A stretch of DNA of 64,000 nucleotides from Limnochordaceae bacterium. GTDB lineage: Bacteria > Bacillota > Limnochordia > Limnochordales > Geochordaceae. The first letter of the stretch is position 1, and each line of letters begins with the position of its first letter. A program made the translations under genes and the position numbers. The stretch covers positions 62,001 through 126,000 of the forward strand of contig JADBKR010000004.1 in the NCBI GenBank assembly GCA_014896295.1, read 5' to 3'. This document shows positions 1 to 64,000 of this stretch, piece by piece. A model generated the notes under the pieces. That model was not told the DNA's origin. It saw only the letters and a list, made by a program, of their open reading frames with translations, and made no database searches.

Positions 1-632
1 GGGTCCTGCATCAGCAGATGTTCGTCGACGGCTTCCGGACAAGCCTCGTCGTGGCCGTGGTGAGCACGCTCGGAGCGCTGCTCATCGGGATCCCGCTCGC
101 GTACGCCACGGCACGGTTCGACTTCCGGGGCAAGGGCCTCGTTCAACTGCTGGCGACCGCCCCGGTCATCGTTCCCGAGCTCGTGGTCGGCCTCGCCCTG
201 CTGCGCTACTTCGTCCTGACCGCGCAGCTACCGATCCTGCCCAGCCTCTTGATCGGCCACACGGCGCTGCTGATCCCGTACGCCGTACGGGTGGTGCTCG
301 CGAGTCTCGCCAACGTACCCATCGACGTGGAGCAGGCCGCCGTCAGCCTGGGAGCGTCGCGGCTGGGCGCCTTTCTCCGGGTCGTGCTGCCCAACATCCG
401 CAGCGGCATGCTCGCGGCCGCGGTTCTCGCCTTCATCACCTCGTTCAACAACGTTTCGGTCTCGTTGTTCTTGACGGGGCCGGGGATAGCCACCTTACCT
501 ATTCAAATGCTGGTGTACATGGAGTATTACTACGATCCCTCCATCGCCGCCCTGTCGACCCTGTTGATCCTCTTCACCATGCTGGTGGTCCAGGCGACGG
601 AGCGGGTATTGGGGCTGTCGCGCTATGTCTGA
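1..632 (+). CDS. ABC transporter permease, PotC/YdcV type (5' end outside window)
   Basis: Inner-membrane permease of a PotC-like ABC importer, the class that moves polyamines, Fe3+ or small organic solutes. The visible part has about five hydrophobic segments and the cytoplasmic EAA loop that contacts the ATPase (VEQAAVSLGASRLGAF, around residues 104-119 counted from the ATG at 18). The frame is open upstream of that ATG to the window edge, and only about 200 of the usual 260-280 residues are present, so the true start lies outside. It overlaps the next gene, the ATPase, by 8 bp, so the two are probably co-translated. The substrate cannot be read from the sequence; the downstream purine enzymes suggest nucleosides or nucleobases, which is inference. 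Confidence 0.88.
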   Translation, partial: VLHQQMFVDGFRTSLVVAVVSTLGALLIGIPLAYATARFDFRGKGLVQLLATAPVIVPELVVGLALLRYFVLTAQLPILPSLLIGHTALLIPYAVRVVLASLANVPIDVEQAAVSLGASRLGAFLRVVLPNIRSGMLAAAVLAFITSFNNVSVSLFLTGPGIATLPIQMLVYMEYYYDPSIAALSTLLILFTMLVVQATERVLGLSRYV

Positions 633-1737
633 AGGCATGGGGCAGGAGCCGTCCCTCCCTTTTCTCCAGCTTCGCGACGTGGTGGTGGCGTACCGTCCCG
701 GCGAGTGGGCGCTGCAGGGCATCTCCTTCGAGGCCGAGCGGGGCGAGCTCGTCTCCTTGCTCGGGCCGAGCGGATGCGGCAAGACGACCACGCTCCGGGT
801 GATGGCCGGCTTCATCCCGGTGCAGCGCGGGTACGTGACCATCGGCGGGCGCGATTATACGAACGTGCCCCCCAACCGCCGCAACATCGGGCTCGTGTTT
901 CAAAGCTACGCGCTCTTTCCTCACCTGACCGTCTTCGAAAACGTTGCGTTCGGGCTACGCTTGCGGCGCCTGGGCGCAGCCGAGATCGGCCGCAGGGTGG
1001 GCGAAGCGTTGCGGATGGTCGGCCTGGAGGGGCTGGACCAGCGGCTTCCCGGGCAACTCTCGGGAGGCCAGCAACAACGCGTGGCGCTCGCCAGGGCCAT
1101 CGTCATCCGGCCTCAACTGCTGCTGCTCGACGAACCCCTCTCCAACCTCGACGCCCGCCTTCGTGTCGAGATGCGGGGCGAGTTGCGGCGCGTCCAGCGC
1201 CGGCTCGGGGTGACCATGGTCTACGTCACCCACGACCAGTCGGAGGCCATGGCTCTGTCGGATCGGGTCATCGTCATGCGCGACGGCCGGATCGAGCAGA
1301 TCGGGACGCCCGAAGAGGTGTACCGCCGTCCCGGGACCCTGTTCGTCGCCCAGTTCATGGGGTTCTCCAACCGTTTCCGGGCGCAGGTGATCGGTTTGGA
1401 AGAGAGCCAGGGCGCCCCCGGGGAGCGGCTCGCGACGGTGGCCTTCCCCGGCGGCCGGATGCGCGTGCGGGCTTCGAGCCGCCTGCACCCAGGCCGGCAC
1501 GTGACCGTGGCTTTCCGACCGGATGCGGCGCGGCTTGCGCCCCCCGGTGGCGAGTCCGGCCTGCGCGGGCCGATTCTCCTGCGGATCTTCCAGGGCGGCA
1601 CGGTGCATTACACCGTGCGCACGCCCGCCGGGGAGCTGGCCGCCGAGGTGCCCGCGGAGCAGGCGACCTGGGGCGAGGGAGACGCGGTCGAGCTGGCCGT
1701 CGAGCCCGACGCCGCCCTCGCCTTCGAGGAGGCGTGA
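625..1737 (+). CDS. ABC transporter ATP-binding protein, PotA-like
   Basis: Cytoplasmic ATPase energising the adjacent permease. It shows Walker A GPSGCGKTTT, Q-loop region FQSYALFPHLTVFENV, signature LSGGQQQRVALARA, Walker B LLLLDEPLSNLDA and the switch histidine in YVTHDQSEA. Residues from about 240 form a TOBE-type regulatory extension (370 aa total, usual for PotA, FbpC and CysA relatives). The ATG at 625 lies inside the end of the permease gene. It is the only non-Dpp importer ATPase in the window, and several sugar importers here lack their own, but its pairing with a PotC-type permease argues that it serves this system. Specificity is unknown. Confidence 0.93.
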   Translation: MSEGMGQEPSLPFLQLRDVVVAYRPGEWALQGISFEAERGELVSLLGPSGCGKTTTLRVMAGFIPVQRGYVTIGGRDYTNVPPNRRNIGLVFQSYALFPHLTVFENVAFGLRLRRLGAAEIGRRVGEALRMVGLEGLDQRLPGQLSGGQQQRVALARAIVIRPQLLLLDEPLSNLDARLRVEMRGELRRVQRRLGVTMVYVTHDQSEAMALSDRVIVMRDGRIEQIGTPEEVYRRPGTLFVAQFMGFSNRFRAQVIGLEESQGAPGERLATVAFPGGRMRVRASSRLHPGRHVTVAFRPDAARLAPPGGESGLRGPILLRIFQGGTVHYTVRTPAGELAAEVPAEQATWGEGDAVELAVEPDAALAFEEA

Positions 1738-1742
1738 AGCGC

Positions 1743-2540
1743 GTGGCACGGCAGGATTTCTCTCAGACACCGGGAGAGACAACCGGGCTGCAGCCCCAAG
1801 TGGAGCCGCAGCGGCACGTCCGCTGCGTGCCGGGTGACGTGGCCCCTCACGTGCTGCTCCCGGGAGACCCCGGCAGGGCTCAGCGTATCGCTGCCGGGCT
1901 CCCCGAGGCCCGGCTCGTCGCCCAGAACCGGGAGTTCGTCGTCTACACGGGCCGTACGCGAGCGGGTACGCCCGTCAGCGTCTGTTCCACGGGAATCGGC
2001 GGCCCCTCTGCCTCCATCGCCCTGGAGGAACTGGCGCGAGTGGGCGGCACCTGCTTCATCCGGGTCGGGTCCGCAGGGGGGCGCCAGCCCGGCGTCGCCA
2101 TCGGGTCGCTGGTGATCGCGACGGCCGCCTACCGGGCAGACGGGACCTCCAGGGCTTACGTGCCGCCCGAGTTCCCGGCGGTGGCCGACCTGGGGATCAC
2201 GCTGGCCCTGGCCCGGGCCGCCCGCCGGCTCGGGTACGCGTTCCACCACGGTATCGTCTTCAGCCGGGACGCTTTCTACCGGCAGGACCCAGGGCTCAAC
2301 CGGCAGTTGACCGAAGCCGGCGTCGTGGCCTCGGAACAGGAGTGTGCGACGCTCTTCGTGGTGGGCGCCGTGCGCAGGGTACGGGTAGGCGCCATCCTCG
2401 CCACGGACTCCAACATCTTGCTCGAACGCCAGCCCCCCGCCGCCGAAAGGGAGCGCCTGTTCCGGCGGGCCGAGGCGCAGATGATCGACGTGGCTCTGGC
2501 GGCGGTGGACGACCTCGCGCAAGGGAGTGAGCCGTGGTGA
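1743..2540 (+). CDS. nucleoside phosphorylase (uridine/purine nucleoside phosphorylase family)
   Basis: Phosphorolytic cleavage of a nucleoside to base plus (deoxy)ribose-1-phosphate, a cytosolic salvage step. Family signatures are the N-terminal LPGDPGRAQRIA phosphate-binding segment, STGIGGPSASIALEEL, RVGSAGGRQPGVAIG and a base/ribose-binding segment ASEQECATLF in place of the common MEMEA version. I start at GTG 1743 because GAGGAGG at 1726-1732 lies 10 nt upstream; GTG 1734, overlapping the ATPase stop, is possible but too close to that site. It overlaps the adenine deaminase gene by 7 bp. Substrate preference (uridine or purine nucleoside) cannot be settled here; the neighbour favours adenosine. 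Confidence 0.85.
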   Translation: MARQDFSQTPGETTGLQPQVEPQRHVRCVPGDVAPHVLLPGDPGRAQRIAAGLPEARLVAQNREFVVYTGRTRAGTPVSVCSTGIGGPSASIALEELARVGGTCFIRVGSAGGRQPGVAIGSLVIATAAYRADGTSRAYVPPEFPAVADLGITLALARAARRLGYAFHHGIVFSRDAFYRQDPGLNRQLTEAGVVASEQECATLFVVGAVRRVRVGAILATDSNILLERQPPAAERERLFRRAEAQMIDVALAAVDDLAQGSEPW

Positions 2541-4354
2541 GTGAGCCTCCCCTGGACCTGGTCGTCGCGGAGGCCCGCATCGCCGACGTCGTGCTCCAGC
2601 GTATCTTCCTCGGGTGGCTCGGGGTGCGGGCCGGTCGCTTCGTGTACGTCGAGGAGGGCCCGCTCCCGCGGGAGATCCGGGCGGCCGCCCGAGAGGTCGT
2701 CGACGCGGGCGGCGCGGTGGTACAACCCGGGCTCGTCGACGCCCACATGCACGTCGAGAGCAGCCTGCTCACCCCCGGGCGCTTCGCGGAGGCAGTGGTG
2801 CCCTGGGGCACGCTGGCCGTGCTGCAGGACCCCCACGAGATGGCCAACGTTCTCGGGGCGGACGGCGTGCGGTGGATGATCCGGGCGAGCCGGGGTCTGC
2901 CGCTCGACGTGCGGACCGCCGTCCCGAGCTGTGTCCCGCCCACGACCTCGGGCCTCGAGACGGCCAACGCCGAGCTCGGGCCCGACGACGTGCGGGCGCT
3001 GGCGGGCGAGGAAGGCGTCCTGGCGCTCGGGGAGATGATGGATTACCAGGGCTTGCTGCGGGAAGAGCCGAGGTCGGTCGCCGTGGTCCGGGCAGGAGCG
3101 GCGGCCGGGCTCAGCCTGGAAGGGCACGTGCCGACCCTCGAAGGCATGCCGCTGTCCCGGTACGCCGCCTGGGGCATCCGCTCCGACCACACGCTGGCGA
3201 CGCCCCGGACGATCGCGGAGAAGCTCGCCAAGGGCATGGTCGTGATGCTGCAGGAAAAGTCGCTCGCCCCGGAGACCGTGGCTTTCGTGCGCGATCTCCC
3301 CGACCGCTCCCGGGTGCTGCTGGTGACCGACGACGTGCTGCCCAACCGGCTGAGGTCGGGGCACCTGAGCCGGATCGTGGAAAGGGCCGTCGCGCTCGGC
3401 TGGCCGCCTCTCGACGCCGTTGCCTCGGCGTCGCTGCGCCCGGCGGCCTACCTGGGCATGCGAGACCGGGGGTTGATTGCGCCGGGCTATCGGGCGGACT
3501 TCCTCATCGCGGAGGAGGTCGGCCACTTCCCGCCTCACCGGGTGTACGCGGCGGGCGCCCTGGCGGCCGAAGAAGGGCGGGCCCTCTTCCAGGCGCCGTC
3601 CGGGCCGTTGCCCGAGGAGCTCGCCCGGCGCACCGCGCTGAAGTCCGTCTCGGACCGGTGGCCTGCGCCGTCGCTGTTCCGGGTGCCGGGGACGCCCGCC
3701 TCCCGCTGCATGGCCGAAGTGCGTGTGGTCCGGGTCAACGAGGTGCACACCTTTACCACCCTCGAACGGCGCCAGGTCGTCCTCGAGGACGGGTTTCCGG
3801 CGCCGTCCGAGGGGAGCGCCCAACTCCCGGACCTGTGCGCGGCGACGGTGATAGCCCGGCGCGACCTGCCATCCCTCTCCTCGCCCGGCGAGGTCCCGGG
3901 GCGGCCGCCCGTCCTGAGTTTCGTGGCAGGCCTGGGGCTGCGGAGCGGAGCGTTCGCCAGCAGCTTCGCCCACGACGTGCACAACCTGTTCGTGGTCGGC
4001 ACGTCGCCCCACGACATGGCCTGTGCCCTGCGGGCCGTGCTGGAGATGGGCGGCGGGATGGCGGTCAGCTGGACGGAGGGCGGCAAGCGCCACACCGAGA
4101 CCCTCCCTCTCCCGGTGGCAGGGCTGATCTCGGACGATCCGCCATCCACCGTCGCCGAGAGGTTCGACCGGCTGGAGACGGCCCTTCGGCGTCTCGGGAT
4201 GCGTCACCGCAACCCGGTTCTGCTGCTCACCATCCTGCCTCTTTCGGTGAGCCCCGCCTTCAAGATCTCCGACCTCGGCGTCGTGGACGTGGAAGGGCAC
4301 CGGGTGCTCGACCCGGTCATCTCCCTGAGCACGGCAGGGCCCGGCGATTGCTGA
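2534..4354 (+). CDS. ade: adenine deaminase
   Basis: Hydrolytic deamination of adenine to hypoxanthine and ammonia in purine salvage. The 606-residue length and order match the Ade amidohydrolase family: an N-terminal strand region, metal-binding VDAHMHVESSLLTPGRF, QDPHEMANVLG, SCVPPTTSGLETANAEL, the GEMMDYQG segment, LEGHVP, a second metal-site region around LVTDDV, and a C-terminal domain containing FAHDVHNLFVVG. The start is GTG 2534, overlapping the upstream phosphorylase. Following a nucleoside phosphorylase it would convert released adenine to hypoxanthine, so the two enzymes form a coherent adenosine breakdown path. No key residue appears to be missing. Confidence 0.95.
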   Translation: MVSEPPLDLVVAEARIADVVLQRIFLGWLGVRAGRFVYVEEGPLPREIRAAAREVVDAGGAVVQPGLVDAHMHVESSLLTPGRFAEAVVPWGTLAVLQDPHEMANVLGADGVRWMIRASRGLPLDVRTAVPSCVPPTTSGLETANAELGPDDVRALAGEEGVLALGEMMDYQGLLREEPRSVAVVRAGAAAGLSLEGHVPTLEGMPLSRYAAWGIRSDHTLATPRTIAEKLAKGMVVMLQEKSLAPETVAFVRDLPDRSRVLLVTDDVLPNRLRSGHLSRIVERAVALGWPPLDAVASASLRPAAYLGMRDRGLIAPGYRADFLIAEEVGHFPPHRVYAAGALAAEEGRALFQAPSGPLPEELARRTALKSVSDRWPAPSLFRVPGTPASRCMAEVRVVRVNEVHTFTTLERRQVVLEDGFPAPSEGSAQLPDLCAATVIARRDLPSLSSPGEVPGRPPVLSFVAGLGLRSGAFASSFAHDVHNLFVVGTSPHDMACALRAVLEMGGGMAVSWTEGGKRHTETLPLPVAGLISDDPPSTVAERFDRLETALRRLGMRHRNPVLLLTILPLSVSPAFKISDLGVVDVEGHRVLDPVISLSTAGPGDC

Positions 4355-4377
4355 CCGCAGCGGAGCAGGACGGGGGG

Positions 4378-5262
4378 ATGGTCGTGCAGGAAGGCCATGT
4401 CATGGGTGCCACGGGGGTTCGCGTCCCCCCGATCGGCCAGGGGACGTACCGCATGGGGGAGGGCGACGCCCGGCGGGACCGCCAGGAAATCGAGGCGCTG
4501 CGCCTTGGCATCGAGCTCGGCATGACCCTCATCGACACGGCGGAGATGTACGCGGGCGGCCGGGCCGAGCAACTGGTCGGAGAGGCCATCCGGGACGTGC
4601 GAGACCGGGTCTTCCTCGTGACGAAGGTGTGGCCCACCAACGCTTCGTACGAAGGGACCCTGCAAGCCGCCCGGAGGAGCCTGGCGAGGCTGCGCGTCGA
4701 CCGGATCGATCTTTACCTGCAGCACTGGCCCAGCGAGTTCCCCGTCCGGGAGACCATGCGGGCCATGGCCACCCTGGTACGGGACGGGCTCGTCCGGTTC
4801 GTGGGGGTGAGCAACTTCGACGCCCGCCAGGTGCAGGAGGCCCAGGAGGCGCTGGGCGACATCCCCCTGGTCGCCGATCAGGTACTCTACCACCTGCGCC
4901 AGCGCGGCATCGAGGCGGAGCTGTTGCCGTACTGCGAGGCGCATCGGGTGACGGTGATGGCGTACGCGCCCCTGGGGCGGATGGGCGAGTTCCCGGGGCC
5001 GGACACTCCCGGAGGGCGCCTGCTGGCCGAGATCGGGCGCAAGTACGGTAAGACCCCCGTGCAGGTTGCCCTCAACTGGCTGGTCGCCCGTCCGAGCGTC
5101 ATCGCCATCCCCAAGGCCGCCCGAGTCGAGCACGTGCGAGAAAACGCGGGAGCCCTGGGCTGGCGCCTCAGTGAGGAAGACTGGAAGGCCATCGACGAGG
5201 CCTTCCCCGCACCGCCGGAGCCGGGCTCCCTGCCGCACCTGGCGCCGTCGCGCAAACGCTGA
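4378..5262 (+). CDS. aldo/keto reductase
   Basis: NAD(P)H-dependent oxidoreductase of the AKR (beta/alpha)8 family; the substrate is unknown. Seen are DTAEMYAGG with the catalytic Tyr, the catalytic Lys in FLVTKVW, the His in YLQHWP, the cofactor segment VGVSNF, and C-terminal AIPKAARVEHVREN, which binds the NADP 2'-phosphate. About 294 residues, a usual length. I keep ATG 4378 because homology-like sequence seems to begin before the alternative ATG 4402, although 4402 has the better-spaced site AGGAAGG. It follows adenine deaminase by 23 bp and is probably co-transcribed, but a role in purine metabolism is not evident. Confidence 0.9.
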   Translation: MVVQEGHVMGATGVRVPPIGQGTYRMGEGDARRDRQEIEALRLGIELGMTLIDTAEMYAGGRAEQLVGEAIRDVRDRVFLVTKVWPTNASYEGTLQAARRSLARLRVDRIDLYLQHWPSEFPVRETMRAMATLVRDGLVRFVGVSNFDARQVQEAQEALGDIPLVADQVLYHLRQRGIEAELLPYCEAHRVTVMAYAPLGRMGEFPGPDTPGGRLLAEIGRKYGKTPVQVALNWLVARPSVIAIPKAARVEHVRENAGALGWRLSEEDWKAIDEAFPAPPEPGSLPHLAPSRKR

Positions 5263-5296
5263 CGAGGTCCCATTCGGCCACTTCCACGACTGACGC

Positions 5297-5335
5297 GCTG
5301 CCGCCCCTTCGGATCGGGAGGCGGTAGCTCCATTT
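5297..5335 (+). terminator. candidate terminator hairpin between converging genes
   Basis: A 9-bp stem (5297-5305 with 5320-5328, one G-T pair) with a 14-nt loop, followed by a short T-containing stretch. It lies between the end of the aldo/keto reductase and the 3' end of the minus-strand gene and could act in both directions. The U-tract is weak. Confidence 0.4.
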
Positions 5336-5398
5336 TCGACCCGCATGGCCCGGTGGCCGGCGGCCGGCTCCGGCCTGCCCCAGCCTGCTCGCGTCCCG

Positions 5399-5877
5399 TC
5401 AAAAGGACGCCTGCAGGTACAGCCCAACCCCGGACACGGAGACGTCCTGCCGGCGCTCCTTGAACGTCATGTCCCGGTAGCTGAAGTCCGGGGAAACCGG
5501 TACGCCCCGGTACAACGCGTAGAACGCCCCACCCCCGATCCGCAGGGGCCCGATGGGATAGCTGAGGATGGCCCGTACCTGGGTCACCGGCACCGTCGCG
5601 CTGACCTCCTGGGCGAAGAACGCACGCTCGCGGAATACTGCTCGTGACCTGCCGGATCCGTGGTGGCGCTCGTCAGGACCTCGTCCACCGCGTGAAGCCG
5701 GGCTCCGCCGCCGAACGCAGCGTACATCGGCTGCACCCAGAAGGCGACTCGGGACTCGGCGCGCACGGATGCGCCCAGGCTCAAAGCGCCGGCCAGGCCG
5801 AGCACCGCGCCGCGCAGCCACCCGCCGAGCGAGCGCGCCCGTGCGCCGTTCGTTGCCGCAAACATGCAGGCCATCAT
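5399..5877 (-). pseudogene. frameshifted exported protein with beta-barrel-like C-terminus
   Basis: Two reading frames join into one protein of about 159 residues. The N-terminal part starts near ATG 5877 (or 5874 or 5865; AGGGAGG is directly upstream), has a basic start, a hydrophobic core and an AXA-type cleavage site (GASVRA), then ESRVAFWVQPMYAAFGGG. The C-terminal part, in another frame from about 5640 down, has alternating polar and hydrophobic strands rich in Gly and Tyr and ends VGLYLQASF-stop, resembling the terminal beta-signal of outer-membrane barrels. The frame change lies around 5610-5650. The family is not recognised. It converges on the upstream operon and stands alone. It may be a sequencing indel or a real broken gene. 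Confidence 0.5.
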
Positions 5878-6285
5878 CCTCCCTGAGGTGATACCGCCGG
5901 CAGGAGCGCAGGAAGTGGATCCACCACCCGAGGGGTTCGTCAGGGCAACGGGGGTTTGCGACGGTGGCCAGCGCTTCGCAGTGGCCGCAACTTGCTGGCA
6001 CGGCTGGCATTTCATGCCGTGTCCTGGCGGCACGCCTCATTGCATGCAACCGATGCACGTGCGTTGCAGCAGGAGATTTCCATCACGCATGGAAAGATTG
6101 ACCCATCAGCTGCCGGCGATCGGCGGGCAATCCGCAGCAAGGAATGGAGATCATGAGCAAAGGAAAGGGCTCCCGAAGACCTTCTCTCGCGCTCCGACGT
6201 TGTCCTCGCTGCGTTTGCCCGCGGCAAACGCCGGGGACAGTTCTTTCACATAGTAAACAAATAGGCGGCTCGTCGCTTCCCGCGG
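5878..6285. other. 408-bp intergenic region between divergent genes
   Basis: No gene seen. It holds short symmetric elements: a 10-bp palindrome TTGCATGCAA (6040-6049), a perfect 7-bp inverted repeat TTTCCAT/ATGGAAA with a 5-nt spacer (6077-6095), and an AT-rich patch before the ROK gene. Promoters for both flanking genes should lie here; no convincing -35/-10 pair was identified. Confidence 0.6.
6251..6263 (+). promoter_or_regulatory. possible ROK-regulator half-operator
   Basis: TAGTAAACAAATA, in an otherwise GC-rich stretch, lies just upstream of the ROK regulator gene. It resembles one arm of the TAAACAAACT-type operators bound by XylR-like ROK repressors. The second arm is not clear, so this is a weak suggestion of autoregulation. 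Confidence 0.25.
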
Positions 6286-7524
6286 GTGCTCGCCATGTCC
6301 ATGCAGGCCGGTGAAGCCTCCCTGGCCCGGCGCCTGCCTGTGGCCATGGCCGAGCCGAGAGCTCGGGAGGTGCTGGCCCTCCTTCACCGCCGCGGCCGGC
6401 TCACCCGTGCGGAGATCGCCCGCCTCACCGGGCAGTCGCAGGCTGCGGTCTCCCTGCTGGTGCGCACGTTGATCGAGGCCGGGCTGGTGCAGGAGTCCCT
6501 TGCCGCTCCACGAGGGCTGGGGCGGCCCGCTCACCATCTGGGCATCGCCCCGGGCGCCTGGAGCGTGCTCAGCTTCGAGGTGGTGGCCGGCCTGTTGCGC
6601 CTGGCGGTGGTGGCCGGGGACGGCAGCGTCCTCAACGCGACCGAACAGCCGCTGCCCACGGGCACGCTCGGCCTGCATGCCCTCATCCAGCGCATGTTGC
6701 GGATGGCCGCCGAGGCCGATCGGGGCTCCGCCGGGCCTCTTCTCGCCGCCTCCGTCTCCGTGAGCGGGGTGGTGCATCGTGGAGTCGTGGTGCTCTCGGC
6801 CGGGCTGGGGCTGCGCCAGGCCCCCGTCGCCGAGCCGCTCTCCGAGGAGCTGGGGGTGCCGGTCTGGCTGGTCAACGACATGGACGCCCGGGCCCTGGCG
6901 GAGTACCGCTATGGCGTGGGGCGAGGCGTGGACCACCTGGTATTGGTGGCCGTCGAGCCTTCCGGGATCGGTGCGGGCATCGTCCAGCAAGGCAGGCCGT
7001 TCGCCGGAGCCAGTGGAAGCGCCGGGGAGCTCGGGCACGTCACGGTCGAGCGCCACGGGCTCGCCTGTCCCTGCGGTAAACGCGGCTGCCTGGAGGTTTA
7101 CGGCAGTGAAAACGCCATCGTCTCACGCAGCGCGCACCTGCTGCGGCTGCAGCGAAGGCGCAGGCCGTTCGTGGAAAGCCCTACCGAAGGGTTCCACTAC
7201 GTGCGCCGCCAGGTGGAGGAGCTGTGGGCCCTGGCTGCCGCGGACGCGGGGATCCGGCGGATCTTCGAGGACGCGATGGACTACCTCGGGACGGCCGTGG
7301 CCAACCTGGTGACCCTCTTCGACCCCGAGCTGGTGATAGTGGCCGGGCATCTGATGAAGCTCTTGGGGCCATGGGGCATGACGCTCCTGACCCAACGGGT
7401 GCGGGAGGGGGCGTTCGATCCCGGGGCCGAGCACCGCAAGATCGTCGAGGCGGCCCTCGGTGAGGACAGCGGGATGCGGGGAGCGGCCTACCTGGCCGTG
7501 GATCGCATGCTGGCCGGCGATTGA
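6286..7524 (+). CDS. ROK-family transcriptional regulator (NagC/XylR type)
   Basis: DNA-binding sugar-responsive regulator. An N-terminal winged helix-turn-helix (LTRAEIARLTGQSQAAVSLL, about residues 35-60) is followed by a ROK sugar-kinase-like domain. The zinc motif CPCGKRGCLEVYGS is intact, preceded by GELGHVTVE. The catalytic-type Asp of kinase ROKs appears as VNDMDARALAEYRYG, so effector binding is retained, as in many ROK repressors. Starts are GTG 6286, ATG 6295 or ATG 6301; none has a strong ribosome site. It precedes a CUT1 sugar importer and oxidoreductase and probably controls them; the effector is likely the imported sugar or its phosphate (inference). Confidence 0.9.
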   Translation: MLAMSMQAGEASLARRLPVAMAEPRAREVLALLHRRGRLTRAEIARLTGQSQAAVSLLVRTLIEAGLVQESLAAPRGLGRPAHHLGIAPGAWSVLSFEVVAGLLRLAVVAGDGSVLNATEQPLPTGTLGLHALIQRMLRMAAEADRGSAGPLLAASVSVSGVVHRGVVVLSAGLGLRQAPVAEPLSEELGVPVWLVNDMDARALAEYRYGVGRGVDHLVLVAVEPSGIGAGIVQQGRPFAGASGSAGELGHVTVERHGLACPCGKRGCLEVYGSENAIVSRSAHLLRLQRRRRPFVESPTEGFHYVRRQVEELWALAAADAGIRRIFEDAMDYLGTAVANLVTLFDPELVIVAGHLMKLLGPWGMTLLTQRVREGAFDPGAEHRKIVEAALGEDSGMRGAAYLAVDRMLAGD

Positions 7525-7539
7525 GGGGCAGCGCCATGC

Positions 7540-7568
7540 GCCGGCGCGGCGATCGGCCTGTCGCCGGC
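7540..7568 (+). terminator. GC-rich hairpin downstream of ROK gene
   Basis: A 7-bp stem GCCGGCG/CGCCGGC with a 15-nt loop in the 172-bp gap between regulator and importer genes. There is no T-run, so termination is uncertain; it may reduce read-through. Confidence 0.3.
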
Positions 7569-7696
7569 GGCAGAGAGGGGGGGACCGGCGGGAGCGGCAA
7601 CGTCGGAGCATCAGGGAGGGGTTGGAGCGTGCCGGAAGTGACGGAGCACGAGTCGATAGGTGCGACGCGATAGCAATCACCGTGAGGAGGAGCGAC

Positions 7697-8956
7697 ATGC
7701 GAGGCACCTGGCTACGTTCGGCGTGGGTCATGGCCCTTTCGGCGTTGATCGTCGCAAGCCTGGCCACCGTGGCGGCGGCCGAGGTCACCACCATCCGCTG
7801 GCTGTACCCCGGGGGCGAGCAACCCGTCTCCCAGCAAACCTGGAAGAGCCAGATCGAGCGCTTTGCCAAGGTCCATCCGGAGATCAAGGTCGAGGTCATC
7901 GACGTGCCCTGGGATCTGGCCCACGACCGCATCGTCAACATGGTGATGGCCGGGGATGGCCCCGACCTCATCCAGATGGGCTCCCGCTGGATTCCCGAGT
8001 TCGCCGAGATGGGCGCCCTGATGCCCCTCGACCAGTACTTCGGCAAAGAAAAGATGAGCCTCTACTACCCGGGGCTGGTCAAGACGGTGACCTACAAGGG
8101 CAAGCTCTACGCCCTGCCCCGCGCCTACAGTACCCAGGCGCTGATCTACCGCACCGACCTGATCAAGAATCCGCCCAAGACCTGGGATGAGGTCGTGGCG
8201 ATCTCGAAGAAGATCCAGAGCGAGCACCCGGGCATGTACGGGTTGGGCATCGGCGGGGCCAACCACGTCAGCACCCTCTCCCAGTACTTCACCATCCTGT
8301 ACACGTACGGCGGCCGCGTCTTCGACGAGCAGGGCCGGCTCCAGCTGGACAGCCCCGAGGCCGTGGCCGCGTTGAAGCGCTACGTGGACTTCTACCGCAA
8401 GGACAAGATCGTACCCAACCCGCTGGAGTACAACCGGGAGCAACTGCCGGAGCTGTTCTCGGCCGGCCGGATCGCCATGTTCGTGAGCGGGCCCTGGGGC
8501 GGGCGCGCCCTCGGGCTGCCGCCGGACAACGACCGGATCCCCTACGCTTCGGCCCCCGTACCGGCGGGGCCTGCAGGCACCGCGACCGAGCTGGTCTCCG
8601 ACAGCACGGGCATCTGGGCCGGTACCCGCAACCTGAAGGCAGCCCTCACCTTCCTCGACTTCATCACCTCCCCTGAGGAACAGGTGCAAAGGGACCTCAT
8701 CGGCGGGCTGGTGCCGCAGGGACCGACCATGGCCACGCGGCCCGAGTTCACCAAGAACCCGTTCTTCAAGACCTTCATCGACATGGCACCGCACGGAGTC
8801 CCGCAGCCGCAGCCGACGCTGTGGGAGCCGTTCCAGGAGGTCATCGTCAACATGGTGCAGTCGGCCACCCTTGGCATGGTGACGCCGGAGCAAGCCGTGA
8901 AACAGGCCGTTCAGGAGCTCCGGGCCAAGGGCCTGGTGCCGGCGGAGAAGAAGTAG
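7697..8956 (+). CDS. CUT1 sugar ABC transporter substrate-binding protein
   Basis: Extracytoplasmic sugar-binding protein (SBP_bac_1 family, 419 aa). An N-terminal signal peptide ends near ATVAAAE; no lipobox cysteine is seen, so it is probably released or periplasmic. Typical features are the early strand TTIRWLYPGG, DVPWDLAHDRIVNMVMAGDGPDLIQMG, LYALPRAYSTQALIYRTDL, PKTWDEVV and LFSAGRIAMFVSGPW. The start ATG 7697 follows GAGGAGGA. It is the first gene of a binding protein-permease-permease-oxidoreductase operon behind the ROK regulator. The ligand is unknown; there is no ATPase gene nearby, so a shared MsmK-type ATPase elsewhere is likely. Confidence 0.93.
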   Translation: MRGTWLRSAWVMALSALIVASLATVAAAEVTTIRWLYPGGEQPVSQQTWKSQIERFAKVHPEIKVEVIDVPWDLAHDRIVNMVMAGDGPDLIQMGSRWIPEFAEMGALMPLDQYFGKEKMSLYYPGLVKTVTYKGKLYALPRAYSTQALIYRTDLIKNPPKTWDEVVAISKKIQSEHPGMYGLGIGGANHVSTLSQYFTILYTYGGRVFDEQGRLQLDSPEAVAALKRYVDFYRKDKIVPNPLEYNREQLPELFSAGRIAMFVSGPWGGRALGLPPDNDRIPYASAPVPAGPAGTATELVSDSTGIWAGTRNLKAALTFLDFITSPEEQVQRDLIGGLVPQGPTMATRPEFTKNPFFKTFIDMAPHGVPQPQPTLWEPFQEVIVNMVQSATLGMVTPEQAVKQAVQELRAKGLVPAEKK

Positions 8957-8988
8957 CGAAGCTGGTAAGCAGCACGCTCGGCGGTTTC

Positions 8989-9011
8989 GCCCGGGGGCCT
9001 CGCCCCCGGGC
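8989..9011 (+). promoter_or_regulatory. intercistronic stem-loop between binding protein and permease
   Basis: A perfect 10-bp GC-only stem GCCCGGGGGC/GCCCCCGGGC closes a 3-nt loop and is not followed by a T-run. Such structures between a binding-protein gene and its permeases commonly protect the upstream mRNA from 3' exonucleases and give more binding protein than permease. Confidence 0.55.
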
Positions 9012-9033
9012 GGGCCGCCCATGGGGGACGCAC

Positions 9034-9972
9034 ATGCGAAGCGGGTTTGAGACACATCCGGTTTCCCTCAGGCAGAAGATGGTCGGGGGGTTGACCCGGG
9101 AGGAGCGGTCGGCCTTGCTTTTCGTGGCTCCGGCGCTGCTCTTCCTGGCCGCGGTGGTCATCTATCCCCTGGCCACGACCTTGTGGGGCTCCTTCTTTTC
9201 CGAGTCACTGGTGCGGCCTCTGGACGGTGCGCGATTCGTCGGGATGGCCAACTACGTGCAGGTTCTGTCGGATCGGGCCTTCTGGCTGTCGCTGTGGCGC
9301 ACCATTCTGTGGACCGTCGGCTCGGTCGCAGGCAAGACCATCATCGGGCTCGTACTGGCGCTCTTGCTCGTGCATCCATTTCGGGGCAACGCCATCTACC
9401 GGGTCCTGTTGCTCGTACCCTGGGCCACCCCTCAGGTCGTGGGGGCCGTCGCGTGGAAGTGGCTGTACGACAGCCAGCATGGCTATCTCAACTACCTGCT
9501 GCTGATGGCAGGCGCCATCCACGACCGCATCATCTTCCTGGGTTCACCTGCCTCTGCCCTCGTCTCGTTGATGGTCGTCGACATCTGGTTCGGGGTACCG
9601 TTCATGGCGGTGGTGCTCCTGGCGGGGCTCCAGTCCATTCCGTCCGACATCTATGACGCGGCGGCGGTCGACGGCGCGACCGGGTGGCGGCAGTTCCGCC
9701 ACGTGACCCTGCCGCTGCTCGCGCCCGTCCTGGGCGTCGCCACCAATCTATCGGTGGTCTGGACGTTCAACTCCTTCAACATCATCCAGACGATGACCAA
9801 GGGAGGGCCCGTGGGAGCCACGGAAATCCTGGTGATCCGCACGTACAAGGAAGCGTTCGCCACGTACAACGTCGGGACGGCGTCGACGTACTCGTCGCTG
9901 ATCTTCCTGATCCTCATGGCCTTCAGCATATGGTACTGGCGGCTGCTGCGGCGAGGGGGGAGCGCGGCATGA
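9034..9972 (+). CDS. CUT1 sugar ABC transporter permease (MalF/UgpA type)
   Basis: Inner-membrane permease of the sugar importer, 312 aa, with six predicted membrane segments beginning at ALLFVAPALLFLAAVVIYPL. The EAA loop reads YDAAAVDGATGWRQFRHVTLPLL, and the conserved TKGGP(V)GATE segment occurs near residue 260. The start ATG 9034 has a G-rich site upstream. The gene ends in an ATGA overlap with the second permease, indicating translational coupling. It pairs with the preceding binding protein. Confidence 0.93.
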   Translation: MRSGFETHPVSLRQKMVGGLTREERSALLFVAPALLFLAAVVIYPLATTLWGSFFSESLVRPLDGARFVGMANYVQVLSDRAFWLSLWRTILWTVGSVAGKTIIGLVLALLLVHPFRGNAIYRVLLLVPWATPQVVGAVAWKWLYDSQHGYLNYLLLMAGAIHDRIIFLGSPASALVSLMVVDIWFGVPFMAVVLLAGLQSIPSDIYDAAAVDGATGWRQFRHVTLPLLAPVLGVATNLSVVWTFNSFNIIQTMTKGGPVGATEILVIRTYKEAFATYNVGTASTYSSLIFLILMAFSIWYWRLLRRGGSAA

Positions 9973-10802
9973 GATCCCGGGCGCTGGGCCTGATCGGCAA
10001 GCACGTGGCGCTCATCGTCATCCTCGGTGCCATGCTGCTCCCGGTCGTCGTGATGTTGGGCACGAGCCTCAAGAGCATGGACCAGCTGTTCACGTGGCCC
10101 CCTCGTCTGTTCCCGAGTCACCCGCAGTGGCAAAACTACGCCGAGGTGTGGGGCGGCCGGTACCAGTACTCGCGGGCCTTCACCAACAGCGTCATCATCG
10201 CCGTCTTCACGAGCCTGCTCTCGGTCCTCCTGGGAGCGCCTGCGGCGTACGGGGCCAACCGGTTCAAGTTTCGCGGGAGCTCGGCCTTCATGTTCGGGGT
10301 GCTCGCCACTCAGATGATCTCGCCCGTGGTCTTCATCGTGCCGCTCTACAAGGCCATGCGGGCCTATCACCTGCTCAACACGCTGACCTCCGTCATCATC
10401 GCGAGCACCGCCTTCGCCGTCCCCATGGTCATCTGGTTGCTGCACGGCTATTTCTCCTCGATCCCGAAGGAGCTCGAAGAGGCCGCCATGGTCGACGGCT
10501 GCAGCCGCGCCCGGGCGATGGTCCAGGTCATCCTGCCCCTCGCCGCCCCGGGGCTGGCGGCGGCGGCGATCTACGCCTTCATCATGGGGTGGAACCAGCT
10601 CATGTTTCCCCTGGCGTTCCTCACCCGGAGCGAACTGCGCCCCATCCCGCTGGCGCTGTACGACTTCTCGGGGTACAACATCGTCTTCTGGCACCACCTG
10701 ATGGCAGCCTCGATGATCGCCGTCGTCCCGGCTGCCATCGCGTTTGCCCTGGTGCAGCGCTACCTGGTCTCCGGGCTGACCGCAGGGGCTGTGAAATCGT
10801 AA
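9969..10802 (+). CDS. CUT1 sugar ABC transporter permease (MalG/UgpE type)
   Basis: Second permease of the importer, 277 aa. It has the MalG-type N-terminal helix, the SLKSMDQLF periplasmic segment, WQNYAEVW, FTNSVIIAV and the EAA loop LEEAAMVDGCSRARAMVQVILPL. The C-terminus LVQRYLVSGLTAGAVKS is typical of the family. ATG 9969 overlaps the upstream stop. With the binding protein it forms a complete uptake unit apart from the ATPase. Confidence 0.93.
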   Translation: MRSRALGLIGKHVALIVILGAMLLPVVVMLGTSLKSMDQLFTWPPRLFPSHPQWQNYAEVWGGRYQYSRAFTNSVIIAVFTSLLSVLLGAPAAYGANRFKFRGSSAFMFGVLATQMISPVVFIVPLYKAMRAYHLLNTLTSVIIASTAFAVPMVIWLLHGYFSSIPKELEEAAMVDGCSRARAMVQVILPLAAPGLAAAAIYAFIMGWNQLMFPLAFLTRSELRPIPLALYDFSGYNIVFWHHLMAASMIAVVPAAIAFALVQRYLVSGLTAGAVKS

Positions 10803-10897
10803 CGCATACGTCGTCCCGATGGCCATCGCGAGCTTCGCCGGTGGGTGAGCGCCCACCGAAGCGAAGCGTTCAAAAGCGTTCAAGGGAGGTTCGGGTC

Positions 10898-12181
10898 GTG
10901 GAGGATGTCGTGACGTTCGCCATCGTCGGCGCCGGAAACCGTGGGGCCGACGTTTACGCCCGCTACGCGCTCGAGCACCCGGACGAGGCCAGGGTGGTGG
11001 CCGTGGCCGATCCGGATCGCGCAAGGCGGGATGCCCTGGGAGACGCCCACGGCATCCCGCCAGAGCACCGCTACCCGTCCTGGCAGGAGATCCTCGAGCA
11101 CCCGCGGCTCGCCGACGCGGTGGTGATCGCCACCCCGGACCGCTTCCACGTGGAACCGGCCCTGAGGGCGATCGAGCTCGGATACGACATCCTGCTCGAA
11201 AAGCCCATCGCCCCGACGCCCGATGGGGTTCGCCGCGTGGCCGAGGCGGAACGCCGCTCCCGAGAGCGGGGCAGTGGCGGCAGCGTCACGGTCGCGCACG
11301 TGCTGCGCTACACCCCGTTCTTCTCGACGATCAAGCGGCTCCTCGAGGCCGGGCGCATCGGGGATCTCGTCTCGGTGCAGTACACGGAGAACGTAGGGTA
11401 CTGGCACTTCGCGCACAGCTTCGTGCGCGGCAACTGGCGCAACACGGCCACGTCCAGCCCCATGATCCTGGCCAAGTCGTGCCACGACATGGACATGCTG
11501 CGATGGCTCGTCGGAAGGCCCTGGAGGCAGATCAGCTCCTTCGGGTCCCTGGTGCACTTCCGCCCCGAAAACGCCCCGCCGGGGGCGCCCGCCCGCTGCA
11601 CGGACGGGTGCCCTGCAGCGGATCGCTGCCCCTTCGACGCGGTGCGCTTCTACGTGCAAGAGATGCGCGACTCCAACGACTGGCCGGTGTCGGTCATCAC
11701 CAGGGACTTCTCTCCCGAAGGCCGCCTCGAGGCACTGCGGACCGGCCCTTACGGGCGATGCGTGTACCGGTGCGACAACGACGTCGTCGACCACCAGGTC
11801 GTGGCCATCGAGTTCGAGGGCGGCGTCACCGCGGCCTTCACGATGTGCGGCTTCACCGAAGAAAACACCCGTACCCTGAAACTGATGGGCACCCGGGGCG
11901 AGATACGGGGGCATCTCGAGAAGGGCGAGATCGAGGTGCGGAGCTTCGTGACCACCGGCGCTGCAGGCCCCGTCCACGAGGTGATGCGCCTTGGCGGCAA
12001 CGGCCGGCACGCCGGCGGTGACCAGGGCCTCATGGCGGCCTTCATCCGGCGGCTGCGGGCCCGCAAGAGCGGGGCGGTGCCTGAAGAGGCCCTGACGTCG
12101 CTGCAGGAGTCCCTCGACAGCCACTTCATGGCTTTTGCCGCCGAGCAATCCCGTCTCCAGGGCACGGTCGTGACCCCCTGA
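10898..12181 (+). CDS. Gfo/Idh/MocA-family oxidoreductase with cysteine cluster
   Basis: NAD(P)-dependent sugar or polyol dehydrogenase, 427 aa. The Rossmann motif FAIVGAGNRG (residues 7-16), the EKP motif at 101-103 and a CHDMD segment at 195-199 that supplies the catalytic-type His/Asp are present. A cysteine-rich insertion, C234-x3-C238-x5-C244, with C288-x3-C292, is seen in one subgroup of these proteins and could bind zinc or an Fe-S cluster (inference). GTG 10898 is chosen because AAGGGAGG lies 8-9 nt upstream. It is the last gene of the ROK-controlled operon and probably acts on the imported sugar. Confidence 0.9.
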   Translation: MEDVVTFAIVGAGNRGADVYARYALEHPDEARVVAVADPDRARRDALGDAHGIPPEHRYPSWQEILEHPRLADAVVIATPDRFHVEPALRAIELGYDILLEKPIAPTPDGVRRVAEAERRSRERGSGGSVTVAHVLRYTPFFSTIKRLLEAGRIGDLVSVQYTENVGYWHFAHSFVRGNWRNTATSSPMILAKSCHDMDMLRWLVGRPWRQISSFGSLVHFRPENAPPGAPARCTDGCPAADRCPFDAVRFYVQEMRDSNDWPVSVITRDFSPEGRLEALRTGPYGRCVYRCDNDVVDHQVVAIEFEGGVTAAFTMCGFTEENTRTLKLMGTRGEIRGHLEKGEIEVRSFVTTGAAGPVHEVMRLGGNGRHAGGDQGLMAAFIRRLRARKSGAVPEEALTSLQESLDSHFMAFAAEQSRLQGTVVTP

Positions 12182-12194
12182 GCAGGGCTAACCG

Positions 12195-12228
12195 CGGGCT
12201 GCGGCCCGGCCATCCGGGCCGCAGCCCG
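12195..12228 (+). terminator. long GC-rich hairpin after the oxidoreductase gene
   Basis: A perfect 15-bp inverted repeat (12195-12209 with 12214-12228) with a 4-nt loop, 14 nt downstream of the stop. No T-run follows, so it may be a U-less terminator or an mRNA 3'-end stabiliser. Confidence 0.55.
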
Positions 12229-12430
12229 TCGGCCACGATGTACGCGGTTGCGTGAGGGCGAAGCCTTGCGTCCGAGCTGCCTGTAAGCGGTACGTGACTC
12301 ATCCGCGCCGCCTTTTCCCGCCGAGCACTTCCTGTAGCTGTTGCATCAGGTCTGAGCGCACCCCACACTGGTGAGGCATGAAGATTCCCTTCTGCTCGAT
12401 CGCTGTGACGTGAAAATCTTCTCAAGACCT

Positions 12431-12449
12431 CCTTCGGCCTGGCCGAAGG
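12431..12449. promoter_or_regulatory. perfect palindrome upstream of the RpiR gene
   Basis: CCTTCGGCC-T-GGCCGAAGG, 9-bp arms around a single base, ends 22 nt before the RpiR start codon. It could be an autoregulatory operator or, in RNA, a hairpin just ahead of the ribosome site. The rest of the 290-bp gap (12182-12471) holds the hairpin at 12195-12228 and nothing else recognised. Confidence 0.4.
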
Positions 12450-12471
12450 GAAGAGAGAGGAGCGATCCGGC

Positions 12472-13329
12472 ATGGAGGTCCGCTCGGTCCCGAAGAGCCT
12501 GGCCGTCCTGGAGGGGTTGCTGCCCCAGCTCAACGCCGCAGAGCGGCGGGTCGCGGAGTACCTCCTGCAGCACGCCTCCGACGTCATCGGCCTCTCCATC
12601 ACGGAGCTGGCCGACCGCAGCCAGGCGAGCGAGGCGACCGTGGTACGGCTGAGCCGCCGCCTCGGCTGTCGCGGGTACCAGGACCTGAAAATCCGGATCG
12701 CCCAGGAGATCGTGGAGCCGGCCCGCCGCATCCACGAGGACGTGGTCCCCGGCGACGACCCCGCGTCTGCCGCCCAGAAGGTCTTTGCCTCCACCATCGC
12801 GGCCCTCCAGGCGACCCTCGACGTCATGGATCCGGAGGCGATGGAGCGAGCTGCGGACGCCATTCATCGCAGCACCGAGGTGGTCTTCTTCGGGGTCGGG
12901 GGCGCCGCCTTCGTCGCCGCCGATGCGGCTCAACGTTTCGTCAAGCTCGGGCTGCTCACCCAGGCCCTCAGCGACAGCCACGCGCAGGCCGTGAAGGCGT
13001 CGTTGATGCGTCCGGGCTCGGTGGCCGTCGGCATCAGCCACTCGGGCAGCACCAAGGCCACCGTCCAGGCCCTGGAGCTCGCCCGCCGCGGCGGCGCCAC
13101 CACCATTTGCGTGACGAGCCTGGGCCGATCGCCCATCACCCGTGCCTCCGACATCAGCCTCTTCACGTCGGCGCGGGAGACGGCTTTCCGTACCGAGGCC
13201 ATGTCGTCCCGGGTGGCCCAGGTCACGCTCCTGGACGCCCTCTTCGTGCTCGTCGCGTTGCGGCGCTACGAGCAAGCATTGGCCAACATCGAGCGGGCCA
13301 GGGAGGTGAACGCCGACAAGCGCTATTGA
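12472..13329 (+). CDS. RpiR/MurR-family transcriptional regulator with SIS domain
   Basis: Phosphosugar-responsive DNA-binding regulator, 285 aa. The N-terminal HTH_6 domain (residues 8-85) has the typical AERRVAEYLLQHASDVIGLSI and SEATVVRLSRRLGCRGYQDLK segments; the C-terminal SIS domain has VVFFGVGGA and ISHSGSTKATVQALELAR. The start ATG 12472 follows GAGAGAGGAG. It heads a cluster encoding a Dpp-type importer, a glutamate-cyclase-like protein, an FGGY kinase, a PLP enzyme and RidA, and probably represses it in response to a phosphorylated (amino) sugar made by the kinase (inference). Confidence 0.93.
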   Translation: MEVRSVPKSLAVLEGLLPQLNAAERRVAEYLLQHASDVIGLSITELADRSQASEATVVRLSRRLGCRGYQDLKIRIAQEIVEPARRIHEDVVPGDDPASAAQKVFASTIAALQATLDVMDPEAMERAADAIHRSTEVVFFGVGGAAFVAADAAQRFVKLGLLTQALSDSHAQAVKASLMRPGSVAVGISHSGSTKATVQALELARRGGATTICVTSLGRSPITRASDISLFTSARETAFRTEAMSSRVAQVTLLDALFVLVALRRYEQALANIERAREVNADKRY

Positions 13330-13394
13330 TAGCCCGGTTCGGACCCGGCCGGGCAGGATGATCCCGGGTCCCACACGGAAAGGAGGCTTCCCTC

Positions 13395-15025
13395 TTGTCA
13401 TCGCCTTACGCATGGATCCGTTCCACACGTCCCACCCGTACCCTCGCCTGGCCTCTCACCCTGCTCGCCACCAGCGTGCTCCTCCTCTTCGCGGCCTGTC
13501 CGGCGCTGACTGCGCAGGCCCGCACGAGTCTGGTCGTTGCCCAGGAGGTCCCCGTCGTCGAGCTCGACCCGCTGGCCGGATACATCAACGCGCCGTCCCC
13601 TTACGAAGTGGGGCTCGTGCTGTTCGACAACCTGGTCGCCTTCGACGAGCAGCTCCACGTCGTCCCCTCGCTGGCCACCGGCTGGAGCGTTTCTGCCGAC
13701 GGGCGCACGTGGACGTTCCATCTCCGCAAGGGCGTCAAGTTCCACGACGGCACGGAGTTTGACGCACAGGCCGTCAAGTTCAACCTCGAACGGTACATGG
13801 ATCCCCAGCTCAACCCCCTCAACCGGCCGTTGTGGGATCCGCTGCAGGCCGTGGACGTCGTGGATCGCTACACGGTACGGATCGTGACCAAGTTCCCGTT
13901 CCCCACCCTCCTCAACACGCTGGCCCACGGCTCGGCCTCCATGGTCAGCCCTGCTGCCGTCAAGCGGTACGGTAAGGAGTTCGAACGCCATCCGGTCGGC
14001 ACCGGCCCGTTCAAGCTGGCCCGCTTCGATCCCGGGAGCACGGTCGTCGTCGGAGCGCTTCGATGAGTATTGGGGACCCAAACCCGGCGTCGACGAAATC
14101 ACGTTCCGGTACGTTCCCGACAACTCTGCACGGGTCGGCCTCCTGCTGGCGGGCCAGGCCGACGTGATCACGGCGGTGACCCCGCAGGATGCGGTGCGGC
14201 TCTCCTCCACCGGCGGCATCACCGTGATTTCCCGGCCCACCCTCCGGACGGTCGGCATTGGCTTCAGCTTTCTCCACCCCGCCCTCAAAGACCCGAAGGT
14301 GCGCCTTGCGTTCAACTACGCGGTCGACAAGGCCGGGATCGTGAAGGCCATCTTCCTGGGGCAGGCCGACGTGCTCGATTCTCCGGTGGCGCCCGACGCG
14401 ACCGGGCATCTTGCCGTCGGAGCCCACCCTTACGATCCCCAACGGGCTCGCGAACTGCTCCGGGAGGCCGGATGGATACGGGCCGGATCGGGGCTGGTCG
14501 AAAAGAACGGCGAACCCCTGTCGGTCACCCTCATCACGGCCGAAGGGGCTTATCCTAACGACATCCAGGTCGTTCAGGCCGTCGCCAACCAGCTGCGGGC
14601 CGTGGGAGTGGACGTGCGCGTCCTCAAAGTGGACAAGGCGGGGTACTGGGACTACCTCAAGGTGCCGGCCCGGGACGTGAAGTTCGACATGTTCATCTGG
14701 GCGTTCAACCCATCCAACGGTGACGGGGGCTACACGCTATCGAGCCTGTTCAAGTCCAATCCCGACGACCAGGGCGTTCCTCTGGTGTGGAACATCGGCA
14801 GGTACCGCAGCGCCCGCGTCGACCAGCTTCTGGCCGAAGCAGACCGGACCATGGATCCCCAGGCGAGGGAACGCGTGCTCGGCGATGCGCAGAAGGCGTT
14901 GATGGAGGACAACCCGTACATCTGGCTGTACGCCGAGCGCCGCATCACCGCCGTCCGCAGGCGACGTCAAGGGCGTCTCGCTGCTGCCCACGCTCTTCAC
15001 CAACCTGCGGGCAGTGTCGCGTTGA
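13395..15025 (+). CDS. Dpp/Opp-type ABC substrate-binding protein (two apparent frameshifts)
   Basis: Extracytoplasmic SBP_bac_5 protein that would bind a peptide or oligosaccharide. TTG 13395 follows AAAGGAGG; the signal sequence ends LLLFAAC, a possible lipoprotein site (C35). Family marks are TWTFHLRKGVKFHDGTEF and VGTGPFKLARFDPGS. Near 14050 the frame is lost: ERFDEYWGPKPGVDEITF continues one base later. Near 14955 the end changes frame again: GDVKGVSLLPTLFTNLRAV would follow, ending at 15025 (the uncorrected frame ends at 15039). Both look like one-base insertions; corrected length is about 542 aa, normal for the family. Two permeases follow but no ATPases. Confidence 0.8.
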
Positions 15026-15123
15026 AAATGCGGCGGTGAGCAGGGCCCCGCTTGCACGGCGGTACCCGGGTCACTCGACTCGGGTGCCGCCCCGAGGAAA
15101 GGAGGGCAGGCCAACCCCGCGGC

Positions 15124-16044
15124 ATGGTGCGTTTCGTACTGAGGCGGGCCGCCCAGGCGGTAGGAGTGCTGGCGCTGGTGCTGACGGCCGTCTTCTTCTC
15201 GTTTCGCCTGGCGCCGGGGGACCCGGCCCGTCTCGCGGCCGGCCTCGGAGCATCCGAAGAGGCTGTCGCCCGCGTGCGGGCAGAGATGGGCCTTGACCGG
15301 CCCCTGGCCGCGCAGTACCTCTCCTACCTCGAGGGGCTGGCTCGCCTCGATTTGGGGCGGTCCACCCTGTACGGTCGCGACATCGCCGGCGCCATCGCCA
15401 AGAGTCTGCCCGCGACCCTGGCGCTGGCCGCAAGCTCGCTGCTGACGGCCCTGGTCCTGGGGATCCCGGCCGGTATCGTCTCCGCGCTGCGGCCGGGCTC
15501 GATGCTGGATCGCCTTGCCTCGACGCTCAGCGTCGCCTTGTTGAGCATCCCCAACTTCTGGTTGGGGCTGCTGCTGATGAGCGGGTTCGCCATCCGGCTG
15601 CAGTGGCTGCCGGCAGGCGGCTCCGGCACCCTGGCCACCCTGGTCCTCCCCTCGATAGCGGTAGCTGCCCGGCTCGTCGCGCTCTTTTCCCGAACGGCCC
15701 GCTCGGCCTTGCTGGAAGTCCTCGGCCAGGAGTACGTGCGGACGGCGGTGGCAAAAGGCCTGCGCCCGGCTACGGTGGTCGTCAAGCACGCGCTGCGCAA
15801 CGCCTCGATCCCGATCGTCACGCTGCTCGGCCTGCAGGTGGGCTATCTGCTGGGCGGTTCCGTCGTGGTGGAGAGCTTGTTTTCCTACCAGGGCGTTGGC
15901 TTCATGCTCATCACGGCTGCGGGTGCTCGAGACTACGCGATGGTCCAGTCCCTGACCATTCTCTACGTCGCCACCTTCCTGGTGGTCAATCTCCTGGTGG
16001 ATCTGGCGTACGCCCGTATCGACCCGAGGATTCAATACCGGTGA
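15124..16044 (+). CDS. Dpp/Opp-type ABC permease (DppB-like)
   Basis: Inner-membrane permease, 306 aa. The N-terminus FVLRRAAQAVGVLALVLTAV, the FFSFRLAPGDPAR segment and the EAA-type loop EYVRTAVAKGLRPATVVVKHALRNA are characteristic, and the C-terminus LVDLAYARIDPRIQYR is diagnostic of DppB relatives. ATG 15124 follows AAAGGAGGG. It pairs with the next gene. The binding protein is upstream; no DppD or DppF genes follow, so ATPases must come from elsewhere, possibly the set at 22913-24736. Confidence 0.93.
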   Translation: MVRFVLRRAAQAVGVLALVLTAVFFSFRLAPGDPARLAAGLGASEEAVARVRAEMGLDRPLAAQYLSYLEGLARLDLGRSTLYGRDIAGAIAKSLPATLALAASSLLTALVLGIPAGIVSALRPGSMLDRLASTLSVALLSIPNFWLGLLLMSGFAIRLQWLPAGGSGTLATLVLPSIAVAARLVALFSRTARSALLEVLGQEYVRTAVAKGLRPATVVVKHALRNASIPIVTLLGLQVGYLLGGSVVVESLFSYQGVGFMLITAAGARDYAMVQSLTILYVATFLVVNLLVDLAYARIDPRIQYR

Positions 16045-16051
16045 GGTCACG

Positions 16052-16960
16052 ATGGTGGACACGGGACGTCTATCGACCGATTCAGCACCCGTGGCGCCCA
16101 CGCTCCAACCTGGCCGTTGCCGGGGCGCTACCCGGCAATGGCCAGGCGACTGGCGCGCGTGGGCCGGCCTGGTGATCCTGGCCGGCTTCACGGTGCTCGG
16201 GCTCCTCGCCCCGCTCCTCGCCCCCTACGGCGCGGACCAGCAGGACCTGACGAGCGCGCTCCAACCTCCTGGGCCCAGGCATTGGTTGGGCACGGACGAG
16301 CTCGGCCGTGACATCCTGAGCCGTCTACTCTACGGCGTGAGGCCTACCACGCTCATCCCTTCGATGGGCGTCGCCATCGGAGCTCTGCTGGGTATCGCCC
16401 TGGGCTTGGGATCGGCCTACCTGGGCCCGAAGGTCGAGTCTCTGCTCATGGGGTTGACCGATCTCGTCCTCACCTTCCCCTCGATCGTGCTCGCCATCGC
16501 GATCGTGACCATCCTGGGGGTCGGGGAGAAGAGCCTCGCACTGGCCATCGCGGCGGCAGCGCTCCCCGGTCCGGCCCGTATCGCCCGTGCCGCCGCCCTG
16601 AAGGTCAAGGGCATGGAGTACTTCGAGGCCGCGAAGGCCGTGGGCGCCTCCGACGTCCGCATGGTCCTGCGCTACCTCTTGCCCAACGTGGCGCCGGCCC
16701 TCATCGTGCAGATCACGTTGGAGCTCAGCCAGGCGGTCCTGCTCTCGGCGGCCCTGGGTTTCTTGGGGTTGGGAGTGCAGCCCCCCGCGCCGGAGTGGGG
16801 CACCATGCTGAGCCAGGCCCGCGGGTTCGTGCATCTGGCGCCCCACATGATGGTCTTCCCGGGCCTCGCCATCGCCCTGCTGGTGTTCGCCCTCAACATG
16901 GCGGGCGACGCGCTGCGGGACCATCTCGATCCCGCGCGCTCCAGGGGGCGGCGCTTCTGA
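16052..16960 (+). CDS. Dpp/Opp-type ABC permease (DppC-like)
   Basis: Second Dpp-type permease, 302 aa. Seen are GLLAPLLAPYGADQQDL, HWLGTDELGRDILSRLLYG (the DppC hallmark), GLTDLVLTFPSIVLAIAIV, the EAA-type loop EYFEAAKAVGASDVRMVLRYLLPN and the C-terminal NMAGDALRDHLDP. ATG 16052 lies 8 bp after the DppB-like stop. The first 45 residues are basic and poorly conserved. It belongs to the RpiR-controlled cluster. Confidence 0.93.
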   Translation: MVDTGRLSTDSAPVAPTLQPGRCRGATRQWPGDWRAWAGLVILAGFTVLGLLAPLLAPYGADQQDLTSALQPPGPRHWLGTDELGRDILSRLLYGVRPTTLIPSMGVAIGALLGIALGLGSAYLGPKVESLLMGLTDLVLTFPSIVLAIAIVTILGVGEKSLALAIAAAALPGPARIARAAALKVKGMEYFEAAKAVGASDVRMVLRYLLPNVAPALIVQITLELSQAVLLSAALGFLGLGVQPPAPEWGTMLSQARGFVHLAPHMMVFPGLAIALLVFALNMAGDALRDHLDPARSRGRRF

Positions 16961-16998
16961 GCAGCCCGGCAACGTCCTCACCGATGGGAGGCAATCCG

Positions 16999-18080
16999 AT
17001 GCCAGAGGCATCGAGGCAAGCAAACGCCGTCGAGCTCCCAGAGCTTCCTGCCAGCATGTTTCGCGTCATGGATCACCTCATCGCGGCCGACCTCACCGCA
17101 CGAGGCGTCGTAGATCCCCTCTTCGAGGCGGCGGCAGCGCAAGCGTGCGGCACCGTGGAAGGCCGATCCGGGCCTCCAAGCCTGACGGAAGCCGTCTCCG
17201 GTGCCATCGCCCGGCGGCTCATCGCCCACGGGGCGGGAGCCCGAGCGCTCTTGGCCACCGGCTTTCCGTCACGGTCCTGGCTCTTCGATGACCTGACCGA
17301 GACGGACGGCCCGGTCGGCGTGGCCGTCCTGGCGCGGTCCTCGAGGAGGCGTGGCAAGTCGTACCGGTGGTGATCACCGCCCCGGCCCTGGTGCCGTACG
17401 TCCAGGCGTCGCTGAGGGCGGCAGGGCTGATCCTCGGTTCGCTGGAACAGGCTCTCGCCTCCAAGCCTGGCCCTCCCTCCGCCTCCGTGGCGGCGGTGGT
17501 GCCGTTCCCCTCTGACCCGGACGTCGCCCGGGATGCCGCCGACCAGCTGCTCTCCCGCACCGCCCCGGCGCTGGCCGTGGCCGTCGAGATGCCGGGCAAG
17601 GGGGCCGACGGCCGTTATCACAACGTATCGGGGCGGGAGGTCCCTCCCCACCTGGTGGCGGATGCCGATCAGCTGTTCACGCTGGCCCGCTCCCGAGGGA
17701 TCCTGACCGTGGGCATCGGTGACGGGGGCAACGAGCTCGGCATGGGCAACATCGCCGAGACGGTCGCCCGGGTCGTTCCCCAAGGAGAGACCTTCGCCGC
17801 CCGCACCCCCGTTGACTTCGTCGTGGCCGCCAGTATCTCCAACCTGGGAGCCTTCGCCCTTGCCGCCGCGCTGGCGGCCCGTGCGGGGCGACCCGACGTG
17901 CTCGATGCGATCGACGTCGGGAGGATCATCGAGCGCTGCTCCTACGCCGGGGCCATCGACGGGCTGAGCGCCCGTGTCGACCCCCTGTCCGACGGCACGC
18001 CGGTCTCTCTCAACCGGGCGATCTGGGATCTCATGCGTTTCTCGGTGCGGCAGGGGTTGAAGGGGTGGACCAAGCAATAG
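16999..18080 (+). CDS. D-glutamate cyclase-like protein (DUF4392), frameshifted
   Basis: Related to the DUF4392 family, whose characterised animal member converts D-glutamate to 5-oxo-D-proline. The family motif GIGDGGNELGMGNI is present, as is ETDGPVGVAVLAR, matching the usual ETDGPPGA segment. ATG 16999 follows GGGAGG. The frame breaks at about 17336 in a GG pair; adding one G restores LEEAWQVVPVVITAPALVPY and gives 360 aa with no other break. It lies between importer and kinase genes and overlaps the latter by 16 bp. Its activity here could be on D-glutamate or another D-amino acid released from the imported compound; this is inference. Confidence 0.8.
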
Positions 18081-19674
18081 CGGCCGTCGAAGCCTTCCTG
18101 GCTCTGGATCTCGGCACGAGCGGCTGCCGGGCAGCGGCCTTCGACGTCCGGGGGCGGGTGCTGGCCTCGGCGCGCCAGGAGTACCCGACCTACTCCCCCC
18201 GGCCGGGCTGGGCAGAACAGGATCCTTCCGAGTGGGAGGATGCGGCCGTTGCCGTCTTGCACAGGGTGGCGGCGGCGGCCGGCGGGCGATCCGGGCGGAT
18301 CGAGTTCGCCTCGCTCACCCTCACCGGCCAGATGGCAGGTCTCGTCCTCATCGGGCGCGACGGCCGGACCCTCTACCCTGCCATCCCATGGCACGACCGC
18401 CGGGCGCAGGCGCAGGCTTCCCTCCTGGATGTCGCCGTGCCCGAGTTTTACCGCATTACCGGATGCCACGCGTCCCCCGTCTACCCCGTGGCCAAGTTCC
18501 TGTGGCTGAGGAGGCGGCCGAAGGCCGGATCACGGGGATCGCGTCGGAGCCCTTTCGACGGGCGCTCGGCGAGACCCGCTGGGTCCTCTCGCCCAGGGAC
18601 GAGCTCTTCCGGCGCCTGACCGGCGAAGTCGCCACGGATCCTTCGTGCGCCGGGGCCACCGGGCTTTTCGGTATGGCCTCGCGGTCGTGGGACGAGCGGC
18701 TGTGCGACCTTGCCGGCGTCGATCCGTCGTGGCTCCCGCCCATTCGCGCGGCGACCGAGGTGGCAGGACGCCTTCCTGCTCGCCTGCACGAGGCGACCGG
18801 ACTCCCGTCCGGGCTGCCCGTGGTGCTCGGTGCCGGGGACGGGGTCGCCCAGAGTCTTGGAACGGGCTTCGTGCAGCCCGGGCAGCTGACCGTGAGCCTG
18901 GGCACGAGCGGGGTGGTCCGCACCGTGACCGCACGGCCGCTGCTCGATCTCAACAGCCGCGCTCGTGCTCCGCGCCTCACCGTCTACCCCTTCCTGGCCG
19001 GAGCCGGAGGCGAGCTGGCGTGGGTCGCCAACGGTGCGACGGCCAACGCGGCGGGAGTGCTCGAGTGGCTCCGGGCTGCGGTCCTCCGGCGGCCGCTGCC
19101 CATGGACGAAGCGGCCTCGGTGGTGGCGGGCTCCGATGGGCTGCTTTTCCTTCCGTACCTGTCGGGAGAACGAACCCCCCTATGGGAACCTTCGGCCCGC
19201 GGGGTCTGGTTGGGTTTGACCCCGGCCCACACCGACGCCCACCTCGTCCGCTCCGCGGTGGAGGGGGTGGTGATGGCTCTGCGGGCCGTCACCGGCGCGC
19301 TGGCGGAGAGCGGGGCGCGTGTGCACCTCGCCGCGCTGGCGGGCGGCGGCAGCATCCATCCCGTCACGGCCCGCATCCTGGCCGATGGGCTGGGGATGCC
19401 CATCACCCGGCTACCCGACCCCGGACTCGAGACGGTTCGGGGGGCCGCCGTCCTTGGTCTGGCAGCCCGTTTACGAGAAGGCTCGTCGCTGGACGAAGCG
19501 ACCCTCGCCCGCCATGCGGCTCGGCAGCTCGTGCCGGCGCCGGTCGAGGTGGTCGAACCCGGCCCGTGTGCCGGCGCCTACGCGGCGCTCTTCGAGCGGT
19601 TCAGCGAACTGACGCAGACCCTGCTCCCGCTTTTCCGCCGTTTCTACCAGGAGAGGAGCGCGACCGTTGCCTGA
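18065..19674 (+). CDS. FGGY-family carbohydrate kinase, frameshifted
   Basis: ATP-dependent sugar kinase of the xylulokinase/gluconokinase family. FLALDLGTSGCRAAAFD (phosphate-1 loop), GWAEQDPSEW, the LTGQMAGLVL segment and IPWHDRRAQ with the catalytic-type Asp are seen, followed in another frame by WVLSPRDELFRRLTGEVATD, LGAGDGVAQSLGTGF, VSLGTSGVVRT and ALAGGGSIHPVTARILAD. The break is at about 18510 in GAGGAGG; one added G restores 536 residues. GTG 18065 lies within the end of the cyclase gene. In context it would phosphorylate the imported sugar acid or amino sugar acid before the PLP enzyme acts (inference). Confidence 0.87.
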
Positions 19675-20824
19675 GATGGCTACCTCCGTGCATCCCTTCG
19701 AACGACTCGGCCTGGGCCGGGTCATCAACGCCGCAGGCAAGATGACCTACCTGGGCGGCTCGGCGCTGAGCCCTACGGTGGCGGCCGCCATGGCCGAGGC
19801 CGGGCGCCGCTACGTCGACATGGCGCAACTCCAAAGGGCGGCCGGCCGGGCCATCGCCCGACTCACCGGCGCCGAGGACGCCACGGTCACCTCCTGTGCC
19901 GCCTCCGGGCTGGTGGCGGCCGTGGCCGCCTGCCTCACCGGTACGGACGTCGGCAAGATACGGCGCTTGCCCGACACCGACGGGCTGGAGCGCCGCGAGG
20001 TGGTGCTCCAGAAGGGCCACTCCGTGGACTTCGGGATGGAGATCGTACAGCTCGTCCGCATGACCGGCGCCATCCCGGTGGAGGTGGGCTCCGTCAACCG
20101 CACCCGCCCTGACCAGATGGCTTCGGCCCTTGGCCCCCGCACCGCCGCGGTGCTCCACGTGGTCTCGCACCACGCCCAGCAGGAAGGCATGCTCGACCTG
20201 CGAGCGGTGGCCCACCTCGCGCAAGCCCGGGGCATCCCGGTCGTCGTCGACGCCGCAGCCGAGGTCGACCTGCGCGCACACCTGGCCGCCGGGGCCACGC
20301 TGGTCGTCTACAGCGGCCAGAAAGCCGTGGGGGCTCCGACGTCCGGGTTCGTGGCCGGCAAGGCGAGCCTGGTCGAAGCGTGCCGCCTCCAGGAGCTCGG
20401 CATCTGCCGGCCCATGAAGGTGGGCAAGGAGGCCATCGCGGGGCTGCTGCAGGCGCTCGAAGAGTACGTAGCGGCCAGCGAGGCGGCGTTGCGCCAGCTC
20501 CTGGAGCGCCGGGCCAGGCGCCTGGCCGGTGCGCTTTCCGAGACCCTGGCCGGTGCCGGTCTGCTACATGCCAGGGTCGACATCGTATCCGACGAGACCC
20601 GGCCGATCCCCCGAGTCCGCCTGACCATCGAGCCGGGCCACTCGCCGGTGGACGCCCGAGCCCTGGTCCGGCAGCTGGAAGCAGGTAACCCGTCGATCCG
20701 GACTCGCAACCACCACGTGGAGTCGGGGATCGTGCTGTTCGACGTCCGTACGCTCGAAGACGAGCAGATCGACACGGTGGTGCAGCGGGTCGTCGACGCC
20801 CTCAGCGGAAAGGAGCCTTCGTAA
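19667..20824 (+). CDS. SelA/DgaE-like PLP-dependent ammonia-lyase or transferase
   Basis: Fold-type I PLP enzyme, 385 aa, of the group containing selenocysteine synthase SelA and D-glucosaminate-6-phosphate ammonia-lyase (DgaE). INAAGKMTYLGGSALSP at the N-terminus and TSCAASGLVAAVAACLTG are typical. D195 (VVVDAAAEV) would bind the PLP ring nitrogen and K219 (YSGQKAVGAPTSGF) would form the aldimine. It lacks the SelA N-terminal domain and its context is catabolic, so an ammonia-lyase role is preferred. TTG 19667 has GGAGAGGAG 8 nt upstream and overlaps the kinase stop; ATG 19676 is the alternative. Downstream RidA fits an enamine-producing enzyme. Confidence 0.85.
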   Translation: MPEMATSVHPFERLGLGRVINAAGKMTYLGGSALSPTVAAAMAEAGRRYVDMAQLQRAAGRAIARLTGAEDATVTSCAASGLVAAVAACLTGTDVGKIRRLPDTDGLERREVVLQKGHSVDFGMEIVQLVRMTGAIPVEVGSVNRTRPDQMASALGPRTAAVLHVVSHHAQQEGMLDLRAVAHLAQARGIPVVVDAAAEVDLRAHLAAGATLVVYSGQKAVGAPTSGFVAGKASLVEACRLQELGICRPMKVGKEAIAGLLQALEEYVAASEAALRQLLERRARRLAGALSETLAGAGLLHARVDIVSDETRPIPRVRLTIEPGHSPVDARALVRQLEAGNPSIRTRNHHVESGIVLFDVRTLEDEQIDTVVQRVVDALSGKEPS

Positions 20825-20826
20825 CC

Positions 20827-21219
20827 ATGCCCGGCGAAGATCACGAGCAAGGTCCTCGGGTCCTGGTACCGGCCCCCGGACGGCCGTTTTCCCGAGCCGT
20901 ACGCGCGGGGGGCCTCGTGTGGCTCTCAGGCGTCACGCCCCCGGCGGACGTGATCCGGCACTCGCCCGACGATGCGGCCCGCCAGACCGAGGCATGCCTG
21001 CGCCGCATCCAGCAAACCCTCGAGGAGGCAGGGCTCTCCCTGCGGCACGTCGCCCGCGTCACCGTGTACCTTGCCCGCGCGAGCGACTTCGAAGCCATGA
21101 ACGCCGCCTACCGTGGCTTCTTCCCCTCCGATCCCCCGGCCCGCACCACGGTGGTCACCGGCCTGGTCGTGCCCCAGGCGCTCGTCGAGATCGAGGCGGT
21201 CGCGGCGCCGGACCCGTAG
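20827..21219 (+). CDS. RidA-family enamine/imine deaminase
   Basis: Small RidA/YjgF protein, 130 aa, that hydrolyses reactive enamine or imine intermediates released by PLP enzymes. The conserved Arg (R106 in PPARTTVV) and Glu (E121 in VEIEAVA) of the active pocket are present, as is the VWLSGVTPP strand. ATG 20827 is 2 bp after the stop of the PLP enzyme gene and follows GGAAAGGAG. Close linkage suggests that it processes the product of that ammonia-lyase. It is the last gene of the RpiR cluster; the 70-bp gap to the converging gene has no clear terminator. Confidence 0.93.
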   Translation: MPGEDHEQGPRVLVPAPGRPFSRAVRAGGLVWLSGVTPPADVIRHSPDDAARQTEACLRRIQQTLEEAGLSLRHVARVTVYLARASDFEAMNAAYRGFFPSDPPARTTVVTGLVVPQALVEIEAVAAPDP

Positions 21220-21289
21220 GGCCGGCGCCCAGCTCCCCCACGCTCCGTGCCTGCCCGGCCCCGCCCGCCCGGCCGAGGGTGGAGAGGGT

Positions 21290-22916
21290 CTACGCGGCGC
21301 TCTGCGCGCCCGGCCGAGCCTCTCGCCCGAGCACCGCGGCGTAAAACGTCGCCACCACCTCGGGATCCTCGGCCAACGCCTCGAGCGGGTAGAGCAGCAT
21401 GTCGCGCCGTCCCACCCGCACCCACAAGGGCCGCCCGACCTCGTCTCGCCCGCGGACCTCGGCCTCTCGGGGCTCCAGCACGAGAGGCGTCGAAGTAAAC
21501 GGATCCGGCCCCTGCGGGAGCTCCAGCTGCCCGCCCTCCCAGGCCAGCGCCCTGGGCGCCGGTTCGGCGAGGTTGAAGCGGTTGTGCGGCTCACCGCCGA
21601 AAAACCGCCGGGCGTCGGCCGCCGCCACCCAGCCGCCCTCGTGGGAGCGCACGCTCGTCGCGTGCAGGTAGCTGTACAGCACCCGCCCGGGCACCTCCAT
21701 GAGCCGCGCCCAGGTCGCCGCCCGCAGCTTCTGGGCCGACGGCACCACCAGGAGGGGCGGCAGCGCCTGCTCCTGGCCCGGCGCCAGGTCCCGTTCCAGC
21801 ACCGCCTCCGGCAGGTAGCCCAGTTTGCGCAGCGCCGCGTACGCGTTGAGCAGCGCCCGCTGCATCACCGCCGCCGGCCGCTCGGAGAAGGGGTACACCT
21901 CGTGCAGGTACGACGGTACCAGCACCCCTGCCCGCTCCAGGTGCGGCAGCGGCGCGTCCATGGCCTCCCGCAACGCCCTCGCCACCGGGCCGTGCCGTGC
22001 GGTCTGCCCGCAGCATGCCGAACGAAAGCTCCAGCGCATGGTGGCTGTAAGGGTCCGTCTCCCGCATGGCGTCCGGGAAGTCGAACCCGCACCACCAGCA
22101 GATCCGGCTCGCACGGTGCAGGCGCGCTTCCACGACCACCCGCCGGGCCCAGGCCGCCACCTCCTCCTCCCCGAAAACCGAGTGGGTGGCGCCAAACTCC
22201 TCCAGCCACAGCTCCTTGCCCAGACGGGTCGCGAAGCGACGCGCCATGGCCATCGCCATCCCGTACGCGGCGACCTGCCGGTCGGGGTGAGTCTCGGCCA
22301 GGTACAGGTGAGGGGCGATGACGTCCTGCGCGCACGTCGGCCGAAAGCCGCTCGCCGTATCCCCCAGCACGTACCAGGCCCCGTCGCCCAGCGTCACCGG
22401 GCGGTGGGGATCCAGGCGCTTGACCAGCCCCACCATTCGGGAGGCCCACGCTTCTACCGCTTCTGCCGGTGCCGGCCCCGTGAAGATGGGGACCTCGTTG
22501 GTGAGCACGTACGCCTCGAGCGCCGGGCTCCCTTTGACCGCCTCGACGATCGTGGCCAGGTACCGCTCCTGCGCCAGCAAGAGCCCCGGGTCCGTGTACA
22601 GCCGGCTCGGGTCGGCCATCCAGCGGGGCGGCCAGTTCTGCCCGCTCATGTGCCCCACCAGGAACGTGAGGTGGACGCCCAGCCCGATCCGTTCGTTGAG
22701 GCGCATGTACCGCTCCAGCCGCTCCAGCATGGCCGGCTCTACCCGCTCCGGCTCCGGCATGAAGTCGGGCCAGAAGAGGAAACTGCGGGTGTACTCGATG
22801 CCCGCCTCTTTGAGCGCACGCAGGTCGGCGGCGATCGCCTCTTCCCGGAAGTCCCGCCACATCCCCGGGCCTGCGTAGCTCGCCCAGTAGTTGACACCCA
22901 GTCGCTGCCCTGTCAC
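21290..22916 (-). CDS. GH5-like cellulase/mannanase-fold glycoside hydrolase, frameshifted
   Basis: Predicted glycosidase with a GH5-like (beta/alpha)8 domain: the N-terminus has GVNYWASYAGPGMWRDF, then LTNEVPIF with a candidate acid/base Glu near residue 166 and WLEEFGATHS with a candidate nucleophile. There is no signal peptide, so it should act inside the cell on imported oligosaccharides. Near 22010 the frame changes by one base; after it RHGPVARALREAMDAPL and PSYLHEVYPFSERPA continue to a C-terminal beta-rich domain, total about 541 aa. GTG 22916 overlaps the DppF-like stop. Last gene of the LacI-linked importer operon; the exact GH family is uncertain. Confidence 0.75.
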
Positions 22917-23722
22917 GTTACCACGGACCTCCCCTTCGAAAGGCTGAACGCATCGGCGAAAAGCTGCCGCGTATACGGATGTTGGGGGTGGGCCGTCACC
23001 CGGCCTGCCTCGCCCTGTTCTACCACCTTGCCCTGGTGCATGACCAGCAGCGTGTCGCTCACGTAGCTGGCCAGGCTCACGTCGTGGGTGATGAACAAGA
23101 TGGCCATCCCGTACTCGTCTCTCAGGTCGAGCAGCAAATTGAGGATGGTCGCCCGTGAGGAGGCATCCACCATGGTGGTGGGCTCGTCGGCGATGAGCAG
23201 CCTGGGTCGCACGACCAGCGCCCTGGCGATCATGATCCGCTGCCTTTCTCCCCCGCTCAGCTCATGGGCGAACTTGCCCATCACCTCGGAGGGGTTGAGC
23301 GCGACCCGCTCGAGCGCCCAGCGCACGCGCCGGTCCCTCTCCCCGGCCTCCACCCTGCCTTCCAGCCGCAGGCTCCGCTCCAGGACCCGCCGCACTGGGA
23401 AGAACTGGTTGAACGATGAGAAGGGATCCTGGAACACCGCCTGGACCTGCCGCCAGTACGCCCTCAACTCCCCCAGGCGGGAGAGGCGCGTGACGTCCTG
23501 CCCCGCGAAAACGATCCTCCCCGCCGTGGGCCGGATGAGCCGAAGCAGCACCCGCGCGAGCGTGGACTTGCCGCTGCCGCTCTCCCCCACGACCGAGGCG
23601 ATCTCGCCCCGCTGCAGCGTGAACGACACGTCGTCCACCGCCCGGACTTCTTTCGCCCCGTGCCCGAAGATCCGGGTCAGGTGCCGGACGTCCAGCAGTA
23701 CCGCGTCAGTTGCCGGCGGCAT
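22913..23722 (-). CDS. Dpp/Opp-type ABC ATPase (DppF-like)
   Basis: Cytoplasmic ATPase, 269 aa. Walker A GESGSGKST, Q-loop FQDPFSSFNQFFPV, signature LSGGERQRIMIARAL, Walker B LLIADEPTTMVDAS and the switch His in FITHDVSLA are intact. The C-terminal HPQHPYTRQL segment is typical of Opp/Dpp ATPases; the extended Cys-rich tail of longer homologues is absent. It overlaps the DppD-like gene by 17 bp. Half of the heterodimeric motor for the oligosaccharide importer encoded upstream. Confidence 0.94.
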   Translation of the reverse strand: MPPATDAVLLDVRHLTRIFGHGAKEVRAVDDVSFTLQRGEIASVVGESGSGKSTLARVLLRLIRPTAGRIVFAGQDVTRLSRLGELRAYWRQVQAVFQDPFSSFNQFFPVRRVLERSLRLEGRVEAGERDRRVRWALERVALNPSEVMGKFAHELSGGERQRIMIARALVVRPRLLIADEPTTMVDASSRATILNLLLDLRDEYGMAILFITHDVSLASYVSDTLLVMHQGKVVEQGEAGRVTAHPQHPYTRQLFADAFSLSKGRSVVT

Positions 23723-24736
23723 GGCTCATACTGCCCGCCTCTCCTGCCCGTTGCTCGGCGACCCACCAGCAAACCGCCGAATGGCCCGCCCCGACATCCG
23801 CCACCGGTGGCGCCTCCCGTGAGCATCGGCCCATCGCCACCGGGCAACGCGGGTGGAAGCGACACCCCGGGGGTGGCGAAATGAGATTGGGCGGGGCCCC
23901 TCCCACCGTCTGGATGCGCTGGCGCCGCGTACCGGTCTCCAGCACGATGGTGGCCTCCATGAGGACCTTCGTGTACGGGTGCGCCGGCTGGAAGAGGACC
24001 TCCTCCGCCGGCCCCACCTCCACGAGCTGCCCTGCGTACATGATGGCGATGCGATGGGCGATGTACCGGAGCAGCGGCAGTTCGTGCGTGATGAAGACAA
24101 TGCCCCGGATGATGCGCTGCTCCAGCAGGTGCGACAGGAGCGCCAGCAACGCCCGCTGCGAACTCACGTCGAGGGCGGAGGTCGGCTCGTCGGCAATGAG
24201 CACGTCCGGGTCGAGCAGCGTCGAGACCACCGCCACCACCCGCTGGCGCATCCCGCCGCTCAGCTGGTGCGGGTAGGCGTCCAGCACCCTCGGCGGCAGC
24301 GCCAGTCGCTCCAGACGCTCGGTGGCACGGGCGATGGCCTCTTTGCGGGTGATGCCCGCCACGTGCGAGCGCAGCACGTCGTAGACGAAATCCCGCACCC
24401 GAAGCGTGGGGTTGAGCGCGTTCATGGCGCCCTGGGGGAGCAGCGCCACCACCTTGCCCCGCAGCCCGGTTCCCACCCGGCCGCCGTTGATGCCGTCGAG
24501 CGGGATGTCGTGACCTGCCACCCGCAGCCGACCCCCGTCACCTGCAGCGGCGGGTGGACGTTGAGCGACAGGATGCTCGCGAGCGTCGACTTGCCGCACC
24601 CGGACTCGCCGGCGACGCCGAGCGCCTCGCCCTCCTCCAGCGTGAGCGAGACGTCATCGACGGCCCGGATGCGCGGCCCGTCGCTGTCGACCCGGTAGCT
24701 CGCGCTGATCCGGCGGGCCTCGAGCAGGGTGCTCAC
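23706..24736 (-). CDS. Dpp/Opp-type ABC ATPase (DppD-like), frameshifted
   Basis: Partner ATPase. The first part, from GTG 24736, contains VDDVSLTLEEGEALGVAGES and the Walker A GESGCGKST. The frame breaks in the C5 run at 24532-24536 (a G run on the coding strand); one added G gives VTGGRLRVAGHDIPL and continues through QGAMNALNPT, LSGGMRQRVV, VLIADEPTSALD and FITHELPLLRY. The C-terminal Cys-containing stretch CRFHPRCPVAMGRC may bind an Fe-S cluster, as in other DppD proteins. Corrected length 343 aa. GTGA overlap with the permease upstream. Confidence 0.88.
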
Positions 24737-25590
24737 GCGCCCCGGCCCTCCCTTCGGAGCCTCGGGTTGTAAATCTCGTCGAGGCTGGCGTTCAGCAGCT
24801 GCAGGCTGAACGCAATGACGGCCAGGAAAAAGACCGGCGGCACGAAGGTCCACCAGACACCCTGGCGTACCGCCTCCCACAGCAGCGCCCATTGCAGCAA
24901 CACGCCCAGGGAAATGGCGTTGGACGGCCCCAACCCCAGCATGCTGAGCGCTGCCTCCGTCAGCACGGCAGAGGCGAGCTGCAGCGTGAACGCCATGGCC
25001 AGATAGGAGAGCATGTAGGGGATGATCTCCCGCACGATGATCTCGACGCCGCCGGCCCCCGAAAGGCGGGCGACGTCCACGTGCTCTCGCGCCCGCAGGC
25101 TGCTCGCCTGCGCCCGTACCGCCCGGGCCGTCCATGGCCACGACGTGATGCCGATGATGAGGCCCATGACGGGCACGGATCGGGATTGCAGCGCAATCGA
25201 GAGCAGGATGAGGACGATGAAGGAGGGAATCGTGATGAGCACGTTGGTCACGCCCATCAGGAGTTCCTCCGTGACGCCCCCGTAATAGCCCGCCGTCGTC
25301 CCCACCACGGTGCCGATGACCACGGCGATGATGCCGGCGATCGCCCCGATTTCGAGCGACGTCCGGGTACCGTACATGAGCAGCGTCAGCTCGTCTTTCC
25401 CGAAGTTGTCGGTGCCGAGCAAAGCGCTGCCCGACGGCGGCTCGAACGGCATGCCCACGATGGCGTTGGGGTCGCGCCCGGCGATCGCGGGCCCCGCCAG
25501 CGCAAAGGCAAGTACCGCCAGCACCAGGACGAGGCTCGCCATGAACCGCTGCGAGCGAAACGCCCGCCGCACCGACCCGGAAACGGCCAC
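24733..25590 (-). CDS. Dpp/Opp-type ABC permease (DppC-like)
   Basis: Inner-membrane permease, 285 aa. ALLGTDNFGKDELTLLMYGTR is the DppC hallmark; GVTNVLITIPSFIVLILLS and the EAA-type loop region EHVDVARLSGAGGVEIIVREI follow. GTG 25590 is preceded by GGGGAG at 9 nt, and the gene starts 3 nt after the stop of the DppB-like gene. The loop lacks the usual Ala-Ala pair (it has DVARLSG), a variant found in sugar-type Dpp importers. Part of the LacI-linked operon. Confidence 0.92.
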   Translation of the reverse strand: MAVSGSVRRAFRSQRFMASLVLVLAVLAFALAGPAIAGRDPNAIVGMPFEPPSGSALLGTDNFGKDELTLLMYGTRTSLEIGAIAGIIAVVIGTVVGTTAGYYGGVTEELLMGVTNVLITIPSFIVLILLSIALQSRSVPVMGLIIGITSWPWTARAVRAQASSLRAREHVDVARLSGAGGVEIIVREIIPYMLSYLAMAFTLQLASAVLTEAALSMLGLGPSNAISLGVLLQWALLWEAVRQGVWWTFVPPVFFLAVIAFSLQLLNASLDEIYNPRLRREGRGA

Positions 25591-25593
25591 TTG

Positions 25594-26603
25594 CTATCGC
25601 TCCCCCATTTGAACGGCCCGGATGCGCGGATCGATGAAGCCGTACGCCAGGTCGACCAGGAAGTTGGCCAGCAGCACCGCCGTCGCGATGAACAGCGTCA
25701 CGCCCTGGATGAGCGGGTAATCGTTGAGGGAGATCGCGTTGAAGAGCAGGTACCCGATGCCGGGATACGAGAAGACCAGCTCGGTGATGAGCGCTCCCCG
25801 ACCATGGTGCCCAGCGACAGGGCAAGGCCCGTCACCTGCGGCAGCATGGCGTTGCGGAAGACGTACCGCAGGATCGTGTTTTCCTTGACTCCCATCCCGG
25901 ACGCGTAGTTGACGTAATCCGCACCCAGCTCGTAGATGGCCATGGAGCGCATCCCGACGGCCTGCCCCCCGATGGCGATCAGCACCAGGGAGAGGAAGGG
26001 CAGGGTGTAATGCTGGATCAGGTCCACGATGAATCCCACGGACAGGTTCGGGCTCAAACCGAAGCTGTACCCGCCCGCCACCGGGAAGACCGGCACCACC
26101 ACGGCGAGGAAGTACAACAGGAGAATGGCCATGGCGTAATACGGGATGCTGGAGACGGCCAGTGCGCCCACGAAGAGCGTGCGGTCGAACGTGCCTCCCT
26201 TGTAGGCGGCCAGGGCTCCGAGCAAGTTGCCCAGGATCCATCCGATGAGGATGGCCGGCAACTGCAGGGCCACGGTCCAGGGCAACGCCTGTGCGATGAG
26301 GTCGGTCACCCTGGCCGGGTAGAAGGAGAAGGAAGTCCCCAGGTTGCCCCGCAGGACGTTGCCCACGTACGTCACGAACTGCTGCCCCATGGGCTCGTCG
26401 AGACCGAACTCCTGCAAGAATGCCTGGTAGACCCGGCTCGCCGCCTCGCCCTGCCCGCCGCTCCGCAGGTACTGGGCGATGAGCGCGTCTACGGGGTTAC
26501 CGGGAATGAGCCGCGGCAGCAGGAAATTGAGCCCCATGGCTACGACGAATGCCAGCGCGTACCACAACGCCTTGCTCACGATGTAGCGCCGCAGGTACGT
26601 CAA
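25594..26603 (-). CDS. Dpp/Opp-type ABC permease (DppB-like), frameshifted
   Basis: Inner-membrane permease. YIVSKALWYALAFVVAMGLN, FLLPRLIPGNPVDALIAQYL, YVGNVLRGNLGTSFSFYPA and the EAA-type region DYVNYASGMGVKENTILRYV identify the family. The frame breaks in the C4 run at 25796-25799; one added base restores GALITELVFSYPGIGYLLF and the C-terminal LANFLVDLAYGFIDPRI, giving 336 aa. The long FLQEFGLDEPMGQQF region before the periplasmic loop is typical of oligosaccharide-type DppB proteins. The break is most simply a homopolymer error. Confidence 0.88.
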
Positions 26604-26695
26604 CCCCCTACGCCCGTTCGGCGGTCACGGCTGCCCGCCGGGGCGGAGCGGGAGGGCTGTTTCCGAAGACCCTCCCGCTCCGCCTGTCGTGGCGG

Positions 26696-28456
26696 TCAAC
26701 CGGCCGCCGCCGGGTGGTCCCTTTCCTTCCTGCGCGTCACTTCGGGACGGACCAGGCGCAGCACCGAGATGTAGAACATCGGGGGCGCCTTGGGGTCCTG
26801 GCTCGTCGGGAAGCCCGTCCAGTGCGTCGTGTTGAACTCGTAGAAGAGAAGCGGCCGGTACATGAGCGGAATGGCCGGCACGTTCTCCATGAAGATACGG
26901 TCGAGCTGCCCGTAGATCTCCTTCAACTGCTCCGGGCTCCCGGCCGAGGCGGCGCGGTCGAGCAAGCCGGCCACGTCGGGATGGGAGAACCGCCCGTAGT
27001 CCCGGAACGCTTGCTGGCCAATGGGCGGCACGCCCCGGTCGTCCAACACGTCCCGGAAGCGGGTCCAGGGGCTGGCCGCGCCTACCTGGGAGACATACCA
27101 GAGCACCAGGTCAAAGTTGCCGTTCTGCACGTTGGTGGAGACGATGGGTGCCTGCGGAAAGTCCGTGCGCACCTCGATGCCCACCTGCCGGGCGCTCTGG
27201 GAGACCACCTGCAGGGCCGCCATCCAGTCGGTCCACCCGTACGGGGTCTGCACCGTGAAGCTCAGCCTGGTCCCGTCGGGCAACACGTAAATGCCGTCCG
27301 GCCCCTTCTTCGCCTTGAGCTCCTGCTCCAGGATCTGGACGGCCTTCTTCGGGTCGTGCTTCCAGCCGTACTGCTCCACGAGCTGCTCATCGAAGTACTG
27401 GGACTCGACGCCGGTCGGCAGGATCAGGCTCGACTTCGCCGGCTCCGAGTACCGTGACATGGCGGTGCGGGCGATCAGCGCGTAGTCGATGGAGTACGCC
27501 AGCGCGCGCCGCACCTGGACGTTGTCGAGCCCTTTCTGGTGGACGTTGATGATCATGAGCGGGATCGAGCCCGGGATGTAGTACGGTTCCTTGTCGTACC
27601 AGGTCTGGACGTTGTGCAGCGTCCACACCTGCGGCACGAACTGCTGGGACCAGTCGACGTCCCCTTGCTTGAGCGCCAGGTTGCCGGCGTCGTTGCTCTT
27701 GAAGATCGGGTGCACGAGGTACTTCGGGGTGGGCATCCCGTACAGCGACTTGCCCCAGTACCCTTCGAACCGCTGCAGCACGATCCGCTCGGCCGAGTAG
27801 CTCTGCACCTGGTAGGGGCCGGAACCGACCGGCTTCAGGTTGGTGAACTGCATGAGCTCGGCGCGCCCTTTGTCTGCCAACGGGCCCCAGATGTGCTGGG
27901 GAAGGATCATGACCGTCGCGACGTACTGCTCGACCAGCGGCCGGTTGGGCTTCGCCGGGTCGAGCGCGATCTCGACGGTCCGGTCGTCCACCGCCTTGAC
28001 CGACTTCACGTACTGCCAGAACGAGCTGTACCCCAGGGCGAAGCGCTCGGCCAGCTGGAACGTGAAGGCCACGTCACGTGCCGTGAGCGCCTTGCCGTCC
28101 TGCCACCTGGTGCCCGGCTGGAGCTGGATGCGCAGCGTGGTTGCGTCGACCCACTTCATCTCCCGGGCCAAGAGCGGCTCGAAACGGCCGTCCACGATGT
28201 TGTACAGGAAGAGGGACTCATAGACGTAACCGGGCGCCTGCTGATCCGGGTTGCCGTTGCCGCCCACCGGCCAGGCAGCGTTGGGCGCCAGCGGGTTGAA
28301 GTGGGTGGCAGGTCCCCACTGGAAACCGGCGATATATAGGGTTTGATTGCGGGGTAGCCCCTGGGCGAATGCCGGCGCGACCCCTGCAACGGCCACGGCC
28401 AGGACCATCCCCAGGAAGGCTGTGGTACGCCAGGTACGCTTCAAAGTGGGCACCAT
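26696..28456 (-). CDS. Dpp/Opp-type ABC substrate-binding protein (oligosaccharide type likely)
   Basis: Extracytoplasmic SBP_bac_5 protein, about 586 aa. A signal peptide ends at APAFAQ, without a lipobox. Family features are [52 protein letters not shown] and [14 protein letters not shown]. The start is probably ATG 28456, directly after GGAGAGG, although TTG 28465 or GTG 28453 are possible. It precedes dppB/C/D/F-like genes and a GH5-like enzyme and lies near a GH3 beta-glucosidase, so the ligand is probably a beta-linked oligosaccharide (cellobiose- or mannobiose-like), as in related thermophile systems; this is inference. Confidence 0.9.
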
Positions 28457-28594
28457 CCTCTCCAAACTGGGCCTCTACGGCCCCCGACCCGGGCCTTTGC
28501 GGGCCCCGTTACGGACGCCGCCCCACTTCCTCCGGGAGCGGCCAGCCCCCGGTCACTCCGGTTTCCTCCCGCCCCCCTTCCGCCGTGACGACCC

Positions 28595-29602
28595 TCAGCG
28601 CTCCCGGCTCGCGTTGCGGATGAAATCGTACGGGTACGGGAGCTCGGGGTCGCTGGCCCTGTCCAGAGCGGCGACCTGCTCGGCGGTCAGCTCCCAGCCG
28701 GTCGCGCCCAGGTTGTCCTCGAGCTGCGCCATGTCCCGGGCGCCGATGATGGGAGCCGTTACCCCGGGCTTGCGCAGCAGCCAGTTGAGCGCCACCTGAG
28801 CAGGCGTCTTGCCGACCTGCCCGGCGATCGCCAGCAGCGTGTCGATGACCCGCCAGGTCCGCTCGTTGTTGTAGCGCTCCCAGTTCTCGCTCCACCCATA
28901 GCGGCTCGCCTGCTCGATGCGGGTGCCTGCCGGCGGTGCGGTCATTCCCCGGCGAAACTTGCCGCTCAGCCATCCACCCCGCAGCGGGCTCCACGGGATG
29001 ACACCCAGCCCTTCGTTGACGCACACGGGGATGAGCTCCCACTCGGTGGAGCGATCCAGCAAGTTGTAGAGGGGCTGCAAGCAGGAAAACGGCTCCCAGC
29101 CGTGGGCCCGTGCCGCGTCGATGGCCTTCTGCAGCTGCCATCCGGTGTAGTTGCTGGCCCCCGTGTAGCGGACGAGCCCCTTGTGCACCAGGTCGTCCAG
29201 CGTCGATAGGGTCTCCTCCAGAGGCGTGCCCGGGTCCCAGGCATGCACCTGGTAGAGATCCACGTAATCCGTTTGCAGGCGGCGGAGGCTCGCCTCGATG
29301 GCGGCCACGATGTGCTTGCGGCTCAGCCCCAGGTCATTGGGGCTCTTTCCCATGGCGAAACGCACCTTGGTCGCGATCACGTAGTCGTCGCGCCGCTTGC
29401 CCTTGAGCCATCGGCCGAGGATCTCCTCGGAGACGCCGGCGGCATACACGTCGGCCGTATCGATGAAATTGCCTCCGGCCTCGGCGAAACGGTCGAGCAT
29501 GCGGTGGCTCTCGGCCTCGGACGATTCGCGCCCGAAGGTCATCGTGCCGAGGCACAGCTCGCTGACCTTCAACCCAGTACGTCCCAGATACCGGTAGTTC
29601 AT
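28595..29602 (-). CDS. aldo/keto reductase (YajO/general stress AKR type)
   Basis: NADP(H)-dependent oxidoreductase, 335 aa. [38 protein letters not shown] with the catalytic Asp/Tyr, VIATKVRF with Lys, [17 protein letters not shown] with His and [12 protein letters not shown] are all present; the C-terminal [17 protein letters not shown] binds the cofactor phosphate. ATG 29602 overlaps the LacI stop (ATGA on the coding strand). Encoded between the regulator and the oligosaccharide importer, it may reduce a sugar aldehyde or ketose; the substrate is unknown. The 138-bp gap before the binding protein gene contains no other gene. Confidence 0.93.
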
Positions 29603-30726
29603 CGCTGTGTCACCGCCTCCGTGGATGATCGATGTCCGGGCGCCCCGGCTGTCGATCGCGCCCCATCCGCCCCGCTTTCCTCCGCCCCGCTGCCCGCCAC
29701 CGGAGCCGTAGTCGCCCGCTCCACCAGCACGGGTTCGAGCAATAACCGCCGGCCCGACGGCCGACGCCCATCCATGAGCTCGAGCAGCATCCGGATACTC
29801 GACTGCCCGATACCTTGGGCATCTTGCCGGATGGTGGTGAGCGGGGGCTGGAAGTACTTGGCCATCCAGATGTCGTCGAACCCTACCACCGACATCTCCT
29901 CCGGCACCCGCACCCCGTGCTCCCGTAGCGCCGCGACGACCCCCATGGCAACGCTATCGTTAACCGCGAAGACCGCCGTCAGCCGGCCTCCCTCGCTGCG
30001 GCCCCCGCCTCGCAGGTAGTCGCGGACAGCCTCGTAGCCGTTGTCCTCCGGCCTCGGCACGGGGCGCTGCGGCTGCAGCACGGTGAGGTTCGCCGCATCG
30101 CCGTACGGGGCCAGCGCCCGCTCGGCCCCGACCAACCGGTCCTGCACGGCGATGCAATCGATCTCAGGGCCAGGCACGAAGGCGATCCTCCGGTGCCCCA
30201 ACTCCAGCAGGTGGGAGGCCGCCAGGAATCCCCCCTGGATGTTGTCCGTGGCCACGTAGTCCACCGGGCACCCTGCCAGGTACCGGTCCACGAAGACCAG
30301 GGGTACCCCCCGGTACGCCAGCCTCTTGAAGAACTGCACGTTGTGGCCGCTCGCGACGGGCACGATCAGCATCCCGTCGACCCGCCGGCGCAGGAATGCC
30401 TCCACGTTTTCCCGCTCTTCCTTCGCATCCCCGTGCGAACAGTTGACCAGCACCTCGTAGCCTGCTGCCCGGGCCAGATGATCCACCTCTCGCACCAGCT
30501 CGTTGGCGTACGGGAACGAGAGGTCGAACACACAGAGCCCCACCGTCCGGGTCTTCCCGCGGCGAAGGGCCACCGAGAGAAGGTTTTTGCTGTAGCCGAG
30601 CCGCTCCGCTTCCTCGAGCACCCGGCGGCGCAGCTCCTCGCTCACCCCGTCTCGCCCGTTGAGCGCCCGGGAGACGGTCATCGTGGAGACCCCCAGGCGC
30701 CTTGCGATGTCGGCCAGCGTCACCAT
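29599..30726 (-). CDS. LacI-family transcriptional regulator
   Basis: Sugar-responsive repressor, 375 aa. The N-terminal HTH reads [30 protein letters not shown] in two halves, followed by the hinge and a periplasmic-binding-protein-like effector domain ([51 protein letters not shown]). The final 30 residues are low-complexity and probably disordered. The ATG is at 30726; a perfect 12-bp palindrome with a central CpG lies 17 bp upstream, probably its operator. It is divergent from the GH3 beta-glucosidase gene and leads the operon for the aldo/keto reductase and oligosaccharide importer, so it probably controls both directions. Confidence 0.94.
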
Positions 30727-30742
30727 AGCGCCCTCGGCCCTC

Positions 30743-30754
30743 GTTATCGATAAC
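30743..30754. promoter_or_regulatory. LacI-type operator palindrome
   Basis: GTTATCGATAAC, a perfect 12-bp palindrome with central CG, the general architecture of LacI/GalR operators. It sits between the divergent LacI gene and the GH3 gene and 17 bp from the LacI start codon. The rest of the 292-bp gap (30727-31018) shows no gene. Confidence 0.65.
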
Positions 30755-31018
30755 TTCCGGGCCTCTCATTCTGCTCTTGTAACCGGATTTCCTGCCGAGT
30801 GCTCTCGGGATCGCGCGCACCCCTCAAAGCTCGTCGTATCAAGGATCATGAGAATTGCTTCACGTTTGTATTGCCTGCGCCCTCGGCCCGGGTCGTCACG
30901 ACCATCCGTTCCCCATCGCGTGGCCGTTAACGTCGCCGGGCAGGATCGGGATGGTACCCGTCGAATACCGGTTGCCGGTACGTCCCGAGCTCTCCACGCC
31001 GGAGGAGGCAAAGACCCC

Positions 31019-33282
31019 GTGCACGACATCGAAGCCCTCGTACGCCAGATGAGCCTGGAAGAGAAGGCGGCCCTCTGTTCAGGAGCCACCCCCTGGACGA
31101 CCAAACCCCTTGCCCGGCTCGGCGTCGCCTCCATCACGGTTTCGGATGGCCCCCACGGCCTGCGCCGGCCCATCGAGCAAGCGGACATGATCGGCCGGAG
31201 CATCCCGGCCACCTGCTTTCCCACGGCCTCGGCCCTGGCATGCTCGTGGGACCGCGACCTGCTGCGGGAGGTCGGCGAGGCGCTGGGCGTCGAGGCCCGG
31301 GCGCTGGGCGTCCACGTCTTGCTCGCGCCGGGGATCAACATGAAGCGCACACCGCTTTGCGGGCGCAACTTCGAGTACTATTCGGAAGACCCTTACCTGG
31401 CCGGTGAGCTGGCGTCTGCGTACGTGGAGGGCGTGCAGTCGACCGGCGTGGGTACCTGCCTCAAGCACTTCGCCGCCAACAACCAGGAGAGCGAGCGCCT
31501 GAGCATCAGCGCGGAGATTCCGGAGCGGGTGCTGCGGGAGATCTACCTGGCCGCCTTCGAGCGGGTGGTCACGCAGGCTCGCCCGTGGAGCGTCATGTGC
31601 TCGTACAACCGCATCAACGGCACCTACGCCTCCCAGCACCGCCACCTGCTCACCGAGATCTTGCGGGACGAGTGGGGATTCGAGGGCGCGGTGATATCGG
31701 ACTGGGGCGCCGTCGACGACCGAGTCGCAGGCATCGAGGCGGGGCTCGACCTGGAGATGCCGGGTCCGTCACCGTCCAACGACCGGCGCATCGTCGAGGC
31801 CGTACGGTCGGGCCGGCTGGACGAGCAGGCGCTGGATCGCGCCGTGACCCGCATCCTGGCCCTCGTCGAGCGCGCGCTGGCCCAGCCGGGAGCGCGTGAT
31901 CCGGCCCGCGGCCTGCAGGCGCCCGAGGTCGAGGCGCATCACCGGCTCGCCCGGCGGGCCGCGGCCAGGTGTATGGTGCTTCTCAAGAACGACGGCGGCG
32001 TGTTGCCCCTCGACCCGGCCCGGTTGCGCTCCGTCGCCGTCCTCGGCCACATGGCCGTCGCCCCACAGTTCCAGGGCGGCGGCAGCTCCCGGGTCCAGCC
32101 CACCCGGGTGGACGTGCCGCTCGACGAGTTGCGGGCCGCTGCCGGCTCGGTGGCCCTGACGTACTACCAGGGCTACCTGGAAAGCGGCGAGCCCGACGAT
32201 GCCCTGCTCCGGTCGGCTGCCCGGGCTGCCGAGGCGGCCGACGCCGCGCTCATCTTCGCCGGGCTGCCCGACGGCGTGGAGTCGGAAGGGTACGACCGGC
32301 TCGACATGGAGCTCCCGCCCGGGCACGTCGCCCTCATCCAGGCCGTCGCGGCGGTCCAGCCGCGCACCGTCGTCGTGCTCCACAACGGGGCGCCCGTCTC
32401 CATGGCCGGGTGGATCGACCGGGTGCCGGCCGTACTGCTGGCGGGGCTCGCCGGGCAGGCGTCGGGGGCGCCGTCGCCGACATCCTCTTCGGCCGGGTCA
32501 ACCCCTCGGGTAAGCTGGCGGAGACGTACCCGGTGCGGCTGGAGGACAACCCGTCGTACCTCAACTTCCCCGGCGAGAACGGCAAGGTCTTTTACGGCGA
32601 GGGGCTTTTCATCGGGTACCGCTATTACGAAGCTCGGGGCGTGCAGCCGTTGTTCCCCTTCGGCCACGGGCTCTCGTACACCACGTTCTCGTACGGACAG
32701 GCCAGCCTCAGCCGCCCCAGCATCGCACCCGGCGACTCGCTGGAGGTACAGGTGCCGGTGACCAACACCGGCAGCCGCGACGGTGAAGAGATCGTGCAGC
32801 TCTACGTGCGGCCGCACCGCTCCCAGTTGCCGCGGCCGGTCAAGGAGCTCAAGGGGTTCGCCCGGGTGGCGCTCGCTCCCGGAGAGACCCGTCCGGCCAG
32901 CTTCCGGCTGACCATCCGGGATTTCTCTTACTACGACCCCGAGCGCGGGGGCTGGGTGGCCGAGCCGGGGACGTACGACTTGCTCATCGGGGCTTCGTCC
33001 CAGGACATCCGGGTGCAGGCAACGGTCGTCCTGACCGGCGGCGTGCTGGCCGATACCCGTCTCACCGCGGAGTCATCCATCCAGGCCTGGCTCGACGATC
33101 CCAGGGGCAGGGAGGCTCTCGAGCGCTTCGTGCCCGACGAGGTCATGCGCCGGTACCGGGAGCAGCCTGCCGTCATGCGCCGGGTGCTTCGCAACTACCC
33201 GCTCAAGAAACTCCCGCACGTCACCGGCGGCCGGGTCGACGAAGCCGCCGTCCAGCGCATCCTGCAGTCCGCGGCCCGCTGA
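31019..33282 (+). CDS. GH3 beta-glucosidase, frameshifted
   Basis: Cytoplasmic glycoside hydrolase family 3 enzyme hydrolysing beta-glucosides; no signal peptide. Domain 1 shows ITVSDGPHGLRRP, KHFAANNQESER and VISDWGAVDD with the nucleophile Asp. Domain 2 shows RAAARCMVLLKNDGGVLPL and GGGSSRVQPT. The C-terminal fibronectin-III-like domain has TNTGSRDGEEIVQLYVRPH. The frame breaks in the G5 run 32464-32468; one added G restores GGAVADILFGRVNPSGKLAE and gives 754 aa. About 70 extra C-terminal residues follow the FnIII domain, seen in some GH3 subgroups. GTG 31019 follows GGAGGAGG. Divergent from the LacI regulator that probably controls it. Confidence 0.92.
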
Positions 33283-33297
33283 CACGCCAGGGGCGAG

Positions 33298-33331
33298 CCG
33301 GGGGTCGGGCCCGTGCAGCCCGTGCCCCCGG
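33298..33331 (+). terminator. hairpin downstream of the GH3 gene
   Basis: Stem CCGGGGG/CCCCCGG (33298-33304 with 33325-33331) with an inner GGGC/GCCC stem. No T-run. It abuts the candidate Pho box and may separate the GH3 transcript from the Ugp-like operon. Confidence 0.4.
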
Positions 33332-33396
33332 TTCACCCGCGCACAACAAAGCGTCAACCTCCCCGTAACACGGCATGGCTCGCCTGTAACGCGGCG
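33331..33396 (+). promoter_or_regulatory. candidate Pho box of six 11-bp units
   Basis: Consecutive 11-bp units begin GTTCACC (33331), CACAACA (33342), GTCAACC (33353), CGTAACA (33364), ATGGCTC (33375) and GTAACGC (33386). The first unit matches the GTTCACC-type direct-repeat unit of actinobacterial PhoP boxes, and units 3, 4 and 6 resemble it. The array lies 41 bp upstream of a UgpA/E/B-GlpQ-like operon, a classical phosphate-starvation target. A sequence resembling a -10 (TAGACC, 33401) follows. Confidence 0.45.
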
Positions 33397-33436
33397 CCGG
33401 TAGACCTATCCCACAGAAGCGGGGTGGGCCCTGGCC

Positions 33437-34453
33437 GTGCACCGGGAGATGACCCCCAAAGTGCCGTCGCCGGCCGTTTTCTCCACTGCAGCGCCGCCTT
33501 TCCCGGAGAGGCCTCTACCGGACAGGCTGGGCTTTGCAGGAAGCCGCCTGCGCGCCTCGCTCGAGCGCGCAGGCCGGCTGCTCGGTTCGGAAGCCGTGCA
33601 GGCCTGGCTCTTCCTCCTTCCGGCCCTGGCCATCCTCGCGACCTTCGTGGCCTGGCCGGCGGCCTACAGTTTCTACCTGAGCCTTCACGACTGGGACCTG
33701 ATGAGCCCCGCTCGCCGCTTCGCCGGGTGGGCCAACTACGCCCGGCTGGCCCGCGACGGCCAGTTTTGGACGGCAGCCGCCCACACGCTCGAGTACGCCC
33801 TGCTCACCGTCCCGGCCAACATGGCGCTCGGGCTCGGCCTTGCCCTCGCCCTCCACCGCACCCGGCGCCTGCGCACGGTGCTCCGCACTTCCTACTTCTC
33901 GCCGGTCGTCACGTCCACGGTGGCCGCCTCGGCCGTCTGGATGTGGATTTACCACCCTGAAGTGGGGCTCCTCAACGACCTGCTGCACCGCGTCTTCGGC
34001 ACGGGCCCCATCCCCTGGCTGGCCGATCCCCGTTGGGCCATGCCGGCGGTGGCGCTGATGTCCGTCTGGCGCTCGGCGGGTTACACCATGGTGCTGTTCC
34101 TCGCGGGCTTGCAGGGCGTCCCCCGGGAGCTCCAGGAGGCTGCCCGCATCGACGGCGCCGGTTCCTGGGGGGTCTTCCGGCACGTGACGTGGCCCATGCT
34201 GAGCCCCGTCACGCTGTTCGTCTTCATCATCTCCATCATCGATAGCCTCCAGGTCTTCACCCAGGTGCACGTCATGACCCAGGGAGGGCCGGCCGGCGCC
34301 ACCGAAGTCGTGGTCTACTACCTCTACTACCGGGCCTTCGAGCTCTTCCAGATGGGCTATGCGTCTGCGGTGGCGTACGTGCTCTTCGCCGCCATCGTCG
34401 CCCTCACGGTCTGGCAGTTGCGCCTCTCGGGACGGTGGGTGTTCAAGGGATGA
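33437..34453 (+). CDS. ABC transporter permease, UgpA-like
   Basis: Inner-membrane permease, 338 aa, of a CUT1-type importer. The first membrane helix is AWLFLLPALAILATFVAWPAA; FYLSLHDWDLMSPARRFAGW, the EAA loop LQEAARIDGAGSWGVFRHVTWPML and VMTQGGPAGATEVVVYYLYY follow. It starts at GTG 33437 or ATG 33449; the first 45 residues are not conserved. It overlaps the second permease by ATGA. Because the operon ends in a glycerophosphodiesterase gene, glycerol-3-phosphate or glycerophosphodiesters are the likely substrates (inference). Confidence 0.92.
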   Translation: MHREMTPKVPSPAVFSTAAPPFPERPLPDRLGFAGSRLRASLERAGRLLGSEAVQAWLFLLPALAILATFVAWPAAYSFYLSLHDWDLMSPARRFAGWANYARLARDGQFWTAAAHTLEYALLTVPANMALGLGLALALHRTRRLRTVLRTSYFSPVVTSTVAASAVWMWIYHPEVGLLNDLLHRVFGTGPIPWLADPRWAMPAVALMSVWRSAGYTMVLFLAGLQGVPRELQEAARIDGAGSWGVFRHVTWPMLSPVTLFVFIISIIDSLQVFTQVHVMTQGGPAGATEVVVYYLYYRAFELFQMGYASAVAYVLFAAIVALTVWQLRLSGRWVFKG

Positions 34454-35337
34454 ACGGTGCGCCGGCTCTACGCCACTCCGCCCATGGCTTCTCCCGCTGG
34501 CGGACCGGGGCTGCCGGGCGGGAAGCCATCGGCGCCCTCGTCACCGCCCTTGCGGTGGCAGGGGCCGTGGCGGTCCTCGTGCCCTTCGCATGGATGCTGA
34601 TCACGTCGCTCAAGGGGCCGGGCGAGCTCATGGCCATCCCGCCGCGCTGGATCCCCCAGGAGTGGCGCTGGGACAACTACGCCCGCGCCTGGCAGGCGGC
34701 ACCGTTCGGGCGGTTTTTCCTCAACACGGCCGTGGTGGCGGGCACCTCGGTCGCCGGGCAGATCGTCACGGCGACCCTCGCGGGGTACGCACTGGCCCGG
34801 ATGCGCTTCCGCGGGCGCCAGACCGTGTTGGCCGCCATCCTGGCCACCATGGCGATCCCCGGCGAGGCCACCCTCATCCCCGCTTACCTGCTCATGAGGG
34901 ATCTGGGCTGGGTGGACACCTACCTGGCCCTCATCGTCCCCAACCTGGCCGGCGCCTTCGGCATCTTCCTGATGCGCCAGGCGATGGTGGCCCTCCCGAG
35001 GGCACTCGAGGATGCCGCCTTCATGGACGGGGCCAGCCGGTGGACCTTCGTGTGGCGGGTCGCGGCGCCCCTGTGCCGCCCCACCATGGCGACCCTGGCG
35101 CTGCTCACCTTCCTCGGCCAGTGGAACAGCTACTTGTGGCCGCTCATCGTGACCAACAGCGAGGCGCTGCGGCCCGTCCAGATCGGGCTGCGCTACTTCA
35201 TCAACCAGGAACTGGGCAACGACTGGGCATTGCTCATGGCAGGCTCGGTGCTGGTGGCCGTGCCGACGGTCGTCGCGTTCCTGGCAGCCCAGCGGCAGTT
35301 CATCGAAGGGCTTGCCGCGGGGGCGGTCCGGGGGTGA
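34450..35337 (+). CDS. ABC transporter permease, UgpE-like
   Basis: Second permease, 295 aa. LVPFAWMLITSLKGPGELM, WRWDNYARAWQAAPFGRFFLN, the EAA loop LEDAAFMDGASRWTFVWRVAAPL and the GQWNSYLWPLIVTNSEALRPV segment are typical of UgpE/MalG proteins. ATG 34450 overlaps the UgpA-like stop and follows CAAGGG; GTG 34435 is an in-frame alternative inside the upstream gene. It acts with the flanking permease and binding protein. No UgpC ATPase gene is present in the operon. Confidence 0.93.
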   Translation: MNGAPALRHSAHGFSRWRTGAAGREAIGALVTALAVAGAVAVLVPFAWMLITSLKGPGELMAIPPRWIPQEWRWDNYARAWQAAPFGRFFLNTAVVAGTSVAGQIVTATLAGYALARMRFRGRQTVLAAILATMAIPGEATLIPAYLLMRDLGWVDTYLALIVPNLAGAFGIFLMRQAMVALPRALEDAAFMDGASRWTFVWRVAAPLCRPTMATLALLTFLGQWNSYLWPLIVTNSEALRPVQIGLRYFINQELGNDWALLMAGSVLVAVPTVVAFLAAQRQFIEGLAAGAVRG

Positions 35338-35458
35338 AGCGGCCGCCTCCGCCCGCCGGGGCGGTTCCCCGTCGCGAGGCTCCCGCATCGCTGCGCCCTG
35401 GCGCCTGGGAACCTCGGTATCCAGGGATTCGACATCCGGAAAGGATGGTGGGCACACC

Positions 35459-36766
35459 ATGAACCCGCAAGTGCGTCGCATCTTCGTGGCCACGGTCCTC
35501 GCAGCGGCAGGATGGATGGCCTGGGCAGGGGCCCTGGCAGGCCCGGCGGCAGGCGTTGCGGAGGCGGCCCCCGTGACCCTCCGCTTCTGGACCACGTCGG
35601 CCCCCGGCGGCTCGATGGACGGCTGGGTGAAGGAGTTCGAGCGCCTCAACCCGGACATCCGCGTCGAGGCCCAGTACATGGGCAACTACGACGAGATGGC
35701 CCAAAAGCTCCTGGCGGCCGTCGCCGGGCGCACCCCGCCGCACGTCGCGCAGCTCGGCCAGCGGCACGGCATCCCGCAGCTGATCGACGCCGACGCGCTC
35801 GTGCCGGTCGAGCGCTTCTTGAGCCAGGCCGATCTCGCGGACATCATCCCGGGCCTCTGGAGCCGGTACACGTACAAGAACCAGCGATGGGTCATCCCCT
35901 TCCAGCCGAGCACCCCGGGGCTCTGGATCAACCGCACCGCACTGCGACAGACGGGCCTCGACCCGGCCGCCGCCCCGGCCACCTGGGAGGAACTCCTGCG
36001 CATGGCCCAGCGGCTGACCGCCGACACCAACGGCGACGGGCGGCCGGACCGGTGGGGGTTCGGGTCGTGCGCGGACGTGCCGTGGTACGTGCGGCCGATG
36101 GTTTTGCAGGCAGGGGGCACCCTGTTCGATGAGGCGGGCCGGCCGCAGCTCACGTCGGAGGCCGCCGTCAAGGCGCTCGGCTTTTTCAGGGACGTCGTGC
36201 ACACGTACCACGCCGAGCCTCCCATGGGCCACCAGACGGCGGAGCGTGACTTCATCAGCGGCCGGTACGCACTCCTCTTCTGCTCCACCTCCGTACGGGG
36301 ATACTACGAGAAGGAGATTGGCTCGCAGTTCGAGCTCGGCGTAGCGGCCATGCCCAAGGAGAAGGAGCAGGCCGTCGGCCTCGGCGGCAACGCGCTGGCC
36401 ATCTTCCGTTCCGATCCCGAGCACGAGCGGGCGGCCTGGCGGCTCGTCCAGTACCTGACCGGGACGGAGCGGATGGTCCAGATCGCCACCGAGACCGGCT
36501 ACGTCCCCATCCGGCGCTCCGCGGTACAATCGCCCGCCGTCCAGCAGCTCCTGCGCCAGAACGAACGGGCCCGCATCATCTACGACCAGCTGCCGCTGGT
36601 CAAGGACCACCCCATCCATCCGGCCGACGCCCTGATCTGGCGGGGCCTTCTGCGGGCCGTGGAGCAGGTGCAGACGAGCGCCGCCGTAGAGCCCCGAGCC
36701 GCTCTCGAACGGCTGCAGAGCGACGTCGAAGTCTTCATGGAAGGCTACCGCTCGGCGCACCCGTGA
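35459..36766 (+). CDS. ABC transporter substrate-binding protein, UgpB-like
   Basis: Extracytoplasmic binding protein, 435 aa, SBP_bac_1 family. A signal peptide ends near VAEAAP. The core begins VTLRFWTTSAPGGSMDGWVKEFERLNPDIRV, printed here in its family-typical start RFWTTSAPGG. The strand-hinge PFQPSTPGLWINRTAL and TADTNGDGRPDRWGFG match UgpB-like proteins, and DFISGRYALLFCSTSVRGYY is the usual C-lobe segment. ATG 35459 has AAGGA 13 nt upstream, which is weak. The ligand is probably glycerol-3-phosphate or a glycerophosphodiester, inferred from the adjoining phosphodiesterase. Confidence 0.9.
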   Translation: MNPQVRRIFVATVLAAAGWMAWAGALAGPAAGVAEAAPVTLRFWTTSAPGGSMDGWVKEFERLNPDIRVEAQYMGNYDEMAQKLLAAVAGRTPPHVAQLGQRHGIPQLIDADALVPVERFLSQADLADIIPGLWSRYTYKNQRWVIPFQPSTPGLWINRTALRQTGLDPAAAPATWEELLRMAQRLTADTNGDGRPDRWGFGSCADVPWYVRPMVLQAGGTLFDEAGRPQLTSEAAVKALGFFRDVVHTYHAEPPMGHQTAERDFISGRYALLFCSTSVRGYYEKEIGSQFELGVAAMPKEKEQAVGLGGNALAIFRSDPEHERAAWRLVQYLTGTERMVQIATETGYVPIRRSAVQSPAVQQLLRQNERARIIYDQLPLVKDHPIHPADALIWRGLLRAVEQVQTSAAVEPRAALERLQSDVEVFMEGYRSAHP

Positions 36767-36826
36767 GCGCGGCGGCCTGTTGCCGCCCGGCCGCCGAACG
36801 GCCCGGAGAGGAGTGCTGGCACGTCC

Positions 36827-37663
36827 GTGCAGATCATCGCCCACCGGGGAGCATCCCGGTACGCTCCTGAAAACACCAGGGCCGCCTTCGACCTCGCCCT
36901 CGAGATGGGTTGCTCCGCCCTGGAGACGGACGTGCGGCTGACGGCCGACGGGGTCGCCGTCTTGATGCACGATGCGACGGTCGACCGGGTCACCGACGGG
37001 CGGGGCCCGGTCGACCGCCTCACGTGGACAGAGCTCACCCGCTTGCATGTGCGGTGGCCCGATGGACCGGAGCGCCTGCAACCTGCCCAGGGCGAACCGC
37101 CGGGCATCATGCGGCTGGAGGAGTTCCTGGAACGCTACCTGCTGGCCCCTGCCGAGGAGGGGCACGCACCTGTGGTCGTCCTCGAACTCAAGGCCCCGGG
37201 CACGCCCGAGGCCGTCCACCGGGCCCTCGGCGCCCGCAGCGGAGACTTCTCCCCCGACCGGCTGGTCATCACGAGCTTCGACCCGGCGTTGCTCGAACGA
37301 GCCCGCCGGCTCATGCCTGCCGTCGCCATCGGCCTGCTGGCAAGGGCGGTCGAGCTCGCCGCTTTGGAGACGTGCAGCCGCTTGAACGCCGACCAGATCT
37401 GCCCGAGCGCCTGCAGCATCACGCCTCATGCCGTAGAGGCGGCTCGCCGGCAGGGCCTGCAGGTGCGGGTGTGGGGCGTGCACAGCGACCTGAGGCTCCT
37501 GCGACGGGCGTGGGAGGCCGGTGCAGACGGCGCCACCACCGATGCTCCCGACATGGCCCTCGCAGCGGTGCGGTCCTGGCAACAGCTCCGAGCCGACGGC
37601 TCGGTCCCCGGCCCTGCCCGGCCCTATTCAACGGCGTCCGCAGCAGGACTCGAAGGCCCTTGA
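36827..37663 (+). CDS. glycerophosphodiester phosphodiesterase (UgpQ/GlpQ type)
   Basis: Hydrolyses glycerophosphodiesters to glycerol-3-phosphate and an alcohol. The start IIAHRGASRYAPENTRAAF carries the catalytic HRG and PENT motifs; ETDVRLTADGVAVLMHD provides the metal-binding Glu and Asp and the second catalytic His. VVVLELKAPG and VWGVHSDL follow at the usual spacing. There is no signal peptide, so it is cytoplasmic like UgpQ. 278 aa; GTG 36827 follows GGAGAGGAG. It closes the Ugp-like operon and should break down phosphodiesters imported by it, supplying phosphate. Confidence 0.94.
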   Translation: MQIIAHRGASRYAPENTRAAFDLALEMGCSALETDVRLTADGVAVLMHDATVDRVTDGRGPVDRLTWTELTRLHVRWPDGPERLQPAQGEPPGIMRLEEFLERYLLAPAEEGHAPVVVLELKAPGTPEAVHRALGARSGDFSPDRLVITSFDPALLERARRLMPAVAIGLLARAVELAALETCSRLNADQICPSACSITPHAVEAARRQGLQVRVWGVHSDLRLLRRAWEAGADGATTDAPDMALAAVRSWQQLRADGSVPGPARPYSTASAAGLEGP

Positions 37664-37669
37664 GGTGAA

Positions 37670-37720
37670 CCCCCCAACCGGGACGATAGGGGTCCCGCCG
37701 CGCGACGGCACCCCGGGGGG
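37670..37720 (+). promoter_or_regulatory. structured leader that can mask the next ribosome site
   Basis: CCCCCC (37670-37675) can pair with GGGGGG (37715-37720), which is the only purine-rich stretch in front of the GTG start at 37720. A smaller CGGGAC/GTCCCG hairpin fits in between. Translation of the regulator may therefore be limited unless the structure opens; this is inference from pairing only. Confidence 0.3.
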
Positions 37721-38382
37721 TGAGCGGTGTTCGGCCGGCTCGTGACCGCATCCGCATCGTGGTCGTGGAGGCGCACGAGGTGTTCCGTACGGGGCTACGG
37801 CTCATCCTCGAGCGGCAGCCCGACATGGAGGTGGTCGCCGACCTGCCGGATGCCGGTGACCTGCAGGCGGTGGTCGACGGCTTCAGGCCCGACGTGGTCC
37901 TCTTCGGCACGTGTCACCGTGCCCGGCAGACCCAGGCCATCGAATGGCTCTCGCGTCGCCGCCCTTCGGTTGCCACGCTGGTCTTGATGGTGCACCCGGA
38001 GCTGAGCCTGCTCCGGGAGCTGGTTCGCGCCGGGACGTGCGGCTTGTTCCTCGCCAGGAGCCCCGCCAGCGAGCTGTGCAGGGCGGTGCGCACGGTGGCG
38101 GGCGGCGCGCTCTACGTCGACCCGGATGTGGCGCAGGTCTGCGGGCTCTCGCCCCAGCTGCCGGGCCCACGAGGCCGTGCCGAGCTTTCCGATCGGGAAT
38201 GGCACGTATTGCGGCTCCTCGCCCTCGGCTACTCGCGCCAGGAGATAGCCAGGCGCGTGGGCGTCAGCGTGAAGACGGTCGATACGTACCGTAGCCGCAT
38301 TTGCGAAAAGCTCGGCCTGCGCGAGCGGTCCGACCTGGTACGGTATGCGCTGTGCAGGGGCCTCGTACAGGAGGAGTGCTGA
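37720..38382 (+). CDS. LuxR/NarL-type regulator with non-canonical receiver domain
   Basis: DNA-binding regulator, 220 aa. The C-terminal LuxR HTH (residues 156-211: LSDREWHVLRLLALGYSRQE and the recognition region VGVSVKTVDTYRSRI) is well conserved. The N-terminal receiver-like domain lacks the phosphorylation set: the usual acidic pair is EA (17-18), the phospho-Asp position in PDVVLFGTCH is Gly63, and the usual Thr and Lys are also replaced. It is therefore probably not controlled by a histidine kinase, and none is encoded nearby. It precedes another regulator and the nos genes and probably controls them. GTG 37720 is the likely start. Confidence 0.87.
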   Translation: MSGVRPARDRIRIVVVEAHEVFRTGLRLILERQPDMEVVADLPDAGDLQAVVDGFRPDVVLFGTCHRARQTQAIEWLSRRRPSVATLVLMVHPELSLLRELVRAGTCGLFLARSPASELCRAVRTVAGGALYVDPDVAQVCGLSPQLPGPRGRAELSDREWHVLRLLALGYSRQEIARRVGVSVKTVDTYRSRICEKLGLRERSDLVRYALCRGLVQEEC

Positions 38383-38387
38383 CGAGC

Positions 38388-39720
38388 GTGCCGTTTTGGT
38401 CCGATGAGCGCCTGGAGCACCTGGAAGCGGCGCTCGACGCCCTCGACGATGCGGTCATGGTGGTCGACGAGGATCTCTGCATCGTCGCGTTCAACCGCGC
38501 CGCCGAAAAGCTGACCGGATTCACCCGCCAGGAGGCCCTGGGGAGCCGCTGTTTCGAGGTGTGCGCCGGGCGTTTTTGCCGCAGGGTGTGCGACATCGAG
38601 GGGTTGTTCGCCACCCGGCGGCCGCCGGAGGACTTCGAAAGCCCGGTACTCTCCAAGGACGGGCGCGTGCGTCTGGTCCGAGTCCGTACCGTCCCGCTCA
38701 CGGGGCGGGGCAACCGCATCCTGGCCGCGGTCCGCATCTTGCGGGACGTCACCGCAGAGCTCGGAAGTCGGCCGGGGGTGGACCAACGGGAACGGGATCG
38801 GTGCAAGGGCTACGGGCGCCTGGTCGGGGCCAGTCGCCCCATGCTCCGGCTGTACGAGGCGCTCGAGGCGCTGCGCGACAGCGAGTGGCCGATTCTCGTG
38901 CAAGGCCCCCGGCACGGAGACCGATTGGGTAGCCCTCACTCTCCACGAGCTCGGCATCCGGTCGGCAGGCCCCTTCGTGCCCGTGCTCACCGAAGGCCTC
39001 CCCCCTGTCACAGTGCGGGAGCGGCTGCTCGGGGATCGGGACCACTCCGAGGCCCATGGCCATGCGCCGGTGGGCGCGCTGCATCTCGCTCATGAAGGCA
39101 CGCTGTTCGTGGAGGACATCGCGGACCTCCCCGCCGATTGCCAGGCCGCGCTGGCGCGCCACCTCGACGCCTGGCGCCCCGGTCAATGGCCCGACGTTCG
39201 GATCGTCGCCGGCACGCACCACCGCCTGGAGGATCTGGTCGTCACGGGCAGCTTCGACAAAGGCCTGGCTGCAGTGTTGCAGCAGCGGCGGGTCGTGGTG
39301 CCGCCTCTCGTGGACCGGCTGGACGACATCCCCCTGCTGGCGGAGAAGATCCTGGCCGACATGACTCCGCAGGCCCAGCCCCTCCCCCAGCTGACGGGTG
39401 CCGCCCTGGCCCGCCTCATGTCGTACCCCTTCCCCGGCAACGTTCGGGAACTGGAAAGGATCCTGAGGGCCGCTGCCATCCTGGCTCAGGGACCGGCCAT
39501 CGATGCGCCCCACCTGGTTCTCCCCCACCCTCCTTCGCCCGCTTCCCCCGACCCGGCGCTTGCGCCCAACGCAGGGGCGCTTTCGCGCGAGCAGCTTCTG
39601 CAAGCGCTCGAAGCCCACCACTGGCAGATCGGCCAGTGCGCCCGGGCGCTCGGCATCAACCGGACCACGCTCTGGCGGCGCATGAAGCGGCTCGGCTTAC
39701 AGCGACCCCGGGCTTCGTGA
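38388..39720 (+). CDS. PAS / degenerate AAA+ / Fis-type HTH regulator, frameshifted
   Basis: Three-part regulator, about 443 aa after correction. Residues 10-125 are a PAS domain with a Cys set C55-x3-C59-x4-C64-x3-C68. A sigma-54-activator-like AAA+ domain follows (VGASRPMLRLYEALEAL; GTLFVEDIADLPADCQAAL; YPFPGNVRELERILRAAA). Its Walker A equivalent is PGTETDWVA, without the GK pair, and no GAFTGA loop is seen, so it may not remodel sigma-54 RNA polymerase. The C-terminus is a Fis-type HTH (HHWQIGQCARALGINRTTLW). The frame breaks in the C5 run near 38906-38910. GTG 38388 follows CAGGAGGAG. Probable nos regulator by position. Confidence 0.78.
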
Positions 39721-39751
39721 GACCCGGGCCGTTCCCGGACGCTGCAGCCAG

Positions 39752-39808
39752 GTTGCGCCCTGCAACATTTCGTTGCACCGCTCGCCCCGATCGCGAAGAA
39801 ACGTTGCA
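39752..39808. promoter_or_regulatory. phased GTTGC half-sites upstream of the nos operon
   Basis: GTTGC at 39752, GCAAC at 39762, GTTGC at 39772 and GTTGC at 39803 recur; the middle pair forms TGCAAC-N5-GTTGCA. Starts are 10, 10 and 31 bp apart, about whole helical turns, so all lie on one DNA face. Lying between the regulator gene and the first nos-island gene, this looks like a multi-site operator. Confidence 0.45.
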
Positions 39809-39901
39809 AATCCACGCGGATCGGTAGCCACGAATTTGGGCTTTCGCCCGACAGACGCCTTGCCCGCCTCGCTGTAGCCTGGTACCCGGGAGGGCATCCG
39901 C

Positions 39902-40405
39902 GTGAAGTCGAGCCTCACCCGGACCGCGGGCCGTAAGCGCCCCGCCCTCAGGCGGGCAAAGCTAATCGGGATCACGGCCATCATCGCGGCGATCATGGCC
40001 GTCAGCTGGCTGTTTCCCTCTCTTGCCGGCTCCGCGGGAGGACAGGAGCGGGAGTTCGTCATCACCGCCCGGCAGTTCGCGTTCGATCCTCCTCGCATCT
40101 ACGTCAACCTCGGGGACCGGGTCACGTTGAGGGTGCGCTCGCTCGACATCACCCACGGCCTCTACCTCGACGCCTACGGGCTCAACATCCGAGTGCCGCC
40201 GATGGAGGAAGGCGTCGTCTCTTTCGTGGCCGATCGCCCGGGTAAGCTGCGCTACCGGTGCTCCGTCATCTGCGGGCCGTTGCACCCGTTCATGGTGGGA
40301 GAGATCGTCGTGCAACCCAACCGGCTCTTCCACACGGGCGGTGTGCTGGCCGCCATCGTCGGCCTCGGGGCACTTGCTTACGGCTGGTGGAGAAAGGGCG
40401 GTTGA
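39902..40405 (+). CDS. membrane-anchored CuA-type cupredoxin (first)
   Basis: Predicted electron carrier on the outer face of the membrane, 167 aa. A membrane helix (residues 19-42) is followed by a cupredoxin fold and a second helix near 147-163. All CuA ligands known from cytochrome oxidase subunit II and NosZ are present: H85 (DITHGL), C120 and C124 in CSVICGPLHPFM, H128 and M131. There is no other oxidase subunit nearby. GTG 39902 follows GGGAGG. It is the first gene of the nos operon and may pass electrons between the polyferredoxin protein and NosZ (inference). An alternative role is copper handling. Confidence 0.85.
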   Translation: MKSSLTRTAGRKRPALRRAKLIGITAIIAAIMAVSWLFPSLAGSAGGQEREFVITARQFAFDPPRIYVNLGDRVTLRVRSLDITHGLYLDAYGLNIRVPPMEEGVVSFVADRPGKLRYRCSVICGPLHPFMVGEIVVQPNRLFHTGGVLAAIVGLGALAYGWWRKGG

Positions 40406-40416
40406 ACATAAGCGCC

Positions 40417-41892
40417 ATGGGACCTGCCGGAACGTCCGAAGCCGCTGCCATCACAGCCCGGCCGCTGCCGCGAGGTGTGTTCAAACGGGATCTCCTCCGG
40501 CGCTGGCCGCGCCTGTCGCGGCTGTTGCATCAACGCTGGTTCCAGTTCGCCTTGATGTGGCCCGGGCTGCTGGCCTTCGTCGTCATCATCGCGAGCGGCC
40601 TTTTCGGTATCCCCATCGGCGCGAAAAACTTCGCCGTCGTCTTCGTCTGGATCGTCTGGTGGGCCCTGCTCATCATGCTGCTCGTCCCCTTCGGGGCCCG
40701 GGTCTGGTGCACCGCCTGCCCCATCCCCTCCCTGGGCGAGTGGCTGGCTCGCCGCCGGTTCATCGGCCATCACGCCGGCGCTCCCTGGAGCCTCAACCGG
40801 CGCTGGCCGAGGCGGCTGCGCAATCTGTGGCTCGCCAACTTCGGGTTCCTTTCCATCGCGCTCTTCAGTGCTATCGTGACCACCAGCCCGGTGGTGACCG
40901 GCGCCCTGCTCCTGGGGCTGTTCGTGCTCGCCATCGTCATGCACCTGGTTTACGAGCGGCGCGCCTTCTGTCGCTACCTCTGTCCCGTGGGGGGCTTCCT
41001 CGGCCTCTACTCCATGGTTGCGCCCGTGGAGCTCCGGCGGCGCAGCGCAGAGACCTGCCTGGCATGCAAGTTCAAGTCGTGCTTCCGTGGCAGCACCGTC
41101 GAGAGCCTCGCAGTAGGCGGGCAGGGCGGATACCCGTGTCCCATGTCGGAGTTCCCGGGCGCCCCCATGGAGCGCAACAACTACTGCATCCTGTGCACCG
41201 AGTGCATCAAGGCCTGCCCGTACGACAACATCACCATCAACGCTCGCCCCTTCGGTCTCGACCTGTACGTCCAGAAGGGGCGCAAGATCGACGAAGCCTA
41301 CAAGGCGTTCATCATGCTGGGCAGCGCTCTCGCTTACTCGCTGGTGATGCTCGGGCCCCACGGGTTCTTGAAGGATTGGGCCAGCCTGAGGCAACCGGAG
41401 GGGTTCATCGTGTACGCCGCCGGGTTCTTGTTGACCACGCTCGTGGTCGGCCCCCTGCTCCACCTGGTAGCCACGGTGCTGGGCCGCTGGATTGCGGGGC
41501 GTTTGGGGCATCGCATCCCGCTCAAGGAGCTCTTCGTCGACGCTTCGTACGCGCTGGTGCCCTTCGGGCTGATGGCCTGGATCGCCTTCAGCCTCTCTTT
41601 CGTGCTGCCCAACCTCTCTTACGCGATCCCCACCATCTCGGACCCCTTCGGTTGGGGTTGGAACCTGCTCGGCACCGCATCCTATCCCTGGACGCCCTAT
41701 GTGCCGGGGTGGGTGCCCTTCCTGCAGTTGCCCGTGCTGCTCGTAGGGCTCGGATGGGGCGTGCTGAGCGGCTTTCGCATCTTACGGTCCGACTTCCAGG
41801 GCGACACCCGGGCCGCGGCCCTGGCGTCCGTACCGTTCGCCGTGTACCTGACCGGATTGGCAGAGCTTTTCCTTTGGCTGTACCTCGGCTGA
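40417..41892 (+). CDS. NosR/NapH-like membrane polyferredoxin
   Basis: Integral membrane iron-sulfur protein, 491 aa, probably carrying electrons from the quinol pool toward NosZ. Several membrane helices flank cysteine motifs: C98-x2-C101-P and C185-x3-C189-P (the paired CP motifs of NapH/NosR), C214-x2-C217-x4-C222 with C241, and C257-x2-C260-x2-C263-x3-C267-P, a ferredoxin-type [4Fe-4S] site. The N-terminal periplasmic FMN-binding domain of classical NosR is absent. ATG 40417 is used; TTG 40402, overlapping the upstream stop, has a nearer ribosome site. It is flanked on both sides by CuA-type cupredoxin genes. Confidence 0.88.
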   Translation: MGPAGTSEAAAITARPLPRGVFKRDLLRRWPRLSRLLHQRWFQFALMWPGLLAFVVIIASGLFGIPIGAKNFAVVFVWIVWWALLIMLLVPFGARVWCTACPIPSLGEWLARRRFIGHHAGAPWSLNRRWPRRLRNLWLANFGFLSIALFSAIVTTSPVVTGALLLGLFVLAIVMHLVYERRAFCRYLCPVGGFLGLYSMVAPVELRRRSAETCLACKFKSCFRGSTVESLAVGGQGGYPCPMSEFPGAPMERNNYCILCTECIKACPYDNITINARPFGLDLYVQKGRKIDEAYKAFIMLGSALAYSLVMLGPHGFLKDWASLRQPEGFIVYAAGFLLTTLVVGPLLHLVATVLGRWIAGRLGHRIPLKELFVDASYALVPFGLMAWIAFSLSFVLPNLSYAIPTISDPFGWGWNLLGTASYPWTPYVPGWVPFLQLPVLLVGLGWGVLSGFRILRSDFQGDTRAAALASVPFAVYLTGLAELFLWLYLG

Positions 41893-41914
41893 CAGCACCG
41901 GGGGAGGACAGGCG

Positions 41915-42346
41915 GTGGGACGGTTGGCAACTCGCGCAGACGGCAGGAAAAGCGCTCGTCAGGAGGTGATGGCCGGCATCCTGGTCTTCCTGGCCGTCGT
42001 CGGCGCGCCCCTCGCCATCTTCGGGTACGAAAAGGCGGTGCGACCGGCGCTCGCGGCGCCCAACGAGTTCCACATCATCATCCGCATCTTCGAGGATGGC
42101 GGATTCCAGCCGTCCTACCTCGAGGTGCGCCGGGGAGACCGGGTACGGATCAAGCTTACCAGCTACGACGTAACGCACAGCTTCCAGCTCCTCGACTTCG
42201 GTATCGACACGGGCCCCATCTTCCCGGGGACCTCGCGGGTCGTGGAGTTCGTCGCCGATCGGGCAGGGACGTTCCCGTTCCAGTGCAACGTGCGCTGCAG
42301 CCCGCTGCACCGCAACATGGTGGGCCAGCTCGTCGTCAAACCGTGA
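41915..42346 (+). CDS. membrane-anchored CuA-type cupredoxin (second)
   Basis: Second CuA-type carrier, 143 aa. An N-terminal helix (residues 19-37) anchors the domain outside; there is no C-terminal helix. Ligands are H88 (DVTHSF), C124 and C128 in CNVRCSPLHRNM, H132 and M135. It resembles the NosZ C-terminal domain (FCSALHQEM) more than the first cupredoxin does in spacing and brevity. GTG 41915 has GGGGGAGG 7 nt upstream. Thirty-seven bp separate it from nosZ. Likely a direct electron donor to NosZ, or a copper donor to its CuA site; neither can be decided from sequence. Confidence 0.86.
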   Translation: MGRLATRADGRKSARQEVMAGILVFLAVVGAPLAIFGYEKAVRPALAAPNEFHIIIRIFEDGGFQPSYLEVRRGDRVRIKLTSYDVTHSFQLLDFGIDTGPIFPGTSRVVEFVADRAGTFPFQCNVRCSPLHRNMVGQLVVKP

Positions 42347-42383
42347 GTCCGCAATCTTGACATTGGGGGGACGTGGAAAGGCC

Positions 42384-44222
42384 ATGCGTCGAAGTCATGT
42401 GAAACACGTAGTCTGGGGCCTGGCGGCGCTCGTGCTCGTCACCCTCCTGTCCGGCTTCTCCTTGTTCGGCGGCAAGGAGGCCCCGGGCGGGGATGCGAGC
42501 AAGGCGCTCGTCCCACCGGGTAAGCTGGACGAGTACTATCTCTTCGCTTCGGGCGGGCACTCGGGGCAGGTATTCGTCTACGGGGTGCCGTCTATGCGGC
42601 GGATTCGCACGATTCCCGTCTTCACGCCCGACCCCGCCTGGGGGTACGGCTACGACGAAGAGACCAAGGCGATGCTGGGAGGGCTCACCTGGGGAGACGT
42701 TCACCACCCGGCGCTATCGGAGACCAACGGCGAGTATGACGGGCGGTGGCTGTTCGTCAACGACAATGCCAACAACCGGGTGGCCCGGATCAACCTCAAG
42801 ACGTTTTACACCGAACAGATCCTCGGGCCCATTCCCAACATCATGGGCCCCCACTCCGCCACCTTCGTGACGCCCAACACGGAGTACCTGTTCATGGGGT
42901 CCCGGTTTGCCACTCCCATTCCCGTGGGCACTTACGTTCCCATCCAGGAGTTCAAGAGCAAGTACTACGGCGTGCTCGCGGGCGTGAAGATCGATCCCAA
43001 GTCGGGACACATGGAACTCGCCTGGGAGCTCTTGCTACCGCCGTGGCACTTCGATCTCGGCGACGCGGGCAAGAAGGTCAGCGACGGCTGGTACTTCCTC
43101 ACGACGTACAACACCGAGGAAGCGTACGAGACCCTGGAGGTCGGCGCCTCCGCTCGGGACCGGGACTTCATCGTGATGGTCAACTGGAAAGAGGCGGAGA
43201 AGGCGGCTGCTGCCGGCAAGTTCCAGACCATCGCCGGCGCGAAGGTGATCGACCCGGTCAAGGTGCCGGGTATCGTCTACCTCATGCCCGTGGCCAAGAG
43301 CCCTCACGGCGTGGACGTCGCGCCGGACGGCCGGCACATTGCGGCGGCAGGCAAGCTCCAACCGACCGTGACCGTCTACGACTTCGAGAAGATCAAGTCG
43401 GCCATCGAGGCCAAGAAGTTCGCCGGCGAGGAGCGCGGGCTTCCCATCCTGGACTATGAGGCGGTGCGGGTCGCCGAGGTGCCCGTGGGGCTCGGGCCGC
43501 TCCACACCCAGTTCGACGACAAGGGGTATGCCTACACCAGCCTCTTCATCGACTCCGCCATCGTCAAGTGGAAGATCGGCGAGTGGAAAGTCATCGACAA
43601 AGTGGACGTCCATTACAACGTCGGCCACCTGTGCGCCGCCGAGGGTGACACCACCTCCCCGGACGGCAAGTGGCTGGTGAGCCTCAACAAGATGGCCAAG
43701 GACCGCTTCCTGTCGGTCGGCCCCAGCCACCCCGAGAACCTGCAGCTCATCGATATCTCGGGAGACAAGATGAAGCTCGTCTACGAAGCGCCCGTGGATC
43801 CGGAGCCGCACTACGCCCAGATGATCAAGGCAGACAAGATCAAGCCCGAGGTGGTCTTCTACAAGGACGTGAAGCGCCCCAACTCCGTCTGGGATCCGAA
43901 GGATGCCAGGGTCGTCCGCAAGGGCAACCGCGTGGACGCGTACATCGTCGCGATTCGCAGCCGGTTCATCCCGGACCGGGTCGAAGTCAACGAGGGTGAC
44001 GACGTCTACTTCCACCTGACCAACAACGACATGGACCAGGACATCACCCACGGCTTCGGCATCCCGCTCTACAACGTGGACATGCAGGTCGAGCCGGGCG
44101 AAACCAAGACGATTCACGTGAAGGCTACCAAACCCGGAGTGTACCCGTTCTACTGCACCAACTTCTGCTCCGCGTTGCACCAGGAGATGCAGGGGTGGTT
44201 CCTGGTCAAACCCAAGAAGTGA
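42384..44222 (+). CDS. nosZ: nitrous oxide reductase NosZ, clade II (Sec-exported)
   Basis: Terminal reductase converting N2O to N2 outside the cytoplasmic membrane, 612 aa. A Sec-type signal or anchor helix (residues 8-27) without a twin-arginine motif marks clade II. Seven CuZ histidines are seen: H107 and H108 (GDVHHPALS), H157 (GPHSATF), H308 (SPHGVDV), H374 (LHTQF), H415 (YNVGHL) and H476 (EPHYAQM). The C-terminal cupredoxin domain carries CuA ligands H556, C591, C595, H599 and M602. No frameshift. ATG 42384 follows GGAAAGG closely; TTG 42357 is possible. Accessory genes for copper loading follow downstream. Confidence 0.97.
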   Translation: MRRSHVKHVVWGLAALVLVTLLSGFSLFGGKEAPGGDASKALVPPGKLDEYYLFASGGHSGQVFVYGVPSMRRIRTIPVFTPDPAWGYGYDEETKAMLGGLTWGDVHHPALSETNGEYDGRWLFVNDNANNRVARINLKTFYTEQILGPIPNIMGPHSATFVTPNTEYLFMGSRFATPIPVGTYVPIQEFKSKYYGVLAGVKIDPKSGHMELAWELLLPPWHFDLGDAGKKVSDGWYFLTTYNTEEAYETLEVGASARDRDFIVMVNWKEAEKAAAAGKFQTIAGAKVIDPVKVPGIVYLMPVAKSPHGVDVAPDGRHIAAAGKLQPTVTVYDFEKIKSAIEAKKFAGEERGLPILDYEAVRVAEVPVGLGPLHTQFDDKGYAYTSLFIDSAIVKWKIGEWKVIDKVDVHYNVGHLCAAEGDTTSPDGKWLVSLNKMAKDRFLSVGPSHPENLQLIDISGDKMKLVYEAPVDPEPHYAQMIKADKIKPEVVFYKDVKRPNSVWDPKDARVVRKGNRVDAYIVAIRSRFIPDRVEVNEGDDVYFHLTNNDMDQDITHGFGIPLYNVDMQVEPGETKTIHVKATKPGVYPFYCTNFCSALHQEMQGWFLVKPKK

Positions 44223-44239
44223 CGGACACCACGCCAGGC

Positions 44240-44282
44240 GGCTGCCGGCGGCGGGAGGTGATGGCACGGCCCGCCGGCAGCC
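44240..44282 (+). promoter_or_regulatory. intercistronic stem-loop between nosZ and the NosB-like gene
   Basis: A perfect 12-bp stem GGCTGCCGGCGG/CCGCCGGCAGCC with a 19-nt loop, 17 bp after the nosZ stop. There is no T-run, so it more likely stabilises the nosZ message or lowers downstream expression than ends transcription. Confidence 0.55.
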
Positions 44283-44329
44283 GGGCTGCCCCGTCCTGAT
44301 CCCATTGACAGGAGGCGTACCCCGAAACC

Positions 44330-44972
44330 ATGGGCCGATGGATGTTCGCCGGCACGCTGGACCGGCGCGCTCGGTTGGCGATGTTACTGGCCGCTTTGTG
44401 CGTGGCGCTTTCCTTCCTGGGGCCCTTGTGGTCGCTACGACTCGGGGCTCCCCAGTACCCGGAGGGGCTCAAGCCTGCACGTCTACGCCCACAAACTCGG
44501 CGGGCGGATTGACGTCATCAACAGCCTCAATCACTACATCGGGATGAAGCCCATCGACGCCGCCGACTTCCCCGAGTTTCGCTACCTGCCGCCGGCTTTC
44601 GTCGCGGCGGCGGCGATCATGTTGGTGGCAGCGCTCACGCGGCGCCGCTGGCTCGCCGGGGCCCTCGTCACGGCCAGCCCTGCGCTCCTCCTGCTGCTGT
44701 ACGACCTTTACCGCTGGCTGTACCGGTACGGGCACGACCTCGATCCGAAGGCTCCCATTCGCATCGATCCCTTCATGCCCCCCGTCATCGGATGGAACCG
44801 CCTGGCCAACTTCACCACCCTCAGCTACTTCAACTGGGGGGCCGTCCTGTTCCTGGTGGGCATGGCGCTCGTCTTCTACGCCTGGATCACGTCGGACCCC
44901 GCCCGCCAGTCTCGCAGCGCGTCCCTCACCGAGCACCTGCACGCCCCGAAGGCAGGAGCGACAAAGCCGTGA
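44330..44972 (+). CDS. NosB-like nos-cluster membrane protein, frameshifted
   Basis: Integral membrane protein of unknown function found beside nosZ in clade II clusters (called NosB in Wolinella); this assignment rests on position, topology and the segment HVYAHKLGGRIDVINSLNHY. About four hydrophobic segments: MLLAALCVALSFLGPLWSL, the region around AFVAAAAIMLVAAL, ASPALLLLLYDLYRWLY and FLVGMALVFYAWI. The frame breaks near 44470, where removing one C joins the two halves into 213 aa. ATG 44330 follows GACAGGAGG. It overlaps nosD by GTGA. An intact gene would be expected in a working cluster, so a sequence error is likely. Confidence 0.72.
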
Positions 44973-46372
44973 GGCGCTGGGCCACCGTAGCGTGTCTCGC
45001 CCTGGCGGCGCTCGCCCCCGGCTTCGATCGCGCCGGCGCCGCTGTGCTGGAGGTCGGCAGCGCCGCGACCTACCCCACCATCTCTGCTGCTTTGAACGCC
45101 GCGTCCAGCGGAGACGTCATCCGGGTCCACCCCGGCGTCTACCGGGAAAACGTGGTCATCGACAAGCGCGTGGTGCTGGAGGGGCTCCCCGGGGCCGTGG
45201 TGGACGGCGGCCCCGAAGGCGACGTGATCACGATCAAGGCCAACGGTGTCACGGTACGGGGCATGACCGTCGTGGGAGGCGGGCACCGCCTTTGGCGGGA
45301 CGAATCGGGCATCAAGGTACTGGGCAACGACAACGTGATCGAGCGAAACACGCTGCGTCGCGTGCTCTTCGGGATCCACGTGTGGGGCGGTCATGCCAAC
45401 GTCATCCGGCACAACCGCATCGAAGGCCTGGCCCAACTGATCGAGCACGACCGAGGTGACGGCATCCGCCTCTACAACTCCAACGGCAACGTCGTTGAAC
45501 ACAACCACATCATCACGCCGCGCGACGGGATCTACGTCGAGTTCGCCTCCCATAACCGGATTGCGTCCAACCGCATCGAGAGAGGCCGCATCGGGTTGCA
45601 CTACATGTTCTCCGACGACAACGTCTTCGAAGAGAACGTCTTCGTCGGCAACGGCGTGGCCTCGGCCATCATGTACTCCAAGCGGCTCGTGGTGCGGCGC
45701 AACGTCTTCGCCAAGAGCTACGGTTACGGGGCTTACGGGCTCTTCTTGAAAGACGCCGACGGGGCCATGGTCGAAGACAACCTGGTGCTCGCCAACGAGA
45801 CCGGCCTCTCCCTCGACTTCGCGGTCCGGTGCACGCTGCGCAACAACTTCGTGGCGGCCAACGAGATAGCCGCGCGCATCCTGGCGAGTTCTCAGGACAA
45901 CGTCTTCGTCGACAATACCTTCGCGGCCAACGGGGAAGGCGTCTACCTCAGCCCCGGCAACCACCGGCAGCGATGGGACGACGGCGTCGGCCGGGGCAAC
46001 TACTGGAGCCAGTACCGCGGGTACGACCTCGACGGCAACGGGGTCGGCGACGTCCCGTTCGACGCCAGCGAGGTCTTCGGCCACCTGGTCGAGAGCTACC
46101 CCGAGCTCAAGCTGTTTTTCCAGAGCCCGGCGGTGGCGGCCGTGGCCCTGGCCGAGCGCGCCTTTCCTCTGCTCGACCGGCCTCAGGCGCTCGACCGCTA
46201 CCCGGTGATGCGGCCTCGCCCGGTGCCCCGGGATCTCCTGGATCGCCTGGGCGCCTCTGAAGCGCAGCAACCCGTGGCGTGGAGTGCGACCGTCTCCGTG
46301 GCAGCGTGTGTGGCCGGCTTCGGGATCCTTCGGGCGGGAGGACGCAGGCGGAGAGGGGGACGACGGGGATGA
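44969..46372 (+). CDS. nosD: NosD, copper-site maturation beta-helix protein
   Basis: Exported protein, 467 aa, that with NosF and NosY forms the ABC-type machine needed for CuZ assembly. A signal peptide (about residues 1-25) precedes a CASH/parallel beta-helix domain with repeating Asn- and Gly-rich turns (GNDNVIERNTLRR, HANVIRHNRIEG, NGNVVEHNHIIT, HNRIASNRIERG, DDNVFEENVFVG). YWSQYRGYDLDGNGVGDVPF is a family signature. The C-terminus has a membrane helix and an Arg-rich tail, found in NosD proteins that anchor in the membrane. GTG 44969 overlaps the upstream stop; the end overlaps nosF. Confidence 0.95.
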   Translation: MRRWATVACLALAALAPGFDRAGAAVLEVGSAATYPTISAALNAASSGDVIRVHPGVYRENVVIDKRVVLEGLPGAVVDGGPEGDVITIKANGVTVRGMTVVGGGHRLWRDESGIKVLGNDNVIERNTLRRVLFGIHVWGGHANVIRHNRIEGLAQLIEHDRGDGIRLYNSNGNVVEHNHIITPRDGIYVEFASHNRIASNRIERGRIGLHYMFSDDNVFEENVFVGNGVASAIMYSKRLVVRRNVFAKSYGYGAYGLFLKDADGAMVEDNLVLANETGLSLDFAVRCTLRNNFVAANEIAARILASSQDNVFVDNTFAANGEGVYLSPGNHRQRWDDGVGRGNYWSQYRGYDLDGNGVGDVPFDASEVFGHLVESYPELKLFFQSPAVAAVALAERAFPLLDRPQALDRYPVMRPRPVPRDLLDRLGASEAQQPVAWSATVSVAACVAGFGILRAGGRRRRGGRRG

Positions 46373-47346
46373 ACACGTCCCATGAGGATGTTCCCCTGCT
46401 CCACGTGGAGGGGGCGTCCAAGCGTTACGGCGAGGTCGTGGCGCTCGACCACGTGTCCCTCACGGTGGGGCCCGGCGAGATCGTGGCCCTGGTGGGACCC
46501 AACGGCGCCGGCAAGAGCACCCTGCTCAAGGTGCTGGCCGGTCTGACCTGGCCATCCGAAGGGAGAGCCTGGGTGCTGGGGCACCCCGCCGGGTCGCTGC
46601 CGGCCAAGCAACAACTCGGCTTCCTGCCCCAACGGGTCTTCCTCGGGGAGACCATGGAGCTTTGGGAAGTCCTGGAGTTTTTCGCCACGCTCCGGTTGCC
46701 GGGCCTGCGGGACGCGTCCGGCGTGATCACCGCCGCCTTGGAGGCGGTGGGGCTGGCTGGCCTGGAGACTCGCCTGGTGCGGGAGCTGTCCGGGGGTATG
46801 CTCCAGCGCCTCGCGCTCGCGCAGGTGCTGCTCGGCGAGCCGAGGGTGCTGCTGCTCGACGAGCCCGCGCTCAACCTCGACGTCGAAGGCCGCCAGCGCC
46901 TGCGCGATATCCTGGCCCAGGTACGGCAGCGGGGCGGGTGCGCGCTGGTCTCGAGCCACCTGCTCGAGGATGCCATGCACAGCGCCGACCGCATCGTCAT
47001 CCTGGAGTCGGGACGGGTCGTGGCGGACGAGTCGGCGCACACCGTGGCCGGGCGCCTCGAGAGTCGTCTCCACGTGACCGTCGACGATGTCGCGGGAGCC
47101 CGGGGATACCTGGAGCGGCTCGGGGTACGGGTCGGCACCAACTCGGGCGGACAGCTGGTGCTGTACTGCACGGCGGACCGGGCCCTGGCGCTCTTGAGCG
47201 AACTCCACCGCGCCGGGTACGCCCCGCGCGAATTCCGGACCGGCCGGACGAGCCTCGAAGAACTCCTCACTGCCTACCTGGGCCGGGTCCAGCCGGCCGC
47301 ATCCCCTCAGGCCGGCGAGGTACCAACCAACGGAGAGGAGAGGTGA
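46369..47346 (+). CDS. nosF: NosF, ABC ATPase for nitrous oxide reductase maturation
   Basis: Cytoplasmic ATPase, 325 aa, powering the NosDFY complex. Walker A GPNGAGKSTLLK, Q-loop QRVFLGETMELWEVLEFFA, signature LSGGMLQRLALAQVLLG, Walker B VLLLDEPALNLDVE and the switch His in SSHLLEDAMH are present. A C-terminal extension of about 90 residues is typical of NosF. ATG 46369 is coupled to the nosD stop. Confidence 0.95.
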   Translation: MNTSHEDVPLLHVEGASKRYGEVVALDHVSLTVGPGEIVALVGPNGAGKSTLLKVLAGLTWPSEGRAWVLGHPAGSLPAKQQLGFLPQRVFLGETMELWEVLEFFATLRLPGLRDASGVITAALEAVGLAGLETRLVRELSGGMLQRLALAQVLLGEPRVLLLDEPALNLDVEGRQRLRDILAQVRQRGGCALVSSHLLEDAMHSADRIVILESGRVVADESAHTVAGRLESRLHVTVDDVAGARGYLERLGVRVGTNSGGQLVLYCTADRALALLSELHRAGYAPREFRTGRTSLEELLTAYLGRVQPAASPQAGEVPTNGEER

Positions 47347-47352
47347 GCGGCT

Positions 47353-47841
47353 GTGAGAGGGCGGGGGAAGCTCACCGTGATCCTGGCGGGTATCGTGCTG
47401 GCGGCCGGCGCCGTCGCCGTCGGGCTGGCGACGCGCTCCCAGGGCCCACCGCCTCCGGCCCAGGTGCTCTACGGAGTGGACGATTGCGTCGAGTGCGGCA
47501 TGGTCTTGACCGACCCGCGCTCGGCCGCGCAGATGATCACCACCGACCGGGTCGTCAAGTTCTGCGACGTCGGCTGCCTGGTGGTCTACCAACTCCGCCA
47601 CCATCCCGATTGGAAAGGCGTACGCGCGGCCTACGTACCCGACTGGCACACCCAGCAGTGGCTGGACGCCCGTACCGCCTGGTGGGTCACCACGCATCAC
47701 AAGACTCCCATGCTGTACGGCCTGGTCACCCTTCGGGATCGTGGAGAGGCGGAGGCGATGGCCCGGGAGCACGGCGGCCGGGTCATGACCTATGACGAGG
47801 TGGCCGCGATGGACCTCCTGCGAGAGGAGGCGCGGCGGTGA
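47353..47841 (+). CDS. nosL: NosL copper chaperone (canonical site)
   Basis: Membrane-anchored copper chaperone that delivers copper for NosZ maturation, 162 aa. The N-terminal helix (residues 7-26) has no lipobox Cys, unlike Gram-negative NosL lipoproteins. The copper motif C45-x2-C48-G-M50 (CVECGM) is canonical, and a second pair, C71-x3-C75 in FCDVGCLVVY, follows. GTG 47353 is 6 bp after nosF. It overlaps nosY by ATG-type coupling at its end. A second, divergent NosL-like gene lies downstream. Confidence 0.94.
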   Translation: MRGRGKLTVILAGIVLAAGAVAVGLATRSQGPPPPAQVLYGVDDCVECGMVLTDPRSAAQMITTDRVVKFCDVGCLVVYQLRHHPDWKGVRAAYVPDWHTQQWLDARTAWWVTTHHKTPMLYGLVTLRDRGEAEAMAREHGGRVMTYDEVAAMDLLREEARR

Positions 47842-48665
47842 GAGCCGCTACGCTGCGAGACGTCGCCCTCTGGGAGTTCCGGGCGGTGAGCCGGGCGCGG
47901 TGGTCCGGGGTTTTCGCCATCGTGTTCGCCGCACTGGCGCTTTCCCTTTCCTACTTCGGGATGTTCCACACCGGGTTCAGCGGGTTCGTCGGGTTCGTCA
48001 GGACATCGATGAGCCTTCTCAGCGTCATCACCCTGGTGCTGCCGCTGGTTGCCCTTGCGGTCGGTTCGCTGCTCTTTTCGGGAGAGCGGGAGGGCCACCA
48101 CCTGATACTCGCCCAGCCCGTCACACGCAGCGAGGTGGTGGTGGGCCGCTACCTGGGCGTGGGTGCGGCGCTGGCGGGTTCGACCCTGGTCGCCTTCGGC
48201 GCCGCGGGTTTCGTCATCGCCATGCGGGCGGGCACCGAGGGATGGCTGCGTTATCTGGGGATCGTCGGGCTATCGGTGCTGCTCGTCGCCATTTCCCTGG
48301 GAATAGGGGTGCTCCTCGGGATCACCTCCCGGGATCGTAGCCGGGCCCTCGGCGGCGCCATCATCGTGTGGGGCCTGCTCGTCGTGCTGTACGACCTGGT
48401 CGCGATGGGGATCAGCGTGATGCTGAGCGGCGAGGTCGTCCGGCCGCTCCTGCTGTCGATGGTGATGGCCAACCCGGTCGACCTGGTGCGCGTGCTCGGC
48501 CTCTTGCTCATCGGAGCCAGGGCGAGCCTGGGTGCCCCCGGCGCCGTCCTGTCGGCGACCCTCAGCGACGTCGGCGGTTGGGTCCTCTTGCCCCTCGCCG
48601 TGGGGCTGTGGTTGGTGCTGCCGCTGTTCGTGGCGTGTCGCAGCTTCGAACAGCAGGACTTCTGA
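47838..48665 (+). CDS. nosY: NosY, ABC permease for nitrous oxide reductase maturation
   Basis: Integral membrane subunit of the NosDFY complex, 275 aa, ABC-2 family. About six hydrophobic segments are seen, starting at GVFAIVFAALALSLSYFGMF; LLFSGEREGHHLILAQPVTR and GRYLGVGAALAGSTLVAFG are the usual NosY landmarks, and it ends SFEQQDF. The start overlaps nosL by 4 bp. Its usual order after nosF is here interrupted by nosL. Confidence 0.94.
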   Translation: MRAATLRDVALWEFRAVSRARWSGVFAIVFAALALSLSYFGMFHTGFSGFVGFVRTSMSLLSVITLVLPLVALAVGSLLFSGEREGHHLILAQPVTRSEVVVGRYLGVGAALAGSTLVAFGAAGFVIAMRAGTEGWLRYLGIVGLSVLLVAISLGIGVLLGITSRDRSRALGGAIIVWGLLVVLYDLVAMGISVMLSGEVVRPLLLSMVMANPVDLVRVLGLLLIGARASLGAPGAVLSATLSDVGGWVLLPLAVGLWLVLPLFVACRSFEQQDF

Positions 48666-48692
48666 AACGGAAAAGGGGGTTCGTATCCGGCC

Positions 48693-49208
48693 ATGCCAAC
48701 GCTTCGTGATCGACGCATACTGGTGCTCGGGCTCGCCATCCTCGTGCTGGGGGTGACCGGTGGCGCCCTGGCGGTGGGCGAGGCAGTCCGGCCCCCGGAG
48801 ATCGTGCCCGGGGAAAGCCGCTGTGCCAACTACCCGTGCAAGATGATCATCAAGGACGTCGAACACTCGGCAGGCCTCGTGACGAGCGCAGGGGAGTTCA
48901 CGTTTTGCGACATCGGCTGCCTGCTGGTCTACATGAAGACCAAGGTGGCCGAAAACGAGGAGATCCTGGGAGCGTTCGTGCACGACTGGCCCAGCGGGGA
49001 GTGGACCGACGCCCGCACCGCCACGTACGTGCGCACGGAGATCCGCACGCCGATGCGCTACGGGCTCATCGCTTTCGCAAGCGCCGACGAGGCACAAAGC
49101 TACCGTGCGCAAAACGGCGGCGAACTGCTCGACCTCCAACAGGCCACTCACTACGTCATGACCGAACGGGCCAAGCGCATGGGAAGCGCTACCGAGCACG
49201 GCAAGTAG
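48693..49208 (+). CDS. second NosL-like protein with altered copper motif
   Basis: NosL paralogue, 171 aa, with an N-terminal membrane helix (residues 9-29). The copper motif differs from the canonical CxxCGM: C44-x4-C49-K-M51 (CANYPCKM). The second pair C72-x3-C76 (FCDIGCLLVY) and the ARTATYVRTEIRTPMRYG segment match the first NosL closely. It may hold copper with different affinity or serve another site such as the CuA cupredoxins (inference). ATG 48693 lies 27 bp after nosY. Last gene of the island, followed by a strong terminator. Confidence 0.88.
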   Translation: MPTLRDRRILVLGLAILVLGVTGGALAVGEAVRPPEIVPGESRCANYPCKMIIKDVEHSAGLVTSAGEFTFCDIGCLLVYMKTKVAENEEILGAFVHDWPSGEWTDARTATYVRTEIRTPMRYGLIAFASADEAQSYRAQNGGELLDLQQATHYVMTERAKRMGSATEHGK

Positions 49209-49236
49209 GGACAGCGGCACCTCCCCAACCGGACTC

Positions 49237-49289
49237 GCCCCGGGGCACGGCGGCGGTGAGCGGCGACCCCGTGCCCCGGGGCTCTTTTT
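49237..49289 (+). terminator. strong rho-independent terminator of the nos operon
   Basis: A perfect 14-bp stem (49237-49250 with 49269-49282), an 18-nt loop, then TCTTTTT. It lies 28 bp after the last nos gene and is the clearest intrinsic terminator in the window. Confidence 0.92.
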
Positions 49290-49360
49290 GCCGGACCCCG
49301 ACAGGAGCCCGTCGCCTGCCCCCGAACCCCCTTGCCTCGGGAAGGGAGAGACGCCCGTCC

Positions 49361-50329
49361 GTGCCTTCGATCGACATGCCGCTCGAGCAGCTGCGAGCCT
49401 ACAAGCCCCCGCTCACGAAAGCGGCGGATTTCGACGCGTTCTGGGAAGCCACGCTCCAAGAGCTTCGCGCTACCCCGCTCGACCCGGAGATGGTTCCCCT
49501 CGACCTCCCCCGGGGCCATACGGACTTCTACCACGTACGCTACACGAGCCTCGGAGGGGCCCGCATCGCCGGGTACCTCGCCCGCCCTCGCCACCTCGAC
49601 GAGAAGGCCCCTTGCGTGCTGGTCTTCCACGGGTACGGGGGCTCCAAGCCCCAGCCGTGGGAGCTCCTGAAGTACACCGACCTCGGCTGGTGCGCCCTCG
49701 CCATCGACACTCGAGGCCAGGCCGGCGAGTCCTCCAACCCCTCCGAAGGCCCGAGCGGTCACGTTCACGGCTGGATGACCATCGGCGTCGAGGAGAAGCA
49801 GACGTACTACTACCGTGGTGCGTACGCGGACTGCGTGAGGGCGTTCGATCTCGTCACGAGCCTCGACTTCGTCGATCCGGCCCGGGTGGCCGCCACCGGC
49901 GCAAGCCAGGGAGGCGGCCTCTCCATCGCGACGGCCGCCCTCGAGCCGCGCCTTTGCGCTTATGCGCCCGACATCGCCTTCTTGTGCCACTTCGAGCGGG
50001 CCGTGCGGATCGCCACGGAAGGCCCCTATCTCGAGATCGAGAAGTACCTGCGCCGGTGGCCGGAGAAGCAGGAGCAGGTGTGGGCCACCCTCTCCTACTT
50101 CGACGGCGTCAACCTGGCGAGCCGCATCCGGCAGCCGGGGTTGTGGTCGATCGGCGGCAACGACAACGTCTGCCCGCCGTCGACCACCATGGCCGCCTTC
50201 CACCACGCCGGGGGCGAGAAGGAGCTCCGGTTTTACCCGTTCGCCTACCACGAGGTGCCTGCGGCCCACGAGACGGCCAAGATCCGGTGGCTCGCCAGGA
50301 AGCTGGGCCACCGCCCGCTCGGAGCCTAG
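49361..50329 (+). CDS. CE7 acetyl esterase (acetylxylan esterase/cephalosporin-C deacetylase family)
   Basis: Alpha/beta-hydrolase removing acetyl groups from oligosaccharides, 322 aa, cytoplasmic. MPLEQLRAYKPPLTKAADFD is the CE7 N-terminus; FHGYGGSKPQPW carries the oxyanion region; DTRGQAG is the family RGQ motif; the triad is Ser in GASQGGGLSIA, Asp in IGGNDNVCPPS and His in YHEVPAAHE. GTG 49361 follows GGAAGGGAGAG; ATG 49376 is the alternative. Its stop overlaps that of the converging GH4 gene (shared CTAG), with no terminator between. Close to glycoside hydrolase genes, it probably deacetylates imported glycans. Confidence 0.92.
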   Translation: MPSIDMPLEQLRAYKPPLTKAADFDAFWEATLQELRATPLDPEMVPLDLPRGHTDFYHVRYTSLGGARIAGYLARPRHLDEKAPCVLVFHGYGGSKPQPWELLKYTDLGWCALAIDTRGQAGESSNPSEGPSGHVHGWMTIGVEEKQTYYYRGAYADCVRAFDLVTSLDFVDPARVAATGASQGGGLSIATAALEPRLCAYAPDIAFLCHFERAVRIATEGPYLEIEKYLRRWPEKQEQVWATLSYFDGVNLASRIRQPGLWSIGGNDNVCPPSTTMAAFHHAGGEKELRFYPFAYHEVPAAHETAKIRWLARKLGHRPLGA

Positions 50330-51687
50330 CCGGCTCGGTAGTGCTCCCTCAGCCGGGCGTTCCAGGGAGCGGCGAGGATCTCTTCGATGAGGCCCTCGGC
50401 CTGTTGCGGCGTGCTCGAGCGGGGGTCGTCCATGAGCGCCAGGAAGAGGCTCGTCCGGTCGCCCTCCCGGAAAGCCTGCACAACCCGCTCCATGCGCAGC
50501 CATCGAGGCAGCAAGACGTGGAGCAACAGCCTGCGTGGCAGGCGGTCGATAGGCTCGCGCTCGATCCGGAGGCCGCGCACCGTGGCCGGGACCTCCACGA
50601 AGACGTCGTCGGGTATCCCGGCGATGGCCCCCTGGTTGGGAATGTTGATGACCAGGCGCGCCGGCCTGTCGTTGACGACCGCGTCGATGAAGGGCACGAT
50701 GGCCTCCCCGCTCGGCGCAGGCGGGAACTCCCGGGTAAGGGACACTTCCGGGTTGGCGGCTGCCGCACGGATGGTCTCCAGCCCTCGCTGCAGCCGGTTG
50801 AGGTGAAAGGTCCACCCCACCTCCGAGTCCGGCCCTCCCGCCGGGAACCACCGCCGTTTGGTCTGCAGGTCCCGATGCCACCACCACGGCGATACGCTGC
50901 GCACCGTATCGCCGATGGGAAACAGCCCGTAGAGCCGGTACATCTCCACCGCCGCCGGGGACATCTGGGTCGCCCACGGCTCGTACAGGTAGGCAGGGCT
51001 CTCCCAGTAGGCCTCGGCCTTCGAGCGGATCCACTCGTCCAGGAGCGGATAGGCATCCTCGCCCCGGTACCGGAACCGGGTCAGGAAGATCGCGTGGTTG
51101 AACCCCGCCACCTGTACCTCGACCCCGGCCGGGTCGAGCTCCAGGGCGCGGACGATCTCCTCGTACTCGTTGAAACCGTGGCAAAACCCCACGACCTTCA
51201 GCTTCGACTCCCGGCCCACGAGGGTGCTACCCTCGAAGACCGGATTGGCCACCTGCAGGTACCACGCATCAGGGCAGACGGCCTCCATCTCCCGGGCGAC
51301 TTCGAGGAAGAAGGCGAGCTGGTGGTAGGCCGCAAACCCGCCGTAGTAGTCGCTCACGCGGTCATCGATGCCCCGGTAGTAACCGTGACGTTCGGCGATG
51401 GCACGCTCGGCCTCCATGCCGGCGTAGCCCCCGACCTTGACCGTGTTGATGACGAAGTCGCTGCCTTCGAGCGCCTCCCGCCGGTGGGTCGTCTTCTCCA
51501 GGCGCAGCCTGGCTCCGGTCTCGGCGACGTAGCGCGACGCCAGGTCGTAGATCCGTTGCAGCCGCTCCTCGCTGATGTCCATGAGCGCAAGCGTGGTGCC
51601 TGCCAGCCCGGGGGTCACGCAAAAGTCCCGGACGAGCCGCATCGAGAAGATGACACTACCAGCCCCGACGATGGCGACCTTGGCCAT
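50326..51687 (-). CDS. GH4-family glycosidase
   Basis: NAD+- and metal-dependent glycosidase, 453 aa. VAIVGAGSVIFSMRLVRDF is the Rossmann start; NTVKVGGY, VANPVFEGSTLV and the metal-binding GFCHGFNEYEEIV with Cys and His follow; AGFNHAIFLTRFRYRG and VINIPNQGAIAGIPDDV are typical of the alpha-galactosidase/alpha-glucosidase/uronidase branch. Substrate is uncertain. ATG 51687. It is downstream of the GH130 gene in the same direction, separated by about 400 bp with a plus-strand remnant. Cytoplasmic, acting on imported glycosides. Confidence 0.92.
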   Translation of the reverse strand: MAKVAIVGAGSVIFSMRLVRDFCVTPGLAGTTLALMDISEERLQRIYDLASRYVAETGARLRLEKTTHRREALEGSDFVINTVKVGGYAGMEAERAIAERHGYYRGIDDRVSDYYGGFAAYHQLAFFLEVAREMEAVCPDAWYLQVANPVFEGSTLVGRESKLKVVGFCHGFNEYEEIVRALELDPAGVEVQVAGFNHAIFLTRFRYRGEDAYPLLDEWIRSKAEAYWESPAYLYEPWATQMSPAAVEMYRLYGLFPIGDTVRSVSPWWWHRDLQTKRRWFPAGGPDSEVGWTFHLNRLQRGLETIRAAAANPEVSLTREFPPAPSGEAIVPFIDAVVNDRPARLVINIPNQGAIAGIPDDVFVEVPATVRGLRIEREPIDRLPRRLLLHVLLPRWLRMERVVQAFREGDRTSLFLALMDDPRSSTPQQAEGLIEEILAAPWNARLREHYRAG

Positions 51688-51877
51688 GCCCCTACCCCTT
51701 TCCCTCTTGACTGCCCTGGCCTGGGCCGTAAAGATGGCACAGGACTTGCCGGCCGTCCACTTCGACGCGCGGCGGCTTGACCCCCCTGCAAACCTCCATC
51801 GCCACTGGGCAGCGATCGACGAACTTGCAGCCCGGCGTTCATACGATCAATGCCGTCGAAGGAAGGAGGGAAGCGCG

Positions 51878-52080
51878 ATGCGACGGACCGTCGGGTCGAC
51901 GGGGCTCGCATTGGTATGGTTTCTCGTGGGGTTGGCTCAGGTGGTCTCCACTCACTTGCCTCCGGGGATGTCGCGGCAGGAGACGTCATCGTGGTCGCCC
52001 TGCACGGGCAGCTCGCCAGTCCAGGGGAGTTCAACACTCGATATGTCCGAAGAGGAGCCCTTCCATGGAAAGGGCGGCCT
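51878..52080 (+). pseudogene. possible remnant of an exported-protein gene
   Basis: A strong ribosome site (GGAAGGAGGG) precedes ATG 51878, and the start MRRTVGSTGLALVWFLVGLA looks like a signal peptide. After about 25 codons the sense appears to continue in another frame (AAGDVIVVALHGQLASPGEF) and then stops resembling a gene where it runs into the converging GH130 gene. It may be a truncated leftover or chance. The remainder of 51688-52085 contains nothing else recognised. Confidence 0.3.
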
Positions 52081-52085
52081 CGCCC

Positions 52086-52892
52086 TCAGCAGAGCTTCAG
52101 GAGTTGGCTCACGTTGGCCGTCGCCAGGCACTCCACGGTGTCGGCGGCCCCATAGTAGATCTTGACCTCGCCGCTCTCCTCGAGAATGAGCCCGCCGGGG
52201 AAGACGACGTCATGGCGAAAGCCCTCGGTTTCGTAGGGCGCCTCGGGGACGAGGAGCGGCGTGCGGGCCATGCCCACGATCCGGCTCGGGTCGTCCAGGT
52301 CGAGCAGGAGCACGCCGGCGGTGTAGCGCTTTTGCCACTTCTCCTCCCAGCCCCGCTTGCCGCGCGCCGGGTCGGTGTCCACGGCGTGGTAGACCACCAG
52401 CCAGCCCCGCTCGGTCCGCACCGGCGGCGCTCCCGGCCCCACCTTATCGTTGGCCCACCACACCTGCTCGACGCCGAACAGACGCGTGGATTCGCCCCAG
52501 TACCGCAGGTCGGGCGACCATGACATCCAGACGTCGAACCACGGCACTGGCCGCATGTACATCGGGAAGGGCCGTTCGAGGCGTACGTAACGGCCTCCGA
52601 TCTGCTCGGGGAAGAGCACCATGTTGCGGTTGTCCGGCACCGACAGGTGCACCAGCTCGAAGCGCTCGAAGTCGTCGGTAACCGCAATCCCACCCCGGAT
52701 GCCGTGGAGCGTGTCCACGGCGAAGCAGACGAAACAACGGCCATCCATCACCGTGAGGCGAGGGTCGTAGACCCGCAGAATCTCGTGACGCCGTACGCCG
52801 GGGAGGTCGCCGGTCGAGCCGCCGCCCCGAAGCTCCCTAAACCCGTCCCGGGGATCCATGAGAGGCTCCGGCACCCGGCGCCTTGTCCCCAA
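52086..52892 (-). CDS. GH130-family glycoside phosphorylase/hydrolase, short N-terminus
   Basis: Five-bladed propeller enzyme acting on beta-mannosides, commonly by phosphorolysis. YDPRLTVMDGRCFVCFA holds the catalytic-type Asp, DNRNMVLFPEQIGGRYVRL and GPGAPPVRTERGWLVVYHAV the substrate and phosphate-site region, and GLILEESGEVKIYYGAADT the last blade. At 268 aa it lacks roughly 60 N-terminal residues of the usual enzyme; DPR occurs at residue 42. TTG 52892 has GGGAG upstream, but a frameshift in the 145 bp between it and the permease gene could hide the missing part. Follows the CUT1 importer genes. Confidence 0.82.
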   Translation of the reverse strand: MGTRRRVPEPLMDPRDGFRELRGGGSTGDLPGVRRHEILRVYDPRLTVMDGRCFVCFAVDTLHGIRGGIAVTDDFERFELVHLSVPDNRNMVLFPEQIGGRYVRLERPFPMYMRPVPWFDVWMSWSPDLRYWGESTRLFGVEQVWWANDKVGPGAPPVRTERGWLVVYHAVDTDPARGKRGWEEKWQKRYTAGVLLLDLDDPSRIVGMARTPLLVPEAPYETEGFRHDVVFPGGLILEESGEVKIYYGAADTVECLATANVSQLLKLC

Positions 52893-53036
52893 CGCAATCT
52901 CCCGATGTAGGTGTCGATGGCGCCTGCGCGCTCCGGCACCGCCTGGCGCAGGAGGCCCCGTAGCGCCCTCAGGTGCGTGCGCAGCTGGGCCGGGGTTTCA
53001 AGCAGCCGCCGCGCGTCCCGCTGCCGGGCCACCGTC

Positions 53037-54017
53037 TCACTTGAATCCGGTGAGGGCGAAGCCCCGGATATAGTGGCGCTGCATGGCCAGGAAAACCACA
53101 ATCGTCGGCACCACCGCCATGGCCGTCGCGGCCTGCAGCCGGCCCGCACTGAGAGCCGTGGAGTAGGCCGTCGCCATCATCCGGATGCCGACGGGCACGG
53201 TCATGAGGTGCGGAGCCGACGTCGTGACGATGAGGGGCCACAAGAGGTAGTTCCACTGCCCGATGAACGTGAAGATGGCGACCGTCGCCAGCGCGGGCCG
53301 GGTGAGCGGCAGCATGATCCGGGCCCAGATCCCGAGCTCGGAGGCGCCGTCGATGCGGGCTGCGTCCAGCAGTTCGTCCGGGACGCTCATCATGAACTGG
53401 CGCATGAGGAAGATACCCCACGCGCTGACGGCGAAGGGCAGGATGAGGGCCATGTGCGACTGCAGCGCGCCGACCCCGCCCATGCCCAGCCAGTCGTTGC
53501 CGCCCATGAGCGGCAGGCGCTTCAGGATGTAGTACACGGGCACGAGAAACAGGAACGCCGGGAACATCATGGTCGACAGGAAGAAGGCGAAGATGGCGTC
53601 CCGGCCGGGGAAGTGGAGCTTCGTGAGGGCATAGCCGGCGAGCGAGCTCGTCGCCAGCACGAGGAGCGTCACGGCGGACGAGACGATCGCGCTGTTGGCG
53701 AAGTACAGCCCAAGAGGCACGTTGGGATCCCGCAGGACCTCGGCGTAGTGCTGCCATTGCGGCACCTCCGGCCACCAGACGGGCGGGATGCGGATGCTCT
53801 CCTGGTAGGTCATGAGCGAGGCGCTGATCATCCAGAAAAAGGGCAGGAACATGGCCGCAGCCACCAGCGCGATGACGCCGTAGCGCACCACGCCGAGCGC
53901 TACCCGGCCGGCCCGCCGGTGTGGCGGCAGCTTCCCACGCACCGCCGTGACGGCGCCTGCGTGCGTGCGAGCCGCAGCGACGCGACCGTGGCCGGCGACC
54001 ACTGATGGGTCACTCAT
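53037..54017 (-). CDS. CUT1 sugar ABC transporter permease (MalG type)
   Basis: Inner-membrane permease, 326 aa. FLPFFWMISASLMTYQESI, WQHYAEVLRDPNVPLGLYF, the helix FFLSTMMFPAFLFLVPVYYI, the EAA loop LLDAARIDGASELGIWARIMLPL and GQWNYLLWPLIVTTSAPHLM are typical. The N-terminal 40 residues are basic and cytoplasmic. It overlaps the upstream permease by 8 bp. It belongs to the operon with GH42 and GH130 and probably imports a mannose- or galactose-containing oligosaccharide (inference). Confidence 0.93.
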   Translation of the reverse strand: MSDPSVVAGHGRVAAARTHAGAVTAVRGKLPPHRRAGRVALGVVRYGVIALVAAAMFLPFFWMISASLMTYQESIRIPPVWWPEVPQWQHYAEVLRDPNVPLGLYFANSAIVSSAVTLLVLATSSLAGYALTKLHFPGRDAIFAFFLSTMMFPAFLFLVPVYYILKRLPLMGGNDWLGMGGVGALQSHMALILPFAVSAWGIFLMRQFMMSVPDELLDAARIDGASELGIWARIMLPLTRPALATVAIFTFIGQWNYLLWPLIVTTSAPHLMTVPVGIRMMATAYSTALSAGRLQAATAMAVVPTIVVFLAMQRHYIRGFALTGFK

Positions 54018-54923
54018 AGGCTTCGAGACCTCCCCGGCGCAGGACGCGCAGCAGGATGAGGGTCACCACGAAGATGATCACGAACAATAACAGCGCACCG
54101 GCCGTCGCCCGTCCTGCCCGGAGGTTGCGGAACGCAGTCGTGTAAAGGTAAAGCGCCACGACCATGACCGCTCGCGCCGGGGTCGTCCCTGACTCCGTGC
54201 CGCCGAGCGCCATGGCATAGACCAGGTCGAACACCTGCCATGCTCCGATCAGCCCCGTCACCGACAAGAAGAGCACCGTGGGCCGCAGCATCGGCAGCGT
54301 CACGTGCCAGAACTCGTGCCAGGCCCCGCGCCGTCGATGCGCGCCGCATCGTAGTACTGGGGCGGCACGTTGCGCAGGCCCGCGATGAAGACGATCACCG
54401 TGGCCCCGACGCCGGCCCAGATGGCGGTCGCCATGATGGAGGGAAGGGCCAGCTCGGCGCTCGAAAGCCACTGCTGCGGCGGCAGCCCCACCAGGCGCAG
54501 GATCTCGTTGAGGTACCCGTGCGCCGGGTGGTAGATGCCGCCCCAGATACGCCCTACGGCAATGGCCGGCGTCACGACCGGGGCGAAGATCAGGAACCGC
54601 CACAACGGCCCGCCCCGGGCATTGTTGATCAGGAGCGCGATCAACAGCGCCACGGCCATGCCGATGAACACGGTGCCAAGGGCGTATATGACGGTGTTGC
54701 GCAGCGCGGCGCCGAACATGTCGTCCTCTTGCAACAGGTAGAGATAGTTGCTCAACCCGACCTTGCGCGCTCGCTCGAGCGGCGTGAGCAAGTTCCAGTT
54801 GGTGAACGAAATGTACACCGACATCCCCACGGGGATCAGCAGGAAGACGGCGTAAAACAGGAGCGCGGGCGACAAGAACGCGTACCCCGTGATGGTTTGC
54901 CGGGCCTGCCGGGAAAGGGCCAT
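54010..54923 (-). CDS. CUT1 sugar ABC transporter permease (MalF type), frameshifted
   Basis: Partner permease. YAFLSPALLFYAVFLLIPVG, MSVYISFTNWNLLTPLER, IYALGTVFIGMAVALLIALL and the start of the EAA loop YYDAARIDGA are in frame; the frame breaks in the C4 run 54324-54327, and one added base gives AWHEFWHVTLPMLRPTVLF and ends LLRVLRRGGLEAYE, 304 aa in total. ATG 54923. The 95-bp gap to the binding-protein gene has no other feature. Confidence 0.88.
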
Positions 54924-55018
54924 GCCATCCGACCGCCTCTCGTAGTGCGAGGGCTGGGGCAGCGCGGGAGCCCCTCCTGGTCCCGGCGCCGCCCCGCACC
55001 GGACGGATCTCGACCGGC

Positions 55019-56377
55019 TCAGTACAGCTCTTTCAGGATCCCGTCGATCTTACCCGCCGCGTCGCCGAGGGCCTGCTGGCTGGTCTTCCTGCCGTGCCAC
55101 GCCTCCACGATCTCGTGCCACAGCACGCTCTTGATTTCGGCGCCCTGCAGCACGTTGGGCTCGTGGCGCGCATGGGCGAGCTCCTGTACGAAGACCCGGG
55201 TGTACAGGTCGTTGAGCTGGGCCGGGTGGCCGTTCAAGTCACCTTTCCGCGGCGGGATGCTGCCGATGTTGGTCGCCTGGTACGTGCCCATCAACGTCGT
55301 GCCGTTCTTGAGCGGCTGGGCCGCGAACCACCGGATGAAGTCCCACGCCTCCTTCCGCACCCGGCTGGAGGCGTTGACGCCCAGCCACCACGAATAGGCG
55401 GCATTGATGGACTTGCCACACAGCTCCGGCACCGGTGCTACGCCAACGGTGGCCTCGTACTCCTTACCGAAGCTCTGCACGAGCGTCGACTCGTACCAGG
55501 AGGCCATGATCATGGTGGAGACGCGCCCCTGCGGAAACTCCCAGACGCTCCCGGAGACGTCCGTCGCGCCCTTGCGGAACAGATCGAGCTCCGCCTCGAG
55601 CGCCTGGACTCCCTGGGGGCTGTTGAACATCGCCTTCTTGAAATCGGGAGCGAGGAACTCGCCGCCGCAGCTCCACAACAGGCCGAGGTACGGGTGGACG
55701 ACCGCCGACTCCCAGCCGGCCAGGAAGGCGAAACCGTAGCGTTCGATGGTCTTGTCCTTGCTGCGCTTGGTAAGCTTGGCACCCATGTCGACCAGTTCCG
55801 ACCAGACCTTGGGCGGCGCTCCGAACCCCGCCTCCTGGAGGTGCTTCTTGTTGTACACGAGGGCGTAGTTGCCGACTTCGAAGGGAATACCCCAAATCTC
55901 CCCATCCACGGTGGCGCCCTGGACGGCCACGGGAATGTAGTTGGCCTTCACGTCCTTGACGAGGTCGGCAGGCACGGGATCGAGCACGCCGTCCTGCACC
56001 AGCTGGGGCCCCCAGGTGTTGAGGACGCTGATGATGTCCGGCCCGGTGCCGGCTGCCTGAGCAACCAGGAGCTTGTTGAGGTATTCCTCCATGGGTACGC
56101 TCTGGAGCTCGATCTCGACGTCGGGATGGCTCTTCTGATACTCCTGAACGTACTGGCGCAGGCCCTTGGCGACCAGTTCCTTGTCCTTGTAGATCCCCTC
56201 GATCTGGAAGTCGCTCCAATGCACCTGCCACACGATGCGCTTCCTGGCCGCGCCGAGCGCGACCGCCGACCACACCATCGCGGCTGCCACAGAGACCGCT
56301 ACTACCATCACCGACCGGCGCCACCACCGCTTGTTGCTCACGGTCGAAAACACCCCTTTCCCCTGCTCATCGCCCAT
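55019..56377 (-). CDS. CUT1 sugar ABC transporter substrate-binding protein
   Basis: Extracytoplasmic binding protein, 452 aa. The signal region is RRSVMVVAVSVAAAMVWSAV; the mature part starts near ARKRIVWQVHWSDF. GTGPDIISVLNTWGPQLVQDG, GEIWGIPFEVGNYALVYNKK and the PQGRVSTMIMASWYEST segment are typical of SBP_bac_1 proteins. The ATG at 56377 is used, but GTG codons 24 or 39 nt downstream have a better purine-rich site (AGGGGAAAGGGG) and would give a more usual signal-peptide length. It is encoded 23 bp after the GH42 gene. Confidence 0.92.
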   Translation of the reverse strand: MGDEQGKGVFSTVSNKRWWRRSVMVVAVSVAAAMVWSAVALGAARKRIVWQVHWSDFQIEGIYKDKELVAKGLRQYVQEYQKSHPDVEIELQSVPMEEYLNKLLVAQAAGTGPDIISVLNTWGPQLVQDGVLDPVPADLVKDVKANYIPVAVQGATVDGEIWGIPFEVGNYALVYNKKHLQEAGFGAPPKVWSELVDMGAKLTKRSKDKTIERYGFAFLAGWESAVVHPYLGLLWSCGGEFLAPDFKKAMFNSPQGVQALEAELDLFRKGATDVSGSVWEFPQGRVSTMIMASWYESTLVQSFGKEYEATVGVAPVPELCGKSINAAYSWWLGVNASSRVRKEAWDFIRWFAAQPLKNGTTLMGTYQATNIGSIPPRKGDLNGHPAQLNDLYTRVFVQELAHARHEPNVLQGAEIKSVLWHEIVEAWHGRKTSQQALGDAAGKIDGILKELY

Positions 56378-56400
56378 GGCTCACACGGGCCAAAGACCCC

Positions 56401-58824
56401 TCACTCCGGCCGGATCAGCACCACCGCCACGGCCCAGGGAAGGAGCCGCACGTCGTCCAGCACGATACGGGGCCGTCCGTCCGGCCCGGGCCGTACCGCC
56501 ACCTGATGCACCTTGCCGCTGCCAAGCGCGCCCGGCTGGCCGTCTTGCGCAGTCAGCTCTCGCAGCTCGAACCGGCCCGCCCCTGCCGGCGGGTCGACGG
56601 CCAGCCGCACCGCCAGCTCGTCGGCGGAGTGGTTGAACACGTACAGGATGCCGAACGGCCCCTGTTCCCTGGTCTCGCCCCTCGAGAGCCGGGCCTCCAC
56701 CTGTCCCGGCGAAGCGCCCTCGACCAGCACGGGCCGCCTGGCCCCGGCCGCTTGCGCGAACCCGGCGAGGAAGGCACCCGACGCCGGGTCCCGCTGTACG
56801 TGGTAAGCCAGGCTCACCCAGCTCCCGACCAGCACGGCCTGCCCGCGCCCTGCCCGGCGCACCGTCACGGCCGGCTCTCCATCTTGGAAACGGCCGACGA
56901 CCTCGGCCTCGAGCGGCTCCAGCGCCTGCTGGTAGAACGCCCCGGTGACCCTCCCCCCTTCGAAGCCGGAGACCCCGGGCGCCGGGTCGACGAACAGCAC
57001 CACCGGCTCCTGGAGATCTCGCCGCCCGGCCGTCCAGTGCTCCTGGGCTCCGAAGAGCTCGCGCAGGCCGGAGCCGGGTACCGACCGGTCGACCACGCCG
57101 GCCTCGTCGTTCCACCCCGTGCGGGCCTCGGCCACGACGGTGCCGCCGCCCTCCACGAAGGCGGCCAGCCCTCTCGCCACGTCCCGCCGCACCAGGATGG
57201 AAAAGGGCATGTAGATCACGCGGTAGCGGCCCACCTCGACGGGCTCCGGCCCGGGAGCGAGGCCGAGCGCGGCGCCGGGCCCAACATCATGGCCGGCCCA
57301 ACCGGCGTCGCCGCCTGCACCCGCGTGGCCGACCTCCTCGTGGACAGGGCGAGCAGCACCGCCCTGTGCCCCGCCGGCAAACCCGGCGATCTGGTCGGGG
57401 TGGACGAAGTCGACGGGATAGTGACGCTCGAAAAGCGCCCGGTACACCCCCAAGAGAGCCCTCGAGGGGACGTACGGCGACTTCTCCCGCAGGCAGCCCC
57501 AGAGGATGTTGGCATCGTTGTTCCAGAGGATCGCGGCGTCCGCCTGGGGCACCTGCGCGGCCGCGAAGAGGTCGGCGTAGCGGTCGACGAGGCGCGCCAC
57601 CTCCCCCGCGGCCTTTGAGCGCTCCGTCGGAGAGCCGTCCGGATGGGTCAAGCCGAAGCCGGCCGACTCGTAGCCGCGGCTCATCGGGCGCCATGCGTAG
57701 AAGTTGAGCCCTTTGGCCCCGTGGCTGATGGGCCCCCATGTCCACGCCCGGATATCGGCAGCGGTCACCGGCTCTGCGAACGTCCCGACGTATCCGTGCC
57801 CTCCCTGGAGCTCGCCGAGCCAGAAGGGCTTGCCCACCGAGGCGCACGCCGAACGCGTGCTGTCGAGGTACGCGCCGCGCACGGCGGGATCGGCGGTCTC
57901 CTTGGCCCCGACGTGCTTGGGGTAAAACGAGGTGCCCCATATGTCGACGACCTTCGTCACCGCCCAGTCGTCCGGCTCGCCCTGCTCGACCAGGGGCGTC
58001 ACCATCACCGCCGGTACCGCGGAGTGGCTGGTAACGGGATGGACGGGGTCGACCGACTTGATGGTCCGGGCGCGCCAGGCCAGGTCTTCCGTGATCTTGG
58101 CGATGATGAACCGCTGCCAGTCGATGAAGTCGGTGTAGGTCATGAGCGAAATGAAGCGGGGCGGGTCCACGGCCTCCCAGCTGCCGAACCCGCGGTACCA
58201 TGCCCGGTTGAGCGCCGCCAGGTCTTGGTAGCGGCCCTTCAACCACCGGCGGAACCGCTGCTTGGAGTGGTGGCAGTAACAGAAGAGGGCCGGCTGCGGC
58301 AGGTAGTCGAAGTACGCCCACTGGACGATGTGGGGCTCGCTCCACACGTCGTAGGCCAGGAAGGCCGGGTGGTCTTTGACGCGCTCGGCCACGGCCCGCA
58401 TGAAGTGCTCGGCCGCCTGGCGCACCCCGGGGTGGTCGTAGCAGAAGCCGGGAGACCCCTGCGAATCGATGGCCTGCCCGCCCTGGGAAACGTACCGGCT
58501 GTCGGGGAACTCCTGCAGGATCCAGTCGGGTGCCGAATCCAGGTACAGCTGCAGGACGACCCGCAGCCCCATCTCGCCCGCGTGGCGCAGCAGCCGGTCG
58601 AGCGCCTCGAAGTGGTACTCCCCCGGGGACGGCTCGCCCGAGGCCCAATCGATCCAGCCCCGCACCGTATTGAAGCCCGCTTCCCGGAGGTGAGCCAGGT
58701 CCCGGCGCACGATGTCGTCCCCGTCGGGCCCCAGGGGCTCGACCATGGTCGCCCGGGAGGGGCCTGCGGTGTACCACGCCGCCACGGGCAAGAAAGGCCG
58801 GGGTAGGGCGGAACCGTTCGTCAC
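56401..58824 (-). CDS. GH42-like beta-galactosidase
   Basis: Glycoside hydrolase, about 807 aa, family 42-like. The (beta/alpha)8 domain starts FLPVAAWYTAGPSRATMV and includes YDVWSEPHIVQWAYFDYLPQ with a candidate acid/base Glu, RYQDLAALNRAWYRGFGSWE (a GH42 landmark) and PFWLGELQGGHGYVG with a candidate nucleophile. A trimerisation-type domain (AILWNNDANILWG; VGRYRVIYMPFSILV) and a C-terminal beta-domain follow. GTG 58824 follows AAGGAGG. A Gly/Ala-rich stretch of about 45 residues (near 57240-57385) interrupts the second domain and could hide a pair of compensating indels. No signal peptide. First gene of the importer operon. Confidence 0.85.
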   Translation of the reverse strand: MTNGSALPRPFLPVAAWYTAGPSRATMVEPLGPDGDDIVRRDLAHLREAGFNTVRGWIDWASGEPSPGEYHFEALDRLLRHAGEMGLRVVLQLYLDSAPDWILQEFPDSRYVSQGGQAIDSQGSPGFCYDHPGVRQAAEHFMRAVAERVKDHPAFLAYDVWSEPHIVQWAYFDYLPQPALFCYCHHSKQRFRRWLKGRYQDLAALNRAWYRGFGSWEAVDPPRFISLMTYTDFIDWQRFIIAKITEDLAWRARTIKSVDPVHPVTSHSAVPAVMVTPLVEQGEPDDWAVTKVVDIWGTSFYPKHVGAKETADPAVRGAYLDSTRSACASVGKPFWLGELQGGHGYVGTFAEPVTAADIRAWTWGPISHGAKGLNFYAWRPMSRGYESAGFGLTHPDGSPTERSKAAGEVARLVDRYADLFAAAQVPQADAAILWNNDANILWGCLREKSPYVPSRALLGVYRALFERHYPVDFVHPDQIAGFAGGAQGGAARPVHEEVGHAGAGGDAGWAGHDVGPGAALGLAPGPEPVEVGRYRVIYMPFSILVRRDVARGLAAFVEGGGTVVAEARTGWNDEAGVVDRSVPGSGLRELFGAQEHWTAGRRDLQEPVVLFVDPAPGVSGFEGGRVTGAFYQQALEPLEAEVVGRFQDGEPAVTVRRAGRGQAVLVGSWVSLAYHVQRDPASGAFLAGFAQAAGARRPVLVEGASPGQVEARLSRGETREQGPFGILYVFNHSADELAVRLAVDPPAGAGRFELRELTAQDGQPGALGSGKVHQVAVRPGPDGRPRIVLDDVRLLPWAVAVVLIRPE

Positions 58825-58903
58825 TGCCGCCTGCCTCCTTCGTCGTTCTCGCCTGCCCCTGCGTCTCGATGGGATTGGCAGGAACTGGATGCGCGAGGGC
58901 AGA

Positions 58904-58928
58904 TATATTGATGTAACAATGGGTTGTT
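58904..58928. promoter_or_regulatory. AT-rich promoter-like patch with inverted repeat between GH42 and GH20 genes
   Basis: TATATT (58904-58909) is a plausible -10 for the plus-strand GH20 gene, and AACAA-TGGG-TTGTT (58915-58928) is a perfect 5-bp inverted repeat beside it. This is the only AT-rich stretch in the 203-bp divergent gap, so both operons may be controlled here. No matching -35 was found. Confidence 0.35.
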
Positions 58929-59027
58929 CGACCTCGCGCACCAGGATCCTGCCACCGATTGCAGGAGCGAGGATAGGAGGAGGCCAAACGCCCGGGACGA
59001 AGCCCTTCGCCGGGAGGCGATGGGGCC

Positions 59028-61091
59028 ATGGCCGGCGCGAGGCTGAGGGTGGACTTCCGTAGGCTCCCCGAGGAGCTGCGAGCAGGGTTGAAGGCGATCA
59101 TCGCCGATCGTCCCGAGCACTTCTGTGTGGCGGGCGAGCCGACCGGCTGCGCGTGCGGTGACGGGAAGTGCACCCCTATCGACCTCACCTTCGCTCGGGA
59201 TGAAGCGCTGCGGGACAGGCTGGCGCTGGCGGTCGACATGGAGCAGGATGGCCGAGAGGTACGGGTCGCATACGGGCAGAAGGCAGCAGCGTTCCGGGCG
59301 CTGGGGCGGCTGCTCGGCCAGCTCGTCGCCGGCAACGGCGACGGCGTCGCCATCTCGCCGTTCCGCGAAACGTCCCGGTTCGATACTCTGGGGATCATGG
59401 TCGACGCGTCCCGCAACGGCGTGTTGCGGGTCGACGTCGCCAAACGGCTGCTGCGCCACGTGGCGCTGATGGGCATCAATGCGTGCATGCTCTACACCGA
59501 GGACACCTACGAGGTGCCGGGGCAGCCCTTCTTCGGGTACCTGCGTGGGCGCTACACCCGCGACGAGCTCGAGGAGCTCGACGGCTACGCGTTCGACCTG
59601 GGCATCGAGATGATCCCCTGTATCCAGACGCTGGCCCACCTCGAACAGGTTCTGCAGTGGCCGGCTTTCCAGGAGGTCCGGGACACGGCCGGCGTGCTCC
59701 TGGCCGAAGACGAGAAGACCTATGAGCTCGTGGAGAAGATGATCCTGGCCGCCAGCAGCCCCTTCCGCACCAAGCGCATTCACGTGGGAATGGACGAGGC
59801 GTGGGGGATCGGCACCGGGCGCTACAAGGAGTTCCATGGCGAAAGGCGTCCCTTTGACGTTCTCAACGCCCACCTGGGGAGGGTGCGGGAGATCTGCCGG
59901 CGGCACGGTCTGCGGCCGATGATCTGGAGCGACATGTACTTCCGGCTCGGTTCCAAGACTCACGATTACTACGACAGGGAGACCGTCATCCCCGAGGACG
60001 TCAAGCGGGCCATTCCCAAAGACGTCGATCTGGTCTACTGGGACTACTACCACCTGGACCCCGACTTTTACGCGGAGTGGATCGATCGCCACCGGGAGCT
60101 GGGGTCCGATCCGGTGATGGCGGGCGGCGTCTGGACGTGGGACCGGTTGTGGGCTTCGCTGCCGTTTTCGTTCACGACGACGGACGCCTGCATGCGGGCG
60201 TGCAAGCAGAAGGGTCTGCGGGAAGCGTTCGTCACGATGTGGGGCGACGACGGCATGGAGTGCGACGTCTTGAGCGCTCTGCCGGGGATCCAGTTTTTCG
60301 CCGAGCATGGTTATACAGCGGGGGAGGCGGTCGACCAGCACCTGCTGCGCCTCAACTTCCGGGGCGCGTGCGGGGCCGATGCCGACTTCGACGACTGGGT
60401 GAAGGCGAGCGAGGTCGACGCCCCGCCCGGCGTCGACGACCCGGGCAAGAGCCACGCCAACCCCGGCAAGTGGCTGCTGTGGCAGGATCCCCTGCTGGCG
60501 GTGATGGACCCGCTGGTGGAGGGCTTGCCGGTGCGGGAGCACTATGAGAGGCTGGCACGGGCGCTGTTTGCGGCGGCGGAGAAAGCGGGCCGGAGCAAGA
60601 GGGAGGGCGGCGCGAGAGACGATGGACGGCAGGAGGACGGCAGAGCGAGCCGAGCGGAGACGGACCGCGGCTTCAACTGGGGCCGGCGGCTCCTCCTCCC
60701 CGCCTACCTCGCGCACGCCCTGGCCCTGAAGAGCGAGCTACGCCGGCGGCTGGCCGAGGCCTACGCGAAGGATGACCGGGCCACGCTGCGGCAGATGGCA
60801 GCCACCGACATCCCCGCGCTGCAGGCAGCCGTCGACGAACTGTGGAAAGTCCACCGCGACATGTGGATGGCCACGTACAAGCCGTTCGGATGGGAAGTGA
60901 TCGAGAGGCGGTACGGCGGCCTTCAGGCGCGGCTGGCGACGTTGGCCGACCGGATCGCCGGCTACCTGAACGACGAGCTCGACGCCATCCCCGAACTCGA
61001 AGCCAAGCTGGAGAGGCCCATGGAGTCGCCTCCGGGCTCGCTGCCGGAAGTGCATTACGCCAGGGTCGCCACGCCCAGCACGATCAAGTGA
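59028..61091 (+). CDS. GH20-family beta-N-acetylhexosaminidase
   Basis: Exo-acting hexosaminidase, 687 aa, removing terminal GlcNAc or GalNAc; no signal peptide, so cytoplasmic. An N-terminal alpha/beta domain (residues 1-115) precedes the barrel, which starts DTLGIMVDASRNGVLRVDV. The catalytic pair is in IHVGMDEAWGIG, a variant of the family HxGxDE motif; MIWSDMYFRLG and GGVWTWDRLWA follow. It resembles the Paenibacillus-type GH20C enzymes in architecture. A charged low-complexity loop (KREGGARDDGRQEDGRASR) precedes a helical C-terminal domain. Divergent from the GH42-importer operon. Confidence 0.88.
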   Translation: MAGARLRVDFRRLPEELRAGLKAIIADRPEHFCVAGEPTGCACGDGKCTPIDLTFARDEALRDRLALAVDMEQDGREVRVAYGQKAAAFRALGRLLGQLVAGNGDGVAISPFRETSRFDTLGIMVDASRNGVLRVDVAKRLLRHVALMGINACMLYTEDTYEVPGQPFFGYLRGRYTRDELEELDGYAFDLGIEMIPCIQTLAHLEQVLQWPAFQEVRDTAGVLLAEDEKTYELVEKMILAASSPFRTKRIHVGMDEAWGIGTGRYKEFHGERRPFDVLNAHLGRVREICRRHGLRPMIWSDMYFRLGSKTHDYYDRETVIPEDVKRAIPKDVDLVYWDYYHLDPDFYAEWIDRHRELGSDPVMAGGVWTWDRLWASLPFSFTTTDACMRACKQKGLREAFVTMWGDDGMECDVLSALPGIQFFAEHGYTAGEAVDQHLLRLNFRGACGADADFDDWVKASEVDAPPGVDDPGKSHANPGKWLLWQDPLLAVMDPLVEGLPVREHYERLARALFAAAEKAGRSKREGGARDDGRQEDGRASRAETDRGFNWGRRLLLPAYLAHALALKSELRRRLAEAYAKDDRATLRQMAATDIPALQAAVDELWKVHRDMWMATYKPFGWEVIERRYGGLQARLATLADRIAGYLNDELDAIPELEAKLERPMESPPGSLPEVHYARVATPSTIK

Positions 61092-61132
61092 GAGAGGGCC
61101 CGCCTGGTAGAAGCTACGGAAGTGCTGCATGA

Positions 61133-61176
61133 AGCGGATTGGGGATGGGCCCAATTGGCCCCATCCCCAATCCGCT
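61133..61176. terminator. long hairpin between converging genes (bidirectional terminator candidate)
   Basis: A perfect 17-bp inverted repeat (61133-61149 with 61160-61176) with a 10-nt loop that itself contains CCAATTGG. It lies between the ends of the GH20 gene and the minus-strand binding-protein gene. No T-run on either side. Confidence 0.6.
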
Positions 61177-61199
61177 GGGATCGCGCTCCCAGCCGGTGC

Positions 61200-62504
61200 C
61201 TACCGGAGCAGCTTACCGTTGACGGGCTTTCCTTTCATGAAGGCAGCAATTTCGTCAGCTGCTGCCTGCGGGGAGATTTGTCCCAGCAGCGCCTTCTGGA
61301 CGGCCACGATGGTCGTTTGCACCAATTCGTCATACCAGGTCACCTGGGGCAGCGCTCGCGCCACCGCCGACTGTGCCCCGAATTGGCTCCAATACGGATA
61401 CTTCTTCAGGAGCACAGGGTCGTTGTAGAGTTCCTTGAACAGCGGTAGGCTCCCAATAGTCATGGCTCGCTCGCGATCCCGCTCTTTCGAGATCATGAAC
61501 TGAATGTAGCGCCAGGCCGCATCCTTGTGGCGGCTCGTCTTGGGAATAGCAAACGCCTCGGGCAGCGTCAGCGTGGCCTGTTGAGAAGCTTCCTTGGCAG
61601 GCAAGTACCGGGCCACTTCGACCTGTCCGACTACGCGCGAGCGCGACGGGTCGTTGGCATAGCTGTACGTCACCGGAGGTCCCTGGAAGAAGAACGCTGT
61701 GGACCCGCGGTAGAAGAGGTCAGCCGCCGCCTCTTGTGACAGCGTCACGCTTGAGGGGTGCACGATCCTGTAATCCCGCAGCATCTTGGTCATGAACTCC
61801 AGTGCGTCCAACGCCGGCCGACGGTTGATCGTCACCGTTCCCTGCTGCCGGTCGAAGTAGTTGGCGCCGAAGCTATACAGATAAAAGGCCACAGAGTTGC
61901 CCAACGCCCATTCCTGGTTCCAGTATTCGGCCGACGCGTAGTCCGCCACTTTGGCCTGCTGCAGCTTCCTGCCCTGCGCGACTACCTCATCCCACGTGCG
62001 CGGGGGCACCGCGAGCCCAGCCTTGTCCAGCATGGCCTTGTTGTAGAAGAAGAACCGGGTGTCGTTGTTCCACGGAATGCCGAGGACGTGCTCTCCCTGC
62101 GTGAAGGTCTTCAGCAACCCGGGCACCAATTCGTCCAGATATGCTTTGCTCGTATACCGTTCCAGAGGCTCGACCCAGCCTGCCTCGGCAAACTTCGCGA
62201 CCCATCCGTTGTCGAACTCGATGACGTCGTACGTTCCGCCGCCGGTCGCCATGTCCGTGAGTACCTTGTCGGCCACCTCGTCCCACGACATCTGGATGAA
62301 CTCTACCTGGATACCGGTGGCTTGCTCGAATTCCCGTGTCTGCTTCTCCCAAATGCCCACCAGGTCCATCTCATGGCGAGGCATGATCACGGTAATCCGA
62401 TCCGCGGCCAGGACGCTACCGCTCAGCGCACCGGCCAACAGTACTGCAACCAAGGTGCCTACCATGAGTCTGCATCGAAAGCATCCGTTCCGGGCCACTT
62501 TCAC
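61200..62504 (-). CDS. CUT1 sugar ABC transporter substrate-binding protein
   Basis: Extracytoplasmic binding protein, 434 aa. The signal peptide ends SGSVLAAD. DRITVIMPRHEMDLVGIWEK, QATGIQVEFIQMSWDEVADK, TYDVIEFDNGWVAKFAEAGW and VLGIPWNNDTRFFFYNKAML are typical of SBP_bac_1 sugar-binding proteins, as is DLFYRGSTAFFFQGPP. GTG 62504 has AAGGGGG close upstream. It is encoded downstream of its two permeases, the reverse of the other CUT1 sets in this window. The ligand is unknown. Confidence 0.93.
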   Translation of the reverse strand: MKVARNGCFRCRLMVGTLVAVLLAGALSGSVLAADRITVIMPRHEMDLVGIWEKQTREFEQATGIQVEFIQMSWDEVADKVLTDMATGGGTYDVIEFDNGWVAKFAEAGWVEPLERYTSKAYLDELVPGLLKTFTQGEHVLGIPWNNDTRFFFYNKAMLDKAGLAVPPRTWDEVVAQGRKLQQAKVADYASAEYWNQEWALGNSVAFYLYSFGANYFDRQQGTVTINRRPALDALEFMTKMLRDYRIVHPSSVTLSQEAAADLFYRGSTAFFFQGPPVTYSYANDPSRSRVVGQVEVARYLPAKEASQQATLTLPEAFAIPKTSRHKDAAWRYIQFMISKERDRERAMTIGSLPLFKELYNDPVLLKKYPYWSQFGAQSAVARALPQVTWYDELVQTTIVAVQKALLGQISPQAAADEIAAFMKGKPVNGKLLR

Positions 62505-62521
62505 TACCCCCTTCTTATTAC

Positions 62522-63409
62522 TCAGCCTTTGACGGCTCCCGCAGTAAGTCCCTGGACGATGTAACGCTGGAAGGCAATGGCGAGGATGACCGGAGGCAAG
62601 CTCGTGAGCACCCCCGCCGTGGCCATGGCCGCGTAGTCCACGCCCAGCTTACTCGAGAACTCGGCGATGACGACGCTCATCGTTTTGGATCTCAGCGTCG
62701 AGCTCAGTATGAACGCGGAGAAAAACTCGTTCCATGCGATGATGAAGGCAAAGATCCCCGTGGCGGTGATTCCAGGGGTCGCCAGCGGCAAGACCACCCT
62801 GGCCAGTGCTCCTGCTCTGGTGCAGCCGTCCACCCTGGCCGCATCCTCCAACTCCCGCGGAATATTCACGAAGTACCCTGTCAGGACCCAGGTGGTCAGC
62901 GGAAGGATGAAGGCCACATCAGCCAGCGCGAGCGCGAGTTGGGTATCCAGCAAGTGAAGTGCGCGTACCGCGGCGTACATGGGTACGATGATTACCACTG
63001 CAGGTAGTAGCTGGGTCATCAACAGCCCGCCCAAGGCGAGGTCCCTGCCCCGGAAGCGTAGGCGAGCGAACGCATAACTCGCCATCGCGCCGGCGACGAG
63101 CGAGACGATCGTGGCACCTCCCGCCACGGTCAGGCTGTTGACCGCACTACGCTGCAGACTCCGGTGTACGCTCGTGGCGCCAGGCCCGCCCGTGAGGATC
63201 CACACGTAGTTCTCGAAATGGGGTCGCTCCGGAACCCATCTGAGCGGCACACTGGTCAGCTCAATCCGAGTGGATACGCTGCTGATGACCAGCCACGCGA
63301 ACGGAGCAAGAATCCACGCGCACAACCCCGCGACGGCCAGTAGGACACCCGCCTGGGCGACATGACGCCGCATCCTGCCGCGACGCCCCCTTGGAGTTCT
63401 CTCGGCCAC
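62522..63409 (-). CDS. CUT1 sugar ABC transporter permease (MalG type)
   Basis: Inner-membrane permease, 295 aa. ILAPFAWLVISSVSTRIELT, HFENYVWILTG, the EAA loop LEDAARVDGCTRAGALARVVLPL, WNEFFSAFILSSTLRSKTMS and the C-terminus FQRYIVQGLTAGAVKG are family-typical. GTG 63409 lies 3 bp after the stop of the next permease. Part of the last operon in the window. Confidence 0.93.
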   Translation of the reverse strand: MAERTPRGRRGRMRRHVAQAGVLLAVAGLCAWILAPFAWLVISSVSTRIELTSVPLRWVPERPHFENYVWILTGGPGATSVHRSLQRSAVNSLTVAGGATIVSLVAGAMASYAFARLRFRGRDLALGGLLMTQLLPAVVIIVPMYAAVRALHLLDTQLALALADVAFILPLTTWVLTGYFVNIPRELEDAARVDGCTRAGALARVVLPLATPGITATGIFAFIIAWNEFFSAFILSSTLRSKTMSVVIAEFSSKLGVDYAAMATAGVLTSLPPVILAIAFQRYIVQGLTAGAVKG

Positions 63410-63412
63410 CTC

Positions 63413-64000
63413 CTACGCCTCCACTTCCTGCGAGCCGAGAGTCCGGACGTATATCACGGCCACAACGAAGGCCACGATCCCGAGTAAGATGGCGAGGGCC
63501 GACCCGTATCCGAACCGAAGGAACTTGAAAGTCGTCAGGTAGGTGTAGTAAGTGAGCAGATTGGTCGCGTTCGCCGGGCCTCCTCGAGTCATGATGTAGA
63601 CAAGGTCGAACTCCTTGATGGCCCAGACGGTCTTGATCGCGAGCGTGACGGCAATCACCGGCCTCAGCATGGGCAACGTGATGGCTGTAAACCGCCTCCA
63701 CACAGTCGCTCCGTCTACCATCGCCGCTTCGTACAGCTGCGATGGGATGGTCTGTAGAGCCGCATGCAGAAGGATGACCGCGACGGGGGTCTCCTTCCAT
63801 ACGTTGGCCGCTACCACTGCCAGGAAGGCAGTGGTAGGCTGCCCCAACCAGATCTGATACTCCTTTGCCAGACCGGTTTGAACGAGCAGAGCATTCAGAA
63901 CCCCGTAGTTCGCATCGTATATCCACTTCCACATGGTGCCGTTGACGACGTACGGCAGAGCCCATGGCAGGAGAACGAGACCCCGAACCACGTTGCGAAG
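63413..64000 (-). CDS. CUT1 sugar ABC transporter permease (MalF type), 5' end outside window
   Basis: C-terminal two-thirds of a permease. LVLLPWALPYVVNGTMWKWI, DANYGVLNALLVQTGL, the EAA loop LYEAAMVDGATVWRRFTAITLPML and IMTRGGPANATNLLTYYTY are seen. The frame remains open to the window edge (it reads LRNVVRGLVLLPWALP), so the start is beyond 64000. It pairs with the MalG-type permease and binding protein that follow it. Confidence 0.92.
   Translation of the reverse strand, partial: LRNVVRGLVLLPWALPYVVNGTMWKWIYDANYGVLNALLVQTGLAKEYQIWLGQPTTAFLAVVAANVWKETPVAVILLHAALQTIPSQLYEAAMVDGATVWRRFTAITLPMLRPVIAVTLAIKTVWAIKEFDLVYIMTRGGPANATNLLTYYTYLTTFKFLRFGYGSALAILLGIVAFVVAVIYVRTLGSQEVEA

Follow-up and report, generated by a model that had tools for sequence, protein, structure and literature searches.

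A CuA cupredoxin–polyferredoxin–CuA cupredoxin trio upstream of a clade II nosZ, a candidate electron-supply module for nitrous oxide reductase

In the 64,000-nucleotide stretch of Limnochordaceae DNA analysed here (the window), genes for a CuA cupredoxin, a polyferredoxin and a second CuA cupredoxin lie directly 5′ of a clade II (Sec-type) nosZ. We think it probable that the products of this trio form a membrane electron-supply module for N2O reductase, in which electrons would pass from the polyferredoxin to cupredoxin 1, then to cupredoxin 2 and finally to NosZ. All four genes sit where an earlier note on this DNA had placed them, and the gene run extends to position 49208 with nosB-like, nosD, nosF, nosL, nosY and nosL genes, as follows.

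37720–38382, + strand: LuxR-type response regulator upstream of the island, read from the sequence; its tie to the island is putative
38301–39720, + strand: split PAS and NtrC-family regulator; domains named from reading the sequence
39902–40405, + strand: cupredoxin 1, with an N-terminal transmembrane helix, a CuA domain and a C-terminal transmembrane helix (sequence, profiles, alignment, AlphaFold model)
40402–41892, + strand: polytopic NapH/NosR-like polyferredoxin, starting at TTG 40402 or ATG 40417 (profiles, alignment)
41915–42346, + strand: cupredoxin 2, with one N-terminal transmembrane helix and a CuA domain (sequence, profiles, alignment, AlphaFold model)
42384–44222, + strand: NosZ, clade II/Sec-dependent, with CuA and CuZ ligands (profiles, alignment)
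44330–44972, + strand: NosB-like membrane protein, split gene; named by position and likeness to the ORF after nosZ in relatives
44969–46372, + strand: nosD, periplasmic maturation protein, with a presumed start (TIGR04247 401.9 bits, cut-off 300)
46369–47346, + strand: nosF, ABC ATPase (profile; name from context)
47353–47841, + strand: nosL copy 1 (PF05573)
47838–48665, + strand: nosY, ABC-2 permease (profile; name from context)
48693–49208, + strand: nosL copy 2 (PF05573)

The earlier note described two membrane-anchored proteins with full CuA ligand sets flanking the polyferredoxin, and ligands, profiles, PDB matches and models agree with this description. The ligands are H85, C120, C124, H128 and M131 in cupredoxin 1 and H88, C124, C128, H132 and M135 in cupredoxin 2, and the five corresponding columns are invariant when each protein is aligned with the other and with 30 NosZ CuA domains, a match far beyond chance. 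Both proteins score above the cut-offs of the Pfam families Cupredoxin_1 and COX2. NCBIfam NosZ models match the CuA region of both (best E-values 1.9e-11 and 5.6e-15), PDB sequence matches are to a Thermus CuA domain and to NosZ (best E-values 7.5e-15 and 5.9e-12), and in fold the AlphaFold models resemble CuA domains and NosZ. Each protein combines a predicted cupredoxin fold with the H...C-x3-C-x3-H-x2-M pattern of a CuA protein. Fold and all five ligands, each checked, are shared with the CuA domains of NosZ and of cytochrome c oxidase subunit II (for example, Thermus ba3), but the present domains stand alone and are paired around a polyferredoxin. In the tree, they form two sister groups of four and three rows (support 96/80 and 97/79) inside one clade (96/91) that lies beside the NosZ CuA domains and apart from COX2-type CuA.

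The polyferredoxin has a CxxCP and a CxxxCP motif close to the membrane, along with two [4Fe-4S] motifs; its C103/C106, C190/C194, C219, C227, C246, C262, C268 and C272 are invariant in 12 homologues. NapH and NosH are likewise marked by cysteine-proline motifs plus two [4Fe-4S] motifs, although the first motif here is CxxCP, not CxxxCP. With 44 bits (E 1.9e-11) against the NapH-family model TIGR02163, whose cut-off is 213 bits, the sequence points to a relative of the NapH family rather than a member. The CcoG model TIGR02745 gives 19.9 bits, below its cut-off of 316.7 bits, and we judge a CcoG-like role unlikely. NosR is distinguished by a periplasmic domain with covalent FMN; no FMN-binding family was found in any island protein scanned with profiles.

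NosZ itself scores 910.5 bits against the Sec-dependent model TIGR04246 (cut-off 625) and 498.8 bits, under the cut-off of 625, against the Tat model TIGR04244. In the alignment NosZ retains the CuA ligands, in keeping with the third CuA claimed in the earlier note, and seven histidines align with the CuZ region of the solved NosZ 9f8x (positions read from the alignment). Translation more probably begins at ATG 42384, although the ORF reaches back to TTG 42357. The closest sequences, from Bacillota, are up to 66% identical. Frameshifts split two genes of the region and are of the assembly type: an extra base at 44474 in the NosB-like gene is absent from a complete genome of the same species, and a 2-base deletion at 38910 interrupts the PAS/NtrC-family regulator, which is intact at 473 aa in the same-species complete genome. 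PMC3475470 and PMC13274427 describe a NosB-like ORF after nosZ. Promoter and terminator scans gave results no better than chance, and FNR-like sites are more numerous in the window overall than in shuffles, with none just upstream of the island. The DNA probably comes from the same species as the isolate Carboxydochorda subterranea; the host is a heat-loving, deep-subsurface bacterium.

No CXXCH motif occurs in any of the six frames from 37 to 50 kb, so the claim of 'no cytochrome c' stands for the island. It fails for the genome, in which genes for a bc complex and for at least five c-type cytochromes are present, leaving haem independence unproven for this organism. One genomic locus holds cytochrome b6, subunit IV, a Rieske protein, a di-haem cytochrome c and a lipoprotein cupredoxin. 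The bc complex, the c-type cytochromes or this bc-linked cupredoxin could each feed NosZ or cupredoxin 2, which counts against the relay. The absence of haem motifs sets the island apart from its nearest counterparts: 75 of the 80 nearest nosZ loci have a NosC-like CXXCH ORF just upstream of nosZ, and none has a second CuA ORF. Cupredoxin 2 fills the position immediately 5′ of nosZ that nosC holds in Bacillota relatives.

The trio is a genuine module, also present in unrelated bacteria. We find it in three other lineages of the phylum, represented by genomes G078, G101 and G168, with polyferredoxins 41–43% identical. Fusions occur in two of them: in G101, cupredoxin 1 and the polyferredoxin form one protein, and in G168 the second cupredoxin, a CuA domain, is joined to a cytochrome c domain. 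G078 has both NosZ and the module, joined across two contigs with an overlap that is 96.6% and not exact, whereas no NosZ was found in G101 or G168. Neither cytochrome b nor CBB3-type cytochrome c (PF13442) was detected in G078 (78% complete), and bc cytochrome b was not detected in G101 (97% complete). These negative results support, but do not prove, a bc-independent route. The incompleteness of G078 and the inexact join of its contigs count against the relay, as does the second cupredoxin of G101, in which Leu replaces the Met ligand. The G101 module adjoins a di-haem cytochrome c peroxidase, and genes for a response regulator and a kinase-like protein are likewise found close to the module in G168 and to NosZ in G078. 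No further carriers appeared in the classes of these three genomes, with 1–3 genomes per class. A plasmid collection queried with the polyferredoxin gave only distant matches (9 records, 0 covering 80%), and neither cupredoxin nor nos genes occur in the two plasmid-record neighbourhoods examined. Weaker polyferredoxin homologues across the phylum (about 27–33% identity) have other neighbours, and the ORFs selected from the neighbourhoods examined contain no CuA motif. Titles and abstracts on nos clusters, covering part of the literature and few subscription journals, do not describe the trio–nosZ arrangement.

We propose that the polyferredoxin takes electrons, probably from menaquinol, by way of its cysteine motifs and [4Fe-4S] clusters. 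The recipient would be cupredoxin 1, which has a two-helix anchor and in one relative forms a single protein with the polyferredoxin; it would take up the electrons at a periplasmic site presumed to hold CuA copper. Cupredoxin 2, anchored by one helix, would pass them on to NosZ, first to its CuA domain and thence to CuZ. The overall chain would probably run from quinol through Fe-S and two CuA sites to NosZ, presumably in this order and direction, and the cupredoxins would stand in for the FMN domain of NosR, or for NosG and the NosC cytochromes of a Wolinella-type module. Tight same-strand gene order and a cupredoxin in the nosC slot support this relay, as do the placement of the cupredoxins beside NosZ CuA in the tree and the fit of their AlphaFold models to CuA and NosZ folds. 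NosR, a related membrane Fe-S protein, has itself been proposed as an electron donor to NosZ (PMC7660919). Several observations count against the relay. By the positive-inside rule, the polyferredoxin clusters seem to be cytoplasmic, which would leave electron passage across the membrane unexplained, a problem shared with NosR and NapH; no quinone site was found; and we found no report in the literature of N2O-dependent growth of this species. The relay from quinol through polyferredoxin and CuA to NosZ, as first suggested, is nonetheless the best-supported reading, given a recurring trio and two fusions, but its description as 'haem-free' is not borne out in this organism and is hinted at only by the 78%-complete G078. 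A bolder form would have the polyferredoxin oxidise quinol and three CuA centres act in series, giving N2O respiration independent of both c-type haem and the bc complex; we hold this tentatively, and some carriers, such as G078, may lack c-type cytochromes.

Electrons could instead leave quinol through the bc complex and reach NosZ via the di-haem cytochrome c or the bc-linked cupredoxin and then cupredoxin 2, with the polyferredoxin in a lesser or maintenance role. The single locus uniting these bc components, the other c-type cytochromes and the normal tie of Bacillota nos clusters to bc and cytochrome c (loci compared here; PMC3475470 and PMC13274427) fit such a route. It is nevertheless unlikely in our estimation, as it leaves unexplained both the polyferredoxin between the cupredoxins and the G101 fusion, and the failure to detect bc cytochrome b in G101, or cytochrome b and CBB3-type cytochrome c in G078, where NosZ and the module coexist, also speaks against it.

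A cupredoxin had alternatively been suggested to load copper into the CuA site of NosZ; here, the polyferredoxin would be a Cu(II) reductase like CcoG, and the metal would be delivered by one cupredoxin or by both. CcoG is discussed as a cupric reductase, the polyferredoxin is weakly similar to it (E 2.9e-4), and the island sits amid nosDFYL maturation genes. This idea is weakened, to the point of seeming quite improbable, by two SCO1/SenC homologues (chaperones) encoded elsewhere in the genome, outside the island, by the presence of NosDFY and two NosL proteins, and by the trio in G168 and G101, where NosZ was not found. Moreover, both cupredoxins have the full CuA ligand set, which is typical of electron carriers, not chaperones, and the G101 and G168 fusions, the latter to cytochrome c, favour an electron-transfer chain. 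A last reading, very improbable, gives the module a different task, such as oxidising or taking up ferrous iron as in FtrABCD or feeding a peroxidase, and treats its position next to nosZ as coincidence. FtrD, too, is a polyferredoxin. The FtrB cupredoxin is encoded with FtrD in FtrABCD iron transport (PMC11966278), and the G101 module has its peroxidase neighbour. Yet FtrB has other putative copper ligands (D118/H121; same source), not CuA, module and NosZ occur together in two lineages, and the genes are packed tightly with nosZ. FtrABCD also includes an iron permease; no Ftr1 permease or FtrA homologue is present among the ten island proteins scanned, and we judge an FtrABCD-like iron system unlikely.

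Read as an electron-supply module, the trio has partial parallels in known nos systems. The Wolinella succinogenes clade II cluster contains a NosG-C1-C2-H electron module (Hein et al. 2017, as cited in PMC13274427 and PMC11539149). The island shares with it a clade II Sec-type NosZ, a NosB-like protein, NosDFYL and a NapH-like membrane Fe-S protein adjoining small membrane-bound redox proteins, but has CuA cupredoxins in place of NosG and the cytochromes NosC1 and NosC2, and no CXXCH. As with NosR, a polytopic Fe-S membrane protein is linked to NosZ, and the N-terminal fusion of a periplasmic redox domain in G101 mirrors the position of FMN in NosR; unlike in that flavo-Fe-S protein, the domain is a CuA cupredoxin, and no FMN domain was detected. 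Bacillota nosC-nosZ-nosB-nosDYF clusters (PMC3475470; loci L029–L108) have the closest NosZ and similar downstream genes, but a lipoprotein cytochrome c right before nosZ where the island has a CuA cupredoxin and polyferredoxin.

If the trio does supply NosZ with electrons, N2O-reducing capacity could not be judged from nosR, nosGH or nosC alone. To our knowledge, the electron path from quinol to NosZ via NosR- or NapH-type Fe-S proteins is poorly understood. The trio would offer a compact module with CuA in place of flavin and cytochrome c, whose natural fusions suggest an order of components and make it a simple test system. The species, or a near-identical one, is apparently in culture, so such a test looks practical. 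More broadly, the enzyme encoded by nosZ breaks down nitrous oxide, a greenhouse gas, and the trio probably forms an unusual electron line from the membrane to that enzyme.

The nos genes in the window form a compact island on the forward strand, in which two cupredoxin genes flank a polyferredoxin gene immediately ahead of nosZ:

39902-40405, + strand, cupredoxin 1
40402-41892, + strand, polyferredoxin
41915-42346, + strand, cupredoxin 2
42384-44222, + strand, nosZ
continuing to 49208, + strand, a NosB-like gene, nosD, nosF, nosL, nosY and nosL, in this order (nosF, nosY and nosB named by context)

Because neighboring genes abut or sit within about 110 bases, the island appears to be one operon; a promoter scan found no clear promoter. 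The NosB-like ORF is broken by one extra base at 44474, probably an assembly error, as this base is absent from G245, a near-identical complete genome of the same species (3.31 Mb; 97.8% DNA identity across the island region). Directly upstream (37720-39720) are a response regulator of the LuxR type and a PAS/NtrC-type protein that contains a Cys-rich stretch, possibly exerting redox or N2O control; the latter is broken by a 2-base deletion at 38910 and intact (473 aa) in G245. FNR-like palindromes (TTGATNNNNATCAA, at most two mismatches) occur 13 times in the window (for example, 45224-45237) versus a mean of 4.3, exceeding all 100 shuffles, and none of these sites is directly upstream of the island.

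NosZ is of the clade II/Sec type (TIGR04246, 910.5 bits versus a cut-off of 625), keeps its CuA ligands and has seven His residues that align with the CuZ region of a solved NosZ. Both cupredoxins pass the Cupredoxin_1 and COX2 Pfam cut-offs and carry an H followed by C-x3-C-x3-H-x2-M, ligands that do not vary in alignments of the two with one another and with 30 NosZ CuA domains. Their closest sequence matches in the PDB are to Thermus CuA and to NosZ. AlphaFold models, with cupredoxin domains mostly at pLDDT >90, return CuA domains and NosZ as Foldseek matches, the match to NosZ being partly built in by NosZ CuA domains in the folding alignments. Cupredoxin 1 has hydrophobic helices at both termini and cupredoxin 2 at its N-terminus. 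The polyferredoxin is related to NapH without being a member (TIGR02163, 44 bits versus a cut-off of 213); its Cys motifs are invariant across 12 homologues, family-model scans found no FMN-binding domain, and no PDB relative was found by sequence.

Close polyferredoxin homologues (E <1e-90) were found in G245 and in three carriers from other lineages (G078, G101 and G168) among 398 genomes sampled across the phylum; within its own class (73 genomes), only the species itself has one. CuA-type cupredoxins adjoin the polyferredoxin in all four, with ORF picking crude in these GC-rich loci. G101 encodes cupredoxin 1 and polyferredoxin as a single 661-aa ORF, and G168 fuses a cytochrome c to the second CuA domain. 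In G078, the contig that bears NosZ stops within a cupredoxin gene; its 406-base overlap with the module contig is 96.6% identical, making linkage likely but not certain. None of 29 genomes with a close nosZ has a polyferredoxin homologue as close as these four, and two have distant ones. At loci of distant polyferredoxin homologues (L147-L156), a small membrane protein often lies upstream of the polyferredoxin, several with a HAGH-like stretch, and is a possible metal-binding partner.

In a tree of CuA domains, whose long branches and 103 columns restrict certainty, cupredoxin 1 (four rows) and cupredoxin 2 (three rows) each group separately inside a shared clade (96/91). This clade lies beside the NosZ CuA domains, and a long branch sets it off from COX2-type CuA. 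The simplest reading is that an old duplication, predating the split of the carrier lineages, produced the pair. The cytochrome fusion of G168 sits on a long branch in a different part of the tree; its second CuA domain may therefore be of separate origin.

The earlier note's claim that cytochrome c is absent holds for the island, where no CXXCH occurs in any frame across 37-50 kb, and fails for the genome. One locus (L207) holds the genes of a bc complex: a lipoprotein cupredoxin (3363-3995) comes first, then cytochrome b6, subunit IV, Rieske and a di-haem cytochrome c; five PF13442 cytochromes c score over or near cut-off. Another, a multihaem cytochrome locus (L197, about 6147-8453), has two ORFs with seven and three CXXCH motifs. 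Among the 80 nearest nosZ loci, drawn from a collection of 84,980 species, a CXXCH ORF ends no more than 1.5 kb upstream of nosZ in 75, and such an ORF lies within 7 kb in 79 (the remaining locus starts inside nosZ); none has a second CuA ORF in the fetched flanks. PMC3475470 identifies the Bacillus ORF upstream of nosZ as nosC, a lipoprotein cytochrome c.

We consider it rather probable that electrons would pass from quinol to the polyferredoxin [4Fe-4S] centers, then to CuA of cupredoxin 1, CuA of cupredoxin 2, NosZ CuA and finally CuZ. The gene fusions support putative transfer between polyferredoxin and cupredoxin 1, and between a second CuA and an acceptor. In PMC7660919, a related membrane Fe-S protein, NosR, is a proposed electron donor to NosZ. 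The earlier note also raised copper loading by one cupredoxin, which is less likely because the genome encodes two SCO1 proteins as well as NosL and NosDFY, and because some genomes in which no NosZ was found carry the module too. For the electron relay, a route independent of the bc complex is favored by gene content: PF13631 cytochrome b is present in the window's genome and G168 and was not found in G078 (78% complete) or G101 (97% complete), nor was PF13442 cytochrome c, the sole c-type model used genome-wide and one that misses some c-type cytochromes, in G078. Wolinella is reported to require NosG-C1-C2-H, NosB and a bc complex (title of Hein et al. 2017, as cited in PMC13274427).

We infer, in part from gene content, that the window probably belongs to Carboxydochorda subterranea or a species very near it. 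PMC11456536, on Geochordaceae isolates of class Limnochordia, reports nitrous-oxide reductase, a bc complex, two cytochrome c oxidases and no growth with nitrite for strain L945T, and contains no N2O test that we found. The G101 module adjoins a di-haem cytochrome c peroxidase (L141 8642-9700; CCP_MauG, E 8.6e-61), which suggests that this module may serve more than one kind of acceptor.
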